A stretch of 64,000 nucleotides of DNA, from the NCBI GenBank assembly GCA_028289445.1, contig JANQPO010000017.1, forward strand, positions 186,001 to 250,000. Reading direction: 5' to 3'. The notes below the pieces were generated by a model, which worked only from the letters and a program-made list of their open reading frames with translations, searched no databases and was not told where the DNA came from. Positions 1 to 64,000 of the stretch are shown here, in pieces; the first letter of the stretch is position 1, and every line of letters begins with the position of its first letter. Made by a program: the position numbers and the translations under genes. This DNA comes from Tepidamorphaceae bacterium. GTDB lineage: Bacteria; Pseudomonadota; Alphaproteobacteria; Rhizobiales; JAKSCL01.

Positions 1-286
1 GCATTGGTCCGCGCGTGCGGGCAAAGACGAAGCTCATCGGCAAACCGACGGCGATGGCGACCGTCGTTGAATAGACGGCGACCTGCGCCGACACCCAAAG
101 CGCGGACAAGATCTCCTCGTCCGCCAGAACGCTTCGATACCATCCGGTCGTCCATTGCTGGATCGGAAATGCGATGAAGTTGGAATCGCGAAAACCCATC
201 GCGGCCATGACAACGAGGGGCAGGAAGAGATAGGCGACAAACAGCCAAAACCAGATCGGCAGCGCGGCGGTCGGGATGCGGTTCAT
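1..286 (-). CDS. ABC transporter permease, PotC-like (partial)
   Basis: Inner-membrane permease of a spermidine/putrescine-type ABC importer, cut by the left window edge so only about 95 N-terminal residues are present. The visible part starts MNRIPTAALPIWFWLFVAYL, a first membrane helix. It continues through a periplasmic stretch with QQWTTGWY, typical of PotC-like subunits, into a second helix (ALWVSAQVAVYSTTVAIAVG). Its ATG overlaps the TGA of the upstream permease by four bases (ATGA), so the two are translationally coupled. The conserved EAA loop that contacts the ATPase lies outside the window, as does any ATPase gene of this system. Confidence 0.85.
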   Translation of the reverse strand, partial: MNRIPTAALPIWFWLFVAYLFLPLVVMAAMGFRDSNFIAFPIQQWTTGWYRSVLADEEILSALWVSAQVAVYSTTVAIAVGLPMSFVFARTRGPM

Positions 287-1212
287 CCCGACCTCCCAGG
301 TCCGCGGCTACGGAACAAAATGGCGAACAGGCCCACATAAGCCAGCGCCACGCCGATCAGGATCATCGAGAACGCGCTGCCCAACGGCCAGGAGTTGCCA
401 GCCCGCGCGAAGACCTGACCAATCGTCGATGCAAACAGCGTGTTACCCGACCCACCAAGCAGTTGCGGCATGGCGTAAAGACCGATGACGAGCAGGAAGA
501 CCAGCGTGCAGCCGCCGACAATGCCATCGCGCGACAGAGGCAACACGATGCGCCAGAGGCGTTTGAACGGCGACGCGCCCAGATCGGAGGCCGCTTCCAA
601 TGCCGAATCGTCGATTTTCTCCAACGCCGCGTAAAGCGGCAGCAGCATGTAGAGCGATGTCAGGTAAAGCACGCCGATGGTCAGCGAGATGTTGTTGTAA
701 AGCAGGTCCAGTGGTAGGCCGGGAAAGCCCAGCAGAGCGAGGAACGAATTCACCGCGCCATTGTTGGCGAGCATCAGAATCCAGGCAAAGCTGCGAACAA
801 TCTCGCTGATCCAGAACGGTGCGATCACTAGCAGCAGCAGCCGTATGCGCCAGTTTCGCGGCGCCACCTTGGACAGATAGTAGGCGACCGGGAACATCAC
901 GAGCAATGTCAGAACGGTCGCCAGCGTTGCAAAGACGAAAGACCGGGTGAATGCGGCAAGGTAGTGCGGTCTTTCGAAGAAGGCCGCGTAGTGGCGCAAC
1001 GTCCATTGACCCGGCTCGCCGGGAGGAAGCGGATAACGGTCTTGAAAGCTGATGGCGACCATCTGGACCAAGGGCGCTAGATTGGCGACGGCGATCCAGC
1101 CGAGTGGAATGGCGGCGAGAAGCGCAACGCGCAGCGCCGGAACCCGGGCGAGCGTGTCGATGGTGTTGCGATAGACACCAAAACGCCGGGCGCTGACCAG
1201 AATCTGTGTCAT
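283..1212 (-). CDS. ABC transporter permease, PotB-like
   Basis: Permease subunit (309 aa) of a polyamine-type ABC importer. It has about six hydrophobic helices, starting near residue 30. The cytoplasmic EAA loop reads EAASDLGASPFKRLWRIVLP, the segment that docks on the ATPase. Length and the SFQDRYPLPPGEPGQWTL periplasmic segment fit the PotB/PotH group. It lies between the binding-protein gene upstream and a PotC-like gene downstream, with which it overlaps by four bases. No clear Shine-Dalgarno sequence precedes the ATG. A strong hairpin lies between this gene and the binding-protein gene. The substrate (polyamine or similar cation) is inferred from family only. Confidence 0.88.
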   Translation of the reverse strand: MTQILVSARRFGVYRNTIDTLARVPALRVALLAAIPLGWIAVANLAPLVQMVAISFQDRYPLPPGEPGQWTLRHYAAFFERPHYLAAFTRSFVFATLATVLTLLVMFPVAYYLSKVAPRNWRIRLLLLVIAPFWISEIVRSFAWILMLANNGAVNSFLALLGFPGLPLDLLYNNISLTIGVLYLTSLYMLLPLYAALEKIDDSALEAASDLGASPFKRLWRIVLPLSRDGIVGGCTLVFLLVIGLYAMPQLLGGSGNTLFASTIGQVFARAGNSWPLGSAFSMILIGVALAYVGLFAILFRSRGPGRSG

Positions 1213-1235
1213 CGGTGAACCGGGAAGGACGACAA

Positions 1236-1265
1236 CGCATCCGCGGCCCGAAGGCCACGGATGCG
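1236..1265. terminator. Intercistronic hairpin between binding-protein and permease genes
   Basis: Inverted repeat with 13-base arms (1236-1248 and 1253-1265), one C/A mismatch and a CGAA loop. No T-run follows on the minus strand, so it is probably a partial terminator or 3'-end stabiliser. It would keep binding-protein mRNA above permease mRNA, as is common in ABC importer operons. Confidence 0.6.
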
Positions 1266-1294
1266 TCGGGAGTGCGCCGATCGGGTCGAGGCGA

Positions 1295-2395
1295 TCATGC
1301 GGCGCGAATTTCCTCGGCCGCCGCGTCGATCAGATCGAAAATAAAGGCGGCGGTTTCGACGTTCACCCAAGTCAGGGCGCTTCGCTCTTCGTCGGTCAGA
1401 GTTAGAACCTGGCGCTCAGCGTCAGTCAAAAGCCCTTCAACGCCCTGCATGGCCGAATTGAAGCCGGTCGAGCGCACCATCGCGGCGCCGTTCTCCGGAG
1501 ACGAGAGCAGCGCGTTCAAGAACGCATAGGCATTATCCATATTGTTGGCATTGCGGGCGATGTTGAACCCATAGGCATAAGCAAGCCCGCCCTCGCGCGG
1601 GATGGTGTAGCCGACCGGGAAGCCTTCAAGGATAAGCTGGGCCGCGGGTCCGGAACTGCCGGCCGCAAGCGCGACGTCACCGGTCAGCAGCATCTGCTGA
1701 ACCTCGGTCGCGGCATCGTAGTAGCGCCGCACCTTGTCCTTGTTATCGATCAGAAAATCGCGCGTGGCATCGACCGCGCGCTGTGCGATGTCCGGATTGC
1801 CGGCATAGGACTGCGCCGTTCCATCATAACCCAGATAGTTCATAACCAGGGGGAAGAAATCCTGTATCTGGTACGTGGTCATGCCAGCATTGGTCTCATC
1901 GAACATCGCCGCAAGGCTATCGGGACGTTCCATGGTCTCGCTGTTGTAGATGAGACCGGTACTGACCACCACGACCGGTACGCCCCAGACTCGATCGTTG
2001 CGCGACACCCATTCGGCGTTGGCATATTGGGTCTCCACGAGGGACCAATTGTCCAGCCGGTCCATGTCGATGGGCTCAAGAAACTCCGCGTCGACGAACT
2101 GATAGAAGCGGTGGCCCGCGACACAAACAATATCGGCGCTGAATTTACCATTCTCCGCCGCCATAAGGTTGAACTGCTCGGCCTGATCGCTGACCAGCCT
2201 GACATTGACCTCGATGCCGGTCTGCTCAGAGAAGGCGCTGCGAAACGCGTCGGTGATGAAACCATCGTAGGACCAGACAGTCAGGCTCTGGCTTTGCGCT
2301 CGGGCGGTGCCGATGATCGCTGGCGCGGCCAAGGCACTGGCGCCCAGAACGGTCATGCCCTGAGTCACGTTGCGACGAGTGAATTGGTCTTTCAT
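1295..2395 (-). CDS. ABC transporter substrate-binding protein, PotD-like, Tat-type signal
   Basis: Periplasmic binding protein (366 aa) of the polyamine-type importer. The frame stays open further upstream. I place the start at MKDQFTRRNVTQG because AAGGAG lies just before this ATG and the first 35 residues form a twin-arginine-like signal: TRRNVTQ, then a hydrophobic stretch ending in GTARAQ. Export in folded form is therefore likely. The mature part (SLTVWSYDGFITDAFRSAF and onward) fits the extracellular solute-binding protein family that includes PotD. It is the first gene of the minus operon with the two permeases and is transcribed divergently from the LysR gene, which may control it. 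The ligand is not determined. Confidence 0.88.
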   Translation of the reverse strand: MKDQFTRRNVTQGMTVLGASALAAPAIIGTARAQSQSLTVWSYDGFITDAFRSAFSEQTGIEVNVRLVSDQAEQFNLMAAENGKFSADIVCVAGHRFYQFVDAEFLEPIDMDRLDNWSLVETQYANAEWVSRNDRVWGVPVVVVSTGLIYNSETMERPDSLAAMFDETNAGMTTYQIQDFFPLVMNYLGYDGTAQSYAGNPDIAQRAVDATRDFLIDNKDKVRRYYDAATEVQQMLLTGDVALAAGSSGPAAQLILEGFPVGYTIPREGGLAYAYGFNIARNANNMDNAYAFLNALLSSPENGAAMVRSTGFNSAMQGVEGLLTDAERQVLTLTDEERSALTWVNVETAAFIFDLIDAAAEEIRAA

Positions 2396-2706
2396 TACTG
2401 GCTCCTTGTCGATGAATCGGGCCTCTCCTGTTCGCCCGAACACATATGCCGGAAGATCTTGTGGCCGATCGGTCCGTGCGGCCGGGCCTGACATTTGCGG
2501 TAGATCAGACCCTAGATGCATTCTTCCGATGCTTTTGCCGGTGGCGCGGATGCCAAGCCTGTGCGCTACCACCCGAGGCGAGACCGTTGCATCTGTGTTC
2601 AATGTCCCAGGGACCAGCTTGAACTCGACCACCCGACAGTAATGATCTCATCAGGTCAAAGACAGGAAAAGGTGGATAATTTTGATTGTTAGCATAAACT
2701 GGAGTC
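2396..2706. other. Divergent intergenic region (311 bp)
   Basis: Non-coding space between the minus-strand polyamine-type operon and the plus-strand LysR gene. It should hold both promoters and a LysR site. The part next to the LysR start is AT-rich (about 2640-2700) and is the likeliest promoter area. I could not identify convincing -35/-10 boxes or a clear LysR box. Open frames running through it are continuations of neighbouring frames and look non-coding. Confidence 0.4.
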
Positions 2707-3624
2707 ATGCAACTAAGGCGCCGACTACCCTCTGCATCGACCCTGTTCACCTTTGAAGCAGCCGCTCGTCTCGGCGGCTTCTCGCGCGCCGCACGCGAAC
2801 TCAACATCACCCAGCCGGCCGTCAGCCATGCGATCGCTCGCCTTGAGAAGCACATCGGACAAGCCCTGTTCACACGCTCCGGGCCCAAGCTTGAACTGAC
2901 GTCCAGCGGTGAACGCTTCAGCCGCGTGACGACTCGAGCTTTCATGGCAATCGAACATGCATTGGAGGAGATCCAGACGCATGACGTGTCACGGCACGTG
3001 GTCATGATGTCGATCTCTTCCGGCATGGCGACCCATTGGCTCATGCCGCGCTACGGGACATTCCGCGAGCGCTTCCCCGACACCGACCTGCAATTCCAGC
3101 TTGTTCCCGGCGCCGTCGGCGGCCCATTGCACAACTGCGATCTGGGCTTGCGCGTGGCGACGGGCGAGACCAGCCGGCAGATGGACGGCCGCTTTACCTC
3201 TGAGCGCGTGGTTGCCGTGGCTGCGCCGAGCTATCTGGCACATCACGGTTTGTTGGAACAGCCGCGTCGCCCACACACCCTGGTCGATCTGACCGAACAC
3301 TGGTTCGGTTGGACGGACTTTGCCGCTGCCACAGGCGTTTCGCTACCGCAGCAGGCCAACAGGATTGCCTTTTCGGATTATTCGGTGGTCATCCAGGCGG
3401 CGTTGAGTGGTCAGGGGATTGCGCTTGCCTGGACCTCGGTGGCCTCGCGCCTGATCCTTGATGGCCTGCTGGAGAAGGCAAGCGACGCGGTTATGATCAC
3501 CGATCGCAACTATCATTTCGTCACGTCCAGCCAGCGCCCCATGCGCCCCATTGTGCGGGATGTTCGCGAATGGCTCATCGCGCAGATGCGGCAAGAGGAG
3601 AGGGAACTGGACCTGATGCTGTGA
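2707..3624 (+). CDS. LysR-family transcriptional regulator, GcvA-like
   Basis: DNA-binding regulator (305 aa, normal LysR length). Residues 1-65 hold the winged helix-turn-helix (FEAAARLGGFSRAARELNIT, then QPAVSHAIARLEKHIGQALF). The opening RRRLPSASTLFTFEAAAR resembles the GcvA subgroup. The rest is the periplasmic-binding-like effector domain. It is divergent from the polyamine-type importer and 118 bp upstream of the enolase-superfamily gene on its own strand, so it may control either. A GGAG lies only two bases before the ATG, closer than usual, but no better start is in frame. The effector is unknown. Confidence 0.9.
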   Translation: MQLRRRLPSASTLFTFEAAARLGGFSRAARELNITQPAVSHAIARLEKHIGQALFTRSGPKLELTSSGERFSRVTTRAFMAIEHALEEIQTHDVSRHVVMMSISSGMATHWLMPRYGTFRERFPDTDLQFQLVPGAVGGPLHNCDLGLRVATGETSRQMDGRFTSERVVAVAAPSYLAHHGLLEQPRRPHTLVDLTEHWFGWTDFAAATGVSLPQQANRIAFSDYSVVIQAALSGQGIALAWTSVASRLILDGLLEKASDAVMITDRNYHFVTSSQRPMRPIVRDVREWLIAQMRQEERELDLML

Positions 3625-3742
3625 TCTGTTCGCCGCCTCGTTTATTCCAAACGGGTCTGTAGGACGGAAACAAATTCGATTGCTAAATTCTCGAAACCGA
3701 TGAAGGCTCGCAGCAAGCGTTGCCTTTTAGGGAGTACATTCT

Positions 3743-4936
3743 TTGCTGATCACCGCCGCCAACATATTCGTCGCACAGACGGGACATCGGCGCGCAGTCA
3801 TCGTGGAAATCGAGACCGATGCCGGCATTTCCGGTATCGGCGAGGTCGGAATTGCCTATGGCACAGGCACGCAAGCCGCGGCCGCAATGGCCGAGGAGAT
3901 GCTGACGCGCTTCGTGATCGGCAAGAACCCAACACAGATCGAACTCATTTGGAACACGATCTACGATGTCAGCTTCTGGACCAAGGGTGGCGGAGCCATT
4001 GCCATGGCCGGACTGAGCGGCATCGAACACGCGCTTTGGGACATCAAGGGCAAGGCGCTCGGCGTTCCGGTCTATGAACTGTTCGGCGGCGTGGTCAATG
4101 AGCGACTCCCGGTTTACGCCAATGGCTGGTGGACCGATTGCAAGACCGACGACGACTATGCCGATGCCGCCGACGCAACGGTCGCGCGCGGTTATCGCGG
4201 GCTCAAATTCTATCCGCTAGGCGAGCATGATCCCGAAACGGTGATCCGCCATCCCACCCGCAGGCGCGCCGCCGACGATATCGATGCCCGCGTCTATGAG
4301 CGAATCGCCAAGATTCGCGACCGTATCGGTGACCGCATCGACATTCTTCTCGACTTTGGGGGAGGGCTGACGTCCGACCAAATCGTCCGCATTCTCCGGC
4401 GGATCGAACCGCTCAACATCACCTTTGTGGAGGAACCTGTCGATCCGGGCTTGCCGAGGGCACTGGAAATCATCAGCCGCAAGACATCGATTCCGTTGGC
4501 GGCCGGCGAACGCCACTATGCACGGTATGGCATCCATCCGATTCTGGAGAGCGGCGCGGTGAGCATCGTGCAGCCTGACATCTGCAACACGGGCGGCCTT
4601 CTTGAAGCGCGCAAGATTGCGGCGCTGGCTGAAATCTACAATGCTCGGGTTGCGCCTCACAATTACGGCAGCGCGCTTGCCACCGTGATTTCCGCGCAGC
4701 TTGGCGCCTGTATCCCGAATTTCATGGTTCTGGAGTGCTTTCCCGACTTCGACAAGGAACCCGGCTTCGAATCCGTGATCGACGATCCGCTTGAATTGCA
4801 GGTACGGGACGGCTTGATGCCGCTTCCGACCGGACCCGGGCTTGGGGCCACCCTTTCAAAGGCGATGCGCGCTTCCAGCCTTTGGGCGCGGGTCGAGCCC
4901 GAAACGAGGCGAGAGAGTGTGGGCTCCTCCGGCTAG
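3743..4936 (+). CDS. Mandelate racemase/muconate lactonizing enzyme family protein (sugar-acid dehydratase-like)
   Basis: Enolase-superfamily enzyme (397 aa, TTG start with GGAG seven bases upstream). The mandelate racemase-type active site is complete: K155 in GLKFYP, metal ligands D204 (ILLDFGG), E230 (FVEEP) and E256 (AAGERHY), and a D279/H306 dyad (QPDICN, APHNYG). Such enzymes remove an alpha-proton next to a carboxylate, and close relatives dehydrate sugar acids such as galactonate. The exact substrate cannot be read from sequence. It stands alone after the LysR gene and ends in a short dispersed repeat. It could feed on a compound brought in by either flanking importer. Confidence 0.85.
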   Translation: MLITAANIFVAQTGHRRAVIVEIETDAGISGIGEVGIAYGTGTQAAAAMAEEMLTRFVIGKNPTQIELIWNTIYDVSFWTKGGGAIAMAGLSGIEHALWDIKGKALGVPVYELFGGVVNERLPVYANGWWTDCKTDDDYADAADATVARGYRGLKFYPLGEHDPETVIRHPTRRRAADDIDARVYERIAKIRDRIGDRIDILLDFGGGLTSDQIVRILRRIEPLNITFVEEPVDPGLPRALEIISRKTSIPLAAGERHYARYGIHPILESGAVSIVQPDICNTGGLLEARKIAALAEIYNARVAPHNYGSALATVISAQLGACIPNFMVLECFPDFDKEPGFESVIDDPLELQVRDGLMPLPTGPGLGATLSKAMRASSLWARVEPETRRESVGSSG

Positions 4937-4950
4937 AGTCCTGACCCTAA
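4935..4950 (+). repeat. Short dispersed palindromic repeat, copy 1
   Basis: AGAGTCCTGACCCTAA at the end of the dehydratase gene. The same core (AGTCCTGACCCTAA or its complement) recurs at 27011-27025 and 31569-31587, each time at a gene end or start. It is an imperfect inverted repeat around CT. Confidence 0.6.
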
Positions 4951-4963
4951 AGCGCTTGAAGAT

Positions 4964-6115
4964 TCACGCCCTGGCTGCCTCATGACGCCGCCGCAGCCTT
5001 GTCCCGTCCGGCGCAAAGAAATGGCAGAATTCAGGATCGAAGCTGACGGTCACTGGTTCACCAGCTTGAGCGATGCACGCGGGCGAGGCAATGGTGATGA
5101 AGCGATGCGATTGTGTGCCTTGCGCATCGGGTACATCCACATACAGGTACTGAGTCGCCCCAAGATATTCGCCGTGACTGACCGTGCCGTTGAGCTGTGT
5201 TTTGCCTTCGCCAAGTTGTGTTGCCTCAGGACGGATGCCGACATGAACGGCACTGCCGTCGACACCGGCCTGTTCGGCAAGCTCAGCACCGAAAATGCGG
5301 CCGGTTGACAAGGTCACTTTCGTTGAACCGTCGGCGCCGACCTTAATCACCGCAGGTAAGATATTGATCTTCGGCGAACCGATGAACTCGGCGACGAAGC
5401 GTGATTGCGGCGCATTGTAGATGTCGTGCGGCGTGCCGATCTGCTCGACGTGACCATCTCTCAGCACCACGATGCGGTCGGCGAGGGTCATCGCCTCCAC
5501 TTGATCGTGGGTGACATAGATCATGGTCGCCGGGATCTGCCGATGCAGCGCGATAATCTCTTCACGCATCTGCACGCGGAGCGCCGCATCGAGATTGGAC
5601 AGCGGTTCGTCGAAGAGGAAAACCGCAGGATCGCGCACGATCGCCCGGCCCATGGCGACGCGCTGTCGCTGACCGCCCGACAGGTGGCGCGGGTAACGGT
5701 CAAGGTAGTCGGTCAAACCGAGAAGGCGGGCGGTGTTCTCCACTTTGGCGCGTTGCCGCTCCCGCGTCTCGCCCACCATGCGCAGCGGAAAGCCGATGTT
5801 TTGACCCACCGTCATGTGCGGGTAAAGCGCGTAGGATTGGAAGACCATCGCAATGTCGCGCTCTCGCGGCGGATGATCGTTGACCACTTGGCCGTTGATC
5901 CGGATTGTGCCCGTCGTCGTTTCTTCGAGGCCGGCGAGCATACGTAACAAGGTCGATTTACCGCAACCGGACGGGCCGACGAAGACCGCCAGTTCACGTT
6001 CGGCGATGTCGATATTGATGTCGCGAAGAACCGTTTGGCGATCGTAGCGTTTGGAAACGCCGCTGAACTGTACGCCTATCGGGCCTTCCACGGGCTTCTT
6101 CGAAACACCCGACAT
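4964..6115 (-). CDS. ABC transporter ATP-binding protein, MalK/UgpC type
   Basis: ATPase (383 aa) that powers a carbohydrate-type (CUT1) importer from the cytoplasmic face. Walker A is GPSGCGKST (47-55), the Q-loop is QSYALYPH, the signature is LSGGQRQR (145-152) and Walker B is FLFDE (166-170). The C-terminal third is the extra regulatory OB-like domain of the MalK/UgpC group ([20 protein letters not shown]). It is the last gene of the operon binding protein-permease-permease-ATPase, two bases after the preceding permease. These ATPases often serve several importers, so it could also support the polyamine-type system, which has no ATPase in view. Confidence 0.92.
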
Positions 6116-6117
6116 GG

Positions 6118-6960
6118 TCAGCGCACACTGCCGGTCATGGCGCCCGAGACAATCCAGCGCTGCATGACGATGAAGACGATGATTACCGGAAGCGCGAAAA
6201 CGAGTGCCGCGGCCATTTGCAGTTCATGCAGCGTGAAGTATTGCCCGCGGAAAGACGAAATCCCGTTCGCCGCCGTCCAGAGCTGCTGTGAATGCACCAG
6301 CGAATGAGCGAACAGGAAATCGTGCCAGCTTGTCACGAAGCCGTAGATGAAAATCGCCGCAAGGCCGGGCACTGCCAATGGCAGCGACACGTACAGATAG
6401 GCGCCCAGCCGCGTGCAACCGTCGATCCGCGCCGAAGCTTCAAGGTCCTGAGGAATACGGTCGAAGAACCCCTTGCTCATCCAGATGGCGATCGGAACGA
6501 CAAGCGAGATGTGGCCGACAACCATACCCGACATGGTATCTAGCAAGCCGAGATCGCGGAAAAGGATGTAAAGGGGAACGATGATACTGGTGCCGGGCAT
6601 CATCTGGGTGACGAGCACACCGATCATGACCAGTCCGGCGCCACGAAACTTCATCTTGCTGAGCACATAGCCGCACGAGGTGCCGAAGACTAGCGACAGG
6701 AAGGAGGCGAGGGCCGCCACGATGATCGAATTCACCAGCCAACGCGCCATTGGTCGTTCGGTGAACAGCGACACGAAGTTCTCGAACGTCACGGTCTGCG
6801 GCAGGATGCCCGGTAGCGACCGGCTGAAGCCTGTCGGCGTGATCGCGATCACCAGCATCCAATAGATCGGGAAAAGTACCGCCATGCCCAAAACGCAAAG
6901 CAGAATCACGCGAGCGAGCGCGCTCCAATGGCCCCGGACCGGTCCGGGCGACCAGCTCAT
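6118..6960 (-). CDS. ABC transporter permease, MalG/UgpE type
   Basis: Inner-membrane permease (280 aa) of the sugar-type importer, with six predicted helices. The EAA loop is [20 protein letters not shown], followed by PLAVPG, as in CUT1 permeases. The N-terminal segment with [20 protein letters not shown] and a following TFENFVSLF periplasmic part are usual for the MalG side. Its ATG overlaps the TGA of the other permease by four bases. Confidence 0.9.
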
Positions 6961-7925
6961 TGGCCGCCTCGTTCGTGCTGCAAGCGGGCGACCAGCCGCA
7001 AATAACTCAGCACCAAAATAACGGAGATCGCCAGCGCCAGGATGCCAAGAGTTGCCGCATAGCTGAAATCAAGGCCGCGAAAGGCGGTGTTGAAGGTCAG
7101 CACGGTCAAGGTCTCGGTGGCGCCCGCCGGACCGCCGCCGGTGAGGATGTAGATGATCGGAAACGACTTGAAACCCATGATCATCAGCAGGACGACCACC
7201 ACGGCGAGAATGAAACGCAGTTGCGGCACGGTGATGTACCAAAACTGCTGAATGGCCCGCGCCCGGTCGATCCTGGCCGCCTCGTAAAGCTCCTCGGGAA
7301 TGGCGTGCAGCCCGGCGAGGATGAAGATGTAGGCGACCGGGAACTCATTCCAGATTTGCGCGACGATCAGCGCCGGAAATGCCGTTTGCCGGTCGATCAG
7401 CCAGTTAGCGCCGGTCATGAACGGCACATAATCGAGGAGTCGGTTGATGATACCGAAATTGCCGTCATACATCACGCCCCAGACCAGCGCGGTGACCACG
7501 GCTGGCACAGTCCATGGCAGCAGGAACACGACTCGCCAAAACGCGCGAAACCGCACGATGCGACGCGTCAAAAGCGCGGCACAAAGCGCGAGAGCGACAG
7601 AACCGACGACGGTTCCGAACATGTAGATTGCCGAAAGCGCGACGGCCGACCAGGTGTCGGGATCTTCGAACAACTTGCCGTAGTTGTGAAAGCCATAAGT
7701 GCCCGCCATCGCCGGGCGCCGGAAATTGATGGTGTTGAAGCTCATCTCGACCGCCCGCAGCATCGGCACGCCGATGACGGCCCCGACGACGAACAGCGCC
7801 GGCAACAGCATCAAGAAGACGAAGCCGCCGCCCTCGGTCAGGCTACGGCGCAAAGCGACCCACCGTCGCCGGCGCAACGCGATTGCCGCGTCGGCGCGAC
7901 CCGTCGCATCGGATTTTGGCTCCAT
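6957..7925 (-). CDS. ABC transporter permease, MalF/UgpA type
   Basis: Partner permease (322 aa) of the sugar-type importer. A basic N-terminus of about 30 residues precedes the first helix (GGFVFLMLLPALFVVGAVIG). The EAA loop is EAARIDRARAIQQFWYITVP. The GYDGNFG-like turn seen in this family appears as VMYDGNFGIINRLL. It follows the binding-protein gene after 58 bp that contain a perfect 10-bp hairpin. Confidence 0.9.
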   Translation of the reverse strand: MEPKSDATGRADAAIALRRRRWVALRRSLTEGGGFVFLMLLPALFVVGAVIGVPMLRAVEMSFNTINFRRPAMAGTYGFHNYGKLFEDPDTWSAVALSAIYMFGTVVGSVALALCAALLTRRIVRFRAFWRVVFLLPWTVPAVVTALVWGVMYDGNFGIINRLLDYVPFMTGANWLIDRQTAFPALIVAQIWNEFPVAYIFILAGLHAIPEELYEAARIDRARAIQQFWYITVPQLRFILAVVVVLLMIMGFKSFPIIYILTGGGPAGATETLTVLTFNTAFRGLDFSYAATLGILALAISVILVLSYLRLVARLQHERGGQ

Positions 7926-7940
7926 CGGTCGTCACGCGTT

Positions 7941-7973
7941 GCCGGGTCCGATCCTCAAGGGAGCGGACCCGGC
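7941..7973. terminator. Intercistronic hairpin after the sugar-binding protein gene
   Basis: Perfect inverted repeat, GCCGGGTCCG (7941-7950) and CGGACCCGGC (7964-7973), with a 13-base loop. It sits between the binding-protein stop and the first permease start. No T-run follows on the minus strand. A role in raising binding-protein mRNA over permease mRNA is inferred, as for the hairpin at 1236-1265. Confidence 0.65.
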
Positions 7974-7983
7974 TTGAAGCGGG

Positions 7984-9240
7984 TCAGTTCGCGCAGCATT
8001 CCACCAGACGCTGCTGGGCCTGGGCAAGCGATTCCTCGGCCGGTACGCCTTCCCTCAGAGTAAGGAGGATGGCATCGACTATGATCGGCCAGGTCTGGTT
8101 AAAGTCGTCTTCGTGGCCTGGAATGAAGATCGGATGCGCGGTGCCAATGCTGTCCAGCCATGGCTGTAGAAATGGCCGTTCGGCAAGCTGTTCATCGGTC
8201 ATCGCGTTGACGCCGTAGGGAACGTACGGGCTGTAATTGCCGAACTCGGACTGCATTTGCTGCCCCACCGCCATCTTGATGAACTCCCACGCCGCTTCGG
8301 GGTTTTCGCTGTTGGCATTGACCGCCAGCGCCATGTTCACGCCGCCGGTCGCAGATCCGTCCCAAGGGTGGCTCGCCGATTTGTAACAGTCGTAATTCTC
8401 GGCATTGTTGCTCTTGATGAACGGGAACTGCCACTGCCCGTCAATCGTCATGGCGGTGCCCCCCGTCGCGAAAAGCGCGCGCAGATCGGTTTCGGCCATG
8501 CCCTGCGGAATGGCACCGGAGTCGTAGACCGCCTTCATGAAGTTCAGCCCGTCGATCACCGGCTGGCTGTCGACGGTGAAGTTACCGTCGCCGTCCGAGA
8601 AGCTGCCGCCATGAGCGATCGACCACATCAGCAGCATTTCGTAGGTCGGGTCTTCGTTGGCGTTCACCATATTGGCGCCGTAACGCGTGACGCGGCCGGA
8701 ATCGTCTTTGACGGTGAGGTTCTTGGCCAGTTCGAGGAATTCTTCGGGCGTGGTTGGTACCGCTTCGACTCCGGCCTCCTCGAAATGGCACGCATTATAG
8801 ATTAGCTGAAGCGTCCGTCCCGTAATGGGCAGCGCATAGGTCACGCCGTCGATCGTCAGGCTCTCGGTCGCGCCGTCCACCAGAAGACCGGTGATGCCAT
8901 CACGCTCGATCCATTCATTGAGTGGCTGGAGTTGCTCGGCCGCGTGCAGCTCGCCGATATTGTTGGGATTGACGGTCAATATGTCGGCGCCCGTACCGCT
9001 GGCCGCTTCAAGCAGCAGGCGCTCGTAATAGCTGCGGGCCGGCGTATTGCGCGGGTCGACATCGATGCCCGTCGCGCTTTCGTAGTTCTTCACCAGCAAT
9101 TGCCACCAATCGCCCATGCCGGGCGCATCGTAATCGACCACCAAGAAGCTGAGTTGGTCGTCGGCGGCGGCTGGCGCGGTCATACCGGTGACGGCGCCGA
9201 TCGCTAGGAGCGCGGCGGAAAGCTTTCCTGCAAATCTCAT
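7984..9240 (-). CDS. ABC transporter sugar-type substrate-binding protein (family 1)
   Basis: Periplasmic solute-binding protein (418 aa) feeding the two permeases downstream. A Sec signal peptide is clear (MRFAGKLSAALLAIGAVTG, cleavage after APAAAD or nearby). The body fits the extracellular solute-binding family 1: NPNNIGELHAAEQLQPLNEW, a mobile GGTAMTIDGQWQFP region, and GGVNMALAVNANSENPEAAW. A strong Shine-Dalgarno, GGGAGG, precedes the ATG by five bases, consistent with high expression. The ligand is not known. The upstream ornithine cyclodeaminase-like gene argues that the ligand need not be a sugar. Confidence 0.9.
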   Translation of the reverse strand: MRFAGKLSAALLAIGAVTGMTAPAAADDQLSFLVVDYDAPGMGDWWQLLVKNYESATGIDVDPRNTPARSYYERLLLEAASGTGADILTVNPNNIGELHAAEQLQPLNEWIERDGITGLLVDGATESLTIDGVTYALPITGRTLQLIYNACHFEEAGVEAVPTTPEEFLELAKNLTVKDDSGRVTRYGANMVNANEDPTYEMLLMWSIAHGGSFSDGDGNFTVDSQPVIDGLNFMKAVYDSGAIPQGMAETDLRALFATGGTAMTIDGQWQFPFIKSNNAENYDCYKSASHPWDGSATGGVNMALAVNANSENPEAAWEFIKMAVGQQMQSEFGNYSPYVPYGVNAMTDEQLAERPFLQPWLDSIGTAHPIFIPGHEDDFNQTWPIIVDAILLTLREGVPAEESLAQAQQRLVECCAN

Positions 9241-9445
9241 TTTGTCCTCCCTGATGCCATGTTGCGGCGCGCCGGTGTCAGCCGGTGGCCGTCGGATCCG
9301 TGCCAGCGGTCCGCGCGTGTTTGCAGATGTTAAAGAGACAGGCCGCTGACCGGATCACTATGCGGCTGCCGGCGGCAAGGACCGAATCACTTCGCGGAAT
9401 GACATTTGTCGTTTTGGTATTCATGATCCAATCGTGGCCGTTCGC

Positions 9446-10426
9446 TCAGATGTCGAACGAGTCTCCTTGGACAAGCGGCAGGCCTGCGAACCCCGTTTCC
9501 GCGGCGGCATCGAGAACGACGGTAGCGGCCGCGAGGTCCTCGAAGGCACGGCCTGCGGACAGGAAAACGCGCAGCCCTGATGTCCTGGGCGAAACCGACC
9601 TGGCGACAAGCGCTGAAAGGTCCTTCGCGCGCGCGGCAAAGGGCATCTCGGTCGATTGCCACGTGCTGCGGAGGCGGCTGGCGTCGTCGGCAATCGTCAG
9701 CCCGGCTGCATCGACCAGCGCCGGATCGATCTCCGTCGCGCCGGGGCGAAACGATCCCACGGATATCAGCAGTGCATCAGGTTTAATGTCATCCTGTCCG
9801 ATCAGGGGATGGTTCGAGAGGGTCGCCAGGGCGATCACATCAGCGCGGTCGACGGCATCGCGGATGTCGGCGGCTGACACCGGCAGAGCCGTCCGTGCGC
9901 GGATCGACCGGGCGGCGTCGACGGCCCGCGCCCGGTTGCCGGTCGCCGACACGATGAAGATGTCGGCAAAGTTTCGCACACGGCACAACATTTCTACGTG
10001 GGCTATCCCCTGGGCGCCGGTGCCGATGACGGCCAGGGTGTCGACCTTGGTGGGTGTCAGGTGCTTTACGGCGATGGCCGACGTTGCCGCCGTCCTCAGC
10101 GCCGTGATGCGGCGACCGCCCATGATCGCCCGGACGGCGCCGGTCGCCGCGTCCATGACGACGACAACCGCGTCGATCATCGGCCGTCCGCGGTCTGGAT
10201 TTTCAAGAACACCCGACAGCACTTTGACCGAGGCCAGCCCACGTCGCGGCCAGTAGGCCGGAAACGTCGTGTAGTTCGCCGCGTGGTCGTCGGCGTCTAT
10301 CCGAATCGGTGGCGGATCGTCGAGCTGTCCGGCGGCCAAGTCGCTGAAACCACTTTCGATTCGGGCGATCAGTTTCACCGGATCCAGAAGAGCAGCGACG
10401 TCGGCTTCCGAATACCAGGTGACCAT
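9446..10426 (-). CDS. Ornithine cyclodeaminase/mu-crystallin family protein
   Basis: NAD(P)-dependent enzyme (326 aa). Members deaminate ornithine to proline, reduce cyclic imines or oxidise amino acids such as alanine. The Rossmann motif is VIGTGAQGIAHVEML, preceded by the family hallmark GRRITALRTAATSAIAVKHL. A dimerisation N-terminus (MVTWYSEADVAALLDPVKLI) is present, and CGGAGAA lies before the ATG. It is the first gene on the minus strand ahead of the sugar-type importer, 205 bp from the binding-protein gene. Whether it shares that transcript is unclear, since the gap could hold a promoter. Which family reaction it performs is not decided by sequence. Confidence 0.88.
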   Translation of the reverse strand: MVTWYSEADVAALLDPVKLIARIESGFSDLAAGQLDDPPPIRIDADDHAANYTTFPAYWPRRGLASVKVLSGVLENPDRGRPMIDAVVVVMDAATGAVRAIMGGRRITALRTAATSAIAVKHLTPTKVDTLAVIGTGAQGIAHVEMLCRVRNFADIFIVSATGNRARAVDAARSIRARTALPVSAADIRDAVDRADVIALATLSNHPLIGQDDIKPDALLISVGSFRPGATEIDPALVDAAGLTIADDASRLRSTWQSTEMPFAARAKDLSALVARSVSPRTSGLRVFLSAGRAFEDLAAATVVLDAAAETGFAGLPLVQGDSFDI

Positions 10427-10808
10427 GATGCTTCTCCGCGCCCGGCAAATGACGGCGTTCGCGCGCCCCGGCGGGGCCGCTTGCTACCCCATCTACAATC
10501 TTTGTGAGATATTATGAAATACATTTGTTCTTGGCGATGACCGATTGCCGGTGTAAGGTTCCTTTCGTTCTGTTGGCGCGAGTGAATGCGGGCGGCGGAG
10601 GATTCGCTGCTTGATCGATGAGCCGGCAGATCAGCAATCGGCCTTTTGCCGTCGCGTCGATGGGGAATGGGTCGCAGAACAAAGTCATGGTTGCCGCCGG
10701 AACGACACGCTTGAGATCGGCACCCCGAGTCATCGAGCGGCGCCGATCCGAATTCAGCGATACGCGCACGACCCGGCGGCGCCAAAAGAAACAAGGGAGA
10801 ATGCACTC
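10427..10808. other. Divergent intergenic region (382 bp)
   Basis: Space between the ornithine cyclodeaminase-like gene (minus) and the first polar amino acid importer (plus). It contains an AT-rich motif at 10504-10523 that resembles the TGATATATCA-type palindromes near other genes here. The open frame running from 10611 into the binding-protein gene lacks a signal peptide and looks like read-through, so I regard it as leader DNA. Confidence 0.45.
10504..10523. promoter_or_regulatory. AT-rich candidate operator, degenerate
   Basis: GTGAGATATTATGAAATACA, a loose relative of the GTRATATATYAC palindromes at 15947 and 27106. It lies in the divergent region in front of the amino acid importer. 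The match is imperfect, so this is a weak call. Confidence 0.3.
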
Positions 10809-11699
10809 ATGTTACTGCAGAAGATTGTTGCGACCTCCGCGCTTGTTGCCGCGCTGGCCATCACGCCCGCCCAGGCGCAGGACACAGGCGACGCCGGTTT
10901 GGCGGCATTCGCCGAGGCGCTTGGCGATCCGCAGCCGTTTGAATCGTATCCCAAGCCATGGCCGCTCAATAACCTGGTCACGGCCGGAAAACTGACGGTG
11001 GGAACGACAGGTCAGGCGCCGCCGCGCACGTTTATCGACCCGGCAAGCGGCGAGTTAACCGGCAGCTATGTCGAGCTTTTCAAGAAGCTTGCCGAGGACC
11101 TGGGACTTGAAATCGAATTTGTGAAACTCGACTGGCCCGGAATTCTGCCCGGCCTGACCGCGAACCGGTTCGATCTCGCCTGCGATGGCGCATCCTGGTC
11201 GGCACAGCGCCTTGGGTCATCCGACTTCCTGATGACGTCGCCGACGGCCGTCAACGCGACGGTTGCGCTCGCCAAGAAGGACGCCAGCATTTCGGACTGG
11301 GCAGCCATGTCGGGCAAGAAGATCGGTGGCGTGCGCGGTGAGATCTACTTCGAAACCGCGAAGGAAAGGCTGTCGGGTATCGATCCGGTCGAGTATCCCG
11401 GCATGAGTGAGTCGCTGCTTGGCTTGCAAAACGGTCAAGTGGTCGCTATCGCGCTGAATCTCGCCAATGCGTTGGACGTGCTCGCGAAGTCGCCGATCGC
11501 CGACCAGCTTGAGCTTGTCGGGCCGCCATTGCAGGTCTTTGCCCAGGGCTTGTGTGTGAACCCTCGCCAGCCGGATCTGTTGGTGGCTGTGAACGTGCTT
11601 CTCGGCAACTATCGCGCCGACGGCACGCTGCAGGAACTGATCGGTAAATACTCGACGTCGACGGCCGAGGTCGAGTTATTGAACAGCATCGGGTACTGA
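10809..11699 (+). CDS. Polar amino acid-type ABC substrate-binding protein
   Basis: Periplasmic binding protein (296 aa) of the PAAT type. The ATG at 10809 is chosen because it starts a standard Sec signal (MLLQKIVATSALVAALAITP, then AQAQ) and follows AAGGGAG. The mature part has the SBP_bac_3 pattern: LTVGTTGQAPPRTFIDPASG, GSYVELFKKLAEDLGLEIEF, WPGILPGLTANRFDLACDG. The arginine/aspartate pair used to hold alpha-amino and carboxyl groups is not plainly conserved. An amino acid derivative is therefore possible. First gene of an operon with two permeases, an ATPase and five downstream genes. Confidence 0.9.
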   Translation: MLLQKIVATSALVAALAITPAQAQDTGDAGLAAFAEALGDPQPFESYPKPWPLNNLVTAGKLTVGTTGQAPPRTFIDPASGELTGSYVELFKKLAEDLGLEIEFVKLDWPGILPGLTANRFDLACDGASWSAQRLGSSDFLMTSPTAVNATVALAKKDASISDWAAMSGKKIGGVRGEIYFETAKERLSGIDPVEYPGMSESLLGLQNGQVVAIALNLANALDVLAKSPIADQLELVGPPLQVFAQGLCVNPRQPDLLVAVNVLLGNYRADGTLQELIGKYSTSTAEVELLNSIGY

Positions 11700-11721
11700 G
11701 ACCGGACGTTTCGTACCGGCC

Positions 11722-12393
11722 ATGAACCTCGACTTTGGGATCATCGCGGTCGTATGGCCGGCGCTCCTGCAAGGAAGTCTGGTCACGATCCAGTTGACGC
11801 TGGCGGTTCTCGTCTGCGCGACCCCGCTGGCGGTTCTGGTGGCGCTCGGCCGGGACTCTAGGCTCCCGGCCGTGCGCCTGCCACTCGCGGTCATGAGCGC
11901 TATATTGCGCGGGATCCCACCGCTGTTGGTTCTCTTCATCGTGTTCTTTGGCCTGCCTCCCGCCGGCCTCGCCCTTGATCCGTTCCCGTCTGCGGTTCTG
12001 GCCATGACGTGCTACATGGCCTTTTACTTCGGCGAGGTGTTCCGCGGTGGCCTGCAGAGCGTTCCGCCCGACCAGTGGCGCGCGGCGGACGCCTTGGGGC
12101 TAAAGCGCTCGCGAACCGTCGTCCGGATCATTCTGCCGCAAACGCTCCCCGCCGTTCTGCCACCGTATATCTCTCATGCGACGGAGGTGCTTAAGGGGAC
12201 GGCGCTGGCCACGGCGGTGGCCGTGCCGGAACTCACGTCGGCCGCGAGGCAGGTTTTCGTCGTCACCTTTCGCCCGTTTGAGGTCCTCATGGTGGCCGCC
12301 GTCATCTACGCCGTCTTGGATGGCATTTTGCTCGCGCTTCAACATGCCGGAGAGCGCTGGGCCGCCCGAACCGGCACATCGACTCGCTATTGA
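11722..12393 (+). CDS. Polar amino acid ABC transporter permease
   Basis: HisM/HisQ/GlnP-type permease (223 aa) with about five helices. It carries [19 protein letters not shown], the usual region after the third helix, and the EAA loop [20 protein letters not shown]. The stop overlaps the following permease region. It follows the binding-protein gene by 22 bp. Together with the next permease it should form a heterodimer. Confidence 0.9.
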
Positions 12394-12401
12394 GCGCCGC
12401 C

Positions 12402-13088
12402 ATGCGTATCGACCTCTTGATGGACTATTGGCCCGCGATCTGGAACGGCTTCCTGATTACGGTGCTGCTGTCCTTCGTCGTGTTGGCCTTATCGACACCC
12501 ATCGCCTTTTTCCTCGCATTGGCGCGGCAGTCGCAGTTTGCCATGTTGCGATGGCCGGCCACCGTCTACGTGAACGTCTTCCGTGCTCTGCCGGTGCTGA
12601 TCGTGCTCTATTTCGCCTTCTACGCGTTGCCGCAATTCGGAATGTCACTATCGGCATTTCAGGCCGCCACGGCGGGCCTCGTGATCGCCAGTTCAGCCTA
12701 CCTCGCGGAGGACATTCGCGCCGGCTTGGCGGCCGTCGATCCGGGGCAGCGGCAGGCGGCGACAGCGCTCGGCATTCCCTATTGGAGGGCGCTTCGGCGC
12801 ATCTACCTGCCCCAGGCCATTCCCATCTCCCTTCCGCCGTACATCACGCGTGCCATTATCATCGTGAAAGGCACGGCGCTCGCGTCATTGGTCGCGGTCA
12901 ACGACCTGACCGCGGAGGCCGTGCGAGCGATATCGATCACGTATCGGCCTTACGAGTTTCTTGCCGTGGCTGCTGCTCTCTATCTGTTGATCAACGCTCT
13001 GCTGGCGGTTCTTCAGTCCCTCGCCGAACGCCGGATTGCCCTGAAACATGGACGCGTGGTCGCCGGGCCCGCGACTGTTGTACAATGA
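12402..13088 (+). CDS. Polar amino acid ABC transporter permease (second subunit)
   Basis: HisM/HisQ-type permease (228 aa from ATG at 12402). A TTG at 12390 that overlaps the previous stop (TTGA) would add four residues and is a real alternative, since TTG/stop overlaps recur here. Visible features are [19 protein letters not shown] and the EAA loop [20 protein letters not shown]. The stop overlaps the ATPase start by four bases (ATGA). Confidence 0.9.
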
Positions 13089-13915
13089 CGAACACAACCC
13101 CACCCGACTCGCCAATGGCATCATCGGATGGAGCATCTGGTTCCGATGCCATGGTCGAAGTGCGCAACCTCAAGAAGCAATTCGGAAGCCTCGTCGCGGT
13201 CGAAGACGTTTCGTTGAGCGTCAAGGCCGGCGAGGTCTTTGCGATTATCGGGGCATCCGGCTCCGGCAAGTCGACCATTTTGAAGTGCATCAACTTTCTT
13301 GAGCCGCCGACGGCCGGCGAAATTTGGGTCGACGGGCGACGGGTTGGCGTCGTCCAGACGGGCGGTCGCCTGCGGCCGGCGCGCGCGTCGGAGTTGCGCC
13401 TGAGCCGCGCCGAGATCGGAATGGTGTTCCAGAACTTCAATCTGTTCCCCCATTTTACCGCCCTGCAAAACGTAATCGAGGCGCCAATGGCCGTGCGCGG
13501 TCTCAGCCGTCGCGACGCTGTCGACCTGGCCAAGGAACTCCTCGACCGCGTCGGGCTTGGCGACAAGTTCGATGAACATCCCCGGAGGCTGTCGGGTGGC
13601 CAGCAGCAGCGGGTGGCCATTGCGCGCGCCTTGGCGATGCGCCCCAAGGTCATGCTGATGGACGAGGTGACCTCCGCCCTGGACCCCGAACTGGTCGAGG
13701 AAGTGCTTGGCGTGATGAAGACGCTGGCGCGCGACGGCATGACCATGCTCGTCGTCACGCACGAGATGGCCTTCGCCAGGGATGTCGCCAACTCGGTGGT
13801 GTTCGTGGATGGCGGCCGCGTGGTCGAGCAAGGGCCGCCGTCGGAGCTCTTGCGGGCGCCCCAGGAGGCACGCACGAAAGCCTTTCTGCAACGCATTTTA
13901 CGGACCGACGCGTAG
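13085..13915 (+). CDS. Polar amino acid ABC transporter ATP-binding protein
   Basis: HisP/GlnQ-type ATPase (276 aa). Walker A is GASGSGKST (56-64), the Q-loop is [10 protein letters not shown], the signature is LSGGQQQR (169-176) and Walker B is VMLMDE (189-194). An open frame extends far upstream, but the ATG at 13085 overlaps the preceding stop and begins a normal-length protein with a short polar leader. Completes the first PAAT importer. Confidence 0.93.
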
Positions 13916-13945
13916 AGTGTCACGGCCTAAGAGGATGGTGCCCGC

Positions 13946-15898
13946 TTGACCGCGTTTCCGAACCTGTTTCGACCCATTCGCCTGGGTCCGCTCGAAATCC
14001 CGAATCGGATCGTCTTGACCGGGCACGGGACCGGAATGGGCCGGGACTTCAAGCCGGACGAGCGCATGATCGGGTATTATGAGCGGCGGGCCGCCGGCGG
14101 CGTTGGGCTCATCATGCTTGGTTCGCAGCAGGTTCATCCGTCGTCTCCGGGCATCACCAACTTGTTGTGCAATTACGACAGCGGCATTGAGCCGGGGCTG
14201 GCTGCCGTCGCCGACGCCGTGCATCGCCACGGCGGGCGTGTCTTCGGGTATCTCTCGCACATGGGAGTGGCTACCACTACGGCGCCGGATGTCTCCTGGT
14301 CAGCCTCGCCGGTCCATAATCAGCGATATGGCGCAGTCGCGCATCCCATGAGCGAGGCGGAGATTGCCGAGGTCGTCGGCGCGTTCGCGGCTGCGGCGGC
14401 GCGCTGCATATCGGCTGGTCTCGACGGCATCGAGGTGCATTGCGGCCACGGGCTGCTGTTGAACCAATTTCTGTCGCCCCTAACCAATCGGCGCTCGGAC
14501 CGCTATGGCGGCTGCGTTGAAAACCGCATCCGTTTTCCAGCCGAAGTCGTGGCCGCCGTTCGCGCGGCGGTCGGTGCTGACATTCCCGTCGGCATTCGTT
14601 GCTCCGGCGACGAGCTTGTGAACGGTGGCCTCACCGTCGACGATATGGCCGAAATCGTTCCGCTTCTCGTCGCGGCCGGGCGGCTGGATTATGTCGATGT
14701 GAGCGCCGGCAATGACGGCTACGTAGTCTCCAACATGCTGCACGAGCCGCCAATGGGAGGTGGACCTGCGCCGTTCGCCGCTATCAGTCGCCGCCTGCGC
14801 GGGGCCGTCCGTGTGCCCGTTATTCATGGCACGGGCATTGCCACCGCCGAGGTCGCGGAGGCTGTCATCGCCGGAGGCGACGCGGACATGGTCGGGATGT
14901 GCCGTGCGCTGATAGCCGACCCTTTCTTGCCGCTGAAGGCACGCGAAGATCGCATAGCGGAGATCACGCCCTGTGTCGGCTGTCAGCAGGCATGTTTCGG
15001 CCGCCTGTTCAGCGGCCGGCATATTTCATGTGTGGGCAATCCGGTCACCGGCCGCGAAATCGAGCTTCCCGCTCCCGCGAAGGTGAAGCGGGCGCGCAGT
15101 GTGCTCGTAGTCGGTGGCGGGCCGGCCGGTTCGGAGGCGGCGCGCATCGCGGCACTGCAGGGCCACTCAGTTACGCTACTGGAGCGCTCCGCCGGGCTCG
15201 GCGGCCGGGTGCGGTTGGCGGCGATGCTGCCGGGCCGCCAGCGATGGCTGCGGCTGATCGACCACAAGGCGGGGGAGCTTGAACGCTTGAACGTAAAGGT
15301 CGAGCTGGGCTGCGAGGTCGGGGCGGACACCGTCGTCGAAAGGCATCCCGATGCCGTTCTCGTCGCCACTGGCGCGACACCGGTGATGCCGGAGATTGAC
15401 GGAATCGACCAGCCTCACGTTCATTGGCTCGACGCGGCGTTGCTGGCACCGGACGCGCTTGGCGAGCGGATACTCATTGTGGACTATCTGGATCGGCAGC
15501 CGGCCTTTGCGGCAGCGATGCATTTCGCCGATCAGGGCGCGTCCGTCACCATCGCCACATCGTCTTTTCAAGTCGGTCACCGCATGGTGATCCAGAACCA
15601 GACGCATTTCTATCGGGAGGCGCTGGGTCGTGGCATCGTGTTCGCGCCGTTGTCGGAAGTTGTTGAAATCACCGCGACGGACGTCATCCTTCGCGATCCA
15701 TTGGTCGGGCGACAGCGGCGGATTGGCGGGGTCGACTCCGTTGTTGTCGTCGCACCCGGCGGCCCGAGCGCGCGGCTCGCATCTGCCATCGCCGGCGCCG
15801 GCATCGCAGTGCGGGCAATCGGCGACGCCCATGCTCCACGTGACGTGGAAGCAGCTATCCTGGAGGGGCATCTGGCAGCGCGAGCTTTGTCTGCCTAG
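13946..15898 (+). CDS. Old yellow enzyme-type NADH:flavin oxidoreductase with C-terminal FAD domain
   Basis: Two-domain flavoenzyme (650 aa, TTG start) of the 2,4-dienoyl-CoA reductase/trimethylamine dehydrogenase type. Residues 1-340 are the FMN-binding TIM barrel (NRIVLTGHGTG; EVHCGHGLLLNQFLSPLTNR; SDRYGG). Four cysteines, C343, C346, C350 and C362, spaced C-x2-C-x3-C-x11-C, can bind a 4Fe-4S cluster. From 386 onward lies an FAD/NAD(P)-binding domain (VLVVGGGPAGSEAARIAALQ). Relatives reduce enoyl-CoAs or demethylate quaternary amines such as stachydrine or carnitine derivatives. Its place behind an amino acid importer fits catabolism of an amino acid betaine or unsaturated acid, but that is inference. 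Confidence 0.88.
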   Translation: MTAFPNLFRPIRLGPLEIPNRIVLTGHGTGMGRDFKPDERMIGYYERRAAGGVGLIMLGSQQVHPSSPGITNLLCNYDSGIEPGLAAVADAVHRHGGRVFGYLSHMGVATTTAPDVSWSASPVHNQRYGAVAHPMSEAEIAEVVGAFAAAAARCISAGLDGIEVHCGHGLLLNQFLSPLTNRRSDRYGGCVENRIRFPAEVVAAVRAAVGADIPVGIRCSGDELVNGGLTVDDMAEIVPLLVAAGRLDYVDVSAGNDGYVVSNMLHEPPMGGGPAPFAAISRRLRGAVRVPVIHGTGIATAEVAEAVIAGGDADMVGMCRALIADPFLPLKAREDRIAEITPCVGCQQACFGRLFSGRHISCVGNPVTGREIELPAPAKVKRARSVLVVGGGPAGSEAARIAALQGHSVTLLERSAGLGGRVRLAAMLPGRQRWLRLIDHKAGELERLNVKVELGCEVGADTVVERHPDAVLVATGATPVMPEIDGIDQPHVHWLDAALLAPDALGERILIVDYLDRQPAFAAAMHFADQGASVTIATSSFQVGHRMVIQNQTHFYREALGRGIVFAPLSEVVEITATDVILRDPLVGRQRRIGGVDSVVVVAPGGPSARLASAIAGAGIAVRAIGDAHAPRDVEAAILEGHLAARALSA

Positions 15899-15946
15899 TC
15901 TGGTGAAACCCCCAGTACTCTGGCCTTGCACGCCGAATTGGAATTT

Positions 15947-15958
15947 GTAATATATCAC
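15947..15958. promoter_or_regulatory. AT-rich palindrome GTAATATATCAC
   Basis: Twelve-base near-perfect palindrome upstream of the MmgE/PrpD gene. Its exact reverse complement (GTGATATATTAC) occurs at 27106-27117 in front of another importer operon. Probably an operator shared by both loci; a GntR-type regulator would suit the symmetry. Confidence 0.5.
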
Positions 15959-16079
15959 GAATATGGCAGATATTGCGCTGTCCGGGATTTCCGGCGTCAA
16001 GCCCGAGGGCGGCCAGGCTGCTTGATGGCTGATCCGAGGCGGTGTCTGTCAGCCGGACAATCGTGATGGGAGCTACTCA

Positions 16080-17516
16080 ATGGGCACGACAAAGACCCTG
16101 GCGGATTACCTGTCTGGGATCGAATTCGACGATTTGCCGGAGAAAGTGCGGCGGCGGGCTCTGCTTGGCGTGCTGGATATCCTGGGCGTTACGGTCGGCG
16201 GCTTGGGCATCCCAAGTTACAGCGACAAGTTCATTGCCTTGTCGAGGGCCGTCGGCGGGGGCACGCCCGAGGCCACGCTGATAGGCGGCGACAAGGTGTG
16301 CCTTTCCATGGCGGCTTTCGGCAATGCGTATCTCGCGCACGCGCTGGATTATCCGGATCACGCGACGAACAAGAGCCTGCTTGTGCATTCTCTTATGGGC
16401 GGCATCGTCGTTCCTTCGGCGCTTGCGGCAATCGAGTTTCGCGGCGGCAGTGGCAAGGACTTTCTGGCCGCGGTCGTTGCCGGCTACGAATGCGCTGGGC
16501 GGGTTTTGAGAGCCATCGACATCTCGATGGACATGGAGCCGCACATTATTGGGTTTTCGACCAGTGTCATGGGTGCGGCCGCCGCGGCCGCGCGCGGCTT
16601 GGATTTAACGAAGGACCAAACGCTGTCCACGCTCGGTATGGCCGGTCTCCAGGCACCCGTTCCAGCTGGCTACAAGTTTCTGTTCGACGTCGGTCTGACG
16701 CCGCGCAAGGATATCAAGCAGGGCTGGGGCTGGATGGCACATGCCGGGGTTTTCGCCGCGCAATCCACGTTGATGGGCCACGAGATGCTGCAGGAGAACA
16801 ACATTCTTGACGGCGACCGCAGCTTCGGCCGCATGATGGGTTACGACATCTACCATGAAGAGGCGGTGACACGAGGGCTCGGCGAGGATTTCACGCTCTT
16901 GGGCGAGGACCGCGACACATCAGGCTACCACGCGGAGCTTCAAACCAAGCGGTTTCCAGGGTGTTCCATCACCCACAGCGCCATCACCGGCGCGCGCCAG
17001 ATCATCCATGAAAACGGGCTGGGGCTGGGCGATATCGCGCGCATCGATGTGACAACCAACCGGCGCTCGGGAATTGGTGAGGATGATCAAACCCCCGAAT
17101 CCGTGCAAGATATGCAGTTCAGCATCCCCTATCAGGTCGGCGCCGGGGTGTCCGGCTATCCGCGCGGGCCGGTTTGGTACACGGATGCGCGCGAGACCGC
17201 CTTGAGCGTCGCCAAGAAAACCTTCGTCAACTTCGACGATGACTGCAACGACTATTTCCGCAAGACACGACTCCAGTTCAACAAGGTCGCGATCACCACG
17301 CAAGGGGGCGATGTGCTGCGCGCCGAGATATACGGCGAGAAGATGTTGTTCGACGAGGGCGATATCCTGGAAAAGTATCACGAGTGCACCGCACAGGTGC
17401 TCGGCGCCGACGGTGCGGCACGTTTGCATGACGCTGTGTTCGGGCTGGAGCAGGCGCGCGATACCTCGGCGCTGACCACCGCGTTGGCACCGCCAGCGCG
17501 GAAGTCGGCAGCATGA
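16080..17516 (+). CDS. MmgE/PrpD family protein
   Basis: Member (478 aa) of the MmgE/PrpD family, which includes 2-methylcitrate dehydratase and cis-aconitate decarboxylase. Family features are the helical N-terminus (LADYLSGIEFDDLPEKVRRR), GNAYLAHALDYPDHATN near residue 85, GYECAGRVLRA, and a later KRFPGCSITHSAITGA region. Such proteins usually dehydrate, decarboxylate or isomerise polycarboxylic acids. GGGAG lies eight bases before the ATG. It sits between the OYE-type reductase and a DAO oxidase, with a palindrome in its 181-bp upstream gap that may give it its own control. Confidence 0.88.
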   Translation: MGTTKTLADYLSGIEFDDLPEKVRRRALLGVLDILGVTVGGLGIPSYSDKFIALSRAVGGGTPEATLIGGDKVCLSMAAFGNAYLAHALDYPDHATNKSLLVHSLMGGIVVPSALAAIEFRGGSGKDFLAAVVAGYECAGRVLRAIDISMDMEPHIIGFSTSVMGAAAAAARGLDLTKDQTLSTLGMAGLQAPVPAGYKFLFDVGLTPRKDIKQGWGWMAHAGVFAAQSTLMGHEMLQENNILDGDRSFGRMMGYDIYHEEAVTRGLGEDFTLLGEDRDTSGYHAELQTKRFPGCSITHSAITGARQIIHENGLGLGDIARIDVTTNRRSGIGEDDQTPESVQDMQFSIPYQVGAGVSGYPRGPVWYTDARETALSVAKKTFVNFDDDCNDYFRKTRLQFNKVAITTQGGDVLRAEIYGEKMLFDEGDILEKYHECTAQVLGADGAARLHDAVFGLEQARDTSALTTALAPPARKSAA

Positions 17517-17633
17517 CCCCTCGCAGCGGATCGGCGCGCTTTCGGTTTGTTGGTCTGACGTGACGGAACGAGTTGCCGGTGGACTCCTGTCGGCTGCGAG
17601 CAGTACCGGGCCGATGAAACGGCGGGACGCATA

Positions 17634-18911
17634 GTGGCCGCCATGCAGATGCATATCGATAGCCGTCTGGATTCCCTACCGCGATCCGTCGATGTGGTGG
17701 TCGTTGGCGCGGGCATTGTCGGTCTTGCAGCTGCATTCTTCCTCGCCAAGGAGGGGCTCGGCGTGGCGATCTTGGAAAAGCGCCGCCGCCCGGCCGATCT
17801 GACTTCGGCGCGCTCTGGTGAAGGCGTGCGTGCGCAGTGGGAAACGCCGGATGCCATTGCGCTTATGCTTCGCTCGATTGAGCTCTATCAGCGTTTCGCC
17901 GAACTAACAGGGCGCGAGGAAAACACGGCGGAGCTCAGCCGGTGCGGCTATCTCTACGCCGCGACCAGTGCGCGCGGAGCGATCGGGCTTGCCGATCGCG
18001 TGGCCCGCCAAAGGGCAAACGGCTTGTCGGACGTATCCTATCTGACTGGCGCGGAGGCCAGGCGGCGGTTCACGACATTGTCCGAAACGACGCGTGGCGT
18101 GGCCTTTCGGGCCGGCGACGGAACCGTTGTCGTCGACCGCATCGTGGCGGGTTACCTCGCGGCGACGCCCGCCCGCCTCCTGACGCAAACGCTTGCGCAT
18201 GGCGTTTGCGTGCGCGGTGGCGCCGTCGAGGGGGTGGAAACCGATCGCGGAAAAATCGCAACGCGAACCTGCGTCATTGCCGCCGGCCCCTATGCTTCCG
18301 CGCTGCTTGAGCCGTTCGATGGCGCGCCGCCGATCAGCCTGGTCAGGGGGCAGATCGCGTGTTTCGGCGCTGAGGGCGTTCCGGCGGACCATCCGGCGAC
18401 TGTCGACGTTGACAATGGCACCTTCTGGAGGCCCGACAGCACCGGTTTGCGGATCACGGCTCCCGCACGCGATGCGGAAACGGTTGCGACTCCCATTGAC
18501 GATCCGAGGCCCGACGTGGATTACCCGGCGCGGGCGCTGGCAGGTGCGCGCCGGCTGTGTCCGTTTATCGCCGGCGTCGCCAAGACCGCAGTCGCGCGCG
18601 CAGTACACTGCGGACTCTACGCCGTGACCCCGGACGGTCTACCGGCGATCGGACCGCTGCGGACAGTCGACGGCCTGTTCGTGAACGTTGGCTTCGGCGG
18701 CCTTGGAGTCATGGCCAGCATCGCGGCCGGTGAGCGTCTCGCCGCCGTCATCTCGGGCGCCGGCGCCCACGATCCCATGAGCGCCTTCGCGCCGGAGCGG
18801 TTTCACGATGGTCGACTGCTTTCGGCCGAACCCATGACCGTCAATCATCTGTCTGGGGGCAGCGCCCACGCACCGCCGCCGGCGAGCGAAATCGAGGAGC
18901 GAACAGGATGA
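17634..18911 (+). CDS. FAD-dependent oxidoreductase, DAO family
   Basis: D-amino acid oxidase/glycine-sarcosine oxidase-type flavoprotein (425 aa). The dinucleotide motif is VVVVGAGIVGLAAAFFLAKE at about residues 22-41, followed by the acidic end of strand two (ILEKR). The C-terminal FAD-closing motif is GLFVNVGFGGLGVMASIAAG. Members oxidise primary, secondary or N-methyl amines. The start is GTG; an ATG three codons later is equally possible. It overlaps the next gene by four bases. It has counterparts at 25564-27060 and 46025-47356. Confidence 0.87.
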   Translation: MAAMQMHIDSRLDSLPRSVDVVVVGAGIVGLAAAFFLAKEGLGVAILEKRRRPADLTSARSGEGVRAQWETPDAIALMLRSIELYQRFAELTGREENTAELSRCGYLYAATSARGAIGLADRVARQRANGLSDVSYLTGAEARRRFTTLSETTRGVAFRAGDGTVVVDRIVAGYLAATPARLLTQTLAHGVCVRGGAVEGVETDRGKIATRTCVIAAGPYASALLEPFDGAPPISLVRGQIACFGAEGVPADHPATVDVDNGTFWRPDSTGLRITAPARDAETVATPIDDPRPDVDYPARALAGARRLCPFIAGVAKTAVARAVHCGLYAVTPDGLPAIGPLRTVDGLFVNVGFGGLGVMASIAAGERLAAVISGAGAHDPMSAFAPERFHDGRLLSAEPMTVNHLSGGSAHAPPPASEIEERTG

Positions 18912-19690
18912 ACCAAACCCCGCGCCGCATCGGCGTGGTGACGACCGGGCACGGTCCACGCGACGAGTATGTGCGCTATCATCGGGCCGCTCTGGAGGCT
19001 CTGGGCGTCCAAGTCGAAATCGTTACCCGCCACGCTCTGGATGGCCTTACGAGCGAACAACTGGAACCGCACCGGGTTGGCGCGGATGTTCCAAATATCG
19101 GTGCCCATGTTCATGTCGCCGGAGCCAGTGGCAACCGCATGGGTCCGGGATGGGAGCACCGATTCTACGATCTGGAGTTCTGTCTCGGCCGTATACAGTC
19201 GACCGTCGATCAACTGACCGGTGCCGACGATGCCGACATCGTCATATTGGCCTGCGCCGCCGAATTGCCGGACATCACCCTTACGAGCGACCGGCTGCTC
19301 ATTCATCCGCGCGAGATTCTCTTTTCCTATGCCGAGATCCTTAGCTGGGGCATGCGTCGGCCGCTGCGCGTGGGCGTCCTGGTCGATCGCGAACATGCCG
19401 AGCAGGATCGAGCGGACTGGCAACGGCGGCCGTGGTCTTCGCGGATCAATCTCCACTTGATGCCGATGGACGGATCGGCCGAAGTGGCTGCCGCACGGCT
19501 TGCCGGGCGTGAGCCCGACCTCGCTATGATCTTTGGATACGGTGTCGGACTGGCTCCAGGCGACCGACGCGAGGAGATTGCCGATCTAGAGCGCGCGATC
19601 GGCGCACCGCTTCTTACGCCGCATCGCGCCACGAGCCTTTTTCTACGCAATCTGATTATGCCGTCGATCGACGACAGGGCCTTTGCCTGA
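18908..19690 (+). CDS. AroM family protein (paralogue 1)
   Basis: AroM-like protein (260 aa). The family is named after an E. coli gene next to aroL and its function is unknown. The N-terminus IGVVTTGHGPRDEYVRYHR matches the family signature (TIGQSPR-like). Other shared blocks with the paralogue at 22933-23718 are DADIVILACAAELP, a WGMRR/LRVGVLVDRE region, and AMIFGYGVGLAPGD near the C-terminus. The fold recalls Asp/Glu racemases with two Rossmann-like halves, but only one candidate catalytic cysteine (in ACAAE) is obvious. Coupled to the oxidase upstream (ATGA). Confidence 0.82.
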   Translation: MNQTPRRIGVVTTGHGPRDEYVRYHRAALEALGVQVEIVTRHALDGLTSEQLEPHRVGADVPNIGAHVHVAGASGNRMGPGWEHRFYDLEFCLGRIQSTVDQLTGADDADIVILACAAELPDITLTSDRLLIHPREILFSYAEILSWGMRRPLRVGVLVDREHAEQDRADWQRRPWSSRINLHLMPMDGSAEVAAARLAGREPDLAMIFGYGVGLAPGDRREEIADLERAIGAPLLTPHRATSLFLRNLIMPSIDDRAFA

Positions 19691-19691
19691 G

Positions 19692-20810
19692 ATGGCCAGC
19701 GACGTTCTGGTGATCGGCGCCGGAGCGGTCGGCGCCTATGTTGTCGAGTTTCTCGCCAGGCGCCGGGATGTGCGTGGCGTAGCCGTCGTCGACAGCCGGC
19801 CCGGCCTCGCCGAGGGCGTTGCCTGGCGGGCGCGGCTCGGAGCGCTGCAGGAAGGGATCGACGCCCATGTACAGGGGTGGGAGGCCGATGCCGCCGACGT
19901 CGATGCAATCGAAGAAACGGTTCGCGCCTGCAAGCCCCGGGTCGTGCTCCACACCGCGACGATACTGACGGTGCGTGAGCTGGCGCAGCGGTTGCGGGCC
20001 GAGACGTTTGCACGAATCCGGGCAACGGGTATGGCCGGTTTTTTGCCGGCGCAATTGTATTTGGGTCTGCGGGTGCAAAAGGCCCTTGAACGCCTATCAC
20101 CCCGGCCCTTGCTCGTTACGATGCCATTTCCCGACTTCACCAATCAGATCCTGGCAAGTTGCGGCACCGCTCCGGTCACCGGTATCGGAAATGTGGACAA
20201 CCTGGCGAGCGAATTGCAGGCCATGGCGGCCGTGTCGCTCGGCATCTCGCCCCTAAAGACGACGGCGATGGTCGTTGCCTCCCATACGACGGCGGAGTCC
20301 TTTCAGCGCGATGGTGCGGCGGGTGCCGGGCGCTGGTATGCCCGCGTCTTTGCAGCCGGCGTGGATGTAACCGACAAACTCGATATTGATGCGCTCATGA
20401 AGGAAAGTGCCAGGCGGATGCAAAGCGTCCTCATTGAGGCGCGCGTCGCGTCTTCGGCGATCAAGATTGTTCTCGGTCTGATCGTCGGCGAGGGCAAGCT
20501 CGTCCACGGCGCGGGGCCGCTGGGTCTGCCCGGCGGCTGGCCGCTGCGTCTTTCGCCCGGTGGGCCCGAGATCGTCTTGCCGCCAACTATCGACCATGCC
20601 ACCGCCTTGGCCATCAACTTGGAAGGACAGCGGCTCGGTGGACTGGCCGAGGTAACGCCCGAGGGCACGATGGTGCTGGAACCGTCCATCACGACGATGA
20701 TGCATGACGAATTCGGCCTCCGGCTCGACGCCGTTCCGATTGACGTGATCGAGGAAACGGCGCTTGCCTTGCGCGCCGCGTTGGACAGGCGTATCGCGAC
20801 GGATGGCTGA
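19692..20810 (+). CDS. Rossmann-fold NAD(P)-binding protein of unknown function
   Basis: Not recognised to a named family (372 aa). The N-terminus is a clear dinucleotide-binding fold, VLVIGAGAVGAYVVEFLARR, with an aspartate at the end of strand two (VAVVDSRP), which favours NAD. The layout recalls saccharopine dehydrogenase-like or DapB-like oxidoreductases. A second block is TTAMVVASHTTAESFQ, and the C-terminus holds LPGGWPLRLSPGGPEIVLPP. ATG at 19692 is used because it follows the AroM stop by one base. It closes the plus operon and ends eight bases from the end of the opposing operon. Confidence 0.65.
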   Translation: MASDVLVIGAGAVGAYVVEFLARRRDVRGVAVVDSRPGLAEGVAWRARLGALQEGIDAHVQGWEADAADVDAIEETVRACKPRVVLHTATILTVRELAQRLRAETFARIRATGMAGFLPAQLYLGLRVQKALERLSPRPLLVTMPFPDFTNQILASCGTAPVTGIGNVDNLASELQAMAAVSLGISPLKTTAMVVASHTTAESFQRDGAAGAGRWYARVFAAGVDVTDKLDIDALMKESARRMQSVLIEARVASSAIKIVLGLIVGEGKLVHGAGPLGLPGGWPLRLSPGGPEIVLPPTIDHATALAINLEGQRLGGLAEVTPEGTMVLEPSITTMMHDEFGLRLDAVPIDVIEETALALRAALDRRIATDG

Positions 20811-20818
20811 GCGCAAAA

Positions 20819-21466
20819 TCAACCGAAGCGGAAGCGCTGCTCCAGATAGTGTTGGAGGCTGATCAGCGCGCTGTTGATCACCAGATAGATCGCCGCGATC
20901 GTGATCAGTATTTCGAACGGCCGGTAGGTGAACGATATCAGCGCCATCGCCTCGCCGGTCAATTCGGAAACGGCGACCAGGCTGGCAAGCGCGCTGCCCT
21001 TGATGACCAGGGTCAGGTTCGACGCGAGCGGTGGCACGATGACTCGCATCGCTTGCGGAATGATGATGCGGCGCAGGGCGGTTCGATAGGGAATACCCAA
21101 GGCACGCGCGGCGTCGTATTGGGTGCGGGGCACCGCCTGAAGGCCGGCGCGGATGAACTCCATATTGTAGCCGGCCGCGGAGAGTGACAGTCCGAGAATG
21201 GCAGCTGGAACGGGGTCGAGATAGATACCGATGCCTGGCAGGCCGTAATATGCAAAGAAGAGAAGGGCAAGCGCCGGCGTCGCCCGGCTGGCCCAACTGA
21301 AGATTGCCGCCGGCCAACTCAACAAAGGTGAGCGCATGTCGCGCATGACCGCCAGCGGCAGAGCCGCGGCGACCGAAAGAACCGACGTCACGAAGGCAAT
21401 AATGAACGTCGACGTCGCGCCACGCCAAAACAGATCGAGATTGTCGAACACCACACTGAAGTTCAT
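20819..21466 (-). CDS. Polar amino acid ABC transporter permease
   Basis: HisM/HisQ-type permease (215 aa) of the second PAAT importer. The ATG at 21466 is chosen for its overlap with the previous stop and because the longer frame has no membrane character. Features are SRATPALALLFFAYYGLPGI and the EAA loop YDAARALGIPYRTALRRIII. Last gene of the minus operon, converging on the Rossmann gene. Confidence 0.9.
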   Translation of the reverse strand: MNFSVVFDNLDLFWRGATSTFIIAFVTSVLSVAAALPLAVMRDMRSPLLSWPAAIFSWASRATPALALLFFAYYGLPGIGIYLDPVPAAILGLSLSAAGYNMEFIRAGLQAVPRTQYDAARALGIPYRTALRRIIIPQAMRVIVPPLASNLTLVIKGSALASLVAVSELTGEAMALISFTYRPFEILITIAAIYLVINSALISLQHYLEQRFRFG

Positions 21467-22128
21467 GGCAATTCCGTCGAGAGACCAAAGCGCTGTTTGA
21501 ACCGCCTCGCGGCGACAATCTCCGCGACCATCAGGATGCTTGCCATCGTGGCATAAAGGGCCGACGCGAAGAGGATCAGCGTGAACGGCTGATGCGAGAC
21601 GGCGATGGCCTGCTTGGTGACCTGCATGATTTCCGTGACCGCCACGGCCGATGCAATCGAAATGCGCTTGATCGAGCCGGTTGCGTAGGTAATCCACGGC
21701 GTGGCCACGATGCGAATGACTTGCGGGAGAACGATACGGCGCAGTGCCGAAGGCAGCGGAATTCCAAGCGCGCGGGCGGCCTCGAATTGTCCTCGGTGGA
21801 CACCGGCAAGTCCGCTTTTGAATATTTCGACTTCGTAGGCGGTGCTGATCAAGGTGAAGCCGAGCACCGCCGCGCCGACCGGGCCGAGATCGAGACCCAG
21901 TTGCGGCAGGGCCAGGTAGCAGAAAAGGAGAATGACCAGTTCCGGAACGCCGCGGAAAATCCAGCCATAGATAGCGAGCGAAACCGCGAGCCAGCGCCCG
22001 GCCGCAATGGTCGCCAGCGCCGCCAGCAAGCCGATCGTCGTCGACATGAAGGATACGACCACAAAGATCGCCAGCGTCAGGAGCGTCGCGTCAAGGAACC
22101 TCGGCCAGAGAGAGACGATCATGTCCAT
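21463..22128 (-). CDS. Polar amino acid ABC transporter permease (second subunit)
   Basis: HisM/HisQ-type permease (221 aa) starting MDMIVSLWPRFLDATLLTL. It has FRGVPELVILLFCYLALPQL and the EAA loop FEAARALGIPLPSALRRIVL. It follows the ATPase gene by 13 bp and overlaps the other permease by four bases. The Shine-Dalgarno is weak, so translation probably depends on the upstream gene. Confidence 0.9.
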   Translation of the reverse strand: MDMIVSLWPRFLDATLLTLAIFVVVSFMSTTIGLLAALATIAAGRWLAVSLAIYGWIFRGVPELVILLFCYLALPQLGLDLGPVGAAVLGFTLISTAYEVEIFKSGLAGVHRGQFEAARALGIPLPSALRRIVLPQVIRIVATPWITYATGSIKRISIASAVAVTEIMQVTKQAIAVSHQPFTLILFASALYATMASILMVAEIVAARRFKQRFGLSTELP

Positions 22129-22141
22129 GGTTGAAAGGGTT

Positions 22142-22933
22142 CTAATCCATGATCCGCGCCACGAACGCCTGGAGTTCCGGCGACCGCGGCCTGTCCAAGA
22201 TGGCGTCCGGGTCGCCGTGCTCGATGATGCGTCCCGACGACATGAACAGCACCTGGGACGCCACCTGGCGCACAAAGGACATTTCGTGGCTGACCACGAT
22301 CATGGTCATGCCATCCGCGGCGAGATCGCGCATGGTCGCGAGCACCTCGCCCTTCAGCTCGGGGTCGAGCGCCGAGGTCACCTCGTCGAACAGCATCACG
22401 CGCGGATGCATGGCCAGTGCCCGGGCGATCGCCACCCGCTGCTGTTCGCCGCCGGACAATTGATGGGGATAGGCCGCGGCGCGAGGTCCGAGACGGACCT
22501 TTTCGAGAAGCACCACCGCACGTTCCGTCGCTTCGGCGCGCGGTACGCGATGAACGATCATCGGCGCCTCGATGACATTCTCAAGCGCGGTCATGTGCGG
22601 AAAGAGATTGTAGCTCTGGAAGACCATGCCGATTTCGCAGCGATAGCGCAGAAGATCGCGCTCGCGTTGTCCGATGTCGACACGCTGACCGTCCAGAAAG
22701 AGCTCACCGGCATCCGGCCGGATGAGAAGGTTGACGCAACGCAGGAACGTACTCTTTCCGGATCCCGATGCGCCGATGATGGCAGTGACCGATCCGGGAG
22801 CGGCGGAAAGGGAAACCCCGTCGAGAATGATGTTGTTTCCGAACCGCTTGACGATATTGCGGGCTTCCAGCTTCACATCGGCCGGTGACGGGTCCTGCGA
22901 TGCCGGGAGTCCTGGGTCCGAATTCGTGGACAT
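22142..22933 (-). CDS. Polar amino acid ABC transporter ATP-binding protein
   Basis: HisP/GlnQ-type ATPase (263 aa) starting MSTNSDPGLPASQDPS. It has Walker [10 protein letters not shown], the Q-loop QSYNLFPHMTA, the signature LSGGEQQR and Walker B VMLFDE. The start overlaps the AroM stop by one base (TGATG). The order binding protein-AroM-ATPase-permease-permease places an AroM gene inside the transporter operon itself. Confidence 0.93.
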   Translation of the reverse strand: MSTNSDPGLPASQDPSPADVKLEARNIVKRFGNNIILDGVSLSAAPGSVTAIIGASGSGKSTFLRCVNLLIRPDAGELFLDGQRVDIGQRERDLLRYRCEIGMVFQSYNLFPHMTALENVIEAPMIVHRVPRAEATERAVVLLEKVRLGPRAAAYPHQLSGGEQQRVAIARALAMHPRVMLFDEVTSALDPELKGEVLATMRDLAADGMTMIVVSHEMSFVRQVASQVLFMSSGRIIEHGDPDAILDRPRSPELQAFVARIMD

Positions 22934-23718
22934 CAAGGCGTCGGTTGCACGTGAATGCGTTCCGGCCAGGCGGGAGCTAGCAATAGGCGCGCGCGCTGGA
23001 CGTTCAAGATGTTGGGTGTCACGACCGGGCAGCCGAGTGTTTCGGAAATCCGGTCGAGCATATCGTCCGGATCGTTCGGCGCCAATCCATCGCCGTATCC
23101 CCAAATCAGTGCCAGATCGAAAGGACCGGACGGCACCAGGCTCTCGGCGCCCTTGCCGTTGGGAATGCCAACGCCGATCGAAACCTCGACCTGGGACATC
23201 CAGTCCTCGCGTTTCCAGGTCGCTCGGTCCTGGTCGATATGCCAGTCGGTCGGAATGAGAAGGGCAAGACGAAGACGCTCTTGCGTTCCAGCCAGGCTGC
23301 GGACCAGATCGAACATCATTTGATAGGGAAGCAGCAACGGGACGCGGGTCGAAAACGCATCGGCTGGATACCATTCGGCGCAACACATGAGAACGATGTC
23401 CGCGCCGTCTCCTTCGTGTGCCGCGATCGCCGCCCGCGCCCGTTCAATGAACCAGTCGCGCTGAACGAAGATCTCCTCCCAGCCTTGGCCCATGCGAACG
23501 TCCGCCGGCGCACCGCTGTGCACATAACAGCCGATTCCCGGTCCGTCCGCCGGATCGATCTCGAATGTGCGGATCTCCTCGCGATCAAGGCCATCCAGAC
23601 AGGCACGCTCCGTCACCTCGACGTCCAGGCCGAAGGCCCGCAAGGCGTTGCGATGAAATGCAAGATATTCAGTGCGCGGGCTCTGCCCGGTGGTCACGAT
23701 GCCGACGCGCTGCGCCAT
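22933..23718 (-). CDS. AroM family protein (paralogue 2)
   Basis: AroM-like protein (261 aa), closer to the family signature than paralogue 1: VGIVTTGQSPRTEYLAFHRN. Shared blocks are GADIVLMCCAEWYP, LRLALLIPTDWHIDQDRATW and LALIWGYGDGLAPNDPDD. Function is unknown for the whole family. It lies between the binding-protein gene and the ATPase gene of the second PAAT importer, so a role tied to the imported ligand is likely (inference). A CC pair (MCCAE) stands where paralogue 1 has a single cysteine. Confidence 0.83.
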   Translation of the reverse strand: MAQRVGIVTTGQSPRTEYLAFHRNALRAFGLDVEVTERACLDGLDREEIRTFEIDPADGPGIGCYVHSGAPADVRMGQGWEEIFVQRDWFIERARAAIAAHEGDGADIVLMCCAEWYPADAFSTRVPLLLPYQMMFDLVRSLAGTQERLRLALLIPTDWHIDQDRATWKREDWMSQVEVSIGVGIPNGKGAESLVPSGPFDLALIWGYGDGLAPNDPDDMLDRISETLGCPVVTPNILNVQRARLLLAPAWPERIHVQPTP

Positions 23719-23821
23719 TCTTCAGCCACTCCATGTTGTTGTTCACGCGTTTGGTACCCCCGCTTGCCCCGCGGCGCAGCGCGAGGCGCTGGCCGCGGTG
23801 GGAGGAAGGCAAGCGCGGGAC

Positions 23822-24631
23822 TCAGTTCACCGGCGCCATGGACCAGTCGACAGTGGTTCCGAAGTGCGTCTCAAGCAGCGTATCGAGCGTGCCATCTTCG
23901 CGGTATTGGGTCAAAAGCGCGTCCATCGCGTCCGCCAGATTGGGCTTGCCGGCGGCAACCGCAAGGCTTTGGGAGTTCGGCCGAATAACCCCGGGTACGA
24001 CTTCGACATCCGCGTCGGCCTTGGTGAGATAGGATGGTCCGAGGAAGTCGCCGACAATGAAGTCGACGCGCTTGTTCTTGAGGTCAAGCAGCATCTCGGT
24101 CCAACCGGGATACTCCATCACGTTGGAGACACAGTCCGATCCCAGCTCCTCCAGCGCCATCTTCGGCTGGATCGCGCCACGAACGGCCCCCATCCTCATG
24201 CCGCAGACAGCGTCCCAGCCGGAGACCCTCTCGTCGCCCTTGCGGCGCACGATCGCCACGCCATTGACGGTGTAGGGCGACAAGATTCGAAAATCATCCG
24301 ATGCTAAACGCTCCGCCGTCCGGGTCACGCCGGATGCGACGACGTCGAAGCGCTTGCCGGCAAGACCGGGTAGCAGGCCGGCCCATTCCAGCTGCACAAA
24401 CTCCGGCGTCAGACCGAGTGCCTCGCTCACCTTCTTCATCACGTCGATATCGTAGCCCACCAATTCGCCCGACGTGTCGGTCATGGTGAAGGGTGGTGCC
24501 GTGCCGGTTGTGCCGATGACAATCGTGTCCGGTTTAAGGAGCTCGCCTTCGAAGTCCGCGGCATGGACGGGCGCTAGTCCCCCAAATGCCAACATCAAAG
24601 ACCAGGCGATCCCGACAACTCTTGAAAACAT
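23822..24631 (-). CDS. Polar amino acid-type ABC substrate-binding protein
   Basis: Periplasmic binding protein (269 aa) with a Sec signal (MFSRVVGIAWSLMLAFGGLA, then PVHAAD). SBP_bac_3 features are IVIGTTGTAPPFTMTDTSGE, LVGYDIDVMKKVSEALGLTP and LLPGLAGKRFDVVASGVTRT, where the arginine in TRTAER suits alpha-carboxylate binding. GGGAGG precedes the ATG by nine bases. First gene of the minus operon, with a candidate operator just upstream of the ribosome-binding site. Confidence 0.9.
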   Translation of the reverse strand: MFSRVVGIAWSLMLAFGGLAPVHAADFEGELLKPDTIVIGTTGTAPPFTMTDTSGELVGYDIDVMKKVSEALGLTPEFVQLEWAGLLPGLAGKRFDVVASGVTRTAERLASDDFRILSPYTVNGVAIVRRKGDERVSGWDAVCGMRMGAVRGAIQPKMALEELGSDCVSNVMEYPGWTEMLLDLKNKRVDFIVGDFLGPSYLTKADADVEVVPGVIRPNSQSLAVAAGKPNLADAMDALLTQYREDGTLDTLLETHFGTTVDWSMAPVN

Positions 24632-24648
24632 GCTTCAAATCCTCCCAT

Positions 24649-24658
24649 TGATGTATCA
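24649..24658. promoter_or_regulatory. Near-palindrome TGATGTATCA upstream of the binding-protein gene
   Basis: Ten-base near-palindrome 18 bases before the start codon at 24631, next to GGGAGG. It belongs to the TGATATATCA-like group also seen at 15947, 27106 and 34956-34976. Confidence 0.35.
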
Positions 24659-24751
24659 GTAGAATATCAGACTTTTCAGCGTTGCAAACCCCAACCTTTC
24701 CTCGACCGGCTTGTATTCGGATGATCCAGGCGGTTTTTCCGCCCGATTGCG

Positions 24752-25567
24752 TCAGTCGCGCCCCGTAACCAAGGGGGCTGCGGCGAACCACTGGAGGAAC
24801 GCGGCCAGAGCGTCGGCCGTCACCTCCACCAGGGCGTGGCCCAACTCTGCCGTGGCGGCGGCGGGATCGCCGTAATAGCCGCAATCGCCTGAGAGGAAGA
24901 TCGGCGGCGCCACTGCACCGGCGGCGGCAAAGTTGTCCTCGGGCCCATCTGCGACATAGGGCTGGACCAGGCGCGGCGGTAGATCGCGTGCGCGCTCGGC
25001 GATCCGCGCAGCAAGTGCCTTGTCGCGTGTCGCAAGTTGAAGCGCGGTCTCGAACTCGCAGGCGTGGCCGACGGCTTTCAACCCTCCCGTCAGCAATTTT
25101 TCCCAGGCCGTGCGCGACGGGTCCCAGTAGCTCACCGTGGTGACCGGGCAACCTTCGGTGACCATCTCGCTGATGACGCTACGAAGGGGTGCCACGTTGC
25201 CGCCGTGGCTGTTGATCACCGCGACGCGGGCAAAGCCGCTGTGTAGGAGGCAGTCGACGGCGGCGCGAACCTGCATGAGGAAGATGTCGAGCGGCATGGA
25301 GATGGTGCCGGGCCGGCTTAGATGATGAGGCGAGAAGCCGTAGGCGAACGAGGGAAATACGAGGCATGGCTGATCGTGCATGCGCCGGGCCGCGGCCAGC
25401 GCCACCGCCCGTCCACATGTCATGTCCGTGTCGACCGGAAGGTGAGGACCGTGTTGCTCGATCGCCCCGACGGGCAATGCGGCCAGCGCGCCGGCGTCAC
25501 GTAGTTCAGCGATGTTGCGGTCGTTCATCGTCGCCGCGTCGACATCAAAGAGTGATTTCATGCTCAT
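24752..25567 (-). CDS. Creatininase family amidohydrolase
   Basis: Metal-dependent cyclic amide hydrolase-type protein (271 aa). The ligand pattern of creatininase is present: E and H in IEQHGPHLPVDTD with its D, H in NSHGGN and E in GHACEFETA. Known members open creatinine, cleave a formamide in riboflavin/F420 synthesis or act in mycofactocin maturation. The catabolic setting favours a small cyclic amide. Its ATG overlaps the stop of the upstream DAO oxidase by four bases, so hydrolase and oxidase likely act in one pathway. A second methionine follows two codons later. Confidence 0.87.
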   Translation of the reverse strand: MSMKSLFDVDAATMNDRNIAELRDAGALAALPVGAIEQHGPHLPVDTDMTCGRAVALAAARRMHDQPCLVFPSFAYGFSPHHLSRPGTISMPLDIFLMQVRAAVDCLLHSGFARVAVINSHGGNVAPLRSVISEMVTEGCPVTTVSYWDPSRTAWEKLLTGGLKAVGHACEFETALQLATRDKALAARIAERARDLPPRLVQPYVADGPEDNFAAAGAVAPPIFLSGDCGYYGDPAAATAELGHALVEVTADALAAFLQWFAAAPLVTGRD

Positions 25568-27060
25568 TCGTTGCGCTCATGTTTATCGTTTCGAGAAGTA
25601 GTGGCTTTGTTGCTCGGAGGTTTGGCTAATTGCCTTGTTTCATGTCGGTCGAAGATTTCCGCGAGCGCCGCGCGCCACCGGGCTCCGAAGCCGGAGACGT
25701 ATCGTAATGGCCGCGGTCGCGGCTTTGTCGCAGGCAGGGGGAGAGCACTGAAGTCCATTCGCCCGGCGCCCCGTTTCAAGCCGTCGGCGATTGCCTCGCC
25801 AAGCGCCATGCCGAGGGCCGTTCCAAGGGCGATCCCGCGCCCGTTGCAGGCGACGAGCGCGGTCACGGCGGATGATGGCGTGTAGAGCAGGGGGAGCCCG
25901 GTGCCGGTCATCGCGATCCGCCCGTGCCAGATGTGCTGAGCTTCGAGGATGTCGGACGTCAGGCCGGCGCGCTCGGCGGCCGGACCGGCGATTGCCGCCA
26001 GCCGCCGGGCATAGAACCTGGCGGCCTCCGTGCTTGCTGGTCTGAACGAGGGCAGTACCAGTCCCCCTGTCAGCAAACGACCATCGGGCGTCCAGCGCAG
26101 CGCGACGGCGTTACGGCGGGTGTCGGTGATCACATGGCCGCCGCCGAGGATTGCGGTTTGTAAAGCTTCCGGCAACGTGCCAGTGACGACCTGGTGCACC
26201 CGCACCGGCATCACCGCGACGGCAAGGCGCGGCAGAAGGCGGCTCGCGCCGTTCGTCGCGATGACCACATGGGCGGCACGGATGCGCGCTGCGCTGGATT
26301 GCAGTTCGGCGTGTCCGTCTGCACCGAAATGCAGCGCCTCCATTGGCGTGTTTTCAAAGATTTTTGCGCCTGCCTCTGCACTAGCACGAGCGATCTCGCT
26401 CACATAGGCCTTTGGATCGATTGCACCGCTGTTTGCGCGCACCACGCCGCCGTGGAGGTTCTCCAGTCCCGTGATCCCTTGCAGTTCGTCGGCGCAAAGC
26501 ACTTGATCGCCATGACCCGCACCGCGACGCAACCGGTTGAACGCGTCTGGCGTGTGGGCTGCTTCGATCCATCCGGCGCGCGCCGTCGGCACGTCGAGAT
26601 CGTGGCGGTCGATCAGATCGAAGACCATGCGTCCGGAGTCCACGGCAAAGCCGCGAAAGCGGCGCGCGCCGTCTGAACCGAGCACTGTTTCCAGCGAGAT
26701 GCCGCCGGGTAGCGGGCGAAGCGATGGTGCGACGAAGCCCGACGTTCGTCCACTGGCACCCGATGCAAGCGTCGCTTTTTCCACGACTGCGACACGCAAC
26801 CCGGCATTCGTCGCCGCCAACGCTGTGGTGAGGCCGACAAGACCGCCGCCGACGACCGCCAGGTCAACCTCGATATTCTCCGTCAGCGACCGAAAGTGCG
26901 GCCGGCCATGGTGCAAAAGGTCCCAGATCGAGGTGCCGTTCGCCGGCGGCAGTGCGAAGACGCTGACGGGCGTGTCCCGGGGTGCCTTGCGACAGGGCTT
27001 TTGAGGGCGGTTAGGGTCAGGAGTCATCCCGGATGGTGGCGCACGGCGGTTGCCTGCCAT
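25564..27060 (-). CDS. FAD-dependent oxidoreductase, DAO family
   Basis: DAO/GlpD-type flavoenzyme (498 aa from the chosen start). The FAD motif is VVGGGLVGLTTALAATNAGL, about 70 residues in, followed by GASGRTSGFVAPSL as in PuuB/OrdL-like gamma-glutamyl or amine oxidases. ATG at 27060 is used because AAAGGA lies upstream. ATGs at 27090 and 27027 are alternatives. The N-terminal residues MTPDPNRP after 27027 are encoded by a dispersed repeat, which makes the true start uncertain. Coupled to the creatininase-like gene. Confidence 0.82.
   Translation of the reverse strand: MAGNRRAPPSGMTPDPNRPQKPCRKAPRDTPVSVFALPPANGTSIWDLLHHGRPHFRSLTENIEVDLAVVGGGLVGLTTALAATNAGLRVAVVEKATLASGASGRTSGFVAPSLRPLPGGISLETVLGSDGARRFRGFAVDSGRMVFDLIDRHDLDVPTARAGWIEAAHTPDAFNRLRRGAGHGDQVLCADELQGITGLENLHGGVVRANSGAIDPKAYVSEIARASAEAGAKIFENTPMEALHFGADGHAELQSSAARIRAAHVVIATNGASRLLPRLAVAVMPVRVHQVVTGTLPEALQTAILGGGHVITDTRRNAVALRWTPDGRLLTGGLVLPSFRPASTEAARFYARRLAAIAGPAAERAGLTSDILEAQHIWHGRIAMTGTGLPLLYTPSSAVTALVACNGRGIALGTALGMALGEAIADGLKRGAGRMDFSALPLPATKPRPRPLRYVSGFGARWRAALAEIFDRHETRQLAKPPSNKATTSRNDKHERNE
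27011..27025 (-). repeat. Short dispersed repeat, copy 2, inside a coding start region
   Basis: TTAGGGTCAGGAGTC, the complement of the repeat at 4935-4950 and 31569-31587. It falls in the 5' part of the DAO oxidase frame and encodes part of MTPDPNRP. Either the repeat was translated into the protein or the real start is downstream. Confidence 0.55.
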
Positions 27061-27105
27061 GCCCGACGTTCCTTTGGGTCTAGGCACCATGGAGAGAGCG
27101 TGTTA

Positions 27106-27117
27106 GTGATATATTAC
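27106..27117. promoter_or_regulatory. AT-rich palindrome GTGATATATTAC
   Basis: Near-perfect palindrome 43 bases upstream of the binding-protein ATG at 27160, in the divergent gap with the DAO oxidase. Exact reverse complement of the site at 15947-15958. Likely operator or core promoter element of the third importer operon. Confidence 0.55.
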
Positions 27118-27159
27118 GTAAAAGATCATAAACCGCAACATGGAAGAGGGGACTGTCCA

Positions 27160-28005
27160 ATGAATCGGATGATTGCGCTTATTGCAGGCATTATAACCGC
27201 CGTGTCGATCGCCGGCGGCGCCGCGGCGCAAGGCGTCATGAAAGAGGGAACCGTTAGCTTTGCCGCGGACTTCGCAGCCGCGCCAAACCAGTTCATCAAG
27301 CCCGACGGTACGAAGGACGGACTCAATGTCGACATGTGCGGTGAAGTCGCCAAGCGCATGGAACTTGAGATCGATTGGACCAATCTGGCGTTTCCGGGTC
27401 TGGTTCCTGGCCTGCAGGCGAAGCGCTACGACGGAATCTGCACGTCGATCTTCATCAATCCCGATCGGCTTCAGATCATGAACATGATCGCCTATGTGCA
27501 GTGGGGAGAAGGTCTGATGGTGCCCCAGGGCAATCCCGCCGGAGTGACCTGCGATAGCGAGATCGGCGAAGACGCGTCCTATGAAGCGTGTTTCGATAGT
27601 CTGGCCGGCCGCACGGTTTCCGTCGCCGCCGGCGGTACGACCAATCGGCATCTGCAGGAAAACAGCGATCGGATGACGGCGGCAGGGCTCCAGGCAATCA
27701 ATATCTTGGCCTTCGATTCCAACGCAGAGGCCATCCAGGCTGTTGCGGCGGGACAGGCAGAGGCGGCCTATCTCAACGATCCTCAGGCGGCCTTCTACAT
27801 CAAAACAAGCGGGGGGCCGTTTGAAATGGCGTTCACGGGCAACAAGGCGAATCGCCTGGCGATCGCCACGTTGAAGGAAAACACCGAGTTGGCGGACGCT
27901 ATTCACATGGCTTTGAAAGAGATGCGCGCCGATGGTGTTTATGAGAAGATCGTTGAGAAGTGGGGCGTCGCCGGAGTGCCGGATTTCGTTCTCAACCCCA
28001 AATAG
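27160..28005 (+). CDS. Polar amino acid-type ABC substrate-binding protein
   Basis: Periplasmic binding protein (281 aa). The ATG at 27160 is chosen for its Sec signal (MNRMIALIAGIITAVSIAGG, then AAAQ) and for AAGAGGGG upstream. The body fits SBP_bac_3: TKDGLNVDMCGEVAKRMELE, FPGLVPGLQAKRYDGICTSI and AIQAVAAGQAEAAYLNDPQA. There are several cysteines (DMCGE, GICTS, VTCDS, EACFD), of which two could form a disulfide. Starts the third PAAT operon. Confidence 0.9.
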   Translation: MNRMIALIAGIITAVSIAGGAAAQGVMKEGTVSFAADFAAAPNQFIKPDGTKDGLNVDMCGEVAKRMELEIDWTNLAFPGLVPGLQAKRYDGICTSIFINPDRLQIMNMIAYVQWGEGLMVPQGNPAGVTCDSEIGEDASYEACFDSLAGRTVSVAAGGTTNRHLQENSDRMTAAGLQAINILAFDSNAEAIQAVAAGQAEAAYLNDPQAAFYIKTSGGPFEMAFTGNKANRLAIATLKENTELADAIHMALKEMRADGVYEKIVEKWGVAGVPDFVLNPK

Positions 28006-28221
28006 GCAGGCTTAAGACTCAGGCCGTATCGCATTATTCGGACTTGGAACGTTGCAGGCGTCGCGTTTGCGCGGCATCGGATATGAAATCGTCGACGCCG
28101 CCGATCCCTTTCAACGTGCCGCGTTCCAGGCCCGAACCCTTGCGCTCGATGCCGCCTGATGCACGAATTCCAGCCGCGCCGACAGTGGGTGCGATAGTGT
28201 GTCGTGCTTCGGTTGAGGCCG

Positions 28222-28938
28222 ATGAATTTCTCCGTTGACGTCTTTGTCGAGTATCTGTTCCAGGCCCGGTTTGCGATAGCCGCGGTCGTGACTCTGATGG
28301 TCGCGGTCGTCGCCCAGGGCATCGGCGTCGGCGTTGGCCTGATACTGGCGTTGTTCAGCCTGTCGCGGTTTTCCGCACTTCGAGGGATCGCCGCAGCCTA
28401 TATCTGGATTTGGCGCGGCACGCCGCCGCTCGTCCAGCTCTTTCTTCTTTTCTTCGGCTTGCCCCAACTTGGCATCCGGCTGTCGGTGCTTCAGGCCGGG
28501 CTCATCGGGCTTGGCCTCTACGCCGCATCCTACATGGCGGAAATCATTCGCGCCGGCATCCAGTCGATTCCCCCGGATCAGATGCAGGCGGCGCGGGCGA
28601 TGGGCTTCAGCCGGCTCCAGGCGATGCGCTACGTCATCTTGCCACAGGCTTTCAGGATCATCTTGCCGCCGTTCGGCAACGAATTCGCTTCGATGATGCG
28701 GACGACCGCGCTGTTGTCCGTCATTTCGTTCGAGGAACTGCTCAGGGTCACGCGGATCGCAATTAATGAAACCTATCGCGTGATCGAACTCTATTCCGTC
28801 GCCGCGGTCTACTACCTCGCCATGTACACGGCGTGGCTCCTTGTCCAACTTTGGCTTGAGCGCGTCGCCGCGCGCGGCGTCGCACCGCGCGCCAGTGCGC
28901 GCGCCGTTGCCACCGGCCCCGAACAAGCGCGCGGCTAA
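28222..28938 (+). CDS. Polar amino acid ABC transporter permease
   Basis: HisM/HisQ-type permease (238 aa) starting MNFSVDVFVEYLFQARFAIA. A GTG at 28204 would add six residues. Features are IWIWRGTPPLVQLFLLFFGL and the EAA loop QAARAMGFSRLQAMRYVILP. It lies 216 bp after the binding-protein gene, a gap in which I see no gene and no clear hairpin. Its partner permease is fused to the ATPase two genes later. Confidence 0.89.
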   Translation: MNFSVDVFVEYLFQARFAIAAVVTLMVAVVAQGIGVGVGLILALFSLSRFSALRGIAAAYIWIWRGTPPLVQLFLLFFGLPQLGIRLSVLQAGLIGLGLYAASYMAEIIRAGIQSIPPDQMQAARAMGFSRLQAMRYVILPQAFRIILPPFGNEFASMMRTTALLSVISFEELLRVTRIAINETYRVIELYSVAAVYYLAMYTAWLLVQLWLERVAARGVAPRASARAVATGPEQARG

Positions 28939-28962
28939 CATAGCTAGGAGAATCGAAAGCTG

Positions 28963-30078
28963 ATGACCGATCTCGTAATCTTTGGCCTCGGCGCGCTCGG
29001 CGGCCGCCTTCTTCGCGTTCTTGAAGGCGATTACCCGATGCTGAGGGTGACCGGCGTGGTCGACCACGATCCCGGCAAGAGTGGCCGGCGCGTTGGAGAC
29101 CTGGTGCCATACGGGCGTTTCGCCGACCTGGTCGTCGCGCCCGATCTTGCGACATGCCTTGCCGGCCTGACCCGACGTGCGGACGTTCTGGTCCATATGA
29201 CCGAATCGCGGCCCGAGAGGATCGAGGAGCAGCTTGTCGCGCCGCTGCGCGCCGGTTTGAACGTGCTGTCGGCATCGGAGGCAATGTTCTATCCCGCGCT
29301 TCGGTATCCCGAATTCGCCGCGCGCCTGGATGCGGTCGCCAGGGAGTGCGGCGTCACGGTTTCCGGCGGCGGCATCAATCCCGGCTTCATATATGATGCG
29401 GTGCCTCTCGTCCTGGCGCGCGCCTCCAGCGCCGTGACGTCGATCAGCATTCGGCGCACCATCGACGTCACCGGCACGGGACCCGGCGATATCGAGCACG
29501 TCGGCTACGGCCTGTTGCCTGAAACGTTCCGCGAGCGCGTGGCCGCGGGTACGGTCGCCGGCCACATCGGGGCGCCGGAATCGGTCGCGTTGCTGGCGGA
29601 GTATCTGGGCGTGACGGTCGATTTGATCAGCGAGAGCTGGGATGTGGAGACCGCCGACTTTCCCGTCGATAGCGGCGACCCCACACTTGGCGTTCTGCCG
29701 CCGGGGCGCGTGATCGGGATCACTCAAAGGGCGTGCGGATCGTTGAAGGACGAGCCGGTGATCACGACCGAGTTGTGCATGTACTACCAACCAGAACGGT
29801 TCGGCCTTGAGGAGGCCGACCACATCGAGATCGAAGGCGCCATGCCGGTTCGCATGACAGCGCAGCCGGCCTTTGAGTCGCTGTTTGGGGCGGCCAACGT
29901 CATCGCCGCGCTCGCTGCCGACGTTGCCACGGCGGCACCTGGGCTCGTCAACCTCCTTGACCTGCCGCTTGGAAGCGCCCGGCGCACGCACCGGCGCGTA
30001 AGGGTGGATCCGTCGCGGACCTGCGCGCCGGGTGCCGTTCCGGTACGAACGGTCGCAGACGCAATCGAACCGGCATGA
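28963..30078 (+). CDS. DapB/2,4-diaminopentanoate dehydrogenase-like NAD(P)-dependent protein
   Basis: Dehydrogenase-like protein (371 aa). The N-terminus is a Rossmann fold, LVIFGLGALGGRLLRVLEGD, with VVDHDPGKSGRRVGDL. A DapB/Ord-like central motif, SGGGINPGFIYDAVPLVLA, follows. 2,4-diaminopentanoate dehydrogenase of ornithine fermentation has the same arrangement, but relatives also act on other amino acids. It is inserted between a permease gene and the permease-ATPase fusion and overlaps the latter by four bases, so it should act on the imported compound. Confidence 0.72.
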   Translation: MTDLVIFGLGALGGRLLRVLEGDYPMLRVTGVVDHDPGKSGRRVGDLVPYGRFADLVVAPDLATCLAGLTRRADVLVHMTESRPERIEEQLVAPLRAGLNVLSASEAMFYPALRYPEFAARLDAVARECGVTVSGGGINPGFIYDAVPLVLARASSAVTSISIRRTIDVTGTGPGDIEHVGYGLLPETFRERVAAGTVAGHIGAPESVALLAEYLGVTVDLISESWDVETADFPVDSGDPTLGVLPPGRVIGITQRACGSLKDEPVITTELCMYYQPERFGLEEADHIEIEGAMPVRMTAQPAFESLFGAANVIAALAADVATAAPGLVNLLDLPLGSARRTHRRVRVDPSRTCAPGAVPVRTVADAIEPA

Positions 30079-31571
30079 CCGGCTTCGATCCGTCGCTGTG
30101 GTGGGACTTCGTCACTTCGCCGCTTCTCATTGGCGCGATGTGGGTGACCATTTGGGTGGCGACCGCGTCGCAGGCTATCGGCACGGGAATCGGCTTGGCG
30201 GTCGGCCCGATGCTGATGTCGTCGAACCGGCTCGTGTCGTGGCCGGCGTGGTTCTATCTTTGGGTTTTCAAGGGTACGCCGCTGCTGGCGCAGATACTCT
30301 TCTTCTTCGCCGCGCTCCCACAGATGGGCGTTCGGCTCGATCTCGTGACGACCGGCCTTCTGGCCCTGGGAATCAACGAGGGCGCCCGCATGGCCGAGAT
30401 CGTCCGGTCCGGTCTCATGTCGGTGCCGCAATCGCAGCGAGAGGCCGCTGCGTCGCTCGGGCTGCGGCCTCGCCAAGCCTTTATCGCTGTGGTTTTGCCT
30501 CAGGCAATGCGCATGATCCTGCCGCCGCTCGGCAATAATTTCAGCTACATGATCAAGGCCACCTCGCTGCTGGCGACAATTTCGTTCGCCGAACTTTTGC
30601 GGGTGTCGCAACAGCTCTCGCAGTCCACAACGCGTCCGCTCGAAGTCTATCTTGCCGCGTCGGTCTGGTATCTGGTGTTGATCAGCGGCTGGACCTTGAT
30701 CCAGAATCGGATCGAGGCGCGGATTGCGCTGAAGGACCGCAATGACGAGGCTCCAGCGCGACCAGCCGCCGCCGCGCCTTTGTCCGCGCCGGTCGCGCCG
30801 CGCGGCCCCCGCCATGCCGACCGCGAGCCGGTTATAGAGGCGCGAGGCGTGTCGCGCTGCTTCGGTGCGATCGCGGCCCTGGAGGACGCCGACCTGACTG
30901 TTCGGCAAGGCGAGATCGTCGTGATTCTCGGCCCCTCTGGGTCCGGCAAGAGCACGCTTTTGCGAGCGCTGAACTGGATCGAACCGCCTGACCGCGGAGA
31001 TGTCCGCATCGCGGGCGAGAGCATCGCGCTCAGGTCCGATGGAACGCGGCGAAGCGAACGCGAGATAGACACGATACGCGGCCGCATGGGAATGGTGTTT
31101 CAGAACTTTGCGCTGTTCCCGACCTATGAGGCGCGCGAGAACGTTGCGCTTGGTCTTTTGAGGCTGAGGAAAGTGCCGCGCGCGGAGGCACTCGACACGG
31201 CCGACGCGCTGCTGACCGACGTCGGCCTTGGCGACAAGACGCGGGCGTTTCCAATCGAGCTTTCGGGTGGTCAGCGGCAACGGGTGGCGATCGCCCGGGC
31301 CATGTCCATGGATCCCGTCGCGCTTCTCTTCGACGAGCCAACGTCTGCGCTCGACCCCGAAACCGTCAATGACGTGCTGAGCGTCATGGTCGATTTGGCC
31401 AAACGGGGCATCACCATGATTGTGGTGACGCACGAAGTGGGGTTCGCGCGCCAGGCCGCCGACCGGATTGTCTTCATGGAGGATGGCCGCATCGTCATGG
31501 ATCGGCCCGTCGATAGCGCGCTGGGCGATCCGCCGCCGCGATTTGCGGCGTTTCTCGCCAATGTCGCCTAA
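30075..31571 (+). CDS. Fused PAAT permease and ATP-binding protein
   Basis: Single polypeptide (498 aa) joining a HisM-type permease to a HisP-type ATPase. Residues 1-220 hold about five helices and the EAA loop REAAASLGLRPRQAFIAVVL. An Ala/Pro-rich linker runs from roughly 224 to 250. The ATPase follows with Walker A GPSGSGKST, the Q-loop QNFALFPTYE, the signature LSGGQRQR and Walker B ALLFDE. Both halves look intact, so this is a true fusion and not a missed stop. It should pair with the separate permease at 28222-28938. Confidence 0.92.
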   Translation: MTGFDPSLWWDFVTSPLLIGAMWVTIWVATASQAIGTGIGLAVGPMLMSSNRLVSWPAWFYLWVFKGTPLLAQILFFFAALPQMGVRLDLVTTGLLALGINEGARMAEIVRSGLMSVPQSQREAAASLGLRPRQAFIAVVLPQAMRMILPPLGNNFSYMIKATSLLATISFAELLRVSQQLSQSTTRPLEVYLAASVWYLVLISGWTLIQNRIEARIALKDRNDEAPARPAAAAPLSAPVAPRGPRHADREPVIEARGVSRCFGAIAALEDADLTVRQGEIVVILGPSGSGKSTLLRALNWIEPPDRGDVRIAGESIALRSDGTRRSEREIDTIRGRMGMVFQNFALFPTYEARENVALGLLRLRKVPRAEALDTADALLTDVGLGDKTRAFPIELSGGQRQRVAIARAMSMDPVALLFDEPTSALDPETVNDVLSVMVDLAKRGITMIVVTHEVGFARQAADRIVFMEDGRIVMDRPVDSALGDPPPRFAAFLANVA

Positions 31572-31587
31572 GGGTCCTGACCCTAAA
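31569..31587. terminator. Palindromic repeat copy 3 between convergent genes
   Basis: AGGGTC-CT-GACCCT is a perfect 6-bp inverted repeat with a two-base centre. It overlaps the end of the fusion gene and the stop of the convergent cupin gene. Same dispersed repeat as at 4935-4950 and 27011-27025. It is probably too short for an efficient terminator alone. Confidence 0.5.
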
Positions 31588-31948
31588 CCTCGCCGGGCTG
31601 CCGAGACGGCGTGCAGCAAACGGCCACGACCAGCCCTCCGTCGCCGATCACGTGGCGATACCGGTAGTTCAACGGCAGGTACATCGCGTCGCCGGGCTTG
31701 AACGTGCGGCTGCGTCCGTCGGACAGGTCTGTCTGTTCAGACCAGCCGTGCAGGCAGTAGAGCACCACCTCGTGTACTCCATCACCCTCCACGATGGTTT
31801 CGAAATGCGGCTCGTAGGTCGTGATGTGAAAGGAAAAGGAGCACCCTTGATCGTATGAGTTGATGAGCCGATGGCTGTATTCCAGGTCTTGGTGCACCCA
31901 AACCTTTGGAACGTCTTCCTGTCGCGCCCACGCGATCTTATCACCCAT
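31583..31948 (-). CDS. Small single-domain cupin protein
   Basis: Cupin (121 aa). The double-stranded beta-helix core is indicated by FETIVEGDGVHEVVLYCLHG (motif 1 region) and GDAMYLPLNYRYRHVIGDGG (motif 2). The classical motif 1 metal-binding histidines (GxHxH) are reduced, so metal binding is uncertain. Many such proteins are sugar or ureide isomerases or sensors; the function here is open. GGAGACGAG precedes the ATG. It follows the GntR gene on the same strand by 48 bp, so the two are likely co-transcribed. Confidence 0.75.
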   Translation of the reverse strand: MGDKIAWARQEDVPKVWVHQDLEYSHRLINSYDQGCSFSFHITTYEPHFETIVEGDGVHEVVLYCLHGWSEQTDLSDGRSRTFKPGDAMYLPLNYRYRHVIGDGGLVVAVCCTPSRQPGEV

Positions 31949-31996
31949 ACCTCGTCTCCGTTTTTTCGCTGTGGTCCGCTGACCGAGGCCCCGTCA

Positions 31997-32752
31997 TCAC
32001 AATTGAAGGCTCGACTGGCGATCCGACACCAGAGAGGCCAGCAGGCCGCGCCTCGTGTTCTCGTTGTGGTGCAACATTGCCTGGCGGGCCTCCTCGCCCG
32101 ATCTCTCCTTCATGAGGGCAACGATCCGCAAGTGATCCTCGTTCGTCTCGGGATTCACGTCACGGACGTTGACGCCCATGTAGAAGAGGCGTGTCGCCTC
32201 CTCCAGGTGAGAGATCACCATGTTGGCGAGGCGGGTCACGCCTGACCCTTTGGCTATCGCCGAGTGGAACTTAAGATTGGCCGACACAAAGGCGTCGACG
32301 CTCGTCGATTCGCCGGGCGTGTAGTTGGCCCCGGCAAGCGTTTCCAAGGTCGCGATTTCATCGTCGTGCATACGCTCCGTCGCCAGCTCCGTCGCCACGC
32401 CTTCCAGGGCGCCGCGAACCGTGAACAGATCGTTGATGTCCTTCACCGCGACCGGGGTGATCCTGTAACCGCGCCGCGGATAGGTCTCCACCAGTCCCTC
32501 CAGAGCCAGGCGGGCCAACGCTTCGCGGACCGGCGTCTTACTGATTTCCAGTCGCTGGGCGAATTCCTGCTCCGAGACTTCAAGGCCGGGCGGCAGTTTG
32601 CAGGTGATGACTTCGTTCCTGATTATCGCGTAGACCCGATCCGTCATGGATGAGGCTTTCTTGGGCCCCGACCGCGCCTTGGAAGACGACTTTTGCCTGG
32701 TTTTCTTCTGCGCAGCGATCACCGCTTGCTCCTCGTGATTGGACGACTTCAT
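31997..32752 (-). CDS. GntR-family transcriptional regulator, FCD domain (1)
   Basis: FadR-type repressor (251 aa). After a basic, disordered leader of about 35 residues comes the winged helix-turn-helix (VSEQEFAQRLEISKTPVREA, LARLALEGLVE). The helical FCD effector domain follows, with metal-site residues expected in the FHSAIAKGSG and HLRIVALM segments. It is divergent from the racemase/allantoinase-like operon. It is the natural candidate to bind the TGATATATCA-like palindromes around it, though no site was proven. Confidence 0.9.
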   Translation of the reverse strand: MKSSNHEEQAVIAAQKKTRQKSSSKARSGPKKASSMTDRVYAIIRNEVITCKLPPGLEVSEQEFAQRLEISKTPVREALARLALEGLVETYPRRGYRITPVAVKDINDLFTVRGALEGVATELATERMHDDEIATLETLAGANYTPGESTSVDAFVSANLKFHSAIAKGSGVTRLANMVISHLEEATRLFYMGVNVRDVNPETNEDHLRIVALMKERSGEEARQAMLHHNENTRRGLLASLVSDRQSSLQL

Positions 32753-32876
32753 CGAGAGATACGTCCCGCTTGAATGTTTTCCAACTCGAACGCCGTCGGA
32801 TTTGACGGTTTCTCGTAATTGGAATACTACCTAATATAGCAAACGGCCGGCTGCGCAAATCATGGAGATACCCACA

Positions 32877-33539
32877 GTGTCCGACATCCTCGTGATCAAC
32901 CCCAACAGCTCGGAAGCTGTTACGCGATCGATGGATGCATGTCTCGATCTGGTGCGCGCCGGAACACCCCACACGATACGCTGCGCGACCATTGCCGAAG
33001 CGCCCAGTGCCATCGAAAGCCAGGCCGACATTGAGAAGGTGGAGCCCCTGGTCGTCAAGAGGGTTGCCGCCGAGACGGCTGCGGCCTACGTCATCGCCTG
33101 CTTCTCCGACCCGGGCGTTGTCGCCGCACGGTCGCGGTCGACACATCCCGTCATCGGCATCGGAGAGGCCGGATATCTGGCGGCTTTGGGTTTTGGGGGG
33201 CGATTCGGCATCGTTTCGATCTTGGAGAACTCCATCCCCCGGCACGCTCGTCACATCGAAGAACTCGGGCTGTCGTCGCGGCTCGCCGGCGACCGCGCGC
33301 TGGGACTTGGCGTTGCGGAGCTGTCGGGCGAAAGCGTCGTGGAGGCCGTAACGGCTGCCGGTCGATTGCTGCGCGACGAAGACGGCGCCGATGCGCTGGT
33401 GCTCGGCTGTGCCGGAATGGGGCAGCATCGCGCCGATGTGGAAGCGGCGCTCGATATACCGGTCGTAGATCCCGTTCAGGCAGGGGCGGTGTTGGCGGCG
33501 TCGATGCTGACGCTCGACTACAATCGGTGCGCAGCTTGA
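32877..33539 (+). CDS. Asp/Glu/hydantoin racemase family protein
   Basis: Cofactor-independent racemase (220 aa). The signature ILVINPNSSEAVTRSMD is at the N-terminus. The two catalytic cysteines are seen in VIACFSDPG (C75) and LVLGCAGMG (C178). Hydantoin racemases and allantoin racemase HpxA belong here. GTG at 32877 is preferred to the ATG at 32862 because GGAGA lies eight bases before it, while nothing precedes the ATG. It overlaps the allantoinase-like gene by 13 bases, which strengthens the reading as a cyclic ureide racemase. Confidence 0.86.
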   Translation: MSDILVINPNSSEAVTRSMDACLDLVRAGTPHTIRCATIAEAPSAIESQADIEKVEPLVVKRVAAETAAAYVIACFSDPGVVAARSRSTHPVIGIGEAGYLAALGFGGRFGIVSILENSIPRHARHIEELGLSSRLAGDRALGLGVAELSGESVVEAVTAAGRLLRDEDGADALVLGCAGMGQHRADVEAALDIPVVDPVQAGAVLAASMLTLDYNRCAA

Positions 33540-34903
33540 CCGCGGATCTTGTCGTCACAGGGCGGCTGGCGCTTCCCGACGGCATCCTCGATGAAGGCTG
33601 GCTGAGCGTCGACGACGGTCGCATTGCCGAAGTGGGGAGTGGGACTCCCCCCAACGCCCGGGAACGCTTCGATGCCGGAAACGACTTGGTCTTGCCGGGC
33701 GTCATCGACGGCCAGACACATGCCACCAGCTATGGCGGTCTCGCGGGCATTGAGTCGACGACACGCTCGGCAGTCGCGGGCGGTGTGACGACCATCGTCG
33801 ACATGCCCTACGACAACCCGGAGCCGCTGGTAGACGAAAAACGGTTCCTCTCCAAGCGCGATGCGGTCTTCGATCTCGCGCATTGCGATGTGGCCCTTTA
33901 CGGCACGGTGATGCCCGATCAGCCGCTCGACGAGGTCGAGCGGCTGATCGCGGCAGGAATCGTGGCATTCAAGATCTCGTATTTCGAAAGCCACCCGGTC
34001 CGTTTTCCGCGCATTCCGGCGAATCAGGCCTATGCGCTCATGCAGGCACTCGCGCCAACGGACATTCCGCTCGGTGTGCACAACGAGGATCAAGAAGTGG
34101 TCCTCGCGGCCATTGCCGCATGTCGTGCTGCCGGCCGGAACGGCATTGCCGCGCACGCCGAAAGTCGCCCGGAATCGGCCGAGCTCGCGGCGACGGCACA
34201 TTTCCTGGAGTTGGGCGCGGCTGCTGGGGCACATGCTCACGTTGTGCACCTGACAACGGCGTCCGGCTTCGACCTGGTGGAACAAAGCAGACGGAGGGGG
34301 CATCGCGCCACCGGCGAGCTTTGCGTCCATTATCTCTGGTTCGATCCGGAGGAAGACGGCGATGAGCTAGGGGCCTTGATGAAGGTCAATCCGCCCATCC
34401 GGCCCGGCCGGCGCGACGAGTTGTGGGATGTCGTTCGTCAAGGAAAAACGGCCTTTGTAAGCTCCGATCATTCAAGCTGGCCCGTCGACAATAAGAACAC
34501 CGACTCGATTTTCGATGCCGGCGCCGGCGTCCCCGGTCTTGAGACGCTGTTGCCGGCGTTTCATACCGGTGCTGCGGCAAGGGCGCTGGACGCCGACCAG
34601 ATCACCGCGCGAATGCTGTGCGAGGCGCCGGCGCGTTTCTTCGGCCTGTGGCCGCGTAAGGGCGGCATCATGCAAGGGGCGGACGCCGATCTGACCGTAT
34701 ACGCGCGAGGCGAAAACACGTGGGACGCGAGCAGGGCCCACGACGAATTGCGGTGGAGCCCCTATGACGGCCGTCGTTTCGACGGCCGCGTCACCCGCAC
34801 ATATCTTCGCGGCCGGCTCGCCTGGGACGGTCAGTCCATCGTCAATCGTCCTGGCGATGGCACATATGTGGCGCGAGGCGCTGGCAGCGGTCACGAGGCT
34901 TGA
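33527..34903 (+). CDS. Allantoinase/dihydropyrimidinase-like amidohydrolase
   Basis: Cyclic amide hydrolase (458 aa, GTG start) close to AllB in layout: VNPPIR, SSDHSSWP and SPYDGRRFDGRVTRTYLRG all have AllB counterparts. Expected metal ligands are H65 (DGQTH), carbamylated K149 (AFKIS), H185 (VHNED), H241 (VVHLT) and D314 (SSDHS). The first histidine of the usual HxH pair is Gln (Q63). Some dihydroorotases share this change, so activity is not excluded. Together with the racemase it fits opening of allantoin or a 5-substituted hydantoin. Confidence 0.85.
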   Translation: MRSLTADLVVTGRLALPDGILDEGWLSVDDGRIAEVGSGTPPNARERFDAGNDLVLPGVIDGQTHATSYGGLAGIESTTRSAVAGGVTTIVDMPYDNPEPLVDEKRFLSKRDAVFDLAHCDVALYGTVMPDQPLDEVERLIAAGIVAFKISYFESHPVRFPRIPANQAYALMQALAPTDIPLGVHNEDQEVVLAAIAACRAAGRNGIAAHAESRPESAELAATAHFLELGAAAGAHAHVVHLTTASGFDLVEQSRRRGHRATGELCVHYLWFDPEEDGDELGALMKVNPPIRPGRRDELWDVVRQGKTAFVSSDHSSWPVDNKNTDSIFDAGAGVPGLETLLPAFHTGAAARALDADQITARMLCEAPARFFGLWPRKGGIMQGADADLTVYARGENTWDASRAHDELRWSPYDGRRFDGRVTRTYLRGRLAWDGQSIVNRPGDGTYVARGAGSGHEA

Positions 34904-34949
34904 GTGAACCAAATGGCGCCCGAGTCGAGAAGATATTTCAGCTTTTTCC

Positions 34950-34976
34950 GATATCTGAGATATCATAGATATATCA
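34950..34976. promoter_or_regulatory. Cluster of overlapping GATATC-type palindromes
   Basis: AT-rich stretch with GATATC-TGA-GATATC (34950-34964), TGAGATATCA (34956-34965) and AGATATATCA (34967-34976). It lies in the 239-bp gap before the DapA-like gene. It resembles the palindromes at 15947 and 27106, and its AT content contrasts with the GC-rich surroundings, as in a promoter/operator. The rest of the gap holds no gene. Confidence 0.45.
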
Positions 34977-35142
34977 ATATTCGAGTGTCTTCGCTCGCGG
35001 GTATCGTCGTTTTGTTTCCCGCCCGGTCGGCTCGGTCTTTCCGGCGTCACGATTACCGAGCGGCTTGCCCGTCCACGCACATCGGCATTATGGCCGCGCG
35101 GCGAAGGATGTCCGGAGCCCGAGAGCACATTAGGAGAAAGCC

Positions 35143-36069
35143 ATGCCGCTGATCGACAATGAAACCCGTGGCGTCTTCGTCATCGCGGTCACGCCGTTCT
35201 CGGAGAACGGTGCGATTGACTTCGACAGCCTCGATCGGGCGGTTGACTTCTACTTCGAGGCCGGGGCCGACGGTCTCACCATCTTGGGCATGATGGGAGA
35301 AGCGCCCAAGGTCACTCAGGCGGAGAGCATTGAAGTGGCACGCCGGGTCATCGAGCGCGCCGGAGATCGGCCGGTCGTCGTAGGCGTTTCGTCACCCGGT
35401 TTGGCGGCTATCGGCGAACTGACCCGCTCGGTTATGGATCTGGGAGCCGGCGGCGTGATGGTCGCGCCGCCCTCCAGCTTGAAGACCGACGATCAGATCG
35501 TCGCGTATTATGGTCTCGTGGCGGAGACGGTGGGCGGCGACGTCCCACTGGTGCTTCAGGATTTCCCCTTGGCCACCAATGTGACGATCAGCGCGGGGGC
35601 TCTCAACCGGATCGTTGCGACGGTGCCAAGTGTCTCGATCTTGAAACACGAGGATTGGCCGGGTCTTGCGAAGATCAGTGCGTTGCGCGCTGCCGAGGCC
35701 GGTGGGCAACGGCGCCTGTCGATTCTGTGCGGCAACGGCGGACTCTTCCTGCCGGAGGAGATCGCGCGCGGCGCCGATGGCGCCATGACCGGCTTTGGCT
35801 TTCCCGAGATGATGGTCGCTGTCGTGCGTCATGCTTCCACCGGCGAGATGGCGCGCGCCCGTGACATATTTGACGCATACCTGCCCCTCTTGCGTTACGA
35901 GCAGCAGCCCGGACTGGGTTTGGCCGTGCGCAAATACGTGCTGTGTCGACGCGGTATCATCGCAAGCGAAACGCTCCGCCGACCCGGTCAGGCGCTGACT
36001 GCGGACACGATCGCAGAGGTCGACGTTTTGATGGCTCGTCAGGAGACACGATTGAAGGAACTGGGCTGA
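35143..36069 (+). CDS. Dihydrodipicolinate synthase/N-acetylneuraminate lyase family protein
   Basis: TIM-barrel aldolase/dehydratase (308 aa) that should form a Schiff base with its substrate at K168 (SILKHEDWPG). The family motif near residue 48 is ILGMMGEAPK. The catalytic tyrosine region, usually YNxP, reads LQDFPLATN, so the tyrosine of DapA is replaced by Gln. It is therefore unlikely to be lysine-biosynthetic DapA, and a catabolic aldolase or dehydratase is more probable. AGGAGAAAGCC precedes the ATG. Its stop overlaps the SDR start by one base (TGATG). Confidence 0.85.
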   Translation: MPLIDNETRGVFVIAVTPFSENGAIDFDSLDRAVDFYFEAGADGLTILGMMGEAPKVTQAESIEVARRVIERAGDRPVVVGVSSPGLAAIGELTRSVMDLGAGGVMVAPPSSLKTDDQIVAYYGLVAETVGGDVPLVLQDFPLATNVTISAGALNRIVATVPSVSILKHEDWPGLAKISALRAAEAGGQRRLSILCGNGGLFLPEEIARGADGAMTGFGFPEMMVAVVRHASTGEMARARDIFDAYLPLLRYEQQPGLGLAVRKYVLCRRGIIASETLRRPGQALTADTIAEVDVLMARQETRLKELG

Positions 36070-36845
36070 TGGATTTCGGGATCGCGGGCAAGAAGGCTAT
36101 CGTTCTTGGGGCAAGCCGAGGGCTGGGAGCTGCCATCGGGCGGGCGCTGGCCGAAGAAGGTGTCAACGTGCTGGCGGTGTCACGCTCGGGCGCTATGCCG
36201 GCGGTTTCGGAGAATGGCGCGGGCCGCGGCGCGATCACCGCGCGCGCCATTGACCTTTCTGATCCCGATGCCGTCGATGCGTTCGCTGCGGAACAGAAAG
36301 AGCGCGCGGACGTCGATATACTGATCAACAATAGCGGTGGTCCGAAGCCTGGGCCGGCGCGCGACCAGCCAAGGTCCGAATGGATGTACGCCTTCGGCGG
36401 GATGGCTTGCCCGTTCTTCACCGTCACGGACGCCGTGCTTGACGGGATGACCAAACGAAATTGGGGGCGGATTGTAACAGTCGGTTCGTCTGGCATCGTC
36501 CAGCCGATACCGAACCTTGCTTTGTCAAACGCGATCCGCAGCGCGATAGCGGGCTGGTCAAAAACGTTGGCTGCCGAGGTCGCCCCCTTTGGAGTAACGG
36601 TGAACATGTTGCTACCGGGGCGCATCGACACAGACCGGTTGCGCGAACTCGATCAGGCGGCCGCGCAGCGGACGGGAACGTCGGTTGAAGAGGTTGCCCG
36701 CGCGTCGCGGGCGCGCATCCCCGCCGGCCGATATGGCAATCCGGAGGAATTCGGGGCGGCGGCCGTTTTCCTGTCTAGCCAGCAGGCCGCCTACATTACC
36801 GGCTCCAAAATCCCCGTCGACGGTGGCTTAATCGCGGGGCAGTAG
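36069..36845 (+). CDS. SDR family protein with noncanonical active site
   Basis: Short-chain dehydrogenase fold (258 aa). The cofactor motif is LGASRGLGAAIGRALAE and the NNAG-type motif is INNSGGPKPG. Where most SDRs have YxxxK, this protein has S-N-A-I-R (in NLALSNAIRSAIAGWSK), so Tyr and Lys become Ser and Arg. A recognisable SDR subgroup shares this, and its chemistry is unclear. The C-terminus ends SKIPVDGGLIAGQ, normal for the family. Coupled to the DapA-like gene. Confidence 0.85.
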   Translation: MDFGIAGKKAIVLGASRGLGAAIGRALAEEGVNVLAVSRSGAMPAVSENGAGRGAITARAIDLSDPDAVDAFAAEQKERADVDILINNSGGPKPGPARDQPRSEWMYAFGGMACPFFTVTDAVLDGMTKRNWGRIVTVGSSGIVQPIPNLALSNAIRSAIAGWSKTLAAEVAPFGVTVNMLLPGRIDTDRLRELDQAAAQRTGTSVEEVARASRARIPAGRYGNPEEFGAAAVFLSSQQAAYITGSKIPVDGGLIAGQ

Positions 36846-36869
36846 CGACGTTGCGATCTAGAGCGCTTG

Positions 36870-36896
36870 GCGAAAAAGTGGGAACGGGTTTTTCGC
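36870..36896. terminator. Hairpin between convergent genes, Rhizobiales-type intergenic repeat
   Basis: Perfect 8-bp inverted repeat, GCGAAAAA (36870-36877) and TTTTTCGC (36889-36896), in the 192-bp gap between the SDR and GntR genes. The T-rich arm and convergent context suit a bidirectional terminator. The surrounding sequence (AGCGCTTGGCGAAAAAGTGG) resembles an intergenic element I associate with Hyphomicrobiales genomes. That last point is from memory. Confidence 0.6.
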
Positions 36897-37037
36897 AAAA
36901 ACCGGCGCGACCGTAGAGAACTGCAGATCATCGGGCGATGCAAAGTTGTCGCCCGATGATCTAAAGTGTTTGATCCCAGATTTTGATGGTGCAGTCTGCC
37001 GATTCAGGGAGCAATGGAGCGCCGGCCCGGCATCCGC

Positions 37038-37799
37038 TCATGAGATTTCGGACATCGGACCGGTGATCGGTGCATCAAAGTCGAGATTGGCCAGATCGCA
37101 ACCGCGCTGGAAGTCGCCGATATGGCGGTCCATCCAGCTATGTGCCTCGCCGCGGTCTCCGGAGGCAATCGCGTCGAAGATCTTGCGGTGCGCCAGGATC
37201 AGGCGCTCGCCCGCGTTGAGTCGTGCCATCACTTGGGCGAATGCCGGATAGAACAATTCGCCGACGGTTTCGCGACTCAATTGCAGCGCGCCATTTCCGG
37301 TTGCCGCAGCAACCAGATTGTGAAACTCCACATCGAGCCCAACGAGATCATCACCGGCGGCATGGGCAGTTTCCGTGCGGCGAAGATTGTCCTCGATCTT
37401 CTCAAGATCGTCGGGCGAGCTTTTGGTCGCCGCAATGGCCGCGCACATCGGCTCAATCGCGGTTAGAACTTCCCAAAGCTGTTCGAACGTCGTTTCCTGC
37501 AGCAAGAAAGCCGTCTTTATGCGTGCACCGATGTCCTCGGCACGCGGCATGGTTATCCGCAGTTTGTTGCGACCTTCGGCGCGGCGGATGATGCCCGTCT
37601 GCTCCAGCAGGCGAATGGCTTCTCGGATGGTCGAGCGGCTGACATTGAACTGGTCAGCGAGGCTGGTTTCGCTCGGCAATGTGCTGCCGACCGGCAGAGC
37701 GCCCGAGAGGATCTGCTGTTCAAGCTCTCGGGCAATTGAACGAAAGGCGGGGCGAGACCTTGTGGTGGCATCGGTCTCACCATTGAAAATGTCGTTCAC
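37038..37799 (-). CDS. GntR-family transcriptional regulator, FCD domain (2)
   Basis: FadR-type regulator (253 aa, GTG start with GAGG upstream). The winged helix-turn-helix is at about 45-85 (LADQFNVSRSTIREAIRLLE) and the FCD domain follows (EFHNLVAAATGNGAL; LAHRKIFDAIASGDRGEAHS). It is the last gene of the acyl-CoA operon and has TTGTCAGATCAAA 21 bases upstream. FadR-subfamily sites typically read T-x-GT-(N)-AC-x-A. The TTTTTGTCNGACAAAAA palindromes at 43734, 55691 and 55842 fit that rule, making this its most likely binding set. Confidence 0.9.
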   Translation of the reverse strand: MNDIFNGETDATTRSRPAFRSIARELEQQILSGALPVGSTLPSETSLADQFNVSRSTIREAIRLLEQTGIIRRAEGRNKLRITMPRAEDIGARIKTAFLLQETTFEQLWEVLTAIEPMCAAIAATKSSPDDLEKIEDNLRRTETAHAAGDDLVGLDVEFHNLVAAATGNGALQLSRETVGELFYPAFAQVMARLNAGERLILAHRKIFDAIASGDRGEAHSWMDRHIGDFQRGCDLANLDFDAPITGPMSEIS

Positions 37800-37819
37800 A
37801 ATGACCTCGATTATAGATG

Positions 37820-37832
37820 TTGTCAGATCAAA
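37820..37832. promoter_or_regulatory. Candidate GntR operator, half-conserved
   Basis: TTGTCAGATCAAA. The left half matches the palindrome at 55842-55858 while the right half is degenerate. It lies just upstream of the GntR start and overlaps the end of the acyl-CoA ligase gene. Autoregulation is possible. Confidence 0.35.
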
Positions 37833-39465
37833 ACGGATGTTTGGTAGTTCGTTCGCGCAACGCGCTGCGCCGAATCTTTCCAGTCAGCGTCTTTGGAAGT
37901 GAATCAATAAACTCAATCTCTCGTGGGTACTTATACGGTGCGGTTTGTGACTTGCAATGGTCCTGCAACTCCTGCGCAAGTGCTGGATCGGCCCTGCAGC
38001 CTTCCTTGACGCGAACAAACGCTTTGACGATCTCGCCACGCGCTTGATCCGGTTTGCCAACAACCGCGCATTCGGCGACCGTTTCGTGTTCGAGCAGCAC
38101 ATTTTCGATTTCCGTCGGGCCGATCCGGTAGCCCGCGGAGTTGATGATGTCGTCGAGACGACCTCGATACCAGATATAGCCGTCGTCATCGCGCACGCCG
38201 CGATCCCCGGTAACGTACCAGCGACCTGTGGGCCCCTCCCGGAAACAACCGGCGGTGCGGTCCGGCTCACCCCAATATCCGAGCATCAATTGCGGGTTGG
38301 GTGTCATCAGCGCTATATCGCCCTCTTCGCCATCTGCCATAGGGACGCCCTGCGGGTCGACTATCGCGACATCGCTGCCGGGCGCCGGCCGTCCCATTGA
38401 GCCGGGCTTGAGGGATTCGCCGGGATAGTTCAACACGATCATCAACGCTTCCGTCTGCCCGTAGGCTTCAAGAAGGGGCGTTCCGGTTGCCTCGGACCAG
38501 CGTTCGACGATTGCAGGGCTAACGGGCTCGCCCGCCGAAACTGTTCGCCGGAGAGCGCTCAAGTCGTACTGGCTGGTGTCCTCCTCGGCTATGCGTGCCA
38601 GTTCGGTTGCCGGGGCGCAGTAAACGGTGACACGGTGGCGCTCAAGGAGTCGAAGCCGCTCGCGCGGTTCAAAGGGACCGTCATAGAAAAAGGCACATGT
38701 GCCACGTGCCCACGGGCCGAACAATATGCTCGTGCCCGCCTTGCTCCATCCGGTGTCGGCAGTGCACCAGATTGTATCGGTCGGATCAAGGCTCAGCCAA
38801 AACGCGGCCGACACCCACCAGGACCAAAGAGCACGCGAGGCGTGGAGAACGCCTTTGGGATGGCCGGTCGAGCCCGAGGTATAGTACATAATCGCGGGAT
38901 CCTCGGCAGCGACCTTCTCCGCGACGAACCGCTTCGGCGCGCCGGCGAGAAGCTCATCGAACGCGATCCAGCCTGGTGATGCGCCGACGCTGATGCGGAC
39001 GGATAGGCTGCTTGTCAGCGCCGCGAATTTTTCCGTCTGCTCGGCGCGGCAGATCACCGCTTTCGCGCTCGAATTGGAGACGCGATAAGCCAGATCCCTG
39101 GCCGTCAGCATTTCGATGCAAGGGACTGGTACGGCACCGATCTTCAGCGCCGCGACCATGGCGATCTGCCATTCGGGAATTCTCGGCAACATGACGATGA
39201 CGCAGTCACCCTTGCCGACACCATGTTGGCGCAGAGCCGCGCCCAGCGTGTCGGTGACGCGGGCGATATCGGAAAACATGTACCGCCGTATCTCGCCGAT
39301 CGCGTTTTCGGCGATCAGCGCGGGTCCATCCCGCTCGCTGGCGAAACGATCAACCACGTCAACGCCGAAGTTGAAGTGGTCGGGCACGGCCCAGTCAAAG
39401 TTGGGGTGGAAGTGCTCGTATCCTCCGCGCGCCAAGTCAGATGCCGTCCGTAGGTTGTCCCTCAT
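37828..39465 (-). CDS. AMP-dependent acyl-CoA synthetase, medium-chain/benzoate type
   Basis: Adenylating acid:CoA ligase (545 aa). The P-loop-like motif is YYTSGSTGHPKGVLH, the A5 region is EAYGQTEALM, and the C-terminal hinge is WYVTGDRGVRDDDGYIWYRG. The catalytic lysine lies in LPKTLTGKIRR. Layout fits the medium-chain (MACS) group, which also activates aromatic or substituted short acids. It is coupled by ATGA to the CoA transferase gene. Its likely role is to load the side-chain acid of the substrate onto CoA for the dehydrogenase encoded upstream. Confidence 0.9.
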   Translation of the reverse strand: MRDNLRTASDLARGGYEHFHPNFDWAVPDHFNFGVDVVDRFASERDGPALIAENAIGEIRRYMFSDIARVTDTLGAALRQHGVGKGDCVIVMLPRIPEWQIAMVAALKIGAVPVPCIEMLTARDLAYRVSNSSAKAVICRAEQTEKFAALTSSLSVRISVGASPGWIAFDELLAGAPKRFVAEKVAAEDPAIMYYTSGSTGHPKGVLHASRALWSWWVSAAFWLSLDPTDTIWCTADTGWSKAGTSILFGPWARGTCAFFYDGPFEPRERLRLLERHRVTVYCAPATELARIAEEDTSQYDLSALRRTVSAGEPVSPAIVERWSEATGTPLLEAYGQTEALMIVLNYPGESLKPGSMGRPAPGSDVAIVDPQGVPMADGEEGDIALMTPNPQLMLGYWGEPDRTAGCFREGPTGRWYVTGDRGVRDDDGYIWYRGRLDDIINSAGYRIGPTEIENVLLEHETVAECAVVGKPDQARGEIVKAFVRVKEGCRADPALAQELQDHCKSQTAPYKYPREIEFIDSLPKTLTGKIRRSALRERTTKHPF

Positions 39466-40661
39466 ATCGCGCCTTCCTTTCGCAGCGCCTCAATCTCCCT
39501 AACCGAATAGCCGGCCCGTGCTAGGATCAGGTCGTTGTGCTCAGCCAATTGCGGGGGTGGCGCCCGCATGTCGCACGGCGTTCGGCTGAACTTGATTGGA
39601 AAACCCAATTGCGGCACGTGGCCCTCGACCGGATGCTCAATGGTCTGCAGCATGCGCCGGTGAGCGATTTGCGGATGGCGGAAGGCTTCCTCCATCGAAT
39701 TCACCGGCGAAAGCGGAATGTCGGTCTCGTCGGCCAGCGCAACCCATGAATCGCGGTCGCGGCTCAGCATTCTTTCGGAGATCGCCGCGCGCTGGATTTC
39801 GGCGGCTTCGTCCTGCGGATAATGCGTGCGCAAGGTCTCCGGCAGATCGATGAGGGTGCAAAACCGGTCCCAAAAATGCGGTTCGATCGCGCCGAGCGCG
39901 ACAAATCGGTCATCGGCGCAGGCGTAGACGCCATAGCAGGGCGCCTGGCCGATGAAGGGTCGTTCGCCACCTCGCGGCTCGATTTGGCCGAACAGGTAAT
40001 CGGCGCCATGCAGCGCCAGCCAGGCCACCACTCCGTCGGTCATGGAAATGTCGATGAACTGACCCTTGCCTGTCCGGTCTCGCCAGAACAACGCGGCGAG
40101 AATCCCGGTCGCCGCCATAAGTGACCCGCCGCCGACATCGGCGATCGACAGACCGGGGACACGGGGACCTTCTTTCGCATCGCCGAAAAGCTGCAGTGCG
40201 CCGGCGATCGCCAAATAATTCAGGTCATGACCCACCGCGTGGCGTAACGGCCCATCCTGTCCAAAGCCGGAGATCGCGCAATAGATCAGCCTGCCATTGT
40301 CCTTGCACAATTCTTCGTAGGAGAGCCCCAGACGATCCATGACGCCAGGTCGATATCCTTCGAGCACGACATCGGCTTTGGTCGCCAGCCGCTTGAACAC
40401 CGCTTTACCGGACGCCGATTTCAGATTGATCGTGACGCTTTTCTTGTTGCGGTTGAGCAAAAGAAAAGAGCCCGATTCCTGCTTGGCGAGTGGTTCCCAT
40501 GCGCGGTTGTAGTCGCCGCCGTCGGGGTTTTCGACCTTGATCACCTCGGCGCCCATGTCGGCCAGAAGCTGTGAGCAGAAGGCGCCCGGCAAAAGTCGGG
40601 TCAAGTCGAGCACGACGACACCGTCAAGGGCGCCGCCACCTTCGCCGGATGTATGGGTCAT
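39462..40661 (-). CDS. CaiB/BaiF family (class III) CoA transferase
   Basis: Formyl-CoA transferase-type enzyme (399 aa) that moves CoA between acids. The N-terminal LDGVVVLDLTRLLPGAFCSQ is the family hallmark. The usual catalytic aspartate region is seen as RPGVMDRLGLSYEEL and YCAISGFGQDGPL. ATG at 40661 is chosen from its overlap with the SDR stop, although the frame continues upstream. With a ligase and an acyl-CoA dehydrogenase, the set recalls carnitine-type (cai) gene clusters. Confidence 0.9.
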   Translation of the reverse strand: MTHTSGEGGGALDGVVVLDLTRLLPGAFCSQLLADMGAEVIKVENPDGGDYNRAWEPLAKQESGSFLLLNRNKKSVTINLKSASGKAVFKRLATKADVVLEGYRPGVMDRLGLSYEELCKDNGRLIYCAISGFGQDGPLRHAVGHDLNYLAIAGALQLFGDAKEGPRVPGLSIADVGGGSLMAATGILAALFWRDRTGKGQFIDISMTDGVVAWLALHGADYLFGQIEPRGGERPFIGQAPCYGVYACADDRFVALGAIEPHFWDRFCTLIDLPETLRTHYPQDEAAEIQRAAISERMLSRDRDSWVALADETDIPLSPVNSMEEAFRHPQIAHRRMLQTIEHPVEGHVPQLGFPIKFSRTPCDMRAPPPQLAEHNDLILARAGYSVREIEALRKEGAI

Positions 40662-41434
40662 GCCGCTGTCCACCCTCCGTCGACTCCAATGGTTTGGCCG
40701 GTGACATATCGGGAGGCATCGCTGGCGAGATAAATCACCGCGCCGGCGATCTCCTCGACCTGCGCAAAGCGCTGCATCGGCGTACGTTTCAGCAGCCTTT
40801 CGCTGAGCGCGGCGTGCTCGATCATGCCTCGGGTAAGGTCGGTCTCGACGAAGCCGGGCGCGACGGCATTCACGCGCACATCCTTGGGCGCCCAGTCGAC
40901 CGCCAATGAGCGCGTCAAGAGTTCGAGTCCGCCCTTGGAGGCGCAATAGGCCGCCGTCTTGGCGAGGCCGACGCTGCCGGCAATCGACGACATGTTGACG
41001 ATGCTGCCGCGGCCGGCTTCCAGCATCTGCCGGCCGAATTCGCGGCAGGCGACAAAAACGCCGGACAGGTTGACTGCGATGATGTCATTCCACTCCGCCG
41101 TCGATGTCGCCTCGGGCGGCTTGTATATCGGGTTGATCCCGGCATTGTTGACGAGCACATGGGCCGGACCAAACCGTTCGGCGACTTGACTGGCGAGTTG
41201 GACGACATCGCCTTCGACCGACATGTCGGCGGCGATCGCGGTCGCTTTGCCGCCTTGTTCGACGATCTCACGGCTGGTGGCGCTCAGCGTGTCGAGCGTG
41301 CGCCCTGCGACCACCACACATGCGCCGCGCGCTGCAAGATCGTGGGCGATCCGTTTGCCGATTCCACGCCCACCGCCGGTCACCACGCAGACGCGGTCTG
41401 AGAGATCGAACATGTCGGCCGGCGCGGGCATCAT
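40658..41434 (-). CDS. SDR family dehydrogenase (canonical)
   Basis: Short-chain dehydrogenase/reductase (258 aa) with all classical motifs: TGGGRGIGKRIA, NNAG (VLVNNAGINP), catalytic Ser in IVNMSSIAGS and YCASK (AAYCASKGGLELLTRS). Likely oxidises or reduces a hydroxy/keto group and could act as 3-hydroxyacyl-CoA dehydrogenase in the operon. Couples by ATGA on both sides. Confidence 0.9.
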   Translation of the reverse strand: MMPAPADMFDLSDRVCVVTGGGRGIGKRIAHDLAARGACVVVAGRTLDTLSATSREIVEQGGKATAIAADMSVEGDVVQLASQVAERFGPAHVLVNNAGINPIYKPPEATSTAEWNDIIAVNLSGVFVACREFGRQMLEAGRGSIVNMSSIAGSVGLAKTAAYCASKGGLELLTRSLAVDWAPKDVRVNAVAPGFVETDLTRGMIEHAALSERLLKRTPMQRFAQVEEIAGAVIYLASDASRYVTGQTIGVDGGWTAA

Positions 41435-42603
41435 AGACGACCCGCGGCGATGCGGCGCGCCAGCGACCAGCGATGAACCTCAGAGGGACCGTCATATATA
41501 CGAAACGCCCGGACATCGCGGAAGAACCGGTCGACGACCGTGTCGCGGGTCAGGCCCAGTCCACCGAGAATCTGCACGCATCGGTCGGCGACGCGGTAGA
41601 GCGCTTCCGAACACAGGACCTTGGCGCGCGAGCTCTCAGCATTGCCGCGATGACCCTGATCAAGCAGCCATGCGGTGTGCCAGATGGCAAGCCGTGCGCT
41701 GTAGATGTCCATGTCGTTGTCGGCGAGCATGAAGCCGACTCCTTCGTGTTCGCTGAGGGCTTTGCCGAAGGCCGTCCGTTTGACGGCATAGTCACGAGCG
41801 ATGTCGTGCGCCCGGACCGCAGCGCCCAGCCAGCGCATGCAGTGTGTCAGCCGCGCGGGAGCAAGCCGGACCTGAGCGTAGCGAAAGCCTTCGCCGACCG
41901 CCCCCAGCACATCGGTTTCGGGAACGAACACATCATCGAAGCGAACGACCCAATGCCCGCCGCTAAAAGTCGAATCCATGGACTCCAATCGACGCTCCAA
42001 GACGATTTCCGGCTGGTCCATGTCGGCGAGGAACATGGTCGCCTCGCCGGTTTTTTCGCCGGCGCTCATCTTTGCCATGACGATCACAAACTGCGCGCCC
42101 TGTGCCCCGGTGACGAGCCACTTGCGTCCGCGGATGCGAAATCCGCCGTCAATCGGCTCGGCGGTCGTTTCGAGAAGCGATGGATCGGAACCCGCACCGA
42201 ACGGTTCCGTCATCGCAAAGCATGACCGCGCCTCGCCGGTGGCGAGCCGTGCGAGCCAGCGCTGGCGCTGGTCGTCGTCGGCGACCTGGTCGAGCAAATG
42301 CATGTTGCCCTCGTCAGGGGCGGCGCAATGCAGTGCGATCGGGCCAAGCATGGAATAGCCGGCAGCTTCGAAGGCGACGGCACGCCCGAAATGAGTGAGC
42401 CCGCGACCACCGAAATCCTCCGGCGCATGGGGCACCGCCAGGCCCCGTTGACGCGCCATCTCAACGAGTGTCAGTCGCAGGTCCTCCGTTGGGCCATGAT
42501 CGGTCCAACCGGCATCCTGTTCCCGAGGAATGACCTCTTCTCGGATGAACGCACCAATTTGCTCCGACAACGTCTTCAATTCGTCCGGTATTCTGAAATC
42601 CAT
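41431..42603 (-). CDS. Acyl-CoA dehydrogenase
   Basis: FAD-dependent acyl-CoA dehydrogenase (390 aa). Family features are the helical N-terminus with REEVIPREQDAGW, the FAD-binding SCFAMTEPFGAGSDPSLLET, RKWLVTGAQGAQFVIVMAK, and the C-terminal ILGGLGLTRDTVVDRFFRDV. It introduces a double bond alpha-beta to the CoA thioester and passes electrons to ETF. The catalytic Glu, expected near the C-terminus (RIYDGPSEVHRW region), is plausible but not assigned. Confidence 0.92.
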   Translation of the reverse strand: MDFRIPDELKTLSEQIGAFIREEVIPREQDAGWTDHGPTEDLRLTLVEMARQRGLAVPHAPEDFGGRGLTHFGRAVAFEAAGYSMLGPIALHCAAPDEGNMHLLDQVADDDQRQRWLARLATGEARSCFAMTEPFGAGSDPSLLETTAEPIDGGFRIRGRKWLVTGAQGAQFVIVMAKMSAGEKTGEATMFLADMDQPEIVLERRLESMDSTFSGGHWVVRFDDVFVPETDVLGAVGEGFRYAQVRLAPARLTHCMRWLGAAVRAHDIARDYAVKRTAFGKALSEHEGVGFMLADNDMDIYSARLAIWHTAWLLDQGHRGNAESSRAKVLCSEALYRVADRCVQILGGLGLTRDTVVDRFFRDVRAFRIYDGPSEVHRWSLARRIAAGRL

Positions 42604-42647
42604 CGCTGTTCATTCCGCCGGAGCGGCCCTTCCAAGAATCGCTCTTT

Positions 42648-43721
42648 TCAAAGCGGTGCTTCGAGCAGGTCTGTCGTGTGTTCGATCAGGTCGATGCCCA
42701 GTCGCGCAAACCCGCTATAGGATGCGTCGCCAAGGGCTCCATTGACCCAGTTGCGGTGCAATTGCATGAAGACGACGCCAAGCTTGAGCATGGCCAGGAT
42801 GCGCCAACTTTGAAATTGGCCGACATCGCGCCCTGTCAGTCGTGCGTAAGCTTCCAGCACATCGGCCCGTCGCATGAAACCGGGGTGGGCCGTCGGCATC
42901 TGCCCAAGGCGGTGCATGCAGTCGGGGTCGTCCGGCTCGGTCCAGTAGCTGATCAGTGTCGCCAGATCCATCAGCGGATCGCCGCGTGTGCCCATGTCCC
43001 AATCCAGGAGCGTGCTGACCCGGCCATCGGCCTCAAGCAGGCAGTTGTCGAGCTTGAAGTCCGAGTGCAGCAATGTCGGGGTGGCGGAGCGCGGCTCGTG
43101 GTCACCGAGCCATGCGACGATCCTCTCAACATTGTCGAGCGTTGGCTGGTCACCCGTGACCTTGCTTGCCCGCCTGCGCCAACCCGCGACATTCCGCAGA
43201 AAGAAGCCCTCTGGGCGACCGAACCGACCCAGTCCGATATCGTCAGCGTCGATGGCATGAAGCGCAGAGAGTGCGCGCACCAAGTGTTCGCAAAGTGCAT
43301 GACGCCTGTCCGTATCGCTGAAGCTGGCCGGCAGCTTGTCGCCGCGTATGACAAGACCGGTGCGATACTCCAGCAACTGGAAGGGGACGCCGATTACGGA
43401 GATGTCTTCGCATAGATGGTAGCTGTCGGGTGCGAGCGGAAAGGTGCGGGATAGCCGGTTGAGTATCTTGTGCTCGCGCGTCATGTCATGCGCACCGGGG
43501 GGCAGCTCCCCCATGGGCGGACGGCGCAGCACAACTTTGCGACCGTCAACGGTGATGAGATAGTTCAGATTGGACAATCCGCCCGACAGCCTGACCACAC
43601 CCGAAGCGCGATCAAGCTCGAGACCTTGGTGCTCCAGATAAGTGGCGACAGCGGCAAGGTCGAGCCCAAGCCCTCTGTCATCACCTGGCACATGTTGTGT
43701 CGCTGCGTCGTTGCGCCGCAT
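42648..43721 (-). CDS. Phosphotransferase, APH/ACAD10-like family
   Basis: Kinase-fold protein (357 aa). The catalytic loop is LLHSDFKLDNCLLE (HxDxxxxN) and the Mg-binding motif is LLDWDMGTRGDPLMD. Such proteins are often encoded beside acyl-CoA dehydrogenases, as in the ACAD10/11 type that phosphorylates 4-hydroxyacyl-CoA before elimination. That suggests a hydroxyacyl-CoA intermediate here. It is the first gene of the minus operon, with a palindromic operator 13 bases before its start. 44 bp separate it from the dehydrogenase gene. Confidence 0.87.
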   Translation of the reverse strand: MRRNDAATQHVPGDDRGLGLDLAAVATYLEHQGLELDRASGVVRLSGGLSNLNYLITVDGRKVVLRRPPMGELPPGAHDMTREHKILNRLSRTFPLAPDSYHLCEDISVIGVPFQLLEYRTGLVIRGDKLPASFSDTDRRHALCEHLVRALSALHAIDADDIGLGRFGRPEGFFLRNVAGWRRRASKVTGDQPTLDNVERIVAWLGDHEPRSATPTLLHSDFKLDNCLLEADGRVSTLLDWDMGTRGDPLMDLATLISYWTEPDDPDCMHRLGQMPTAHPGFMRRADVLEAYARLTGRDVGQFQSWRILAMLKLGVVFMQLHRNWVNGALGDASYSGFARLGIDLIEHTTDLLEAPL

Positions 43722-43733
43722 TCAGAAGCTCTA

Positions 43734-43750
43734 TTTTTGTCAGACAGAAT
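43734..43750. promoter_or_regulatory. GntR-type operator TTTTTGTCAGACAGAAT
   Basis: Near-palindrome in the 238-bp divergent region between the acyl-CoA operon (minus) and the sulfurtransferase operon (plus). Left arm identical to the perfect palindrome at 55842-55858 and right arm GACAGAA shared with 55691-55707. Likely binding site of the GntR protein at 37038-37799. The rest of the region shows no gene. Confidence 0.6.
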
Positions 43751-43959
43751 TTCTTGCCGAAGTGCACGGCGAAGTCAATCAATCTGCAAAATCTTCGCAC
43801 ATGTCGCCTGAAAATGGCGGAATATCTGCCTTGATGTCCATCCCTTGCCGCGATAGAATTTCGAGCCAGATACCTGTACTGAAAAGCTGTCTGATAAAAA
43901 TAAGCGTGATGGCCTGGGTGATTTGCATGTCCGCGCGCATATCGGAGTCATAAGACGAC

Positions 43960-44802
43960 ATGGATTCCTTCCTAGTCGAGCCGCAATGGCTGGAAGAACG
44001 GCTCGGCGACACCGAAATGGTTGTCATCGATTGCTCCTGGTACATTCCCGAGGCGGGAAAGAGCGGACATGAGGAGTTCGTGGCCGCCCATATCCCTGGG
44101 GCGCGCTTCTTCGATCTCGATGAGGCCTCTGATCCGACATCGACCTATGTCAACATGCTGCCGTCGGCGGGACGTTTTGCCGAAACTGTTTCGGCGCTCG
44201 GGATCGACAATCACCAAATGGTCGTCGTCTACGATTCCAGCTACGTGTCGGCGCGGATCTGGTGGATGTTCCGCCTGTTTGGCCATGATCGGGTGCGCAT
44301 TTTAAACGGCGGCTGGAAACGGTGGCTCGCAGAAGGCCGTCCCATCGAACGCGGCGTTCCGGAGCCGGCACCGCAAACGCAGTTCAAGGCAACGGCGCCG
44401 GCTGGCGGCGTTGCGACATGGCGTGATGTTGCCGCAGCCATCGAGACCGGCGATGCGGTTGTCGTGGACGCACGCACGCGAGAGCGGTTTACGGGAGAGT
44501 TGCCATCGGGTTATCCGGGCGTGGCCGGCGGGCACATGCCCGGCGCAATCAACATACCCTGGAGCACCATGCTGCCGCAAAGCGGAGATTTCACTTTCGT
44601 CGAGCCGGCGACGGCTGAAGCGATTTTTCGTAAGGCCGGAGTCGACATCGACAAGACGATTGTCTCGACCTGTGGGTCGGGTGTCACGGCGGCTGTTCTC
44701 GTGCTGCAGCTTGCGCGGCTTGGAAAGATCAATTGGACGCTCTACGATGGTTCCTGGCATGAATGGGGGCAACGCGACGACTTGCCGAAGCAGTCGCTTT
44801 GA
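43960..44802 (+). CDS. sseA: 3-mercaptopyruvate sulfurtransferase-like protein (two rhodanese domains)
   Basis: Sulfurtransferase (280 aa). Two rhodanese domains: residues 1-140 inactive (PEAGKSGHEEFVAAHIPGAR) and 150-280 with the active-site loop STCGSGVTAAVL, C238. The CGSGVTA loop is the mercaptopyruvate sulfurtransferase signature, distinct from rhodanese CRKGVT. It moves sulfane sulfur from mercaptopyruvate or a similar thiol to an acceptor. Coupled to a cystathionine lyase-like gene, it points to release and handling of organic sulfur next to the acyl-CoA operon. Confidence 0.9.
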   Translation: MDSFLVEPQWLEERLGDTEMVVIDCSWYIPEAGKSGHEEFVAAHIPGARFFDLDEASDPTSTYVNMLPSAGRFAETVSALGIDNHQMVVVYDSSYVSARIWWMFRLFGHDRVRILNGGWKRWLAEGRPIERGVPEPAPQTQFKATAPAGGVATWRDVAAAIETGDAVVVDARTRERFTGELPSGYPGVAGGHMPGAINIPWSTMLPQSGDFTFVEPATAEAIFRKAGVDIDKTIVSTCGSGVTAAVLVLQLARLGKINWTLYDGSWHEWGQRDDLPKQSL

Positions 44803-45980
44803 GCCGCGTGCCACGACCTTCGAAAGCTGCGGGCAGCCTGCTGGTTTCAGCGGGTCGCCTTCATGACCAGAGCGCGGTTGCGGTTAATCCGCCCGTGCAT
44901 CGCGCTTCCACCTTTTTATTCAACACGCTTGATGATTTCGAGGAAGCGGGCCGAACGCCGTTTGATGGGCCGTTCTACGGTCGCGTTGGAACACCGACGA
45001 TCTTCGCCTTCGAGTCGGCGATGGCTGAACTTGAAGGCGGCCATCGCACGATTGCGACCGCGTCAGGCCTGGCCGCGATATCGGCGACGTTTATGGCTTT
45101 TGCGACGCAGGGTGACCACGTGCTGGTGGTCGACACGGTCTATGAACCGGTCCGGCGGTTCTGCGACCGGTTGCTGGCGCGACTTGGCGTGGAGATCACC
45201 TATTATGACCCAAGGATGGGTGGCGATATCGAGCGCCTGATCCAGCCACGGACCAAGCTGATTTACATGGAATCGCCTGGATCCGGCACGTTCGAGGTCC
45301 AGGATGTGCCGGCGATCGTCGCGGTGGCGAAGGCGAAGGGTATCAAGACCGCTCTCGACAACACCTGGGCCACCCCGCTGTTTTTTAAGCCGATCGCGCA
45401 TGGCGTGGATGTCTCGCTTCAATCGGCGACCAAATACATTGCCGGTCATTCTGACGCCATGTTGGGCGCCGTCACGACGACGGCCGAAGGCTATGAGGCG
45501 GTGCGCCGGGCCACGCAGGACCTTGGCGCCTGTGCGGGCTCGGAAGAAGGTAATCTGGGCCTGCGCGGCTTGCGCACGCTGGAGGTGCGGCTTCGACACC
45601 ACGAAGCGTCGGCGTTCGAAGTGGCGCAATGGCTTCAAGTGCAGCCGCAAATCGCCAGGGTGCTGCATCCGGCTTTGCCGTCTTTTGCTGGCCACGAGAC
45701 ATGGAAGCGTGACTTCGAAGGATCGTCCGGCTTGTTCGCTTTCGAACTCGCGGGATTCGATCGAGAAGCCGTGCACGCGATGGTCGACGGGCTGGACCTG
45801 TTCAAGATCGGCTTCAGCTGGGGTGGCTATGAAAGCCTCGTCCTGCCCGTCGATCCGGAAAAGACACGCACCGTCGCCAAACATACCGGCGCCGGCCCGA
45901 TTCTGCGTGTGCATGTCGGGCTGGAAGCAGTCGACGATCTCAAGGCAGATCTGAGCAGCGGGCTTGCGCGGCTGCGATAA
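44799..45980 (+). CDS. Cystathionine beta-lyase-like PLP enzyme (Cys/Met metabolism family)
   Basis: PLP-dependent trans-sulfuration family enzyme (393 aa from TTG at 44799). Key blocks are FYGRVGTPTIFAFESAMAEL, ATASGLAAISATFMAF and the Schiff-base lysine in LQSATKYIAGHSDAMLG (K212). It ends like MetC (FKIGFSWGGYESL), which favours beta-elimination from cystathionine or other C-S substrates. An ATG at 44763 in frame would overlap the sulfurtransferase by 40 bases; a TTG overlapping its stop (TTGA) is preferred. Converges on the DAO oxidase gene. Confidence 0.87.
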   Translation: MSRVPRPSKAAGSLLVSAGRLHDQSAVAVNPPVHRASTFLFNTLDDFEEAGRTPFDGPFYGRVGTPTIFAFESAMAELEGGHRTIATASGLAAISATFMAFATQGDHVLVVDTVYEPVRRFCDRLLARLGVEITYYDPRMGGDIERLIQPRTKLIYMESPGSGTFEVQDVPAIVAVAKAKGIKTALDNTWATPLFFKPIAHGVDVSLQSATKYIAGHSDAMLGAVTTTAEGYEAVRRATQDLGACAGSEEGNLGLRGLRTLEVRLRHHEASAFEVAQWLQVQPQIARVLHPALPSFAGHETWKRDFEGSSGLFAFELAGFDREAVHAMVDGLDLFKIGFSWGGYESLVLPVDPEKTRTVAKHTGAGPILRVHVGLEAVDDLKADLSSGLARLR

Positions 45981-46024
45981 GGTTCGCGGTGCAGTGGTAG
46001 ACTGCGCGGTTGACGCACAAGCAG

Positions 46025-47356
46025 TCAAAATCCTATCGGCCAGTGATTGATCTTTGAACCGTCGATGAACCGGCTGTGACGGAAGGGCGTGGGATCGACA
46101 ACCGGGTCTTCGCCCGTGATCAGTTCGGTTATCAGCTGACCGGCCGCGGGGGCGATGCCGAAGCCGTGGCCGGAATAGCCCGTGGAGATATAAAATCCGG
46201 GGATCGCGTCTACCGGCGAGATAACGGGAATGGCATCGGGCGTCACGTCGATCCAGGCGCTCATGCGCTCGTTGACGACGAGATCCTTGAACGCCGGAAA
46301 CAGTGCCTTGATGTTGATGATCGCCTGGTCGAGAATGGCGTGCGCCGGTTCGGGACGTAGGACGCGGATCTTTTCGAACGGGCTGGGGCGATCCAGTTGC
46401 CATCGCGTTCTGGTGAAGGTTTCCTGCAAGGACCGTTTGCCGATCCGAAACTTCATGGCGCGCCACTCGTTCTTCAGGGCCGGGACATAGTCGCGCAGAT
46501 AGCGAAGGCTGTCGGGAACGATATCGACCGGATGTGCCGAGCGCATTGAAATGTTGTAACCCTCGTCCAGGCGCTTGCGGAAACCGAAACCCTTGCCCGA
46601 GCCGCAACCGGCAGGGCCGCCGGTGATCGGCCTGGTTCGCATCACCTGCGACAGTAGTTTGAGCTGGGGAAGCTTGACGCCCTGATTTCGACCGAAAAGA
46701 GTCGACCACACGCCGCCGGCCAGAACTACGCTGTTGCAGCAGATGCGACCCTTCTCGGTGGCGACTTCGCTCACCCGACCCCCTTCAGTCTCAAAACCGC
46801 GAACGGCGCATCCCTCGACAATGCGCGCGCCCAGTCGCACGGCAGCGCGGGCGATCGCTCGACTTGCGATGTGCGGTTCTGCAAAACCGTCGCTCGCTGT
46901 GTGCAGACCGCCCGCCCAGCTTCGGGTTGCGCCCGGCGCGAAGCTGCCGATCTCGTTTGCCGATACAAACCGAGTATCAAGATTGAAGCCTTCGACCGCC
47001 TTCATCCAACCATCATATTTCGCAAGGTCCTTTTCTTCGTCGCAGAAATAGGTGATGCCGCAAACGCGAAAGCCGACGTCGACGCCAAGAATCGACGCAT
47101 ATTCGGACCACATCTGCTGGGCGCGGATCATCAACGGAATCTCGCGAGGGTCGCGGCCCATCTTGCGCACCCAGCCCCAATTGCGGCTCGATTGCTCCTC
47201 GCCAATACTGCCCTTTTCACACAGCACGACAGGGACATTTCTTTGCGCGAGGGACAGTGCAGCGCAGACACCGACAATGCCGCCGCCGACGATAACGACT
47301 TCGGTCTCCGCTGGAACGACATCGAAGCCGTGATCGTGGGCAGTCTGAATGTTCAT
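46025..47356 (-). CDS. FAD-dependent oxidoreductase, DAO family
   Basis: DAO-type flavoprotein (443 aa). The FAD motif is EVVIVGGGIVGVCAALSLAQ, followed by SSRNWGWVRKMGRDP, a hallmark of one DAO subgroup. The C-terminal part has PGFYISTGYSGHGFGIAPAA, which closes over the flavin. ATG at 47356 has GAGAAG upstream. An ATG at 47392 overlapping the LysR stop would add 12 residues and is a fair alternative. Probably oxidises a secondary amine or amino acid. Likely in one transcript with the LysR gene. Confidence 0.86.
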   Translation of the reverse strand: MNIQTAHDHGFDVVPAETEVVIVGGGIVGVCAALSLAQRNVPVVLCEKGSIGEEQSSRNWGWVRKMGRDPREIPLMIRAQQMWSEYASILGVDVGFRVCGITYFCDEEKDLAKYDGWMKAVEGFNLDTRFVSANEIGSFAPGATRSWAGGLHTASDGFAEPHIASRAIARAAVRLGARIVEGCAVRGFETEGGRVSEVATEKGRICCNSVVLAGGVWSTLFGRNQGVKLPQLKLLSQVMRTRPITGGPAGCGSGKGFGFRKRLDEGYNISMRSAHPVDIVPDSLRYLRDYVPALKNEWRAMKFRIGKRSLQETFTRTRWQLDRPSPFEKIRVLRPEPAHAILDQAIINIKALFPAFKDLVVNERMSAWIDVTPDAIPVISPVDAIPGFYISTGYSGHGFGIAPAAGQLITELITGEDPVVDPTPFRHSRFIDGSKINHWPIGF

Positions 47357-47388
47357 TGCTCGCTTCTCACTGATTGACGCCTTGGCCG

Positions 47389-48336
47389 TCATGATGACTG
47401 GAGTGCGGAGTCAATCGCCGAAATCTTCGCGTGCAAGTCATCGGGTGTGGAAGGGTGCGCAAAATGGTCGGCGACAAAATCATGGAAGGTGCGCGCGGCG
47501 TTGGTGAGGCTCTCCCTGTCTGCGATCAGCCCGAGGGATACCGGCATCGCCGGCACAAAGGGCCTATACTCCAGCAGCGGATTGCGACGCAGATGCGGTG
47601 AAAACGGGCTAACGATCGACACGCCCAGACCAGCGGCGACCAGATTGCACACCGCCTCGTGCGTTGTGGCCTCGATCATCATCACCCGGCTGACATTTCG
47701 CCGCTGGAACAATGTATCGATCTCGAAGCGAAAGGGCGTGCCGCGCGGAAAGCTGATGAAGGATTGCCTGGCAAGATCTTCGGCGCCGATGATGTCGTGA
47801 CTTTCGAGTTCGTGCCCAGCGGGAAAGACGCATAGAACCGGCCGGCGGAGCAGTTCCTGGACCGGTATCGAGGCATTGGAGATTGGCAGTGTCGCGAAGC
47901 CGATGTCGCTACGCCCCGAGGCGACCCATTCCGCGACGCGATCTTGTGGCAAGCTATCGAGCCTGACCGCGACGCCCGGATGATGGAGACGGAATCGGGC
48001 GATGATGTCCGGCAACACTCCGTTGGCGTAAAGACCCATGGCCGCGATCGAAACAGTCCCGGTCGTCAGGTTCTTGATGGCCTGAACTTGTTGGCCGAGT
48101 TCTTCAAGCCCGACGAACAACCTGTCGACCTGCTCGCATAGGCGTCTGGCGTCGTCCGTCGGCTCGATACCGTTCCGCAAGCGGCGAAACAGCTTGAAGC
48201 CGACGGTTTGCTGAAAGTCCGTCATCAGCCGGCTGACGGCTGGTTGGGAAATGCCAAGCAGTTTGGCAGCCTTGGTCATGCTGCCCAGTGTGATGACCGC
48301 CCGGAATGCTTCAACTTGTCTGATGTTGAGCTGCAT
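47389..48336 (-). CDS. LysR-family transcriptional regulator
   Basis: LysR protein (315 aa). The helix-turn-helix is at 1-60 (FRAVITLGSMTKAAKLLGIS, QPAVSRLMTDFQQTVGFKLF), with the effector domain after residue 90. It is divergent from the BisC-like reductase operon with 196 bp between starts, the classical arrangement for LysR control of the divergent genes. The DAO oxidase follows it. The effector is unknown. Confidence 0.9.
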   Translation of the reverse strand: MQLNIRQVEAFRAVITLGSMTKAAKLLGISQPAVSRLMTDFQQTVGFKLFRRLRNGIEPTDDARRLCEQVDRLFVGLEELGQQVQAIKNLTTGTVSIAAMGLYANGVLPDIIARFRLHHPGVAVRLDSLPQDRVAEWVASGRSDIGFATLPISNASIPVQELLRRPVLCVFPAGHELESHDIIGAEDLARQSFISFPRGTPFRFEIDTLFQRRNVSRVMMIEATTHEAVCNLVAAGLGVSIVSPFSPHLRRNPLLEYRPFVPAMPVSLGLIADRESLTNAARTFHDFVADHFAHPSTPDDLHAKISAIDSALQSS

Positions 48337-48441
48337 GTCGGCTTCGATCCGCTTGAGGATTGATATGTCCCGTCGCGTGGTTTCGACGGTGGGGTGAGTG
48401 TCAAGTTATAGCATTTGAGTCATATAAACGCAATTGACGAC

Positions 48442-48459
48442 ATAGATATTATATCATAC
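48442..48459. promoter_or_regulatory. AT-rich inverted repeat in the LysR/BisC divergent region
   Basis: ATAGATATTATATCATAC, an imperfect inverted repeat around GATAT-TATATC, about 75 bases before the BisC-like start. Could be the LysR site, the promoter -10 area, or a member of the TGATATATCA group. Not decided. Confidence 0.35.
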
Positions 48460-48532
48460 CGTTGACCAAACGAGCCGGAGCTTTGGAATTGCGCGACATT
48501 GGCGGCCTCTCGTCAGCGCGGGTAATCCCGCG

Positions 48533-50848
48533 ATGACCATTCAACGCTCGGCTTCACACTGGGGTGCGTTCCGTGCCGAGGTCGTTGACGGACGGATCAA
48601 AACCGTCTTGCCCTTCGAGCATGACCCGCGGCCAAGCCCGTTGAATTCGGTCTGGCCGGAAATGGTGAACTCGCCACTGCGGGTGGCCGCGCCCGCCGTG
48701 CGCAGCGGTTGGCTTGAAGGCGATGGCGGTTCCGGGCGCGGCGAGGACGACTTCTTCGAAGTTACATGGGACTATGCCCTGGATCTCGCCGCCGGCGAGA
48801 TCGGACGTGTCCGAGAGACGTTCGGCAACAAGGCGCTATTTGCCGGGTCCTATGGCTGGTCGAGCGCCGGACGTTTGCACCACGCACGTACTTTGGTGCG
48901 CCGATTCTTCAATTCGATCGGCGGGTTTACCGATCAGATGACGAACTACAGCTATGGCGCGGCGATGACGTTCCTCCCACGCGTCGTCGGCACGCAAAGC
49001 GCGATCGGCTCTCATCTCACATCAGCTCGCTCAATTCGCGATCATTGCGATGTAATGCTCGCTTTCGGCGGCATTCCGACGAAGAACTGGGAAGTCCAGG
49101 CAGGCGGATCGGGCGAACACCGCTACGACCTTTTCATGGCGGCGCTGTCCCACGGTACGCAGCTTATCAACATCTCGCCCCTCAAGGCGGATGTCGGCGA
49201 CGATCATGCGAACCGCTGGATTCCCATTCGGCCCAATACCGATACCGCGCTGATGCTGGCGATGATGCGCGTGCTTGACCGGGAAGGGGAGGTGGATCGA
49301 GCGTTTTTGGAGCGCTACTGCGCGGGCGCCGACATATTGTGCGATTACCTCGCGGGAAAGACCGACGGGGTAGAGAAGACGCCACAGTGGGCCAGCAGCA
49401 TAACGGCTGTTTCGGCCGAGACGATCGAGGCTTTGGCGCTCAGCCTGATCGGCAAGCGTGTTCTGGTTACCGCCAATTGGAGCCTTCAGCGGGCGCGCCA
49501 TGGCGAGCAACCGTACTGGGCGGCGATCGCACTGGCCGCGATGCTCGGCCAAATCGGTTTGCCCGGCGGCGGCTTTGCCTTTGGCTATGGCTCCTCGAAC
49601 GGCATGGGCAATCCGCGCTTTGACACGCCGCTGTACAGTTTGCACGTCGGCGACAATCCCACCGGTTCCGCTATCCCGGTCGCTCGGGTCGCCGATATGC
49701 TTCTCACGCCGGGCGGTACGTTTCAGTACGATGGGCGCGTCATTACCTATCCCGACATACATCTTGTTTATTGGGCTGGCGGCAATCCGTTTCATCATCA
49801 TCAAGACCTAAACCGCCTACGTGAGGCATTCCGCAGGCCGGATACCGTCATCGTCAACGAGTGCTATTGGACGGCCACCGCCCGGCACGCCGATATCGTT
49901 TTTCCCGCGACAACGGCCCTTGAGCGCGACGATATCGGCGGGGCATCGCGCGATCCGTTCATTCTGGCCATGCACAAGCTGGTGGAGCCGGTGGGCCAGG
50001 CGCGCAACGACTATCAGATATTTGCCGCGCTCGCCGAACGTCTCGGCGCACATCGGGCGTTCACGGAAGGGCGGAGCGCGGAGCAGTGGCTGGAGAAGGC
50101 GTGGCTGGAGATCTCGGCTCGACTGGCGGCGCGCGGGATCGTCGCACCACAACTGGAGCAATTTTGGGAACACGGGTATATCCGTATCCCCGATCCTGAT
50201 GACGACTACGTCATGTTTGCCGATTTCCGGGCGGATCCGGAAAAACACCGGCTCAACACGCCCTCCGGCAAGATCGAACTGTTCAGCCAACAAGTTGTCG
50301 ATTTCACCAATGGCGCACAACCTGGACATCCGGTTTGGCTGGACCCGGAGGAATGGTTGGGTGCGACGGCCGCCGATGTCCATCCGATCCATCTGCTGAC
50401 CCCGCAGCCGAAGCATCGCCTGCATGGGCAAATGGACTGGAGCGCACACAGCCGGGCCGGCAAGCGTCATGGGCGCGAAATCGTCAAGATGCACCGCGAT
50501 GACGCGCGGGCGCGCGGCATTGGAGATGGCGACATCGTCCGCTTGTTCAACGACCGCGGCGCCTGCCTGGCGGTCGCCGAACTGGAAACGGCGATGATGC
50601 GCGGCGTTGCGCTATTGGCGACCGGGGCGACCTACGACCCGGAAGGCAAGGCGGACCGCAACAGCAATCCAAACGTGCTCACCCGCGACATTGGCTCGTC
50701 CGAACTCGGCCAAGGGTGCGCGGCACAATCCTGCCTGGTGGAGATCGAGCGGTTCAGGGGAAGCCTGCCCGAACTGCGGATTGAACGTCCTCCGACCATA
50801 CGCTCTTCCGAACACCTGCGGGATGAACTTTGGGGCGCGCGCGCATGA
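48533..50848 (+). CDS. BisC-like molybdopterin S/N-oxide reductase
   Basis: Molybdenum enzyme of the DMSO reductase family (771 aa), strongly resembling E. coli biotin sulfoxide reductase in length and motifs: SASHWGAF near the start, LFAGSYGWSSAGRLHHA, MLGQIGLPGGGF, WAGGNPFHHHQDLNRL and TARHADIVFPATTALERDD. S140 in TNYSYGAA stands at the molybdenum-ligand serine position. There is no N-terminal 4Fe-4S cysteine set and no Tat signal, so it should be cytoplasmic and single-subunit. It should reduce a sulfoxide or N-oxide. No clear Shine-Dalgarno was seen. It leads an operon with four overlapping genes behind it and an amidase gene 25 bp further on. Confidence 0.9.
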   Translation: MTIQRSASHWGAFRAEVVDGRIKTVLPFEHDPRPSPLNSVWPEMVNSPLRVAAPAVRSGWLEGDGGSGRGEDDFFEVTWDYALDLAAGEIGRVRETFGNKALFAGSYGWSSAGRLHHARTLVRRFFNSIGGFTDQMTNYSYGAAMTFLPRVVGTQSAIGSHLTSARSIRDHCDVMLAFGGIPTKNWEVQAGGSGEHRYDLFMAALSHGTQLINISPLKADVGDDHANRWIPIRPNTDTALMLAMMRVLDREGEVDRAFLERYCAGADILCDYLAGKTDGVEKTPQWASSITAVSAETIEALALSLIGKRVLVTANWSLQRARHGEQPYWAAIALAAMLGQIGLPGGGFAFGYGSSNGMGNPRFDTPLYSLHVGDNPTGSAIPVARVADMLLTPGGTFQYDGRVITYPDIHLVYWAGGNPFHHHQDLNRLREAFRRPDTVIVNECYWTATARHADIVFPATTALERDDIGGASRDPFILAMHKLVEPVGQARNDYQIFAALAERLGAHRAFTEGRSAEQWLEKAWLEISARLAARGIVAPQLEQFWEHGYIRIPDPDDDYVMFADFRADPEKHRLNTPSGKIELFSQQVVDFTNGAQPGHPVWLDPEEWLGATAADVHPIHLLTPQPKHRLHGQMDWSAHSRAGKRHGREIVKMHRDDARARGIGDGDIVRLFNDRGACLAVAELETAMMRGVALLATGATYDPEGKADRNSNPNVLTRDIGSSELGQGCAAQSCLVEIERFRGSLPELRIERPPTIRSSEHLRDELWGARA

Positions 50849-51657
50849 GATTCGATCACTTAGTTCTACTGGTCCGGGATCTCGACAAGGCCTCCGTCGA
50901 TTTCAAGAAGCTCGGATTTGTCGTGCTGGAACGCGACGACACCAGCCACGGTTCGACCAGGTTCCGCTTCGTGTCGTTCGATGATGGCGCCTATATTCTG
51001 CTGACCGCCTTTTCGAGCGACGCGGCCATGGCGGCGCACCGGCTGGGACCGGTTCTGGCCGCGGGCGAAGGCTGGGCGGACTACTCCTTTCTGGTCGACG
51101 ATGCACACGCGGCCGGCCGGATGCTTGAAGCCGCCGGCATGTCCGTGGCCGGTCCGGTCGAGGTGGCCAATACGGTTGCCGGAGGCCACAAATGGGCGCT
51201 CGATCTGTTGATGGCTGGTCGCGGTGCGGGCGGCGATGTCGCGCTTCCCTTTCTGGTGTCCAATCGCCAGGGCGTCGAGCATCGCATTCCGGGACCATCG
51301 ACACATGCCAATGGGGCCAACGGCGTCACCGGCGTCAAGGTTGTAAGCACCGATCCCGCCGGGGTCGTCGACGGGCTGGTTGCGATAGGCGGGAAACGAA
51401 TGGTCGATGGGCCGGCGGACCGAGACGATATCCGCGTCGCCGTATCGGACGGTTGGGTGGATGTCGTCGCCAATGACGCATTGCCTTTGAAGCCTGAGGG
51501 CGGCTTCTTCGAAGCGCATCTTTCCTGCGATCGGTCCAATCTTCCGCCAGACGGCGAATTGCTCGATATCGATCTGACGCACGGCGCGGCATTGCGGCTG
51601 GTGCCGCCGGGATCGCGCGACGCTCTTGCTGAAAGGCGCGGGAGCCCAGGGTCATGA
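50845..51657 (+). CDS. Glyoxalase-like (VOC superfamily) protein
   Basis: Vicinal oxygen chelate-fold protein (270 aa) starting MRFDHLVLLVRDLDKASVDF. The N-terminal half resembles the glyoxalase-like domain often annotated as Glyoxalase_3. Metal ligands may include H5 and a glutamate near the end of each module, but the set is not clear. The reaction is unknown. Start chosen by ATGA overlap with the BisC-like gene. It also overlaps the hydrolase gene by four bases, so it belongs to this pathway. Confidence 0.75.
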   Translation: MRFDHLVLLVRDLDKASVDFKKLGFVVLERDDTSHGSTRFRFVSFDDGAYILLTAFSSDAAMAAHRLGPVLAAGEGWADYSFLVDDAHAAGRMLEAAGMSVAGPVEVANTVAGGHKWALDLLMAGRGAGGDVALPFLVSNRQGVEHRIPGPSTHANGANGVTGVKVVSTDPAGVVDGLVAIGGKRMVDGPADRDDIRVAVSDGWVDVVANDALPLKPEGGFFEAHLSCDRSNLPPDGELLDIDLTHGAALRLVPPGSRDALAERRGSPGS

Positions 51658-52349
51658 AGCGCACCGATCTGACGGCCAAGGCCATCTACGAGGCATGGAA
51701 GGCGAATCCGACGTTGCCGGCGTTCGGCTTCGGGGTGCGCGTTTGTCTGCTGAATGTCGATTTGCAACGGCGGTATACCGACACGGAGACCTTCGCCACC
51801 GCCTACGAAGGTGACAGCAACCAACTCCAGTTCGTCAACGCGATCGCCAGGGCCGTGCGCGACATGGCCATGCCGGTGGTCTGGACCTATGTGGCATATT
51901 TGCCGGATGGCAAGGATTGCGGTCGCTGGGGCACCCGAAGCGATGCGCCGATGGCGATCCAAAATGTAGGCCACCAGTCCCCTCAGGCCGAGATCGACGC
52001 CCGCCTTGAGGTTGATCGCGATCGCGACCTCATACTGCACAAGCGCATGGCGTCGGCGTTCTTCGAAACGCACTTGTCCTCGTTTCTCGTTTTCAACCGC
52101 ATCGATACGCTGATCGTGACCGGGGGGGCTACGTCGGGATGCGTGCGGGCCAGCATTGTTGACGCCATGTCACACGGGTATCGCGTGATCGTTCCCGAAG
52201 AGTGCGTGGCCGATCGCGAAGAGAGCCCGCACTATGCGGCGCTCTACGACATTGCCGTGAAATACGGCGACGTGCTGCCCGCCGCCGAGGTTCTCGAAAG
52301 TCTCGCCTCCATGCAGGGCAACAAACCGGTGACAGTCAATGCTCAGTGA
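51654..52349 (+). CDS. Isochorismatase-family cysteine hydrolase (N-carbamoylsarcosine amidase-like)
   Basis: Cysteine hydrolase (231 aa). The catalytic triad is visible: D36 (LLNVDLQRR), K130 (LILHKRMASAFF) and C163 (GGATSGCVRASIVDA). The cis-peptide region GGAT precedes the cysteine. N-carbamoylsarcosine amidase, ureidoacrylate amidase and nicotinamidase belong here. The TSGCVRAS loop suits N-carbamoyl or carbamate hydrolysis. It sits between the VOC and PuuE-like genes with overlapping ends, consistent with hydrolysis of a ring-opened ureide. Confidence 0.86.
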   Translation: MKRTDLTAKAIYEAWKANPTLPAFGFGVRVCLLNVDLQRRYTDTETFATAYEGDSNQLQFVNAIARAVRDMAMPVVWTYVAYLPDGKDCGRWGTRSDAPMAIQNVGHQSPQAEIDARLEVDRDRDLILHKRMASAFFETHLSSFLVFNRIDTLIVTGGATSGCVRASIVDAMSHGYRVIVPEECVADREESPHYAALYDIAVKYGDVLPAAEVLESLASMQGNKPVTVNAQ

Positions 52350-53274
52350 ACCGTTCAGCTACGATTACGCTCCTTATCAAAACCGCCCCAAGATCGTGTG
52401 GCCGAACGGCGCTCGCCTCGCGTTTTGGGTCGCGCCGAATATCGAGTTCTATGAATACGCGCCGCCCGAGAGCCCGGCTCGTTCGGTCTGGTATCGCCCG
52501 GAGCCCGACATCATCAACTATTCCATGCGCGACTACGGCAACCGGGTCGGCTTTCACCGCGTGGCCGACGTAATGGTGCGCCACGGTGTGCGCGGCAGCG
52601 TTTCATTGAATGTTGCGGTCTGCGACCACTTCCCGGACATTATCGAGCGATGCTGTGAACTGGATTGGGAGCTGTTCAGCCACGGCATCTACAACACTCG
52701 ATATCTCTACAATATGAGCGAGGATCAGCAGCGCGAGGTCATTCGCGACAGCCGCGAGACGATCAAGCGCCACAGCGGTCAGGACCTCGACGGTTGGCTT
52801 TCGCCTGCGATCTCGAACGGCGAAACCACGCAGGACCTTCTGGCCGAGGAGGGCATCAAATACACGCTCGATCTCTTTCACGACGATCAGCCCATGCCGG
52901 TCAAGGTGCGGTCCGGAAAGCGGTTGGTCAGTGTGCCATACATGATGGAGACCAATGATGTGCCGACATTGTCTTTCAAACACATCTCGCCAACGGCCTA
53001 TCTCGACATCGTCAAGGCGCATTTCGACCAACTCTATGAGGAGGGGGCGGAGAGCGGCACCATCATGTGCGTTCCGCTGCACCCCTATCTGATCGGCCAA
53101 CCGCACCGCATCGCCGTGCTTGACGAGATCCTCGGCTACATAACCGGCCACGATGACGTATGGCTTGCGACCGGGCGCGAAATCGCCGCCTGGTTTGAAC
53201 AGAACTACTACGACGCGTTTGTCGAGTGGATGAAACCGTTCAATCGTGCAGCCGCCAAAGGGCCGACCGCATGA
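52339..53274 (+). CDS. PuuE-like polysaccharide deacetylase-fold hydrolase
   Basis: NodB-fold protein (311 aa) resembling the allantoinase PuuE throughout: RDYGNRVGFHRV, WELFSHGIYNTR, DGWLSP, VSVPYMMETND and LHPYLIGQPHRIAVLDEIL. H115 (SHG) and H248 (LHP) are family-conserved. PuuE opens the cyclic ureide allantoin, so a cyclic ureide or amide is a reasonable substrate class here. It overlaps the preceding hydrolase by 11 bases and the following paralogue by four. Confidence 0.86.
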   Translation: MLSEPFSYDYAPYQNRPKIVWPNGARLAFWVAPNIEFYEYAPPESPARSVWYRPEPDIINYSMRDYGNRVGFHRVADVMVRHGVRGSVSLNVAVCDHFPDIIERCCELDWELFSHGIYNTRYLYNMSEDQQREVIRDSRETIKRHSGQDLDGWLSPAISNGETTQDLLAEEGIKYTLDLFHDDQPMPVKVRSGKRLVSVPYMMETNDVPTLSFKHISPTAYLDIVKAHFDQLYEEGAESGTIMCVPLHPYLIGQPHRIAVLDEILGYITGHDDVWLATGREIAAWFEQNYYDAFVEWMKPFNRAAAKGPTA

Positions 53275-54218
53275 GCGTTCCCGCCGACTATCTCGTTTAC
53301 CCGAAGCGGCGATCAGGCCCCGATCATGACCGCTATGGACATCGCTATCTGGCGACGGCGCCGGCCGTCGCTTGGCCGGACGGCAAACACTTGCTGATCT
53401 GGGTCACCATCCATTGCGAGCATTTTCCAATGGACATGCCCAAGGAGCCGTTCGTGCCGATCGGCGGCATGGATCGCCCCTCTCCGAGCGTTTGGGATTA
53501 TTCGACCCGTGACTACGGCAATAGGGTGGGGATTTTCAGACTGATGCGCGTGCTCGACCGGCATGATTTGCGCGCGACTGTCGCAATGAACAGCAAAGTT
53601 GCGGAGCGCTATCCGTATCTGCTCGACGAGATGCTCAAGCGGAACTGGGAGATAGCCGCCAGTGGCGTCGACATGGGTCGGCTGCATCATGGTTTGCTGT
53701 CCAAGGAGGAAGAGCGCGCCCAAGTCGACGAGGCCTTTACGACGCTGCGGCAGTTGAGCGGCCAGCCGGTCATCGGATGGCATTCGCCGGCGCATTCCCA
53801 GTCCTCCCACACGCCCGAACTGGCCGCCGGCGCAGGCGCTCGGTACATCGCCGACTGGATCAACGACGACATGCCCTACCGGTTCGAAACCGAGACGGGT
53901 GCGCTGGTCCAAATGCCACTCTCCTATGAGCTTTCCGATCGCAAGATCCTCTTTCTGCACAACCAATGCACCGACGACTACGCCGCGCAAATCACCGCGG
54001 CCTTCGACTGCCTGGACGCCGAGGCGCGCGAGAAGGGTGGACGGATTCTGTCTTTGTCCGTGTCACCTTGGGTGATCGGTCAACCTAGTCGCATTGCGGT
54101 GTTCGACCGGCTTCTAGAATCGTTTCTTTCCCGCGATGGCGTCGCCGGCGCAACGGGTGCGACGATCTGCGCGGCCTGGGAAAATCACGACGAGCAGGTC
54201 GGTATGGAGGACGAATGA
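53271..54218 (+). CDS. PuuE-like paralogue lacking conserved histidines
   Basis: Second PuuE-like protein (315 aa), paralogous to the gene before it (RDYGNRVGIFRL, VIGWHSPAHS, WVIGQPSRIAVFDRLL). The SHG histidine of the partner is replaced (WEIAASGVD, S131) and the LHPYLIG histidine also (VSPWVIG, S265). It may be a non-catalytic partner forming a heteromer, or it may have changed chemistry. Start at 53271 is chosen by ATGA overlap. Stop lies 25 bp before the amidase start. Confidence 0.83.
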   Translation: MSVPADYLVYPKRRSGPDHDRYGHRYLATAPAVAWPDGKHLLIWVTIHCEHFPMDMPKEPFVPIGGMDRPSPSVWDYSTRDYGNRVGIFRLMRVLDRHDLRATVAMNSKVAERYPYLLDEMLKRNWEIAASGVDMGRLHHGLLSKEEERAQVDEAFTTLRQLSGQPVIGWHSPAHSQSSHTPELAAGAGARYIADWINDDMPYRFETETGALVQMPLSYELSDRKILFLHNQCTDDYAAQITAAFDCLDAEAREKGGRILSLSVSPWVIGQPSRIAVFDRLLESFLSRDGVAGATGATICAAWENHDEQVGMEDE

Positions 54219-54243
54219 TGGGATTTCGACAGGCGACAGCGGG

Positions 54244-55620
54244 GTGAGCGCGTCCGCAACAAGCCCTGCCACCGGTGCCGCCCCGATTGCATCGCGGTCG
54301 CACGAAGCTGCGGCGCGGCCAGAACGGCTAACCGCGTGCGAAGCGGTGCAGGCGATCAAGGATGGGCACTTAACGGCCGGGGCGCTGGCTAAGGCTTGTC
54401 TCGAAAGGATCGAGCAGCGCGACCCTGAGATAGGGGCTTGGACTCATATCGATCCCGGGCTCGTCATCGACCAGGCCCGGGAGTGCGACGCGCAGGCTGA
54501 ACGCGGTCCGCTGCACGGTGTGCCGGTCGGCATCAAAGACGTAATTCTCACGCAGGATATGCCCACCAGCTACAACTCGCCACATTTCGAGGGCTTCTTT
54601 CCAAAGCTCGACGCGGCGAGCGTTTCCATCCTGCGCGCCGCCGGCGCGATCATCGCCGGCAAGAGCGATACCGTCGAGTTCGCCGTCAATGGCCGCCGCG
54701 CCAAAACCCGCAATCCGCATGACACAAGTCGGACTCCGGGCGGGTCATCGAGCGGTTCAGCCGCCGCGGTTGCAGACTATCATGTTCCTCTTGCTCTCGG
54801 CACGCAGACCGGCGGATCGATCATCCGCCCGGCGTCCTATTGTGGCGTCTATGCCATGAAGCCGACATGGAACGCCGTCCCTCATGAAGGTTTCAAGGTT
54901 TGCGCGGCGAGCATGGACACGTTGGGCTGGTATGCGCGTAGCGTCGACGATCTCGAATTGCTGTGCGATGTCTTCCAACTGCATGATGACGAGCGCACAT
55001 CTCTCGACACCCTCGATGGTGTGTCGATCGCCGTCTGCCGCACGCCGGTGTGGGACCAGGCGCTCCCGGAAACCCGAGACGCCCTGGCGCGATGCATCGA
55101 GCTCTTGCGCTCGGCGGGAGCAAGGATTTCCGATCTGGATCTCGCTGAGCCGTTCGATCAGTTGACCGCGGCCCACAAGACGATCATGCAAAGTGAGATG
55201 CGCAGCGCCTTTCTCGCCGAGCAGTTGCGGTTTGGCGACGGTCTTTATCCGGAACTGCGGCAGATCCTGCGCAACGACGCGGGGCTCACACGGGCAGCTC
55301 AGCTGGAGGCCTACGATCTCGCCGCTCAATGCCGGATGCGCTTTGATGAACTGGCATCGCGCTTCGTTGCCGTTCTCACGCCAAGCGCGGCCGGTATCGC
55401 TCCGCGGGGGTTGGATGATACTGGTGCCGCAACGTTCAATCGGATTTGGACGCTGCTTCATACGCCTTGCATCAATCTGCCCGGCTTTGTCGGCCCGAAC
55501 CACTTGCCGGTCGGCCTGACGCTGACCGGGCCACGCTTTTCGGATCGCCGCCTTGTGGCCGTCGCCAGGCTGATGGCTGACCTGATGCCGCGACACGGGG
55601 CGGCGCAGGGGGCGTCATGA
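54244..55620 (+). CDS. Amidase signature family hydrolase (1)
   Basis: Ser-cisSer-Lys amidase (458 aa, GTG start): K98 (GVPVGIKDV), S168 (TPGGSSSGS) and S192 (GTQTGGSIIRPAS). The upstream frame continues but overlaps the PuuE-like gene heavily. GTG at 54244 is the first start after that gene's stop, with a weak AGG upstream. No AtzG-like partner gene adjoins it, unlike the two amidases at 61807 and 63483. Hydrolyses an amide or N-carbamoyl bond of unknown identity. Ends the BisC operon. Confidence 0.88.
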   Translation: MSASATSPATGAAPIASRSHEAAARPERLTACEAVQAIKDGHLTAGALAKACLERIEQRDPEIGAWTHIDPGLVIDQARECDAQAERGPLHGVPVGIKDVILTQDMPTSYNSPHFEGFFPKLDAASVSILRAAGAIIAGKSDTVEFAVNGRRAKTRNPHDTSRTPGGSSSGSAAAVADYHVPLALGTQTGGSIIRPASYCGVYAMKPTWNAVPHEGFKVCAASMDTLGWYARSVDDLELLCDVFQLHDDERTSLDTLDGVSIAVCRTPVWDQALPETRDALARCIELLRSAGARISDLDLAEPFDQLTAAHKTIMQSEMRSAFLAEQLRFGDGLYPELRQILRNDAGLTRAAQLEAYDLAAQCRMRFDELASRFVAVLTPSAAGIAPRGLDDTGAATFNRIWTLLHTPCINLPGFVGPNHLPVGLTLTGPRFSDRRLVAVARLMADLMPRHGAAQGAS

Positions 55621-55690
55621 TCGAAGGGTGTCGTGGATGGTGCGGTTCGCGTGACCAACGACTTTGGTGTTCGCGACTGCGACCGGAGCA

Positions 55691-55707
55691 TTTTTGCCAG
55701 ACAGAAA
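55691..55707. promoter_or_regulatory. GntR-type operator TTTTTGCCAGACAGAAA
   Basis: Near-copy of the site at 43734-43750: shares TTTTTG, the C at position 8 and AGACAGAA. About 150 bases upstream of the perfect palindrome, so both could be bound by one dimeric regulator with looping or tandem occupancy. Confidence 0.5.
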
Positions 55708-55841
55708 TACCATTGAAACGAAACACCCAATGCGTTGGGTCGGTTGGAGATCTATCGGATTTCTAAGTTTTTGGCTCAAATGTGCATTCCATCCCGAGTT
55801 TCACCGCCAGCGGACTTGACGATGTCAGTGTTTAGTGAGAT

Positions 55842-55858
55842 TTTTTGTCTGACAAAAA
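55842..55858. promoter_or_regulatory. Perfect palindrome TTTTTGTCTGACAAAAA
   Basis: Two 8-base arms (55842-55849 and 55851-55858) around a single central T. The T-GTC-N-GAC-A core is typical for FadR-subfamily GntR proteins. Best candidate operator for the importer/amidase operon at 56064-64000. Confidence 0.65.
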
Positions 55859-56063
55859 TTGCACTGACAAATGGCCGTTGGCGATGCCGAGCGGAGTTCT
55901 TGTCGAAGGCAAAGTTTTGGCGGGCTGCATTTCGATCGGCGCTGAAGTTTGACGGACGACGTGCACACGGCCGGCTTGCCAACCCCTCAGACTCCCCTCA
56001 ATGGCGGAGTTTGATGGCGCGTAGAAACTTAGATGGGAAACGATCCTGAACGGAGGCGAAGCA

Positions 56064-57692
56064 ATGACCAAACCGAGTTTCCAATTGAACCGTAGGGCGG
56101 TGATCAAAGGCATGTCGGCGGGCGCAGCCATGCCGTTTGTCCTATCGCCGTCGAGCCGTGCGCTTGGTAGCGGCGCGAAACATGGCGGTACTCTCACCAC
56201 CGTGGCCTGGCCGGGCACGACCTTCATGAACTCGGCGATCACGACCTCAGGGCCCGAGGCATTTCTGTCGCCCAAGATGTTCGACGGCCTGCTCGGCTAC
56301 GACTTTGGAATGCAGGGCAAACCCGCACTGGCGACGAGCTGGAACATATCCGAAGATGGATTGCGCGTGACCTTCAACCTGCGACCCAATGTCAAATGGC
56401 ATGACGGTCAGCCGTTCACCGCGCGTGACGTGGCATTCACGTTCATGGAGGTCATCAAGGTGCACCATGGGCGCGGGCGCACGCTGTTCGCAGACCTACT
56501 TGACGTTGAGACACCCGATGATCTGACGGCGGTTTTTGTTCTGAAGCGGCCGGCACCGGCGATGATGAAGGCGCTTGACGGGCGTGAATCGCCGATCCTG
56601 CCAAGCCATCTCTATGCGGGCACGGACATCATGGAAAACCCGCATAACATTGATCCGGTCGGCACCGGCGCGTTCAAGTTTGTCAGCCATGAACGCGGCG
56701 TCAGCGTCGTCATGGAGAGGAATCCGGATTATTGGGATGGCGACCGGCCTTATCTCGACCGGATCATCGTGCAGTACATCTCCGATGCCTCGACGCGCAC
56801 CGCCATGCTGGAAGCGGGGCAGGCCGACGTCGTTTTCCTCAATTTCCTGCCGGCGCTCGACATGCTGCGTATCGCCGAGAAGTCCGAATTCGAGATCGAC
56901 CTGAAAGGCTACGAAACGTCGGTCAGCCAGCAACAGATGGACTTTAACCTCGAACGGCCAGTCCTCCAGGACGTGCGGGTGCGTCAAGCGATCGCCCACG
57001 CCATCGATCGGGCCTGGATCGTCAAGAACGTGTGGCACGGCTTTGGCGAACCCGGCGCGACGCCGCTGCACCACGAGCAGGTATCATTTTACAATACCGA
57101 TGGTGTTCCGGGCTATGAATTCGATCCGAGCAAGTCGGAGGCTCTGCTCGACGAGGCTGGGCACAAGCGAGGTGCCAATGGCGTGCGTTTCGAATTGACG
57201 ATCGATCCAACACCCTATGGCAACGAGTCGGTGATCGCAGCCGAGTACATGCGCGAGCAGATGCGGCAGATCGGGATCGATCTGAAAATCCGCACGCAGG
57301 ACTTCGCGGTGTTCATCAAGCGGGTGTGGTCCGATCGCGATTTCGATCTGGCTCTTTATACGGCCGCGATGGGGGCCGACCCGACGATCGGCGTTCAGCG
57401 CTTCTACTGGTCTAAGAACTTCAAGCCGGGAGTGGCGTTCTCCAACGGGTCGAGCTATTCAAATCCGGAAGTCGACGCTCTGTTGGAGGCGTCCCAAGTC
57501 GAACTCGATCTGGCCACCCGCCAGCAGCAGTTTCATGAGTTCCAGAAAATCGCAATGACGGAGCTTCCGACCCTGCCCATCGTCTCGACAACCCGTGCCA
57601 CGATCGCTCATCGTAAGGTCAAGGACCACACGGTCGATGCGCTGGGTTCGTTGGGCAACCTCGCTCATTGCTGGATAGACGAGAGTGCGTGA
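56064..57692 (+). CDS. Dipeptide/oligopeptide-type ABC substrate-binding protein (family 5)
   Basis: Periplasmic binding protein (542 aa) of the DppA/OppA group. The N-terminus is a twin-arginine-type signal (LNRRAVIKGMSAGAAMPFVL). Family 5 features are FDGLLGYDFGMQGKPALATS, LRPNVKWHDGQPFTARDVAF, NPHNIDPVGTGAFKF and a NPDYWDGDRPYLD motif. Relatives bind peptides, glutathione, nickel or opines, so the ligand is open. First gene of the operon controlled by the two palindromes. Confidence 0.92.
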   Translation: MTKPSFQLNRRAVIKGMSAGAAMPFVLSPSSRALGSGAKHGGTLTTVAWPGTTFMNSAITTSGPEAFLSPKMFDGLLGYDFGMQGKPALATSWNISEDGLRVTFNLRPNVKWHDGQPFTARDVAFTFMEVIKVHHGRGRTLFADLLDVETPDDLTAVFVLKRPAPAMMKALDGRESPILPSHLYAGTDIMENPHNIDPVGTGAFKFVSHERGVSVVMERNPDYWDGDRPYLDRIIVQYISDASTRTAMLEAGQADVVFLNFLPALDMLRIAEKSEFEIDLKGYETSVSQQQMDFNLERPVLQDVRVRQAIAHAIDRAWIVKNVWHGFGEPGATPLHHEQVSFYNTDGVPGYEFDPSKSEALLDEAGHKRGANGVRFELTIDPTPYGNESVIAAEYMREQMRQIGIDLKIRTQDFAVFIKRVWSDRDFDLALYTAAMGADPTIGVQRFYWSKNFKPGVAFSNGSSYSNPEVDALLEASQVELDLATRQQQFHEFQKIAMTELPTLPIVSTTRATIAHRKVKDHTVDALGSLGNLAHCWIDESA

Positions 57693-58729
57693 GTGATTTG
57701 AAGACAGCCGCCGCAACACCAGACCGCAATGCCGCGCCGGGCTTGCGTTTCCTCCTGGGCCCTTTGCCTCGATATGTGTTGCGGCGGCTGAGTCAGGCGT
57801 TTTTGGTGATGCTGCTGGTCGTCGTCGGCAGCTTCGTTCTGGTCAAGATGGCGCCTGGCGACATGGTTGATGTGCTCGCCGGCAATGCCGATATGACCGC
57901 CGAGCAGATGGCGGCCCTGCGCGCGCGATACGGGCTTGACCAGCCCACATGGGTTCAGTTGTTGCGGTACATGTACAGCCTCGCAACACTGGATTTCGGC
58001 TATTCGCCGTTGAATGCCGCACCGGTGCTGGACATCATCCTCGCCCGCTGGCCAGTCACCGCATTGTTGGTGGTCTCTTCGGTGCTCATTTCGATGACCG
58101 TGGGTACGATCATGGGCGTCGTCGCGGCGCGAAACGCGGGAAATCCGGTGGATTTGTCGATCTCGCTGCTGATGCTGTTTTTCTATGCGACGCCCACGTT
58201 CATCGTCGCCATCGGGTTTATTCTCATTTTTTCGGTCTTTTTGGGGATGATGCCGATCGCCGGTTTCTCGACCGTCGGCGCTGACTATACGGGTCTGCGA
58301 TATGTCTGGGACGTCATTACGCATTTGACGATGCCGGTTCTGGCGCTTTGCACCTTTTTCACCGCGATCTATGGTCGCATCGGTCGGGCGGCGATGCTCG
58401 AAGTGCTGACGCTTGACTATGTGCGTACTGCCCGCGCCAAGGGTCTTAGCGAGCGGCGTGTCATTTATGTTCATGCATTGCGCAACGCCATGCTGCCGCT
58501 CGTTACCATGGCCGGCCTTCAGGTCAGTTCGCTGGTCGGCGGGGCAGTGTTGATCGAGACCATTTTTGGCCTGCCCGGCATGGGTCGAACCGCGTTCGAC
58601 GCTGTATTCGAACGTGACACCAACCTGCTGCTCGGTGTCGTCTTCGTCAGTTCGCTCAGCGTCGTCGTCGTGAATTTCGTCATCGACATGCTCTACATGG
58701 CGCTGGATCCGCGCGTGGAGCTGGCGTGA
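57689..58729 (+). CDS. Dipeptide-type ABC transporter permease, DppB-like
   Basis: Permease (346 aa, GTG overlapping the previous stop as GTGA). After a polar leader of about 30 residues comes YVLRRLSQAFLVMLLVVVGS, the standard first helix of DppB/OppB. GDMVDVLAGNADMTAEQMAA is the following periplasmic motif. The EAA-like loop is DYVRTARAKGLSERRVIYVH. Pairs with the next permease. Confidence 0.91.
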   Translation: MSDLKTAAATPDRNAAPGLRFLLGPLPRYVLRRLSQAFLVMLLVVVGSFVLVKMAPGDMVDVLAGNADMTAEQMAALRARYGLDQPTWVQLLRYMYSLATLDFGYSPLNAAPVLDIILARWPVTALLVVSSVLISMTVGTIMGVVAARNAGNPVDLSISLLMLFFYATPTFIVAIGFILIFSVFLGMMPIAGFSTVGADYTGLRYVWDVITHLTMPVLALCTFFTAIYGRIGRAAMLEVLTLDYVRTARAKGLSERRVIYVHALRNAMLPLVTMAGLQVSSLVGGAVLIETIFGLPGMGRTAFDAVFERDTNLLLGVVFVSSLSVVVVNFVIDMLYMALDPRVELA

Positions 58730-59571
58730 TGTTCGGCCGCCGATTCCTGCTGTGGCGCCTTGCCAGTCATCCCAGCGGTCTGGTCGGGCTGACCTTGATC
58801 GTACTGGCTGTCGCGATGGCGGTTTTCGCCGATTGGTTCTATTCTTCCGGGCCATGGACCTTGGCCGGGCCGCCGAGACTTTGGCCGGGTCAGGATCCCG
58901 CATTTCCGCTAGGCACCGATTCACTCGGACGCGATCTGGCAGCCGGGCTCTTCCACGGTGCGCGCGTGTCCCTTGCCGTTGGCATCGCGGCGGCGGCGGT
59001 GTCGGTCGTCATTGGCACCGTCGTTGGCGGCCTGAGCGGCTACTATGGCGGCTGGCTCGACGATGTCTTGATGCGCCTGACCGATGCGATGCAGACGATT
59101 CCGTCTTTCCTGTCCGCGATCGCCATTGTTGGCATTCTGGGACCATCGCTGTCGACCATCATCTTCGCCATCGCCATCGTGTCTTGGCCGATGATCGCAA
59201 GGCTGGTCAGAGCGGAATTCTTGCGTCTGCGCACTTACGATTTCGTGCAGTCCTGCAAGATCATCGGCATGTCCGATATGCGCATCATTTTCGGCCAGAT
59301 CCTGCCAAACTGCATGGCGCCGATCATCGTCGCCTCCTCGGTGCTCGTCGCGACCGCCATCATCGTGGAGGCTAGTCTGTCCTTTTTGGGGTTGGGCGAT
59401 CCGAACGTGATGAGCTGGGGTACGATCCTGGGCAATGGCCGGGCTGCCCTGCGTACGGCTTGGTACATGACCGCCATCCCGGCCGTGGCGCTGGTGTCGA
59501 CCGTGCTAGCGCTCAATCTGGTCGGCGACGCGCTCAATGATGTGCTCAATCCGCGGCTGAAGGAGCGCTGA
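58729..59571 (+). CDS. Dipeptide-type ABC transporter permease, DppC-like
   Basis: Permease (280 aa). The DppC signature PLGTDSLGRDLAAGLFHGAR is present near residue 60, and the EAA-like loop reads DFVQSCKIIGMSDMRIIFGQ. ATG at 58729 overlaps the prior stop by one base; GTG at 58726 would add one residue. Ends NDVLNPRLKER, as in the family. Confidence 0.91.
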   Translation: MFGRRFLLWRLASHPSGLVGLTLIVLAVAMAVFADWFYSSGPWTLAGPPRLWPGQDPAFPLGTDSLGRDLAAGLFHGARVSLAVGIAAAAVSVVIGTVVGGLSGYYGGWLDDVLMRLTDAMQTIPSFLSAIAIVGILGPSLSTIIFAIAIVSWPMIARLVRAEFLRLRTYDFVQSCKIIGMSDMRIIFGQILPNCMAPIIVASSVLVATAIIVEASLSFLGLGDPNVMSWGTILGNGRAALRTAWYMTAIPAVALVSTVLALNLVGDALNDVLNPRLKER

Positions 59572-60560
59572 TGATCGGTCTTGCGACGGATGCTCCGCTG
59601 CTCAAGGTGAGCGATCTTGCCATTGAATATGGGAAGGGCGTGTCGCTGATGGAACAGGTCGGTTTTTCCGTGCAACGCGGCGAGACTGTCGGCCTGGTCG
59701 GCGAATCGGGTTGCGGTAAGTCGCTGACCGCGCTTGCCGTGATGGGCCTGATGGCCCAAAACCTGCGTATCAGCCAGGGCGAGATCGAGCTTGACGGCGT
59801 CGATTTGGTGCAGATGCCCGACGTTGATCTGCGCAAGCTGCGCGGTGAGCGCATGGCGATGGTCTTTCAAGAACCGATGACCGCGCTCAACCCGGTGATG
59901 ACTGTTGGCGCACAGGTCGTCGAGGTTTTGAGGGAGCATCGCCGCATGACCCGGGCCGAGGCCGCCCGCAGGGCCGTGGAACTTTTGGAGCTGGTGCGGA
60001 TTCCCGACGCGGCCGCCCGCTTCAGCGACTATCCGCACCGGCTTTCTGGCGGTATGCGCCAGCGCGTGGTCATCGCCATCGCCATCGCCTGCAATCCTGC
60101 GTTGCTGATCGCCGACGAACCGACGACCGCACTGGACGTCACCGTGCAGGCGCAGATCCTGCAATTACTGAAGCGGCTCCAACGAGACGCCAATCTCGGC
60201 CTGTTGTTCATCACCCACGATCTGGGCGTGGTGCGTCAAATAGCCGACCGGATCGTCGTCATGTATGCCGGCTCGGTGGTGGAGGAGGGACCGGTGGATG
60301 CGGTACTCGACAATCCCCGTCATCCCTATACGACCGGACTGCTCGCCGCTCGGCCTCATGGCAGCTTCATCGAAGGCGGGCATCGGTTGGCTGACATAAA
60401 GGGAACGGTGCCGGCGCCGCACGCGCGGCCTACGGGGTGTCCGTTCGAGCCGCGCTGCGTCAATGCACAACCCGACTGCCGACAAAGCCCGCCGCCGCGC
60501 ACGGCATTCAGCGGTGATAGGGCGTTGCGGTGTTACCACCCATCAGGCAGCTTGAACTGA
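59571..60560 (+). CDS. Dipeptide-type ABC transporter ATP-binding protein, DppD-like
   Basis: ATPase (329 aa) with Walker [11 protein letters not shown], the Q-loop [10 protein letters not shown], the signature LSGGMRQR and Walker [13 protein letters not shown]. The C-terminal oligopeptide-transporter domain has the cysteine-bearing [17 protein letters not shown], which can hold a 4Fe-4S cluster in related proteins. AAGGAG precedes the ATG. Confidence 0.93.
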
Positions 60561-60564
60561 TCCG

Positions 60565-61587
60565 ATGAGCCGCGTCGTCGAGATAACTGACCTCAAGGTC
60601 TATCACCGCACGCCGCATGGACCCTTGCGCGCGGTGGATGGAGTTACCTTGCATGTCGACAGCGGTGAGACGCTGGGTCTCGTGGGTGAATCAGGCTGCG
60701 GGAAGTCGACGCTTGCACGCTGCATCGTGGGTATCAACCGTCCCAGCCAAGGCACAATCGCGCTTGGCGGGCAGGGTCTGGGCTCCGGCCGGGCGGACCG
60801 GCTGTCAAGGGCGCGGGCCGTGCAAATGGTGTTTCAGGATCCAAGCGGTTCGCTCAATCCCCGGCTGAGGGTCGGACGGATCATTGCGGAACCACTGATT
60901 GTCCATCGCCTCGGCTCAACCGCGCAACGACAGGTCCGCGTCGAGGACATCGCCGCGCAGGTCGGGCTGACGTCCCACCACCTGGATCGCTTCCCGCACG
61001 AACTGTCAGGCGGGCAGCGGCAAAGGGTGAGCATCGCGCGAGCCTTGGCGCTGGAACCGGGGCTGCTCGTCTGCGACGAAGCCGTATCGGCCCTTGACGT
61101 ATCGGTTCAGGCGCAGGTGCTCAATCTGCTTCTTGACGTGCAAGACCGCCTCAAGGTCGCGTTGCTGTTCATTTCACACGATCTTTCGGTGGTGCGCTAT
61201 GTCGCTCATCGCATTGCGGTGATGTATCTGGGCCGCATCGTGGAAGTCGGGCCGGCCGACGCGGTTTGGAAGCGACGCGCCCATCCGTATACGCGCGCGC
61301 TTACCAATGCCATTCCCGACGAGCAGGTGCGGCGCGACAACATCGAGCTTCTGGAAGGCGATGTGCCGAGCCCGATCAACCCGCCGTCGGGCTGCCCGTT
61401 TAGAACGCGATGCCCGTTCGCGCGGGCCAGATGTGCGGAGGAGGTGCCGCAATTGCGGGATCGCGGCGGCGGGTTGTCGGTCGCGTGTCATTTCGCCGAG
61501 GAAATCGAGCAGGGCAGGACGGCCGAGGCGACCGACTGGCCAGCGGCGGTGGGGGCTTCGCCCAACGCTTCGCTGACGAGCGCCTGA
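60565..61587 (+). CDS. Dipeptide-type ABC transporter ATP-binding protein, DppF-like
   Basis: Second ATPase (340 aa) with Walker [11 protein letters not shown], the Q-loop QDPSGSLNPRLRV, the signature LSGGQRQR and Walker B LLVCDEAVSALD. The C-terminal domain has GCPFRTRCPFARARC, as in its partner. Follows the DppD-like gene by four bases. The set is complete: binding protein, two permeases and two ATPases. Confidence 0.93.
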   Translation: MSRVVEITDLKVYHRTPHGPLRAVDGVTLHVDSGETLGLVGESGCGKSTLARCIVGINRPSQGTIALGGQGLGSGRADRLSRARAVQMVFQDPSGSLNPRLRVGRIIAEPLIVHRLGSTAQRQVRVEDIAAQVGLTSHHLDRFPHELSGGQRQRVSIARALALEPGLLVCDEAVSALDVSVQAQVLNLLLDVQDRLKVALLFISHDLSVVRYVAHRIAVMYLGRIVEVGPADAVWKRRAHPYTRALTNAIPDEQVRRDNIELLEGDVPSPINPPSGCPFRTRCPFARARCAEEVPQLRDRGGGLSVACHFAEEIEQGRTAEATDWPAAVGASPNASLTSA

Positions 61588-61610
61588 CGGTGGGCGACAG
61601 CGGACCGGCA

Positions 61611-61832
61611 ATGGATCGTCAGGCGATCGTCGATTTCATTCGTGAGTGGCATGGCATCACCCCGCCGGATCCCGTGGCGCTCGCTTTCGCGGAAGACATC
61701 GCCAGGATCATCGCCGCGTTCGAAGCTCTCGAACCGGCGCCATTCGAGGGCGAACCGACCGACTTCCTCGACGTTCTTGAGGCGTTCAGCGAGCGGAGGG
61801 CGGGACATGACCCGGCAGCTTCCGCCAAGTAA
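61611..61832 (+). CDS. AtzG-like small amidase-partner protein (1)
   Basis: Small protein (73 aa) starting MDRQAIVDFIREWHGITPPD. Mostly helical, then the tail FEGEPTDFLDVLEAFSER. Size, position and pattern fit the AtzG-like (DUF4089) group, which binds and stabilises AtzE-type amidases in the way GatC supports GatA. It overlaps the following amidase gene by 26 bases. A GTG at 61590 is an alternative start. The family assignment is by recall and pattern, so moderate confidence. Confidence 0.72.
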   Translation: MDRQAIVDFIREWHGITPPDPVALAFAEDIARIIAAFEALEPAPFEGEPTDFLDVLEAFSERRAGHDPAASAK

Positions 61833-63285
61833 ACGCGAAGCGACAACGCTCACCGATGCGGCCCATATGCTTGCCGCGGGCGAGATCGACGCGGTGGGTC
61901 TGGTCACCCGATGTCTGGACCGGATCGCCTGCGATGACGGTGTGGTCAACGCCTTCATCTGGCACGATCGGGAGGCGGCACTGGCGCGCGCTGGATGGGC
62001 CGACGCGCAAAGGAGGCAAAAGACAGGGTCGCCGACACTGCTCGGCATCCCAATGGCTCACAAGGATATGTTCGATCTGGCGGGCCGGCCATCCACCTGC
62101 GGCGCGGCGATCCGACGCGACGAAAGACCCGCTGGTCAGGCGACGGCGGTTGGACGGCTCGAAGAAGCCGGCGCCGTCACGCTGGGTGGGCTGAATATGT
62201 CCGAATTCGCACAAGGTCCCACCGGACACAATCGCCATTTTGGCGATTGCCGCAATCCGTGGAATCCGGCCTTTGTTAGCGGCGGCTCATCGTCCGGATC
62301 GGGCGCGGCCGTCGCTTCGGGCATGGTGTTGGCCTCGCTGGGCTCCGACACTGGCGGTTCGATCCGCATTCCGGCATCGTGCTGCGGGGTGACCGGTCTC
62401 AAACCCACTTATGGCCGGGTCAGCCGGTTTGGCGCGATGCCGCTTTCCTTTTCAATGGACTGCATCGGACCGTTGGCACGCAGCGCGCGAGATTGCGCCG
62501 TGGTGATGACGGCGATCGCCGGTCATGATCCGCGCGACAGGACGAGTAGCGCCGAGCCGGTGGACGACTACGTTGCCGCGCTTGACGGCGCAACTGCGGG
62601 CGATTTGTCGGACTGCCGCATTGGCGTGCCGCGTAACGCTTTTTTCGATGACGTCGATGCACCTGTCATGGACGGGTTCGAACGCGCGATGGATGTTTTC
62701 TCGGACCGCGGCGCGCAACTGCAGTTGATCGACCTGCCCGTGATGGATGCAGTCGCGGCCTATTCGGCGGTCGTCAGCCGGGTCGAGCTGGCGAGCTTTC
62801 ATAAGCCCTGGATGCGCGGTCGGCCCGGTGACTACGGGACGAGCGTCAGCGCGCGCATGTATCCCGCTTATGCGATCCCTGGGGTTCACTACGTCGAGGC
62901 ACTGCGCCGTCGCGGCGCGGTGCTGCGAGCCTTCGCCAGCGACGTATTCGGCAAGGTGGATCTGATAGCCTCTCCCACGATAGCCAAGATGGTTCCAACG
63001 CGCGCGCAAACCGATGTCGAAAGCGGGCAGCCCGGCGTGGTGGCCAAGTTTCTGTCGCTGTCCACCAACACGCGGCTGTTCAGCTATTTGGGCCTGCCGG
63101 CGATCAGTGTCCCGTGCGGGTTCGACACCAACGGCCTGCCGATTGGCCTGCAACTCGCGGGGCGGCCGTTTGCCGAATCCCGTTTGCTGCGGGCAGCCCA
63201 CGCCTATCAAACCGATACCGATTGGCACCGCATGGCGCCGTCATTGCGTCGGCTTGAAAAGGAAGAGACACAAAGTGGACAGTGA
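61807..63285 (+). CDS. Amidase signature family hydrolase (2), AtzE-like
   Basis: Ser-cisSer-Lys amidase (492 aa): K86 (GIPMAHKDM), S161 (SGGSSSGSGAAV) and S185 (SDTGGSIRIPAS). The ATG at 61807 overlaps the AtzG-like gene, and the frame before it is not amidase-like. It has the GatA-type KPTYGRVSRFGAMPLSFSMD segment. With a small partner it should hydrolyse an amide or carbamoyl group, possibly of a compound imported by the Dpp-like system upstream. Confidence 0.9.
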   Translation: MTRQLPPSKREATTLTDAAHMLAAGEIDAVGLVTRCLDRIACDDGVVNAFIWHDREAALARAGWADAQRRQKTGSPTLLGIPMAHKDMFDLAGRPSTCGAAIRRDERPAGQATAVGRLEEAGAVTLGGLNMSEFAQGPTGHNRHFGDCRNPWNPAFVSGGSSSGSGAAVASGMVLASLGSDTGGSIRIPASCCGVTGLKPTYGRVSRFGAMPLSFSMDCIGPLARSARDCAVVMTAIAGHDPRDRTSSAEPVDDYVAALDGATAGDLSDCRIGVPRNAFFDDVDAPVMDGFERAMDVFSDRGAQLQLIDLPVMDAVAAYSAVVSRVELASFHKPWMRGRPGDYGTSVSARMYPAYAIPGVHYVEALRRRGAVLRAFASDVFGKVDLIASPTIAKMVPTRAQTDVESGQPGVVAKFLSLSTNTRLFSYLGLPAISVPCGFDTNGLPIGLQLAGRPFAESRLLRAAHAYQTDTDWHRMAPSLRRLEKEETQSGQ

Positions 63286-63490
63286 ACACAAACGTGTCTT
63301 CGTGGCTGGATTTCGGCGGGCGGGGCTGGCTCTACCGAGGGAGCGTCTCGACCTGATGGTGCAGGCGTATGCGGACTATCGCGCGCTTGCTGGGTGTCTT
63401 GACGTGCCCCTGGGCTACGACGATGAGCCGGCTGGACTGTATCGACCGGTTGATGAGCGCGACGTTGACGAGGATCGCCAGGATGGCTGA
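63275..63490 (+). CDS. AtzG-like small amidase-partner protein (2)
   Basis: Small protein (71 aa, GTG start with AAGGAAG nine bases before) reading MDSEHKRVFVAGFRRAGLAL, PRERLDLMVQAYADYRALAG and a tail with DDEPAGLYRP. The pattern of two helices and a Pro-rich tail is that of AtzG-like/GatC-like partners. It overlaps the end of amidase 2 by 11 bases and the start of amidase 3 by eight. So the window carries two tandem small-partner/amidase pairs. Confidence 0.7.
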   Translation: MDSEHKRVFVAGFRRAGLALPRERLDLMVQAYADYRALAGCLDVPLGYDDEPAGLYRPVDERDVDEDRQDG

Positions 63491-64000
63491 CGCTATTCCA
63501 ACGCTGGCCGAGGCGTCGCGCCTGATCGCAATGGGCGCGCTGTCGCCGGTCGAACTTACACGGGCGGCACTCGCGCGAGTCGAAGCGCTCGAACCCCAGC
63601 TTCATGCGTTCATAACGCTTACGCCTGAGCGTGCTCTGGAGGCTGCACGCAATGCCGAGGCGGAGCTGGCCAGAGGCGAGCGCCGCGGTCCGCTGCACGG
63701 CATTCCCTATGCGCTCAAGGACATCATCGATGTTTCCGGTGTTGCGACCACCGCGCATTCGCGATTGCTCCGCGACAATATCGCAGACGCGAACGCCGAC
63801 GTGACCACGCGACTCGAAGCTGCCGGCATGGTGCTGCTCGGCAAGACGTCTTTGCATGAGTTCGCGCGCGGCGGACCCGGCGACGACCTGCCTTGGCCCA
63901 ATGCACGTAATCCATGGAATGTGGACCATTCCTGCGGTGGATCGAGTTCGGGTTCCGCCGTGGCCGTGGCCGCGGGCATGGTGGGCCTCGCAATTGGCAC
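63483..64000 (+). CDS. Amidase signature family hydrolase (3), partial
   Basis: N-terminal 172 residues of an amidase cut by the right window edge. Begins MADAIPTLAEASRLIAMGAL. K79 (GIPYALKDI) and the cis-serine S154 (CGGSSSGSA) are visible; the nucleophile serine lies just beyond the edge. It overlaps the small partner gene by eight bases, repeating the pair before it. Confidence 0.9.
   Translation, partial: MADAIPTLAEASRLIAMGALSPVELTRAALARVEALEPQLHAFITLTPERALEAARNAEAELARGERRGPLHGIPYALKDIIDVSGVATTAHSRLLRDNIADANADVTTRLEAAGMVLLGKTSLHEFARGGPGDDLPWPNARNPWNVDHSCGGSSSGSAVAVAAGMVGLAIG

What the first reader, a model, noticed from the sequence alone, without database searches (positions are those of the whole stretch)
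18908..23718. Two AroM-family paralogues, each tied to a polar amino acid ABC importer
AroM function is unknown. Here one copy sits in the enzyme tail of importer operon 1 and one inside importer operon 2 (binding protein-AroM-ATPase-permeases). Linkage to transporters, twice, suggests AroM acts on an imported amino acid-like ligand, maybe as a racemase-like enzyme given the Rossmann-like halves and Cys region.
Basis: partly seen in the sequence, partly recalled or inferred. Interest (0 to 1): 0.52.

Follow-up and report, generated by a model that had tools for sequence, protein, structure and literature searches.

The report
Paired AroM enzymes in hydantoinase-importer cluster
A bacterium carries two sister copies of AroM, a protein of unknown function, inside a cluster of import and hydantoin-type ring-opening genes, and both copies have kept only one of the two catalytic cysteines of the racemases they resemble.

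Summary
Confirmed: two AroM-family (PF07302) paralogues, AroM1 18908-19690(+) and AroM2 22933-23718(-), 34% identical, the only ones found in the genome. They are an old pair: nine loci hold both, each forming its own clade. AroM2 lies inside importer operon 2 in 9 of 9. Importer 1 is conserved 8-10 kb from AroM1 in 6 of 6 relatives where a longer stretch was fetched. Family-wide, 40 of 48 AroM loci have a transporter gene within 5 kb, against 13 of 40 control places; seven loci with the E. coli-type cysteine pattern have none. AlphaFold models give both AroMs the Asp/Glu-racemase fold (best Z 15.8 and 16.0, hydantoin racemase), but the second-half cysteine is replaced by a GYG/AYG loop, so classical two-cysteine racemisation is unlikely. 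Best reading: single-cysteine, cofactor-free proton-transfer enzymes (isomerase, tautomerase or decarboxylase) acting on an imported hydantoin-like amino-acid derivative. Substrate and reaction are inferred, not shown.

The parts
18908..19690 (+). AroM1: PF07302 family, one conserved cysteine (C116), half-II motif FGYGVGLAP
22933..23718 (-). AroM2: PF07302 family, conserved cysteine C113, half-II motif WGYGDGLAP
17634..18911 (+). DAO1: FAD-dependent amine/D-amino-acid oxidase family, overlaps AroM1 by ATGA
19683..20810 (+). SDH-like NAD(P)-binding protein (saccharopine-dehydrogenase-like N-terminus, just below the Pfam cut-off); start uncertain
   Evidence: conserved in the cluster
20819..21544 (-). 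PermB2, permease of importer 2 (start uncertain)
21463..22130 (-). PermA2, permease of importer 2 (start uncertain)
22142..22933 (-). ATP2, ATPase of importer 2; start overlaps the AroM2 stop (TGATG)
23822..24631 (-). SBP2, SBP_bac_3 binding protein of importer 2; keeps the Arg and Asp of the amino-acid site
24752..25567 (-). Creatininase-family amidohydrolase
25564..27090 (-). DAO2, FAD-dependent oxidoreductase (L-pipecolate-oxidase-like, below cut-off)
32862..33539 (+). HydRac: Asp/Glu/hydantoin racemase (PF01177), both cysteines (C80, C183)
33527..34903 (+). AmdHyd: hydantoinase/allantoinase-type amidohydrolase, best NCBIfam match ErtD hydantoin-5-propionate amidohydrolase (495 bits, cut-off 600)
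35143..36069 (+). DHDPS-family lyase/aldolase
36069..36845 (+). SDR-family oxidoreductase
27172..31571 (+). Importer 3: SBP3, Perm3A, DapB-like (2,4-diaminopentanoate-dehydrogenase-like), permease-ATPase fusion
31583..32752 (-). Small cupin (weakly ectoine-synthase-like, below cut-off) and GntR/FCD regulator
10809..13915 (+). Importer 1 (SBP1, PermA1, PermB1, ATP1); conserved 8-10 kb from AroM1 in 6 of 6 longer stretches of relatives
13946..17516 (+). OYE/FadH-type flavoenzyme (13946-15898; in 6 of 6 longer stretches) and MmgE/PrpD-family protein (16080-17516; seen in L003/L171 only)
9446..10426 (-). Ornithine-cyclodeaminase/mu-crystallin family protein

Best explanation
AroM1 and AroM2 are a co-inherited pair of divergent AroM-family enzymes with the Asp/Glu-racemase fold and a single conserved active-site cysteine (half I), in an uptake-and-degradation cluster for a hydantoin-like or other cyclic-amide derivative of an amino acid. 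Importers 1 and 2 bring ligands in. One or both AroMs then carry out a cofactor-free, cysteine-dependent one-sided proton transfer (isomerisation, tautomerisation or decarboxylation) that feeds the ring-opening and oxidising enzymes (AmdHyd hydantoinase, creatininase, DAO1, SDH-like, DHDPS-like lyase, SDR). Ordinary racemisation of hydantoins is left to the separate two-cysteine HydRac. Shown by computation: family, predicted fold, cysteine pattern, pair conservation, cluster content, purifying selection. Inferred: substrate class, reaction and order of steps.
For: Both over the PF07302 cut-off. Models at mean pLDDT 89.1 and 89.2; best matches hydantoin racemase 2eq5 (Z 15.8, rmsd 3.0, 192 aligned; Z 16.0, rmsd 3.0, 194 aligned), with maleate isomerases, arylmalonate decarboxylase and other members of that superfamily at Z 14-15. 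The half-I Cys is present in 21 of 21 complete window- and Rhizobium-type members and the half-II Cys is absent in 22 of 22; profile alignments place AroM2 C113 on canonical AroM C103 and both canonical cysteines on HydRac C80/C183. AroM1 and AroM2 form clades (99*, 99*), joined at 98*; their distances correlate at r = 0.94 over 28 locus pairs, and third codon positions take most of the changes in the four pairs counted for each. SBP2-AroM2-ATP2-PermA2-PermB2 plus SDH-like, creatininase and AroM1 in 9 of 9 pair loci; DAO1 in 8 of 9, its place in L006 lying beyond the contig end. Importer 1 and OYE in 6 of 6 longer stretches. HydRac and AmdHyd on the AroM contig in 8 of 8 pair genomes searched and in the Martelella plasmid. 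In L006, L007, L008 and L064 the order HydRac-AmdHyd-DHDPS-SDR-SBP2-AroM2-ATP2-PermA2-PermB2 lies on one strand without a large gap. Other AroM loci also have hydantoinase-type genes (HyuA or S-Me-THD/DUF917 within 5 kb in 24 of 28) and transporters (27 of 28). In arylmalonate decarboxylase the single cysteine is the only proton donor, a second one making racemases (PMC4996985, passages).
Against: AroM proteins are said to be experimentally uncharacterised (PMC11055893, passages), so no activity supports this. AmdHyd is below the ErtD cut-off, so 'hydantoin' is a class guess. A relative of the hydantoinase cluster exists without AroM (G182, L168), so the ring-opening pathway does not need it. 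The direct profile comparison of AroM1/2 with HydRac gave only a weak local match, across halves. Another residue could stand in for the missing cysteine. The cluster's DAO, OYE, PrpD and cyclodeaminase genes, and the extra GMC oxidoreductase and third DAO in five relatives, would also suit betaine, N-methyl or opine substrates.
Confidence: 0.5

Rival explanations
1. AroM1/2 are racemases or epimerases after all: C113/C116 is one base and a non-cysteine residue (for example Tyr of the GYG loop, or the invariant H160/D164 of AroM2) is the other.
For: Best structural match is a hydantoin racemase. H67, H160, D164, Y208 and D216 are invariant in 13 of 13 aligned AroM1/2. In 3 of 4 Rhizobium-type clusters (L065-L067) no HydRac was found in the fetched stretch, leaving AroM as the only racemase-fold protein seen beside the hydantoinase.
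Against: A separate two-cysteine HydRac lies in 9 of 9 pair clusters and, in Microvirga, also about 10 kb from the single-type AroM (L170).
Confidence: 0.25
2. The cluster's substrate is not a hydantoin but an N-methylated, betaine-like or opine-like amino acid; the AroMs isomerise an enamine/imine made by the DAO oxidases.
For: Two DAO-family oxidases, an OYE-type flavoenzyme, OCD and a DapB-like (2,4-diaminopentanoate-dehydrogenase-like) protein; five relatives add a GMC oxidoreductase and a third DAO. DAO1 and SDH-like were found in all pair loci that cover their place, and in neither of the two AroM-free hydantoinase stretches looked at.
Against: HydRac-AmdHyd-DHDPS-SDR form one same-strand run with importer 2 and AroM2 in four relatives.
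Confidence: 0.2
3. The AroMs are non-catalytic partners of the importers (ligand sensor or chaperone of uptake).
For: AroM is encoded inside the importer operon in two different gene orders; the wider family includes a zero-cysteine AroM group.
Against: An invariant cysteine and a dense set of invariant polar residues; AroM1 lies among enzyme genes, not inside an importer operon's core.
Confidence: 0.1
4. Classical two-cysteine amino-acid racemase.
For: Fold only.
Against: Second cysteine absent in 22 of 22 members.
Confidence: 0.05

Closest known systems
AroM family (PF07302), E. coli type and two-cysteine type
   Same: Over the Pfam cut-off; N-terminal T[IT]G[QH]xPR motif; profile match probability 99.4%.
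   Different: About 35-40 residues longer, half-I Cys only; the two-cysteine type has LCTG and DCxG, the E. coli type keeps only the half-II Cys. Far below the cut-off of the NCBIfam model NF007788 (31.7 and 40.2 against 198 bits); that this model stands for E. coli AroM is recalled.
Hydantoin/allantoin racemases (PF01177; 2eq5, 3qvj)
   Same: Predicted fold, half-I cysteine position; the window's own HydRac is of this kind.
   Different: No half-II cysteine; below the PF01177 cut-off (16 against 31 bits).
Arylmalonate decarboxylase (AMDase)
   Same: Fold (3dtv, Z 14.6 and 14.5) and a single catalytic-position cysteine; genes often beside transporters (PMC4996985, passages).
   Different: AMDase has Gly in half I and Cys in half II; here it is the reverse, as in the engineered G74C/C188S enzyme 3ixl (Z 14.4 and 14.2).
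EutA in ehuABCD-eutABCDE ectoine clusters
   Same: A proposed racemase encoded with an ABC importer and ring-processing enzymes beside a GntR-superfamily regulator (PMC5924519, passages). The window's OCD protein matches the EutC model weakly (104.6 bits, cut-off 471.65).
   Different: No EutB, EutD or EutE counterpart was recognised among the window proteins scanned; sequence relation of AroM to EutA was not tested.
AroM genes in non-CDPS cyclodipeptide-oxidase clusters
   Same: AroM, hydantoin racemase, DUF917 and transporter genes already reported as enriched there, with a racemase-like predicted structure for AroM (PMC11055893, passages).
   Different: The passages read concern other clusters and do not describe the paired, single-cysteine subfamily or its SBP_bac_3 importers.

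Membership tests
AroM (PF07302) | Score over Pfam's curated cut-off | tested here: met
   41.0 and 56.7 bits against 23.8
AroM (PF07302) | N-terminal T-I/T-G-Q/H-x-P-R motif | tested here: met
   TTGHGPR and TTGQSPR against TIGQxPR or TVGQxPR in canonical AroM
E. coli-type AroM (NCBIfam NF007788; identity of the model recalled) | Equivalog cut-off 198 bits and half-II DCLG[FY]H-type motif | tested here: not met
   31.7 and 40.2 bits; GYG in place of the Cys motif
Asp/Glu racemase superfamily | Two-domain pseudo-symmetric fold | tested here: met
   Predicted models only; Z 15.8 and 16.0 to 2eq5, 192 and 194 residues, rmsd 3.0
Two-base Asp/Glu/hydantoin racemases | A cysteine in each half | tested here: not met
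   Half-II Cys absent in 22 of 22; both present in HydRac, 12 of 12
Arylmalonate decarboxylase | Gly74 in half I and Cys188 in half II, motifs LMGTSLSF and ILLSCGGL | tested here: not met
   Window: DIVILACAAE / DIVLMCCAEW and FGYG / WGYG; motifs from PMC4996985 (passages)
Any of these | Measured activity and substrate | not testable with these tools
EutA | Sequence kinship to EutA | not tested
   No EutA sequence was compared

The most novel reading that the evidence does not exclude
AroM1 and AroM2 form an obligate pair (a heteromer, or two steps in a row) that makes a new catalytic branch of the Asp/Glu-racemase fold: a natural mirror image of arylmalonate decarboxylase, with the cysteine in half I only, acting on a newly imported cyclic amino-acid derivative. 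Unlike AroM pairs elsewhere (a two-cysteine AroM next to or within 2.5 kb of a zero-cysteine one in L076, L088, L089, L092, L094) would make working in pairs a general habit of AroM.
Probability: 0.18. Interest if true: 0.72.

Novelty: new variant of a known kind. Interest (0 to 1): 0.5.

Why it matters
The aroM gene of E. coli was sequenced in 1986 (title in the reference list of PMC11055893) and the same paper of 2024 still calls the family uncharacterised. Loci with the E. coli-type cysteine pattern give no clue (transporter within 5 kb in 0 of 7), but the other AroM loci nearly always have a transporter and often hydantoinase-type genes. The window's cluster narrows the choice of ligand, supplies three binding proteins whose ligands can be screened, and gives a sharp prediction (one cysteine, one-sided proton transfer) that separates these AroMs from racemases.

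Tried and rejected
Longer stretches show it in 6 of 6, so that conclusion is withdrawn; the Martelella stretch still lacks it. Rejected: literal two-cysteine racemase. Rejected as AroM: five weak PF07302 hits (L020-L023, L050), which are HydRac relatives at 41-48% identity; two of them (G225, G099) pass the AroM cut-off, so its tally of 14 of 297 over the cut-off overstates AroM by two.

Led nowhere: sequence-only PDB searches with AroM1, AroM2 and their profile; viral-contig scan (11 pattern matches, none a relative); sample of the Alloyangia family (1 of 198 genomes, its own, with at most 13 first-look candidates scored in each); paper searches on AroM alone, with TyrR, hydantoinase or ABC transporter, and on creatininase clusters and ergothioneine. 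A complex prediction of AroM1 with AroM2 and distances in the models could not be had here.

Caveats on the transporter count: the seeds for SBP_bac_5, SBP_bac_8, Opp/Pot permeases, OPT and TctC came from AroM neighbourhoods and those for PAAT proteins mostly from the window, which favours the cases; with ABC ATPases alone it is 33 of 48 against 13 of 40 (p = 0.0012). Loci share ancestry (L073 and L155 are near-duplicates, both counted), so p-values are optimistic. The 48 leave out the window and two near-duplicate plasmid records (H2, H4). The groups were drawn by hand: eight loci of unnamed family f242 (1 of 8 at 5 kb; the one, L152, has two cysteines), while a ninth f242 locus, L100, stands among the others. 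One control (L134, a positive) lies near an AroM locus of the same contig; L147 was fetched as a control but not used.
Full report
What is there. Both proteins named in the finding exist at the stated places and are over the Pfam AroM cut-off. They share 34% identity and are the only PF07302 matches found in the genome. AroM1 overlaps DAO1 by ATGA, and AroM2 overlaps the ATPase of importer 2 as TGATG.

An old, co-inherited pair. All of these carry AroM1 as well (in Salipiger AroM1 is cut by the contig end). In the 64-row tree AroM1 and AroM2 are each one clade (SH-aLRT 99*, 99*), joined at 98*, and grouped at 86 with the single AroM of Rhizobium, Sinorhizobium, Agrobacterium and a second Microvirga locus. 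This is a quick tree, in which the tool warns that long branches meet. Distances of the two proteins rise together over 28 locus pairs (r = 0.94), and most nucleotide changes are at third codon positions. The pair is rare: in the order sample only G000, G230, G249 and G050 hold it (16 of 297 genomes had any PF07302 match), and in a sample of 198 genomes of the Alloyangia family only its own.

Which neighbours are conserved. In all nine loci AroM2 is between SBP2 and ATP2, and SDH-like, creatininase and AroM1 are in the cluster. DAO1 is found in 8 of 9; in Salipiger its place is beyond the contig end. Importer 1 lies 8-10 kb from AroM1, with OYE nearby, in 6 of 6 longer stretches (L171-L176). 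In the Afifellaceae MAG (L171) the strand is the same but 4.3 kb with unassigned reading frames intervene; in Faunimonas, G050 and Microvirga order or strand differ. The Martelella stretch lacks importer 1. Five of the six longer stretches add a GMC oxidoreductase and a third DAO beside importer 1; these are absent from the window and L171. The importers near AroM are not an accident of an importer-rich genome: it has only 7 SBP_bac_3 matches, 3 of them here.

At 32862-36845 the window holds HydRac (PF01177), AmdHyd, a DHDPS-family protein and an SDR. HydRac has both cysteines, C80 and C183, as do 12 of 12 aligned sequences including itself, and its nearest solved relatives are called hydantoin or allantoin racemases. 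AmdHyd's best NCBIfam match is hydantoin-5-propionate amidohydrolase ErtD, 495 bits, below the cut-off of 600; its best PDB match is an L-hydantoinase, 1gkr. In L006, L007, L008 and L064 the order is HydRac-AmdHyd-DHDPS-SDR-SBP2-AroM2-ATP2-PermA2-PermB2 on one strand; SDH-like, creatininase and AroM1 follow directly, on the other strand, in the first three, and after GntR, DAO2, cupin and DAO1 in L064. HydRac and AmdHyd are on the AroM contig in 8 of 8 pair genomes searched. Rhizobium-type loci L065-L067 carry AroM between two permeases of a similar importer, with AmdHyd, DHDPS and SDR but no HydRac in the stretch fetched; the second Microvirga locus has AroM, two AmdHyd, and HydRac about 10 kb away (L170). 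Against a strict dependence: G182 has HydRac-AmdHyd-DHDPS-SDR with an importer-3 operon, creatininase, DAO2 and cupin but no AroM, DAO1 or SDH-like in the stretch (L168), and its only PF07302 hit is a HydRac relative. G092, without a PF07302 match, is similar with fewer genes (L167). So AroM, importer 2, DAO1 and SDH-like look like a module added to a hydantoinase pathway, though two AroM-free examples are few and only one stretch of each was read.

Transporter linkage of AroM in general. I took 48 AroM loci (the PF07302 matches that proved to be AroM, the named and plasmid loci, and the second Microvirga locus) and 40 control stretches from 20 of the same genomes at one third and two thirds of a contig. 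A transporter gene lies within 5 kb in 40 of 48 against 13 of 40, and within 2 kb in 35 of 48 against 8 of 40. PAAT-type binding proteins or permeases lie within 5 kb in 14 of 48 against 0 of 40. By group at 5 kb: pair loci other than the window 8 of 8, Rhizobium type 4 of 4, other canonical and zero-cysteine AroM 27 of 28, and a hand-drawn group of eight loci of unnamed family f242 1 of 8 (0 of 7 for those with the E. coli-type cysteine pattern). The eighth locus without a transporter is L081, an odd 654-aa frame. HyuA or S-Me-THD (DUF917) genes lie within 5 kb in 24 of the 28 other loci and in none of the pair or Rhizobium-type loci. Pfam confirmed representatives: Dpp-type importer, SBP_bac_8 importer, OPT, DUF1177, TctC. 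The seeds favour the cases; ABC ATPases alone give 33 of 48 against 13 of 40.

Active site. AlphaFold2 models of AroM2 and AroM1 (13-row alignments, mean pLDDT 89.1 and 89.2) match the Asp/Glu-racemase fold: hydantoin racemase 2eq5 is first in both lists, and maleate isomerases, arylmalonate decarboxylase, allantoin, glutamate and aspartate racemases fill the rest at Z about 11-15. Foldseek's own best hit for AroM2 is also 2eq5, TM-score 0.52 by the query. Canonical AroM has a cysteine in each half (LCTG, DCxG), and these align with HydRac's two cysteines. AroM1/2 align with canonical AroM at 99.4% probability, C113 on C103, while the half-II loop reads GYG with no cysteine. The half-I cysteine is present in 21 of 21 complete members of the window-type and Rhizobium-type groups, and the half-II cysteine is absent in 22 of 22. 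The direct comparison with HydRac matched half I of AroM to half II of HydRac over 48 columns, weakly, as can happen with pseudo-symmetric halves. E. coli-type AroM shows the opposite loss, and a further clade of 11 rows lacks both cysteines.

Mechanism. In arylmalonate decarboxylase one cysteine is the only proton donor and a Gly stands in for the other; racemases of the superfamily have both (PMC4996985, passages). By analogy a half-I-only enzyme should handle protons on one face: decarboxylation, tautomerisation or isomerisation rather than racemisation. That is inference. The engineered G74C/C188S decarboxylase has the same single-cysteine layout (3ixl among the fold matches); its inverted stereochemistry is given by a title in the reference list of PMC4996985. 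SBP2 keeps the Arg and Asp aligned with an amino-acid binding protein, whose roles I recall rather than tested; SBP1 has Asn in place of the Asp. The creatininase keeps the E-x-H...D and HGGN-type stretches of its solved relatives (alignment); that these bind metal is recalled.

Known before. PMC11055893 (passages only) states that AroM proteins are uncharacterised, resemble hydantoin and Glu/Asp racemases in predicted structure, and are enriched, as transport genes are, in some cyclodipeptide-oxidase clusters. So the general idea of AroM as a racemase-like enzyme near transporters is in print. In the listings I saw nothing on the paired single-cysteine subfamily; the library lacks most subscription papers.

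Verdict. The most useful corrections are that these AroMs are unlikely to be ordinary racemases and that they belong to a cluster holding hydantoinase-type chemistry.

Noticed in passing
L076, L088, L089, L092, L094 (and about 8 kb apart in L091, L093): Other AroMs also come in unlike pairs: a two-cysteine AroM beside a zero-cysteine (Ser/Thr/Ala) AroM; the 11 zero-cysteine rows form one clade.
   Followed up: partly
L020-L023, L050 (G225, G099, G182, G036, G481): The PF07302 model picks up HydRac-type racemases weakly, twice above its own cut-off.
   Followed up: yes
L172-L176: Five relatives have a GMC oxidoreductase (fused to a gluconate-2-dehydrogenase-subunit-3 domain) and a third DAO between importer 1 and OYE; the window lacks both.
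   Followed up: partly
window 33527-34903: AmdHyd reads DGQTH where 1gkr has DEHVH (alignment): the first His, which I recall as a metal ligand, is Gln.
   Followed up: no
window 27172-31571: Importer 3 carries a 2,4-diaminopentanoate-dehydrogenase-like enzyme between its permeases and a fused permease-ATPase; also in L003, Microvirga, Martelella and G182.
   Followed up: partly
window 31583-31948: Small cupin with a sub-threshold match to ectoine synthase (25.5 bits, cut-off 27), 61-98% identical in several relatives.
   Followed up: no
L168 (G182:C111:62500-82000): Hydantoinase cluster with importer 3, creatininase, DAO2 and cupin but no AroM, DAO1 or SDH-like in the stretch.
   Followed up: partly
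G1003:C5:165361-165783 (Salipiger mangrovisoli genome): A second AroM-like fragment with an internal TAG on another contig.
   Followed up: no
G1002:C198 (L148, L170): Microvirga has a second, single-AroM cluster of Rhizobium type with two AmdHyd genes and HydRac nearby.
   Followed up: partly
window 2707-9240: Upstream sugar-type ABC importer (SBP_bac_1, MalK-like ATPase), MR/MLE enolase-superfamily enzyme and LysR regulator.
   Followed up: no

Follow-up and report, generated by a model that had tools for sequence, protein, structure and literature searches.

An old tandem pair of PuuE-fold paralogues as a candidate heteromeric cyclic imide or ureide hydrolase

Background

Why does a bacterium keep, directly behind the gene for a PuuE-like protein, a paralogue that lacks the conserved histidines of the family? 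This question is raised by two overlapping genes in a stretch of 64,000 nucleotides from a Tepidamorphaceae bacterium, the whole of which is referred to here as the window. A sequence-only reading of the locus had proposed a 1:1 heteromer of active and inactive subunits, or a changed reaction. Both gene products are annotated as 'polysaccharide deacetylase family protein', which is contradicted by their pocket residues and gene context. A description of a heteromeric PuuE-like enzyme was not found in the literature searched, most subscription journals being outside its scope.

The gene pair and its active-site residues

The gene of P1, the presumed catalytic subunit (311 amino acids; 52339..53274, plus strand), is followed by that of P2, its paralogue and presumed non-catalytic partner (53271..54218, plus strand). 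Both proteins contain the PF01522 domain, and their AlphaFold monomer models have a pLDDT of 87 and 94, respectively. The P2 reading frame is open from a GTG at 53226, the ATG at 53271 being the likelier start; from the latter, the gene overlaps the P1 stop codon by 4 bp (ATGA) and encodes 315 amino acids. Pairwise alignment of P1 and P2 gave 33% identity across 277 residues (E = 6e-50), and both share RDYGNRVG and the IGQP-RIAV block. Open reading frames, strand, identity, and domain content thus agree with the earlier description of two overlapping PuuE-like paralogues carrying these motifs. Likewise, alignment confirmed the reported replacement of both histidines by serine. His115 of P1 (SHG motif; codon 52681..52683, plus strand) corresponds to Ser131 of P2 (53661..53663, plus strand), and His248 of P1 (LHP motif; 53080..53082, plus strand) to Ser265 of P2 (54063..54065, plus strand). 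Both histidines are indeed family-conserved, as they also occur in PuuE (1z7a and 3cl6) and in the Mycobacterium smegmatis relative 3rxz.

The best PDB matches of both models were the PuuE structures 1z7a and 3cl6 (TM about 0.8), and both models also match the fold of HpPgdA (3qbu). At the aligned pocket positions, P1 has N34, E36, H115, N119, and H248, where PuuE has N, E, H, W, and H. The P2 protein of the window has His at the position of N34 and Met at that of N119, and retains the glutamate of E36; hence, the pattern N/E/H plus the motif-5 histidine is present in P1 and reads H/E/S/S in P2. PuuE is a non-metal-dependent enzyme (PMC10967932) and a C4 homotetramer (PMC12283931), with one independent active site in each monomer (PMC6983136). 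P1 resembles it in fold, in the N/E/H/H pocket, and in the DD-P and ND motifs. This PuuE-like, non-metal pocket pattern suggests that P1 is probably metal-independent too.

Two known functions of related proteins were considered and rejected. A metal-dependent deacetylase of the CE4 (NodB) type shares the PF01522 domain and the barrel with the pair, but the Asp-His-His triad is absent, the corresponding residues being E36/H115/N119 in P1 and Glu/S131/Met in P2. In HpPgdA (HP0310), the metal is bound via Asp14, His86, and His90, and water via Asp12 and His247 (PMC3084791); P1 differs from this enzyme, as from the CE4 polysaccharide deacetylases in general, by Glu for the metal-binding Asp and Asn for the second His, and its context is one of small-molecule catabolism. 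An allantoinase role, as in PuuE, was rejected in view of the scores against the PuuE model TIGR03212, which are far below the curated cut-off of 424.6 bits (120.1 bits for P1 and 95.6 bits for P2), and of a separate PuuE-like gene in the same genome. The latter gene (G000:C18:699872-700741), 57% identical to 1z7a, presumably encodes the real PuuE of this organism. In addition, PuuE is a homotetramer encoded by a single gene, unlike the pair.

The same fold family, to which both HpPgdA and the pair belong, includes the cyclic imidases HxnM of Aspergillus nidulans and CIH of Pseudomonas putida, which open cyclic imides; HxnM acts together with an amidase (PMC9304392, PMC8478523). The combination of an imidase and a half-amide hydrolase in one pathway resembles the situation in the window, where an amidohydrolase gene adjoins the pair. 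HxnM, by contrast, is encoded by a single gene, and the amide hydrolase that accompanies it has the amidase signature, whereas the one beside the pair is an isochorismatase-type enzyme.

Co-inheritance of the two genes

In a census, 385 genomes of the class were searched with profiles of P1 (A1) and P2 (A2). Pair members were separated from single-gene relatives by a cut placed after a score gap was seen, and a truncated P1 (genome G203) was added manually, as it lies directly against P2. Each gene was found at 40 loci in 33 genomes. Both were present in 32 genomes (Fisher p about 2e-44, a descriptive value, as the genomes are not independent by ancestry), so that 32 of the 33 genomes with P1 also have P2. 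Independent occurrence of the two genes in most genomes, which the sequence-only reading had named as evidence against itself, is clearly not what was seen. P2 adjoins P1 at 37 of the 40 P1 loci. Two of the three exceptions lie at contig ends, with P1 on the edge of a 4-kb contig in G295 and both genes at contig ends in G196; in the third (G081), P1 and P2 are on different contigs (C81 and C110), away from the contig ends, and both are kept. Similarly, both genes are present but apart in a genome of another sample (G643; contigs C26 and C64). The first searches, covering loci with at least about 37% identity to P2, had returned a P1 orthologue directly upstream at every locus, barring contig edges. 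Furthermore, the same tandem arrangement was seen on plasmids of Salipiger, Comamonas, Burkholderia, Agrobacterium, and other members of the Alpha- and Betaproteobacteria, and in a metagenome-assembled genome of the Gammaproteobacteria (L052). P1 and P2 behave as a single unit that is old and widely distributed.

Obligate co-occurrence, as expected of a heteromer of an active and a dead paralogue, was thus observed, including the unlinked cases that keep both genes. One genome counts against an obligate heteromer: G221, which is 87% complete, possesses P2 (L125, contig C44), and a search of this genome for a P1-clade gene found none. Relatives of P1 that have the N, E, H, N, H pattern and lack a neighbouring P2 occur as single genes at six loci (L121-L124, L033, and L039), two of which (L123 and L124) adjoin a gene for an isochorismatase-family amidohydrolase.

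The same co-inheritance data fit a P2 that acts as a regulatory, substrate-binding, or folding partner and contacts P1 transiently, without being a stoichiometric subunit. Dead paralogues can indeed be activators, as in trypanosomatid deoxyhypusine synthase (PMC3663545). Against such a transient role, P2 keeps the full PuuE fold, and PuuE and HpPgdA, two characterised proteins of the family, form tetramers, which makes a heteromeric assembly the simpler explanation; a transient partner is considered very unlikely. Deoxyhypusine synthase and its prozyme, a heteromer of a catalytic and a dead paralogue, may also be likened to the heteromer of P1 and P2 proposed here, although fold and reaction are unrelated and the loss in P2 is lineage-specific and recurrent.

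Fate of the catalytic residues and selection on P2

The two members of the pair differ in how their pockets have been preserved. The five P1 residues (N, E, H, N, and H) were unchanged in all 50 full sequences, and in one truncated sequence. Among the 37 P2 proteins of group A, to which the window belongs, the E/H/H set is kept in seven, all three residues are gone in eight, and 22 are intermediate; one or both histidines are missing in 30. In the sister group B, E/H/H is kept in 12 of the 14 P2 proteins. The variants at the three positions are E/Q/G/A, H/S/A/N/C/Y/G, and H/S/T/N/R/Q, respectively, and Ser/Ser is uniform in the operon clade of the window (the window and L041-L045). In a tree computed with the catalytic-residue columns left out, support was 99 for P1 (A and B together), 99 for P2 of group A, and 98 for P2 of group B, the joining of the two P2 groups being weak (67). 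Parsimony required at least six changes in P2 at the position of H115, six at that of H248, and four at that of E36, these minima comprising losses and gains alike. Orthologues of P2 with the histidines, which the sequence-only reading had also named as evidence against itself, therefore do exist. A loss of histidine fixed across the family is thereby ruled out; the losses are recurrent.

Since many relatives of P2 keep all three catalytic residues, P2 may be active in those lineages. This is in line with P1 and P2 being ordinary tandem duplicates, each an active homomer on a related substrate, with the P2 of the window representing one of several lineages in which function is being lost; the E/H/H set in most group B proteins and at seven group A loci speaks for it. 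Yet P2 proteins that have lost all three residues are as constrained as intact ones, and decaying copies would vanish from genomes, whereas P1 hardly ever occurs without P2. Active duplicates are hence regarded as quite unlikely.

Indeed, P2 is under purifying selection, as judged from coding-sequence comparisons. Its dN/dS is 0.02-0.11 in close pairs and 0.07 in a clade with Q/N/N, in which all three catalytic residues are absent; these values cover about half of the pairs tried, the remainder being probably saturated. Together with its retention in genomes, this rules out P2 as a pseudogene or decaying copy. P2 evolves at 1.7-2.6 times the rate of P1, with median rate ratios of 1.77, 1.90, 2.62, and 1.71 for zero, one, two, and three catalytic residues kept, i.e. 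without a trend with their number, and the distances of P1 and P2 correlate (r = 0.89). As the constraint is independent of the residue state, selection probably preserves some feature of P2 other than catalysis at that site.

Such a feature could also be a different activity. If P2 were an enzyme in its own right that catalyses a changed reaction, using other pocket residues for another step of the pathway, the two genes would be co-inherited as both steps are needed, and conserved adjacency and correlated trees would be expected as well. The purifying selection on P2 is consistent with this, as are its own conserved positions (e.g. E148, W170, D195, D199, and R258), the extra histidines after the SHG position in group A, and the retention of the E36 glutamate in most P2 proteins. 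However, the free variation at the three pocket positions is not what a newly fixed catalytic set would show, and the ratio of the P2 to the P1 rate does not depend on the residues kept. A separate enzyme accordingly appears unlikely.

A feature of its own is an N-terminal arm specific to P2 (residues 7-35; 53289..53375, plus strand), which is conserved among P2 relatives with the consensus YxxYPxRxxGMDHDRYxxSxLxxRxP. Its GMDH portion (with Q or N as variants of the His) also occurs in P2 of group B. The arm is absent from P1. It is a candidate element for binding P1 or reaching into the P1 pocket.

Gene context and candidate pathway

The commonest neighbour of the pair, adjoining it at most group A loci, is a gene for an isochorismatase-family amidohydrolase (ISO; PF00857; 51654..52349, plus strand in the window). 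The closest PDB relatives of ISO are N-carbamoylsarcosine amidohydrolases (26st and 1nba); 3ot4 and 3uao, structures of the maleamate amidohydrolase NicF, also match. The operon of the window starts with a BisC-family molybdopterin S/N-oxide reductase (48533..50848; TIGR00509, 895.9 bits, below the cut-off of 1017.55; syntenic in four relatives) and a VOC/Glyoxalase_3 protein (50845..51657; PF13468; syntenic in L041, L042, L044, and L045). These are followed by ISO, P1, P2, and an amidase-signature hydrolase directly downstream of P2 (54136..55620, with an uncertain start at about 54240; PF01425; syntenic). Next come an SBP_5-type ABC importer (56064-57692, 57668-58729, 58726-59571, 59571-60560, and 60565-61587, the binding protein matching PF00496) and a second amidase-signature hydrolase (61642..63285; AtzE-like, below the cut-off; syntenic), all on the plus strand. 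The importer operon (56064..61587) is kept in L041, L042, L044, and L045, and the operon as a whole is conserved in Pararhodobacter, Aquibium, Chelativorans, and Corticibacterium. Upstream, domain matches and synteny identified a divergent LysR regulator (47389..48336, minus strand) and a DAO-family FAD oxidoreductase resembling sarcosine and D-amino-acid oxidases (46025..47392, minus strand). Further upstream on the plus strand are a cystathionine beta-lyase (44763..45980; TIGR01324 above the cut-off; beside the cluster in L041, L042, L044, and plasmid pPABY2) and a sulfurtransferase of the 3-mercaptopyruvate type with rhodanese domains (43960..44802; PRK11493, 239.5 bits versus a cut-off of 250; also in pPABY2). 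The Salipiger plasmid pPABY2 (L155) carries the same enzymes as the cluster of the window, plus hydantoinase/oxoprolinase subunits. Because a BisC-family reductase, a cystathionine beta-lyase, and a sulfurtransferase are present, the clusters of the window (43960-63285) and pPABY2 suggest a sulfur-linked catabolic pathway with a sulfur-containing cyclic imide or amide as the substrate. On the minus strand, genes for a CoA ligase, a CoA-transferase, an SDR, an acyl-CoA dehydrogenase, an APH-like protein, and a GntR regulator (37038-43721) perhaps form a separate acid-degradation cluster.

Roughly twelve group A loci combine the pair with a lyase of the isocitrate lyase/PEP mutase family, related to 2,3-dimethylmalate lyase (3fa3); loci with the pair and such a lyase are L085, L087-L091, L094, L096-L098, L103, L054, and L156. 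A LeuCD/DmdAB-type hydratase (TIGR02087 above the cut-off; match to 4nqy) is often found at the lyase-bearing group A loci. These loci fit a route from a cyclic imide via a half-amide to a substituted maleate, which would be hydrated to a malate and then cleaved, suggesting breakdown of an imide such as a substituted maleimide. A literature search for maleimide hydrolases gave no useful match, and a paper on riboflavin catabolism mentions no enzyme of the family of the pair.

Conclusions

An obligate heteromer is favoured by the joint inheritance of the two genes, the unchanging P1 residues, the repeated loss in P2, the constraint on P2, and the ISO neighbour, and is considered moderately probable: a PuuE-fold cyclic imide or ureide hydrolase with P1 as the catalytic subunit and P2 as a partner with an expendable site. 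That P1 and P2 form a complex is our inference, as are the stoichiometry of this complex, the part played by the arm, and the class and substrate of the reaction, which is read from two sources, the fold and the gene neighbours. Instead of the C4 homotetramer of PuuE, P1 and P2 would probably form an alternating alpha2-beta2 ring. P1 would carry the active site (N34, E36, H115, N119, and H248), probably without a metal, and open a cyclic imide or ureide. P2 would hold the assembly together, its own site being dispensable, and would perhaps complete or gate the P1 site via its conserved N-terminal arm. ISO would then receive the half-amide (or carbamoyl) product of ring opening. The fuller proposal, namely that Alpha-, Beta-, and Gammaproteobacteria share a widespread and hitherto undescribed heteromeric imide/ureide hydrolase, that the P2 site was lost in several lineages while the arm completes or gates P1 in trans, and that the pairs form a natural series of steps towards a pseudoenzyme subunit, is tentative and rather doubtful in all its parts together.

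If the heteromer is real, the pair would provide a bacterial model, with second subunits ranging from intact to fully degenerate, of how a homomeric enzyme becomes a catalytic and structural pair. It would also give a function to a catabolic module that likely degrades cyclic imides or ureides and comprises the pair and an isochorismatase-type amidase, in many cases along with a lyase and a hydratase of the LeuCD/DmdAB type.
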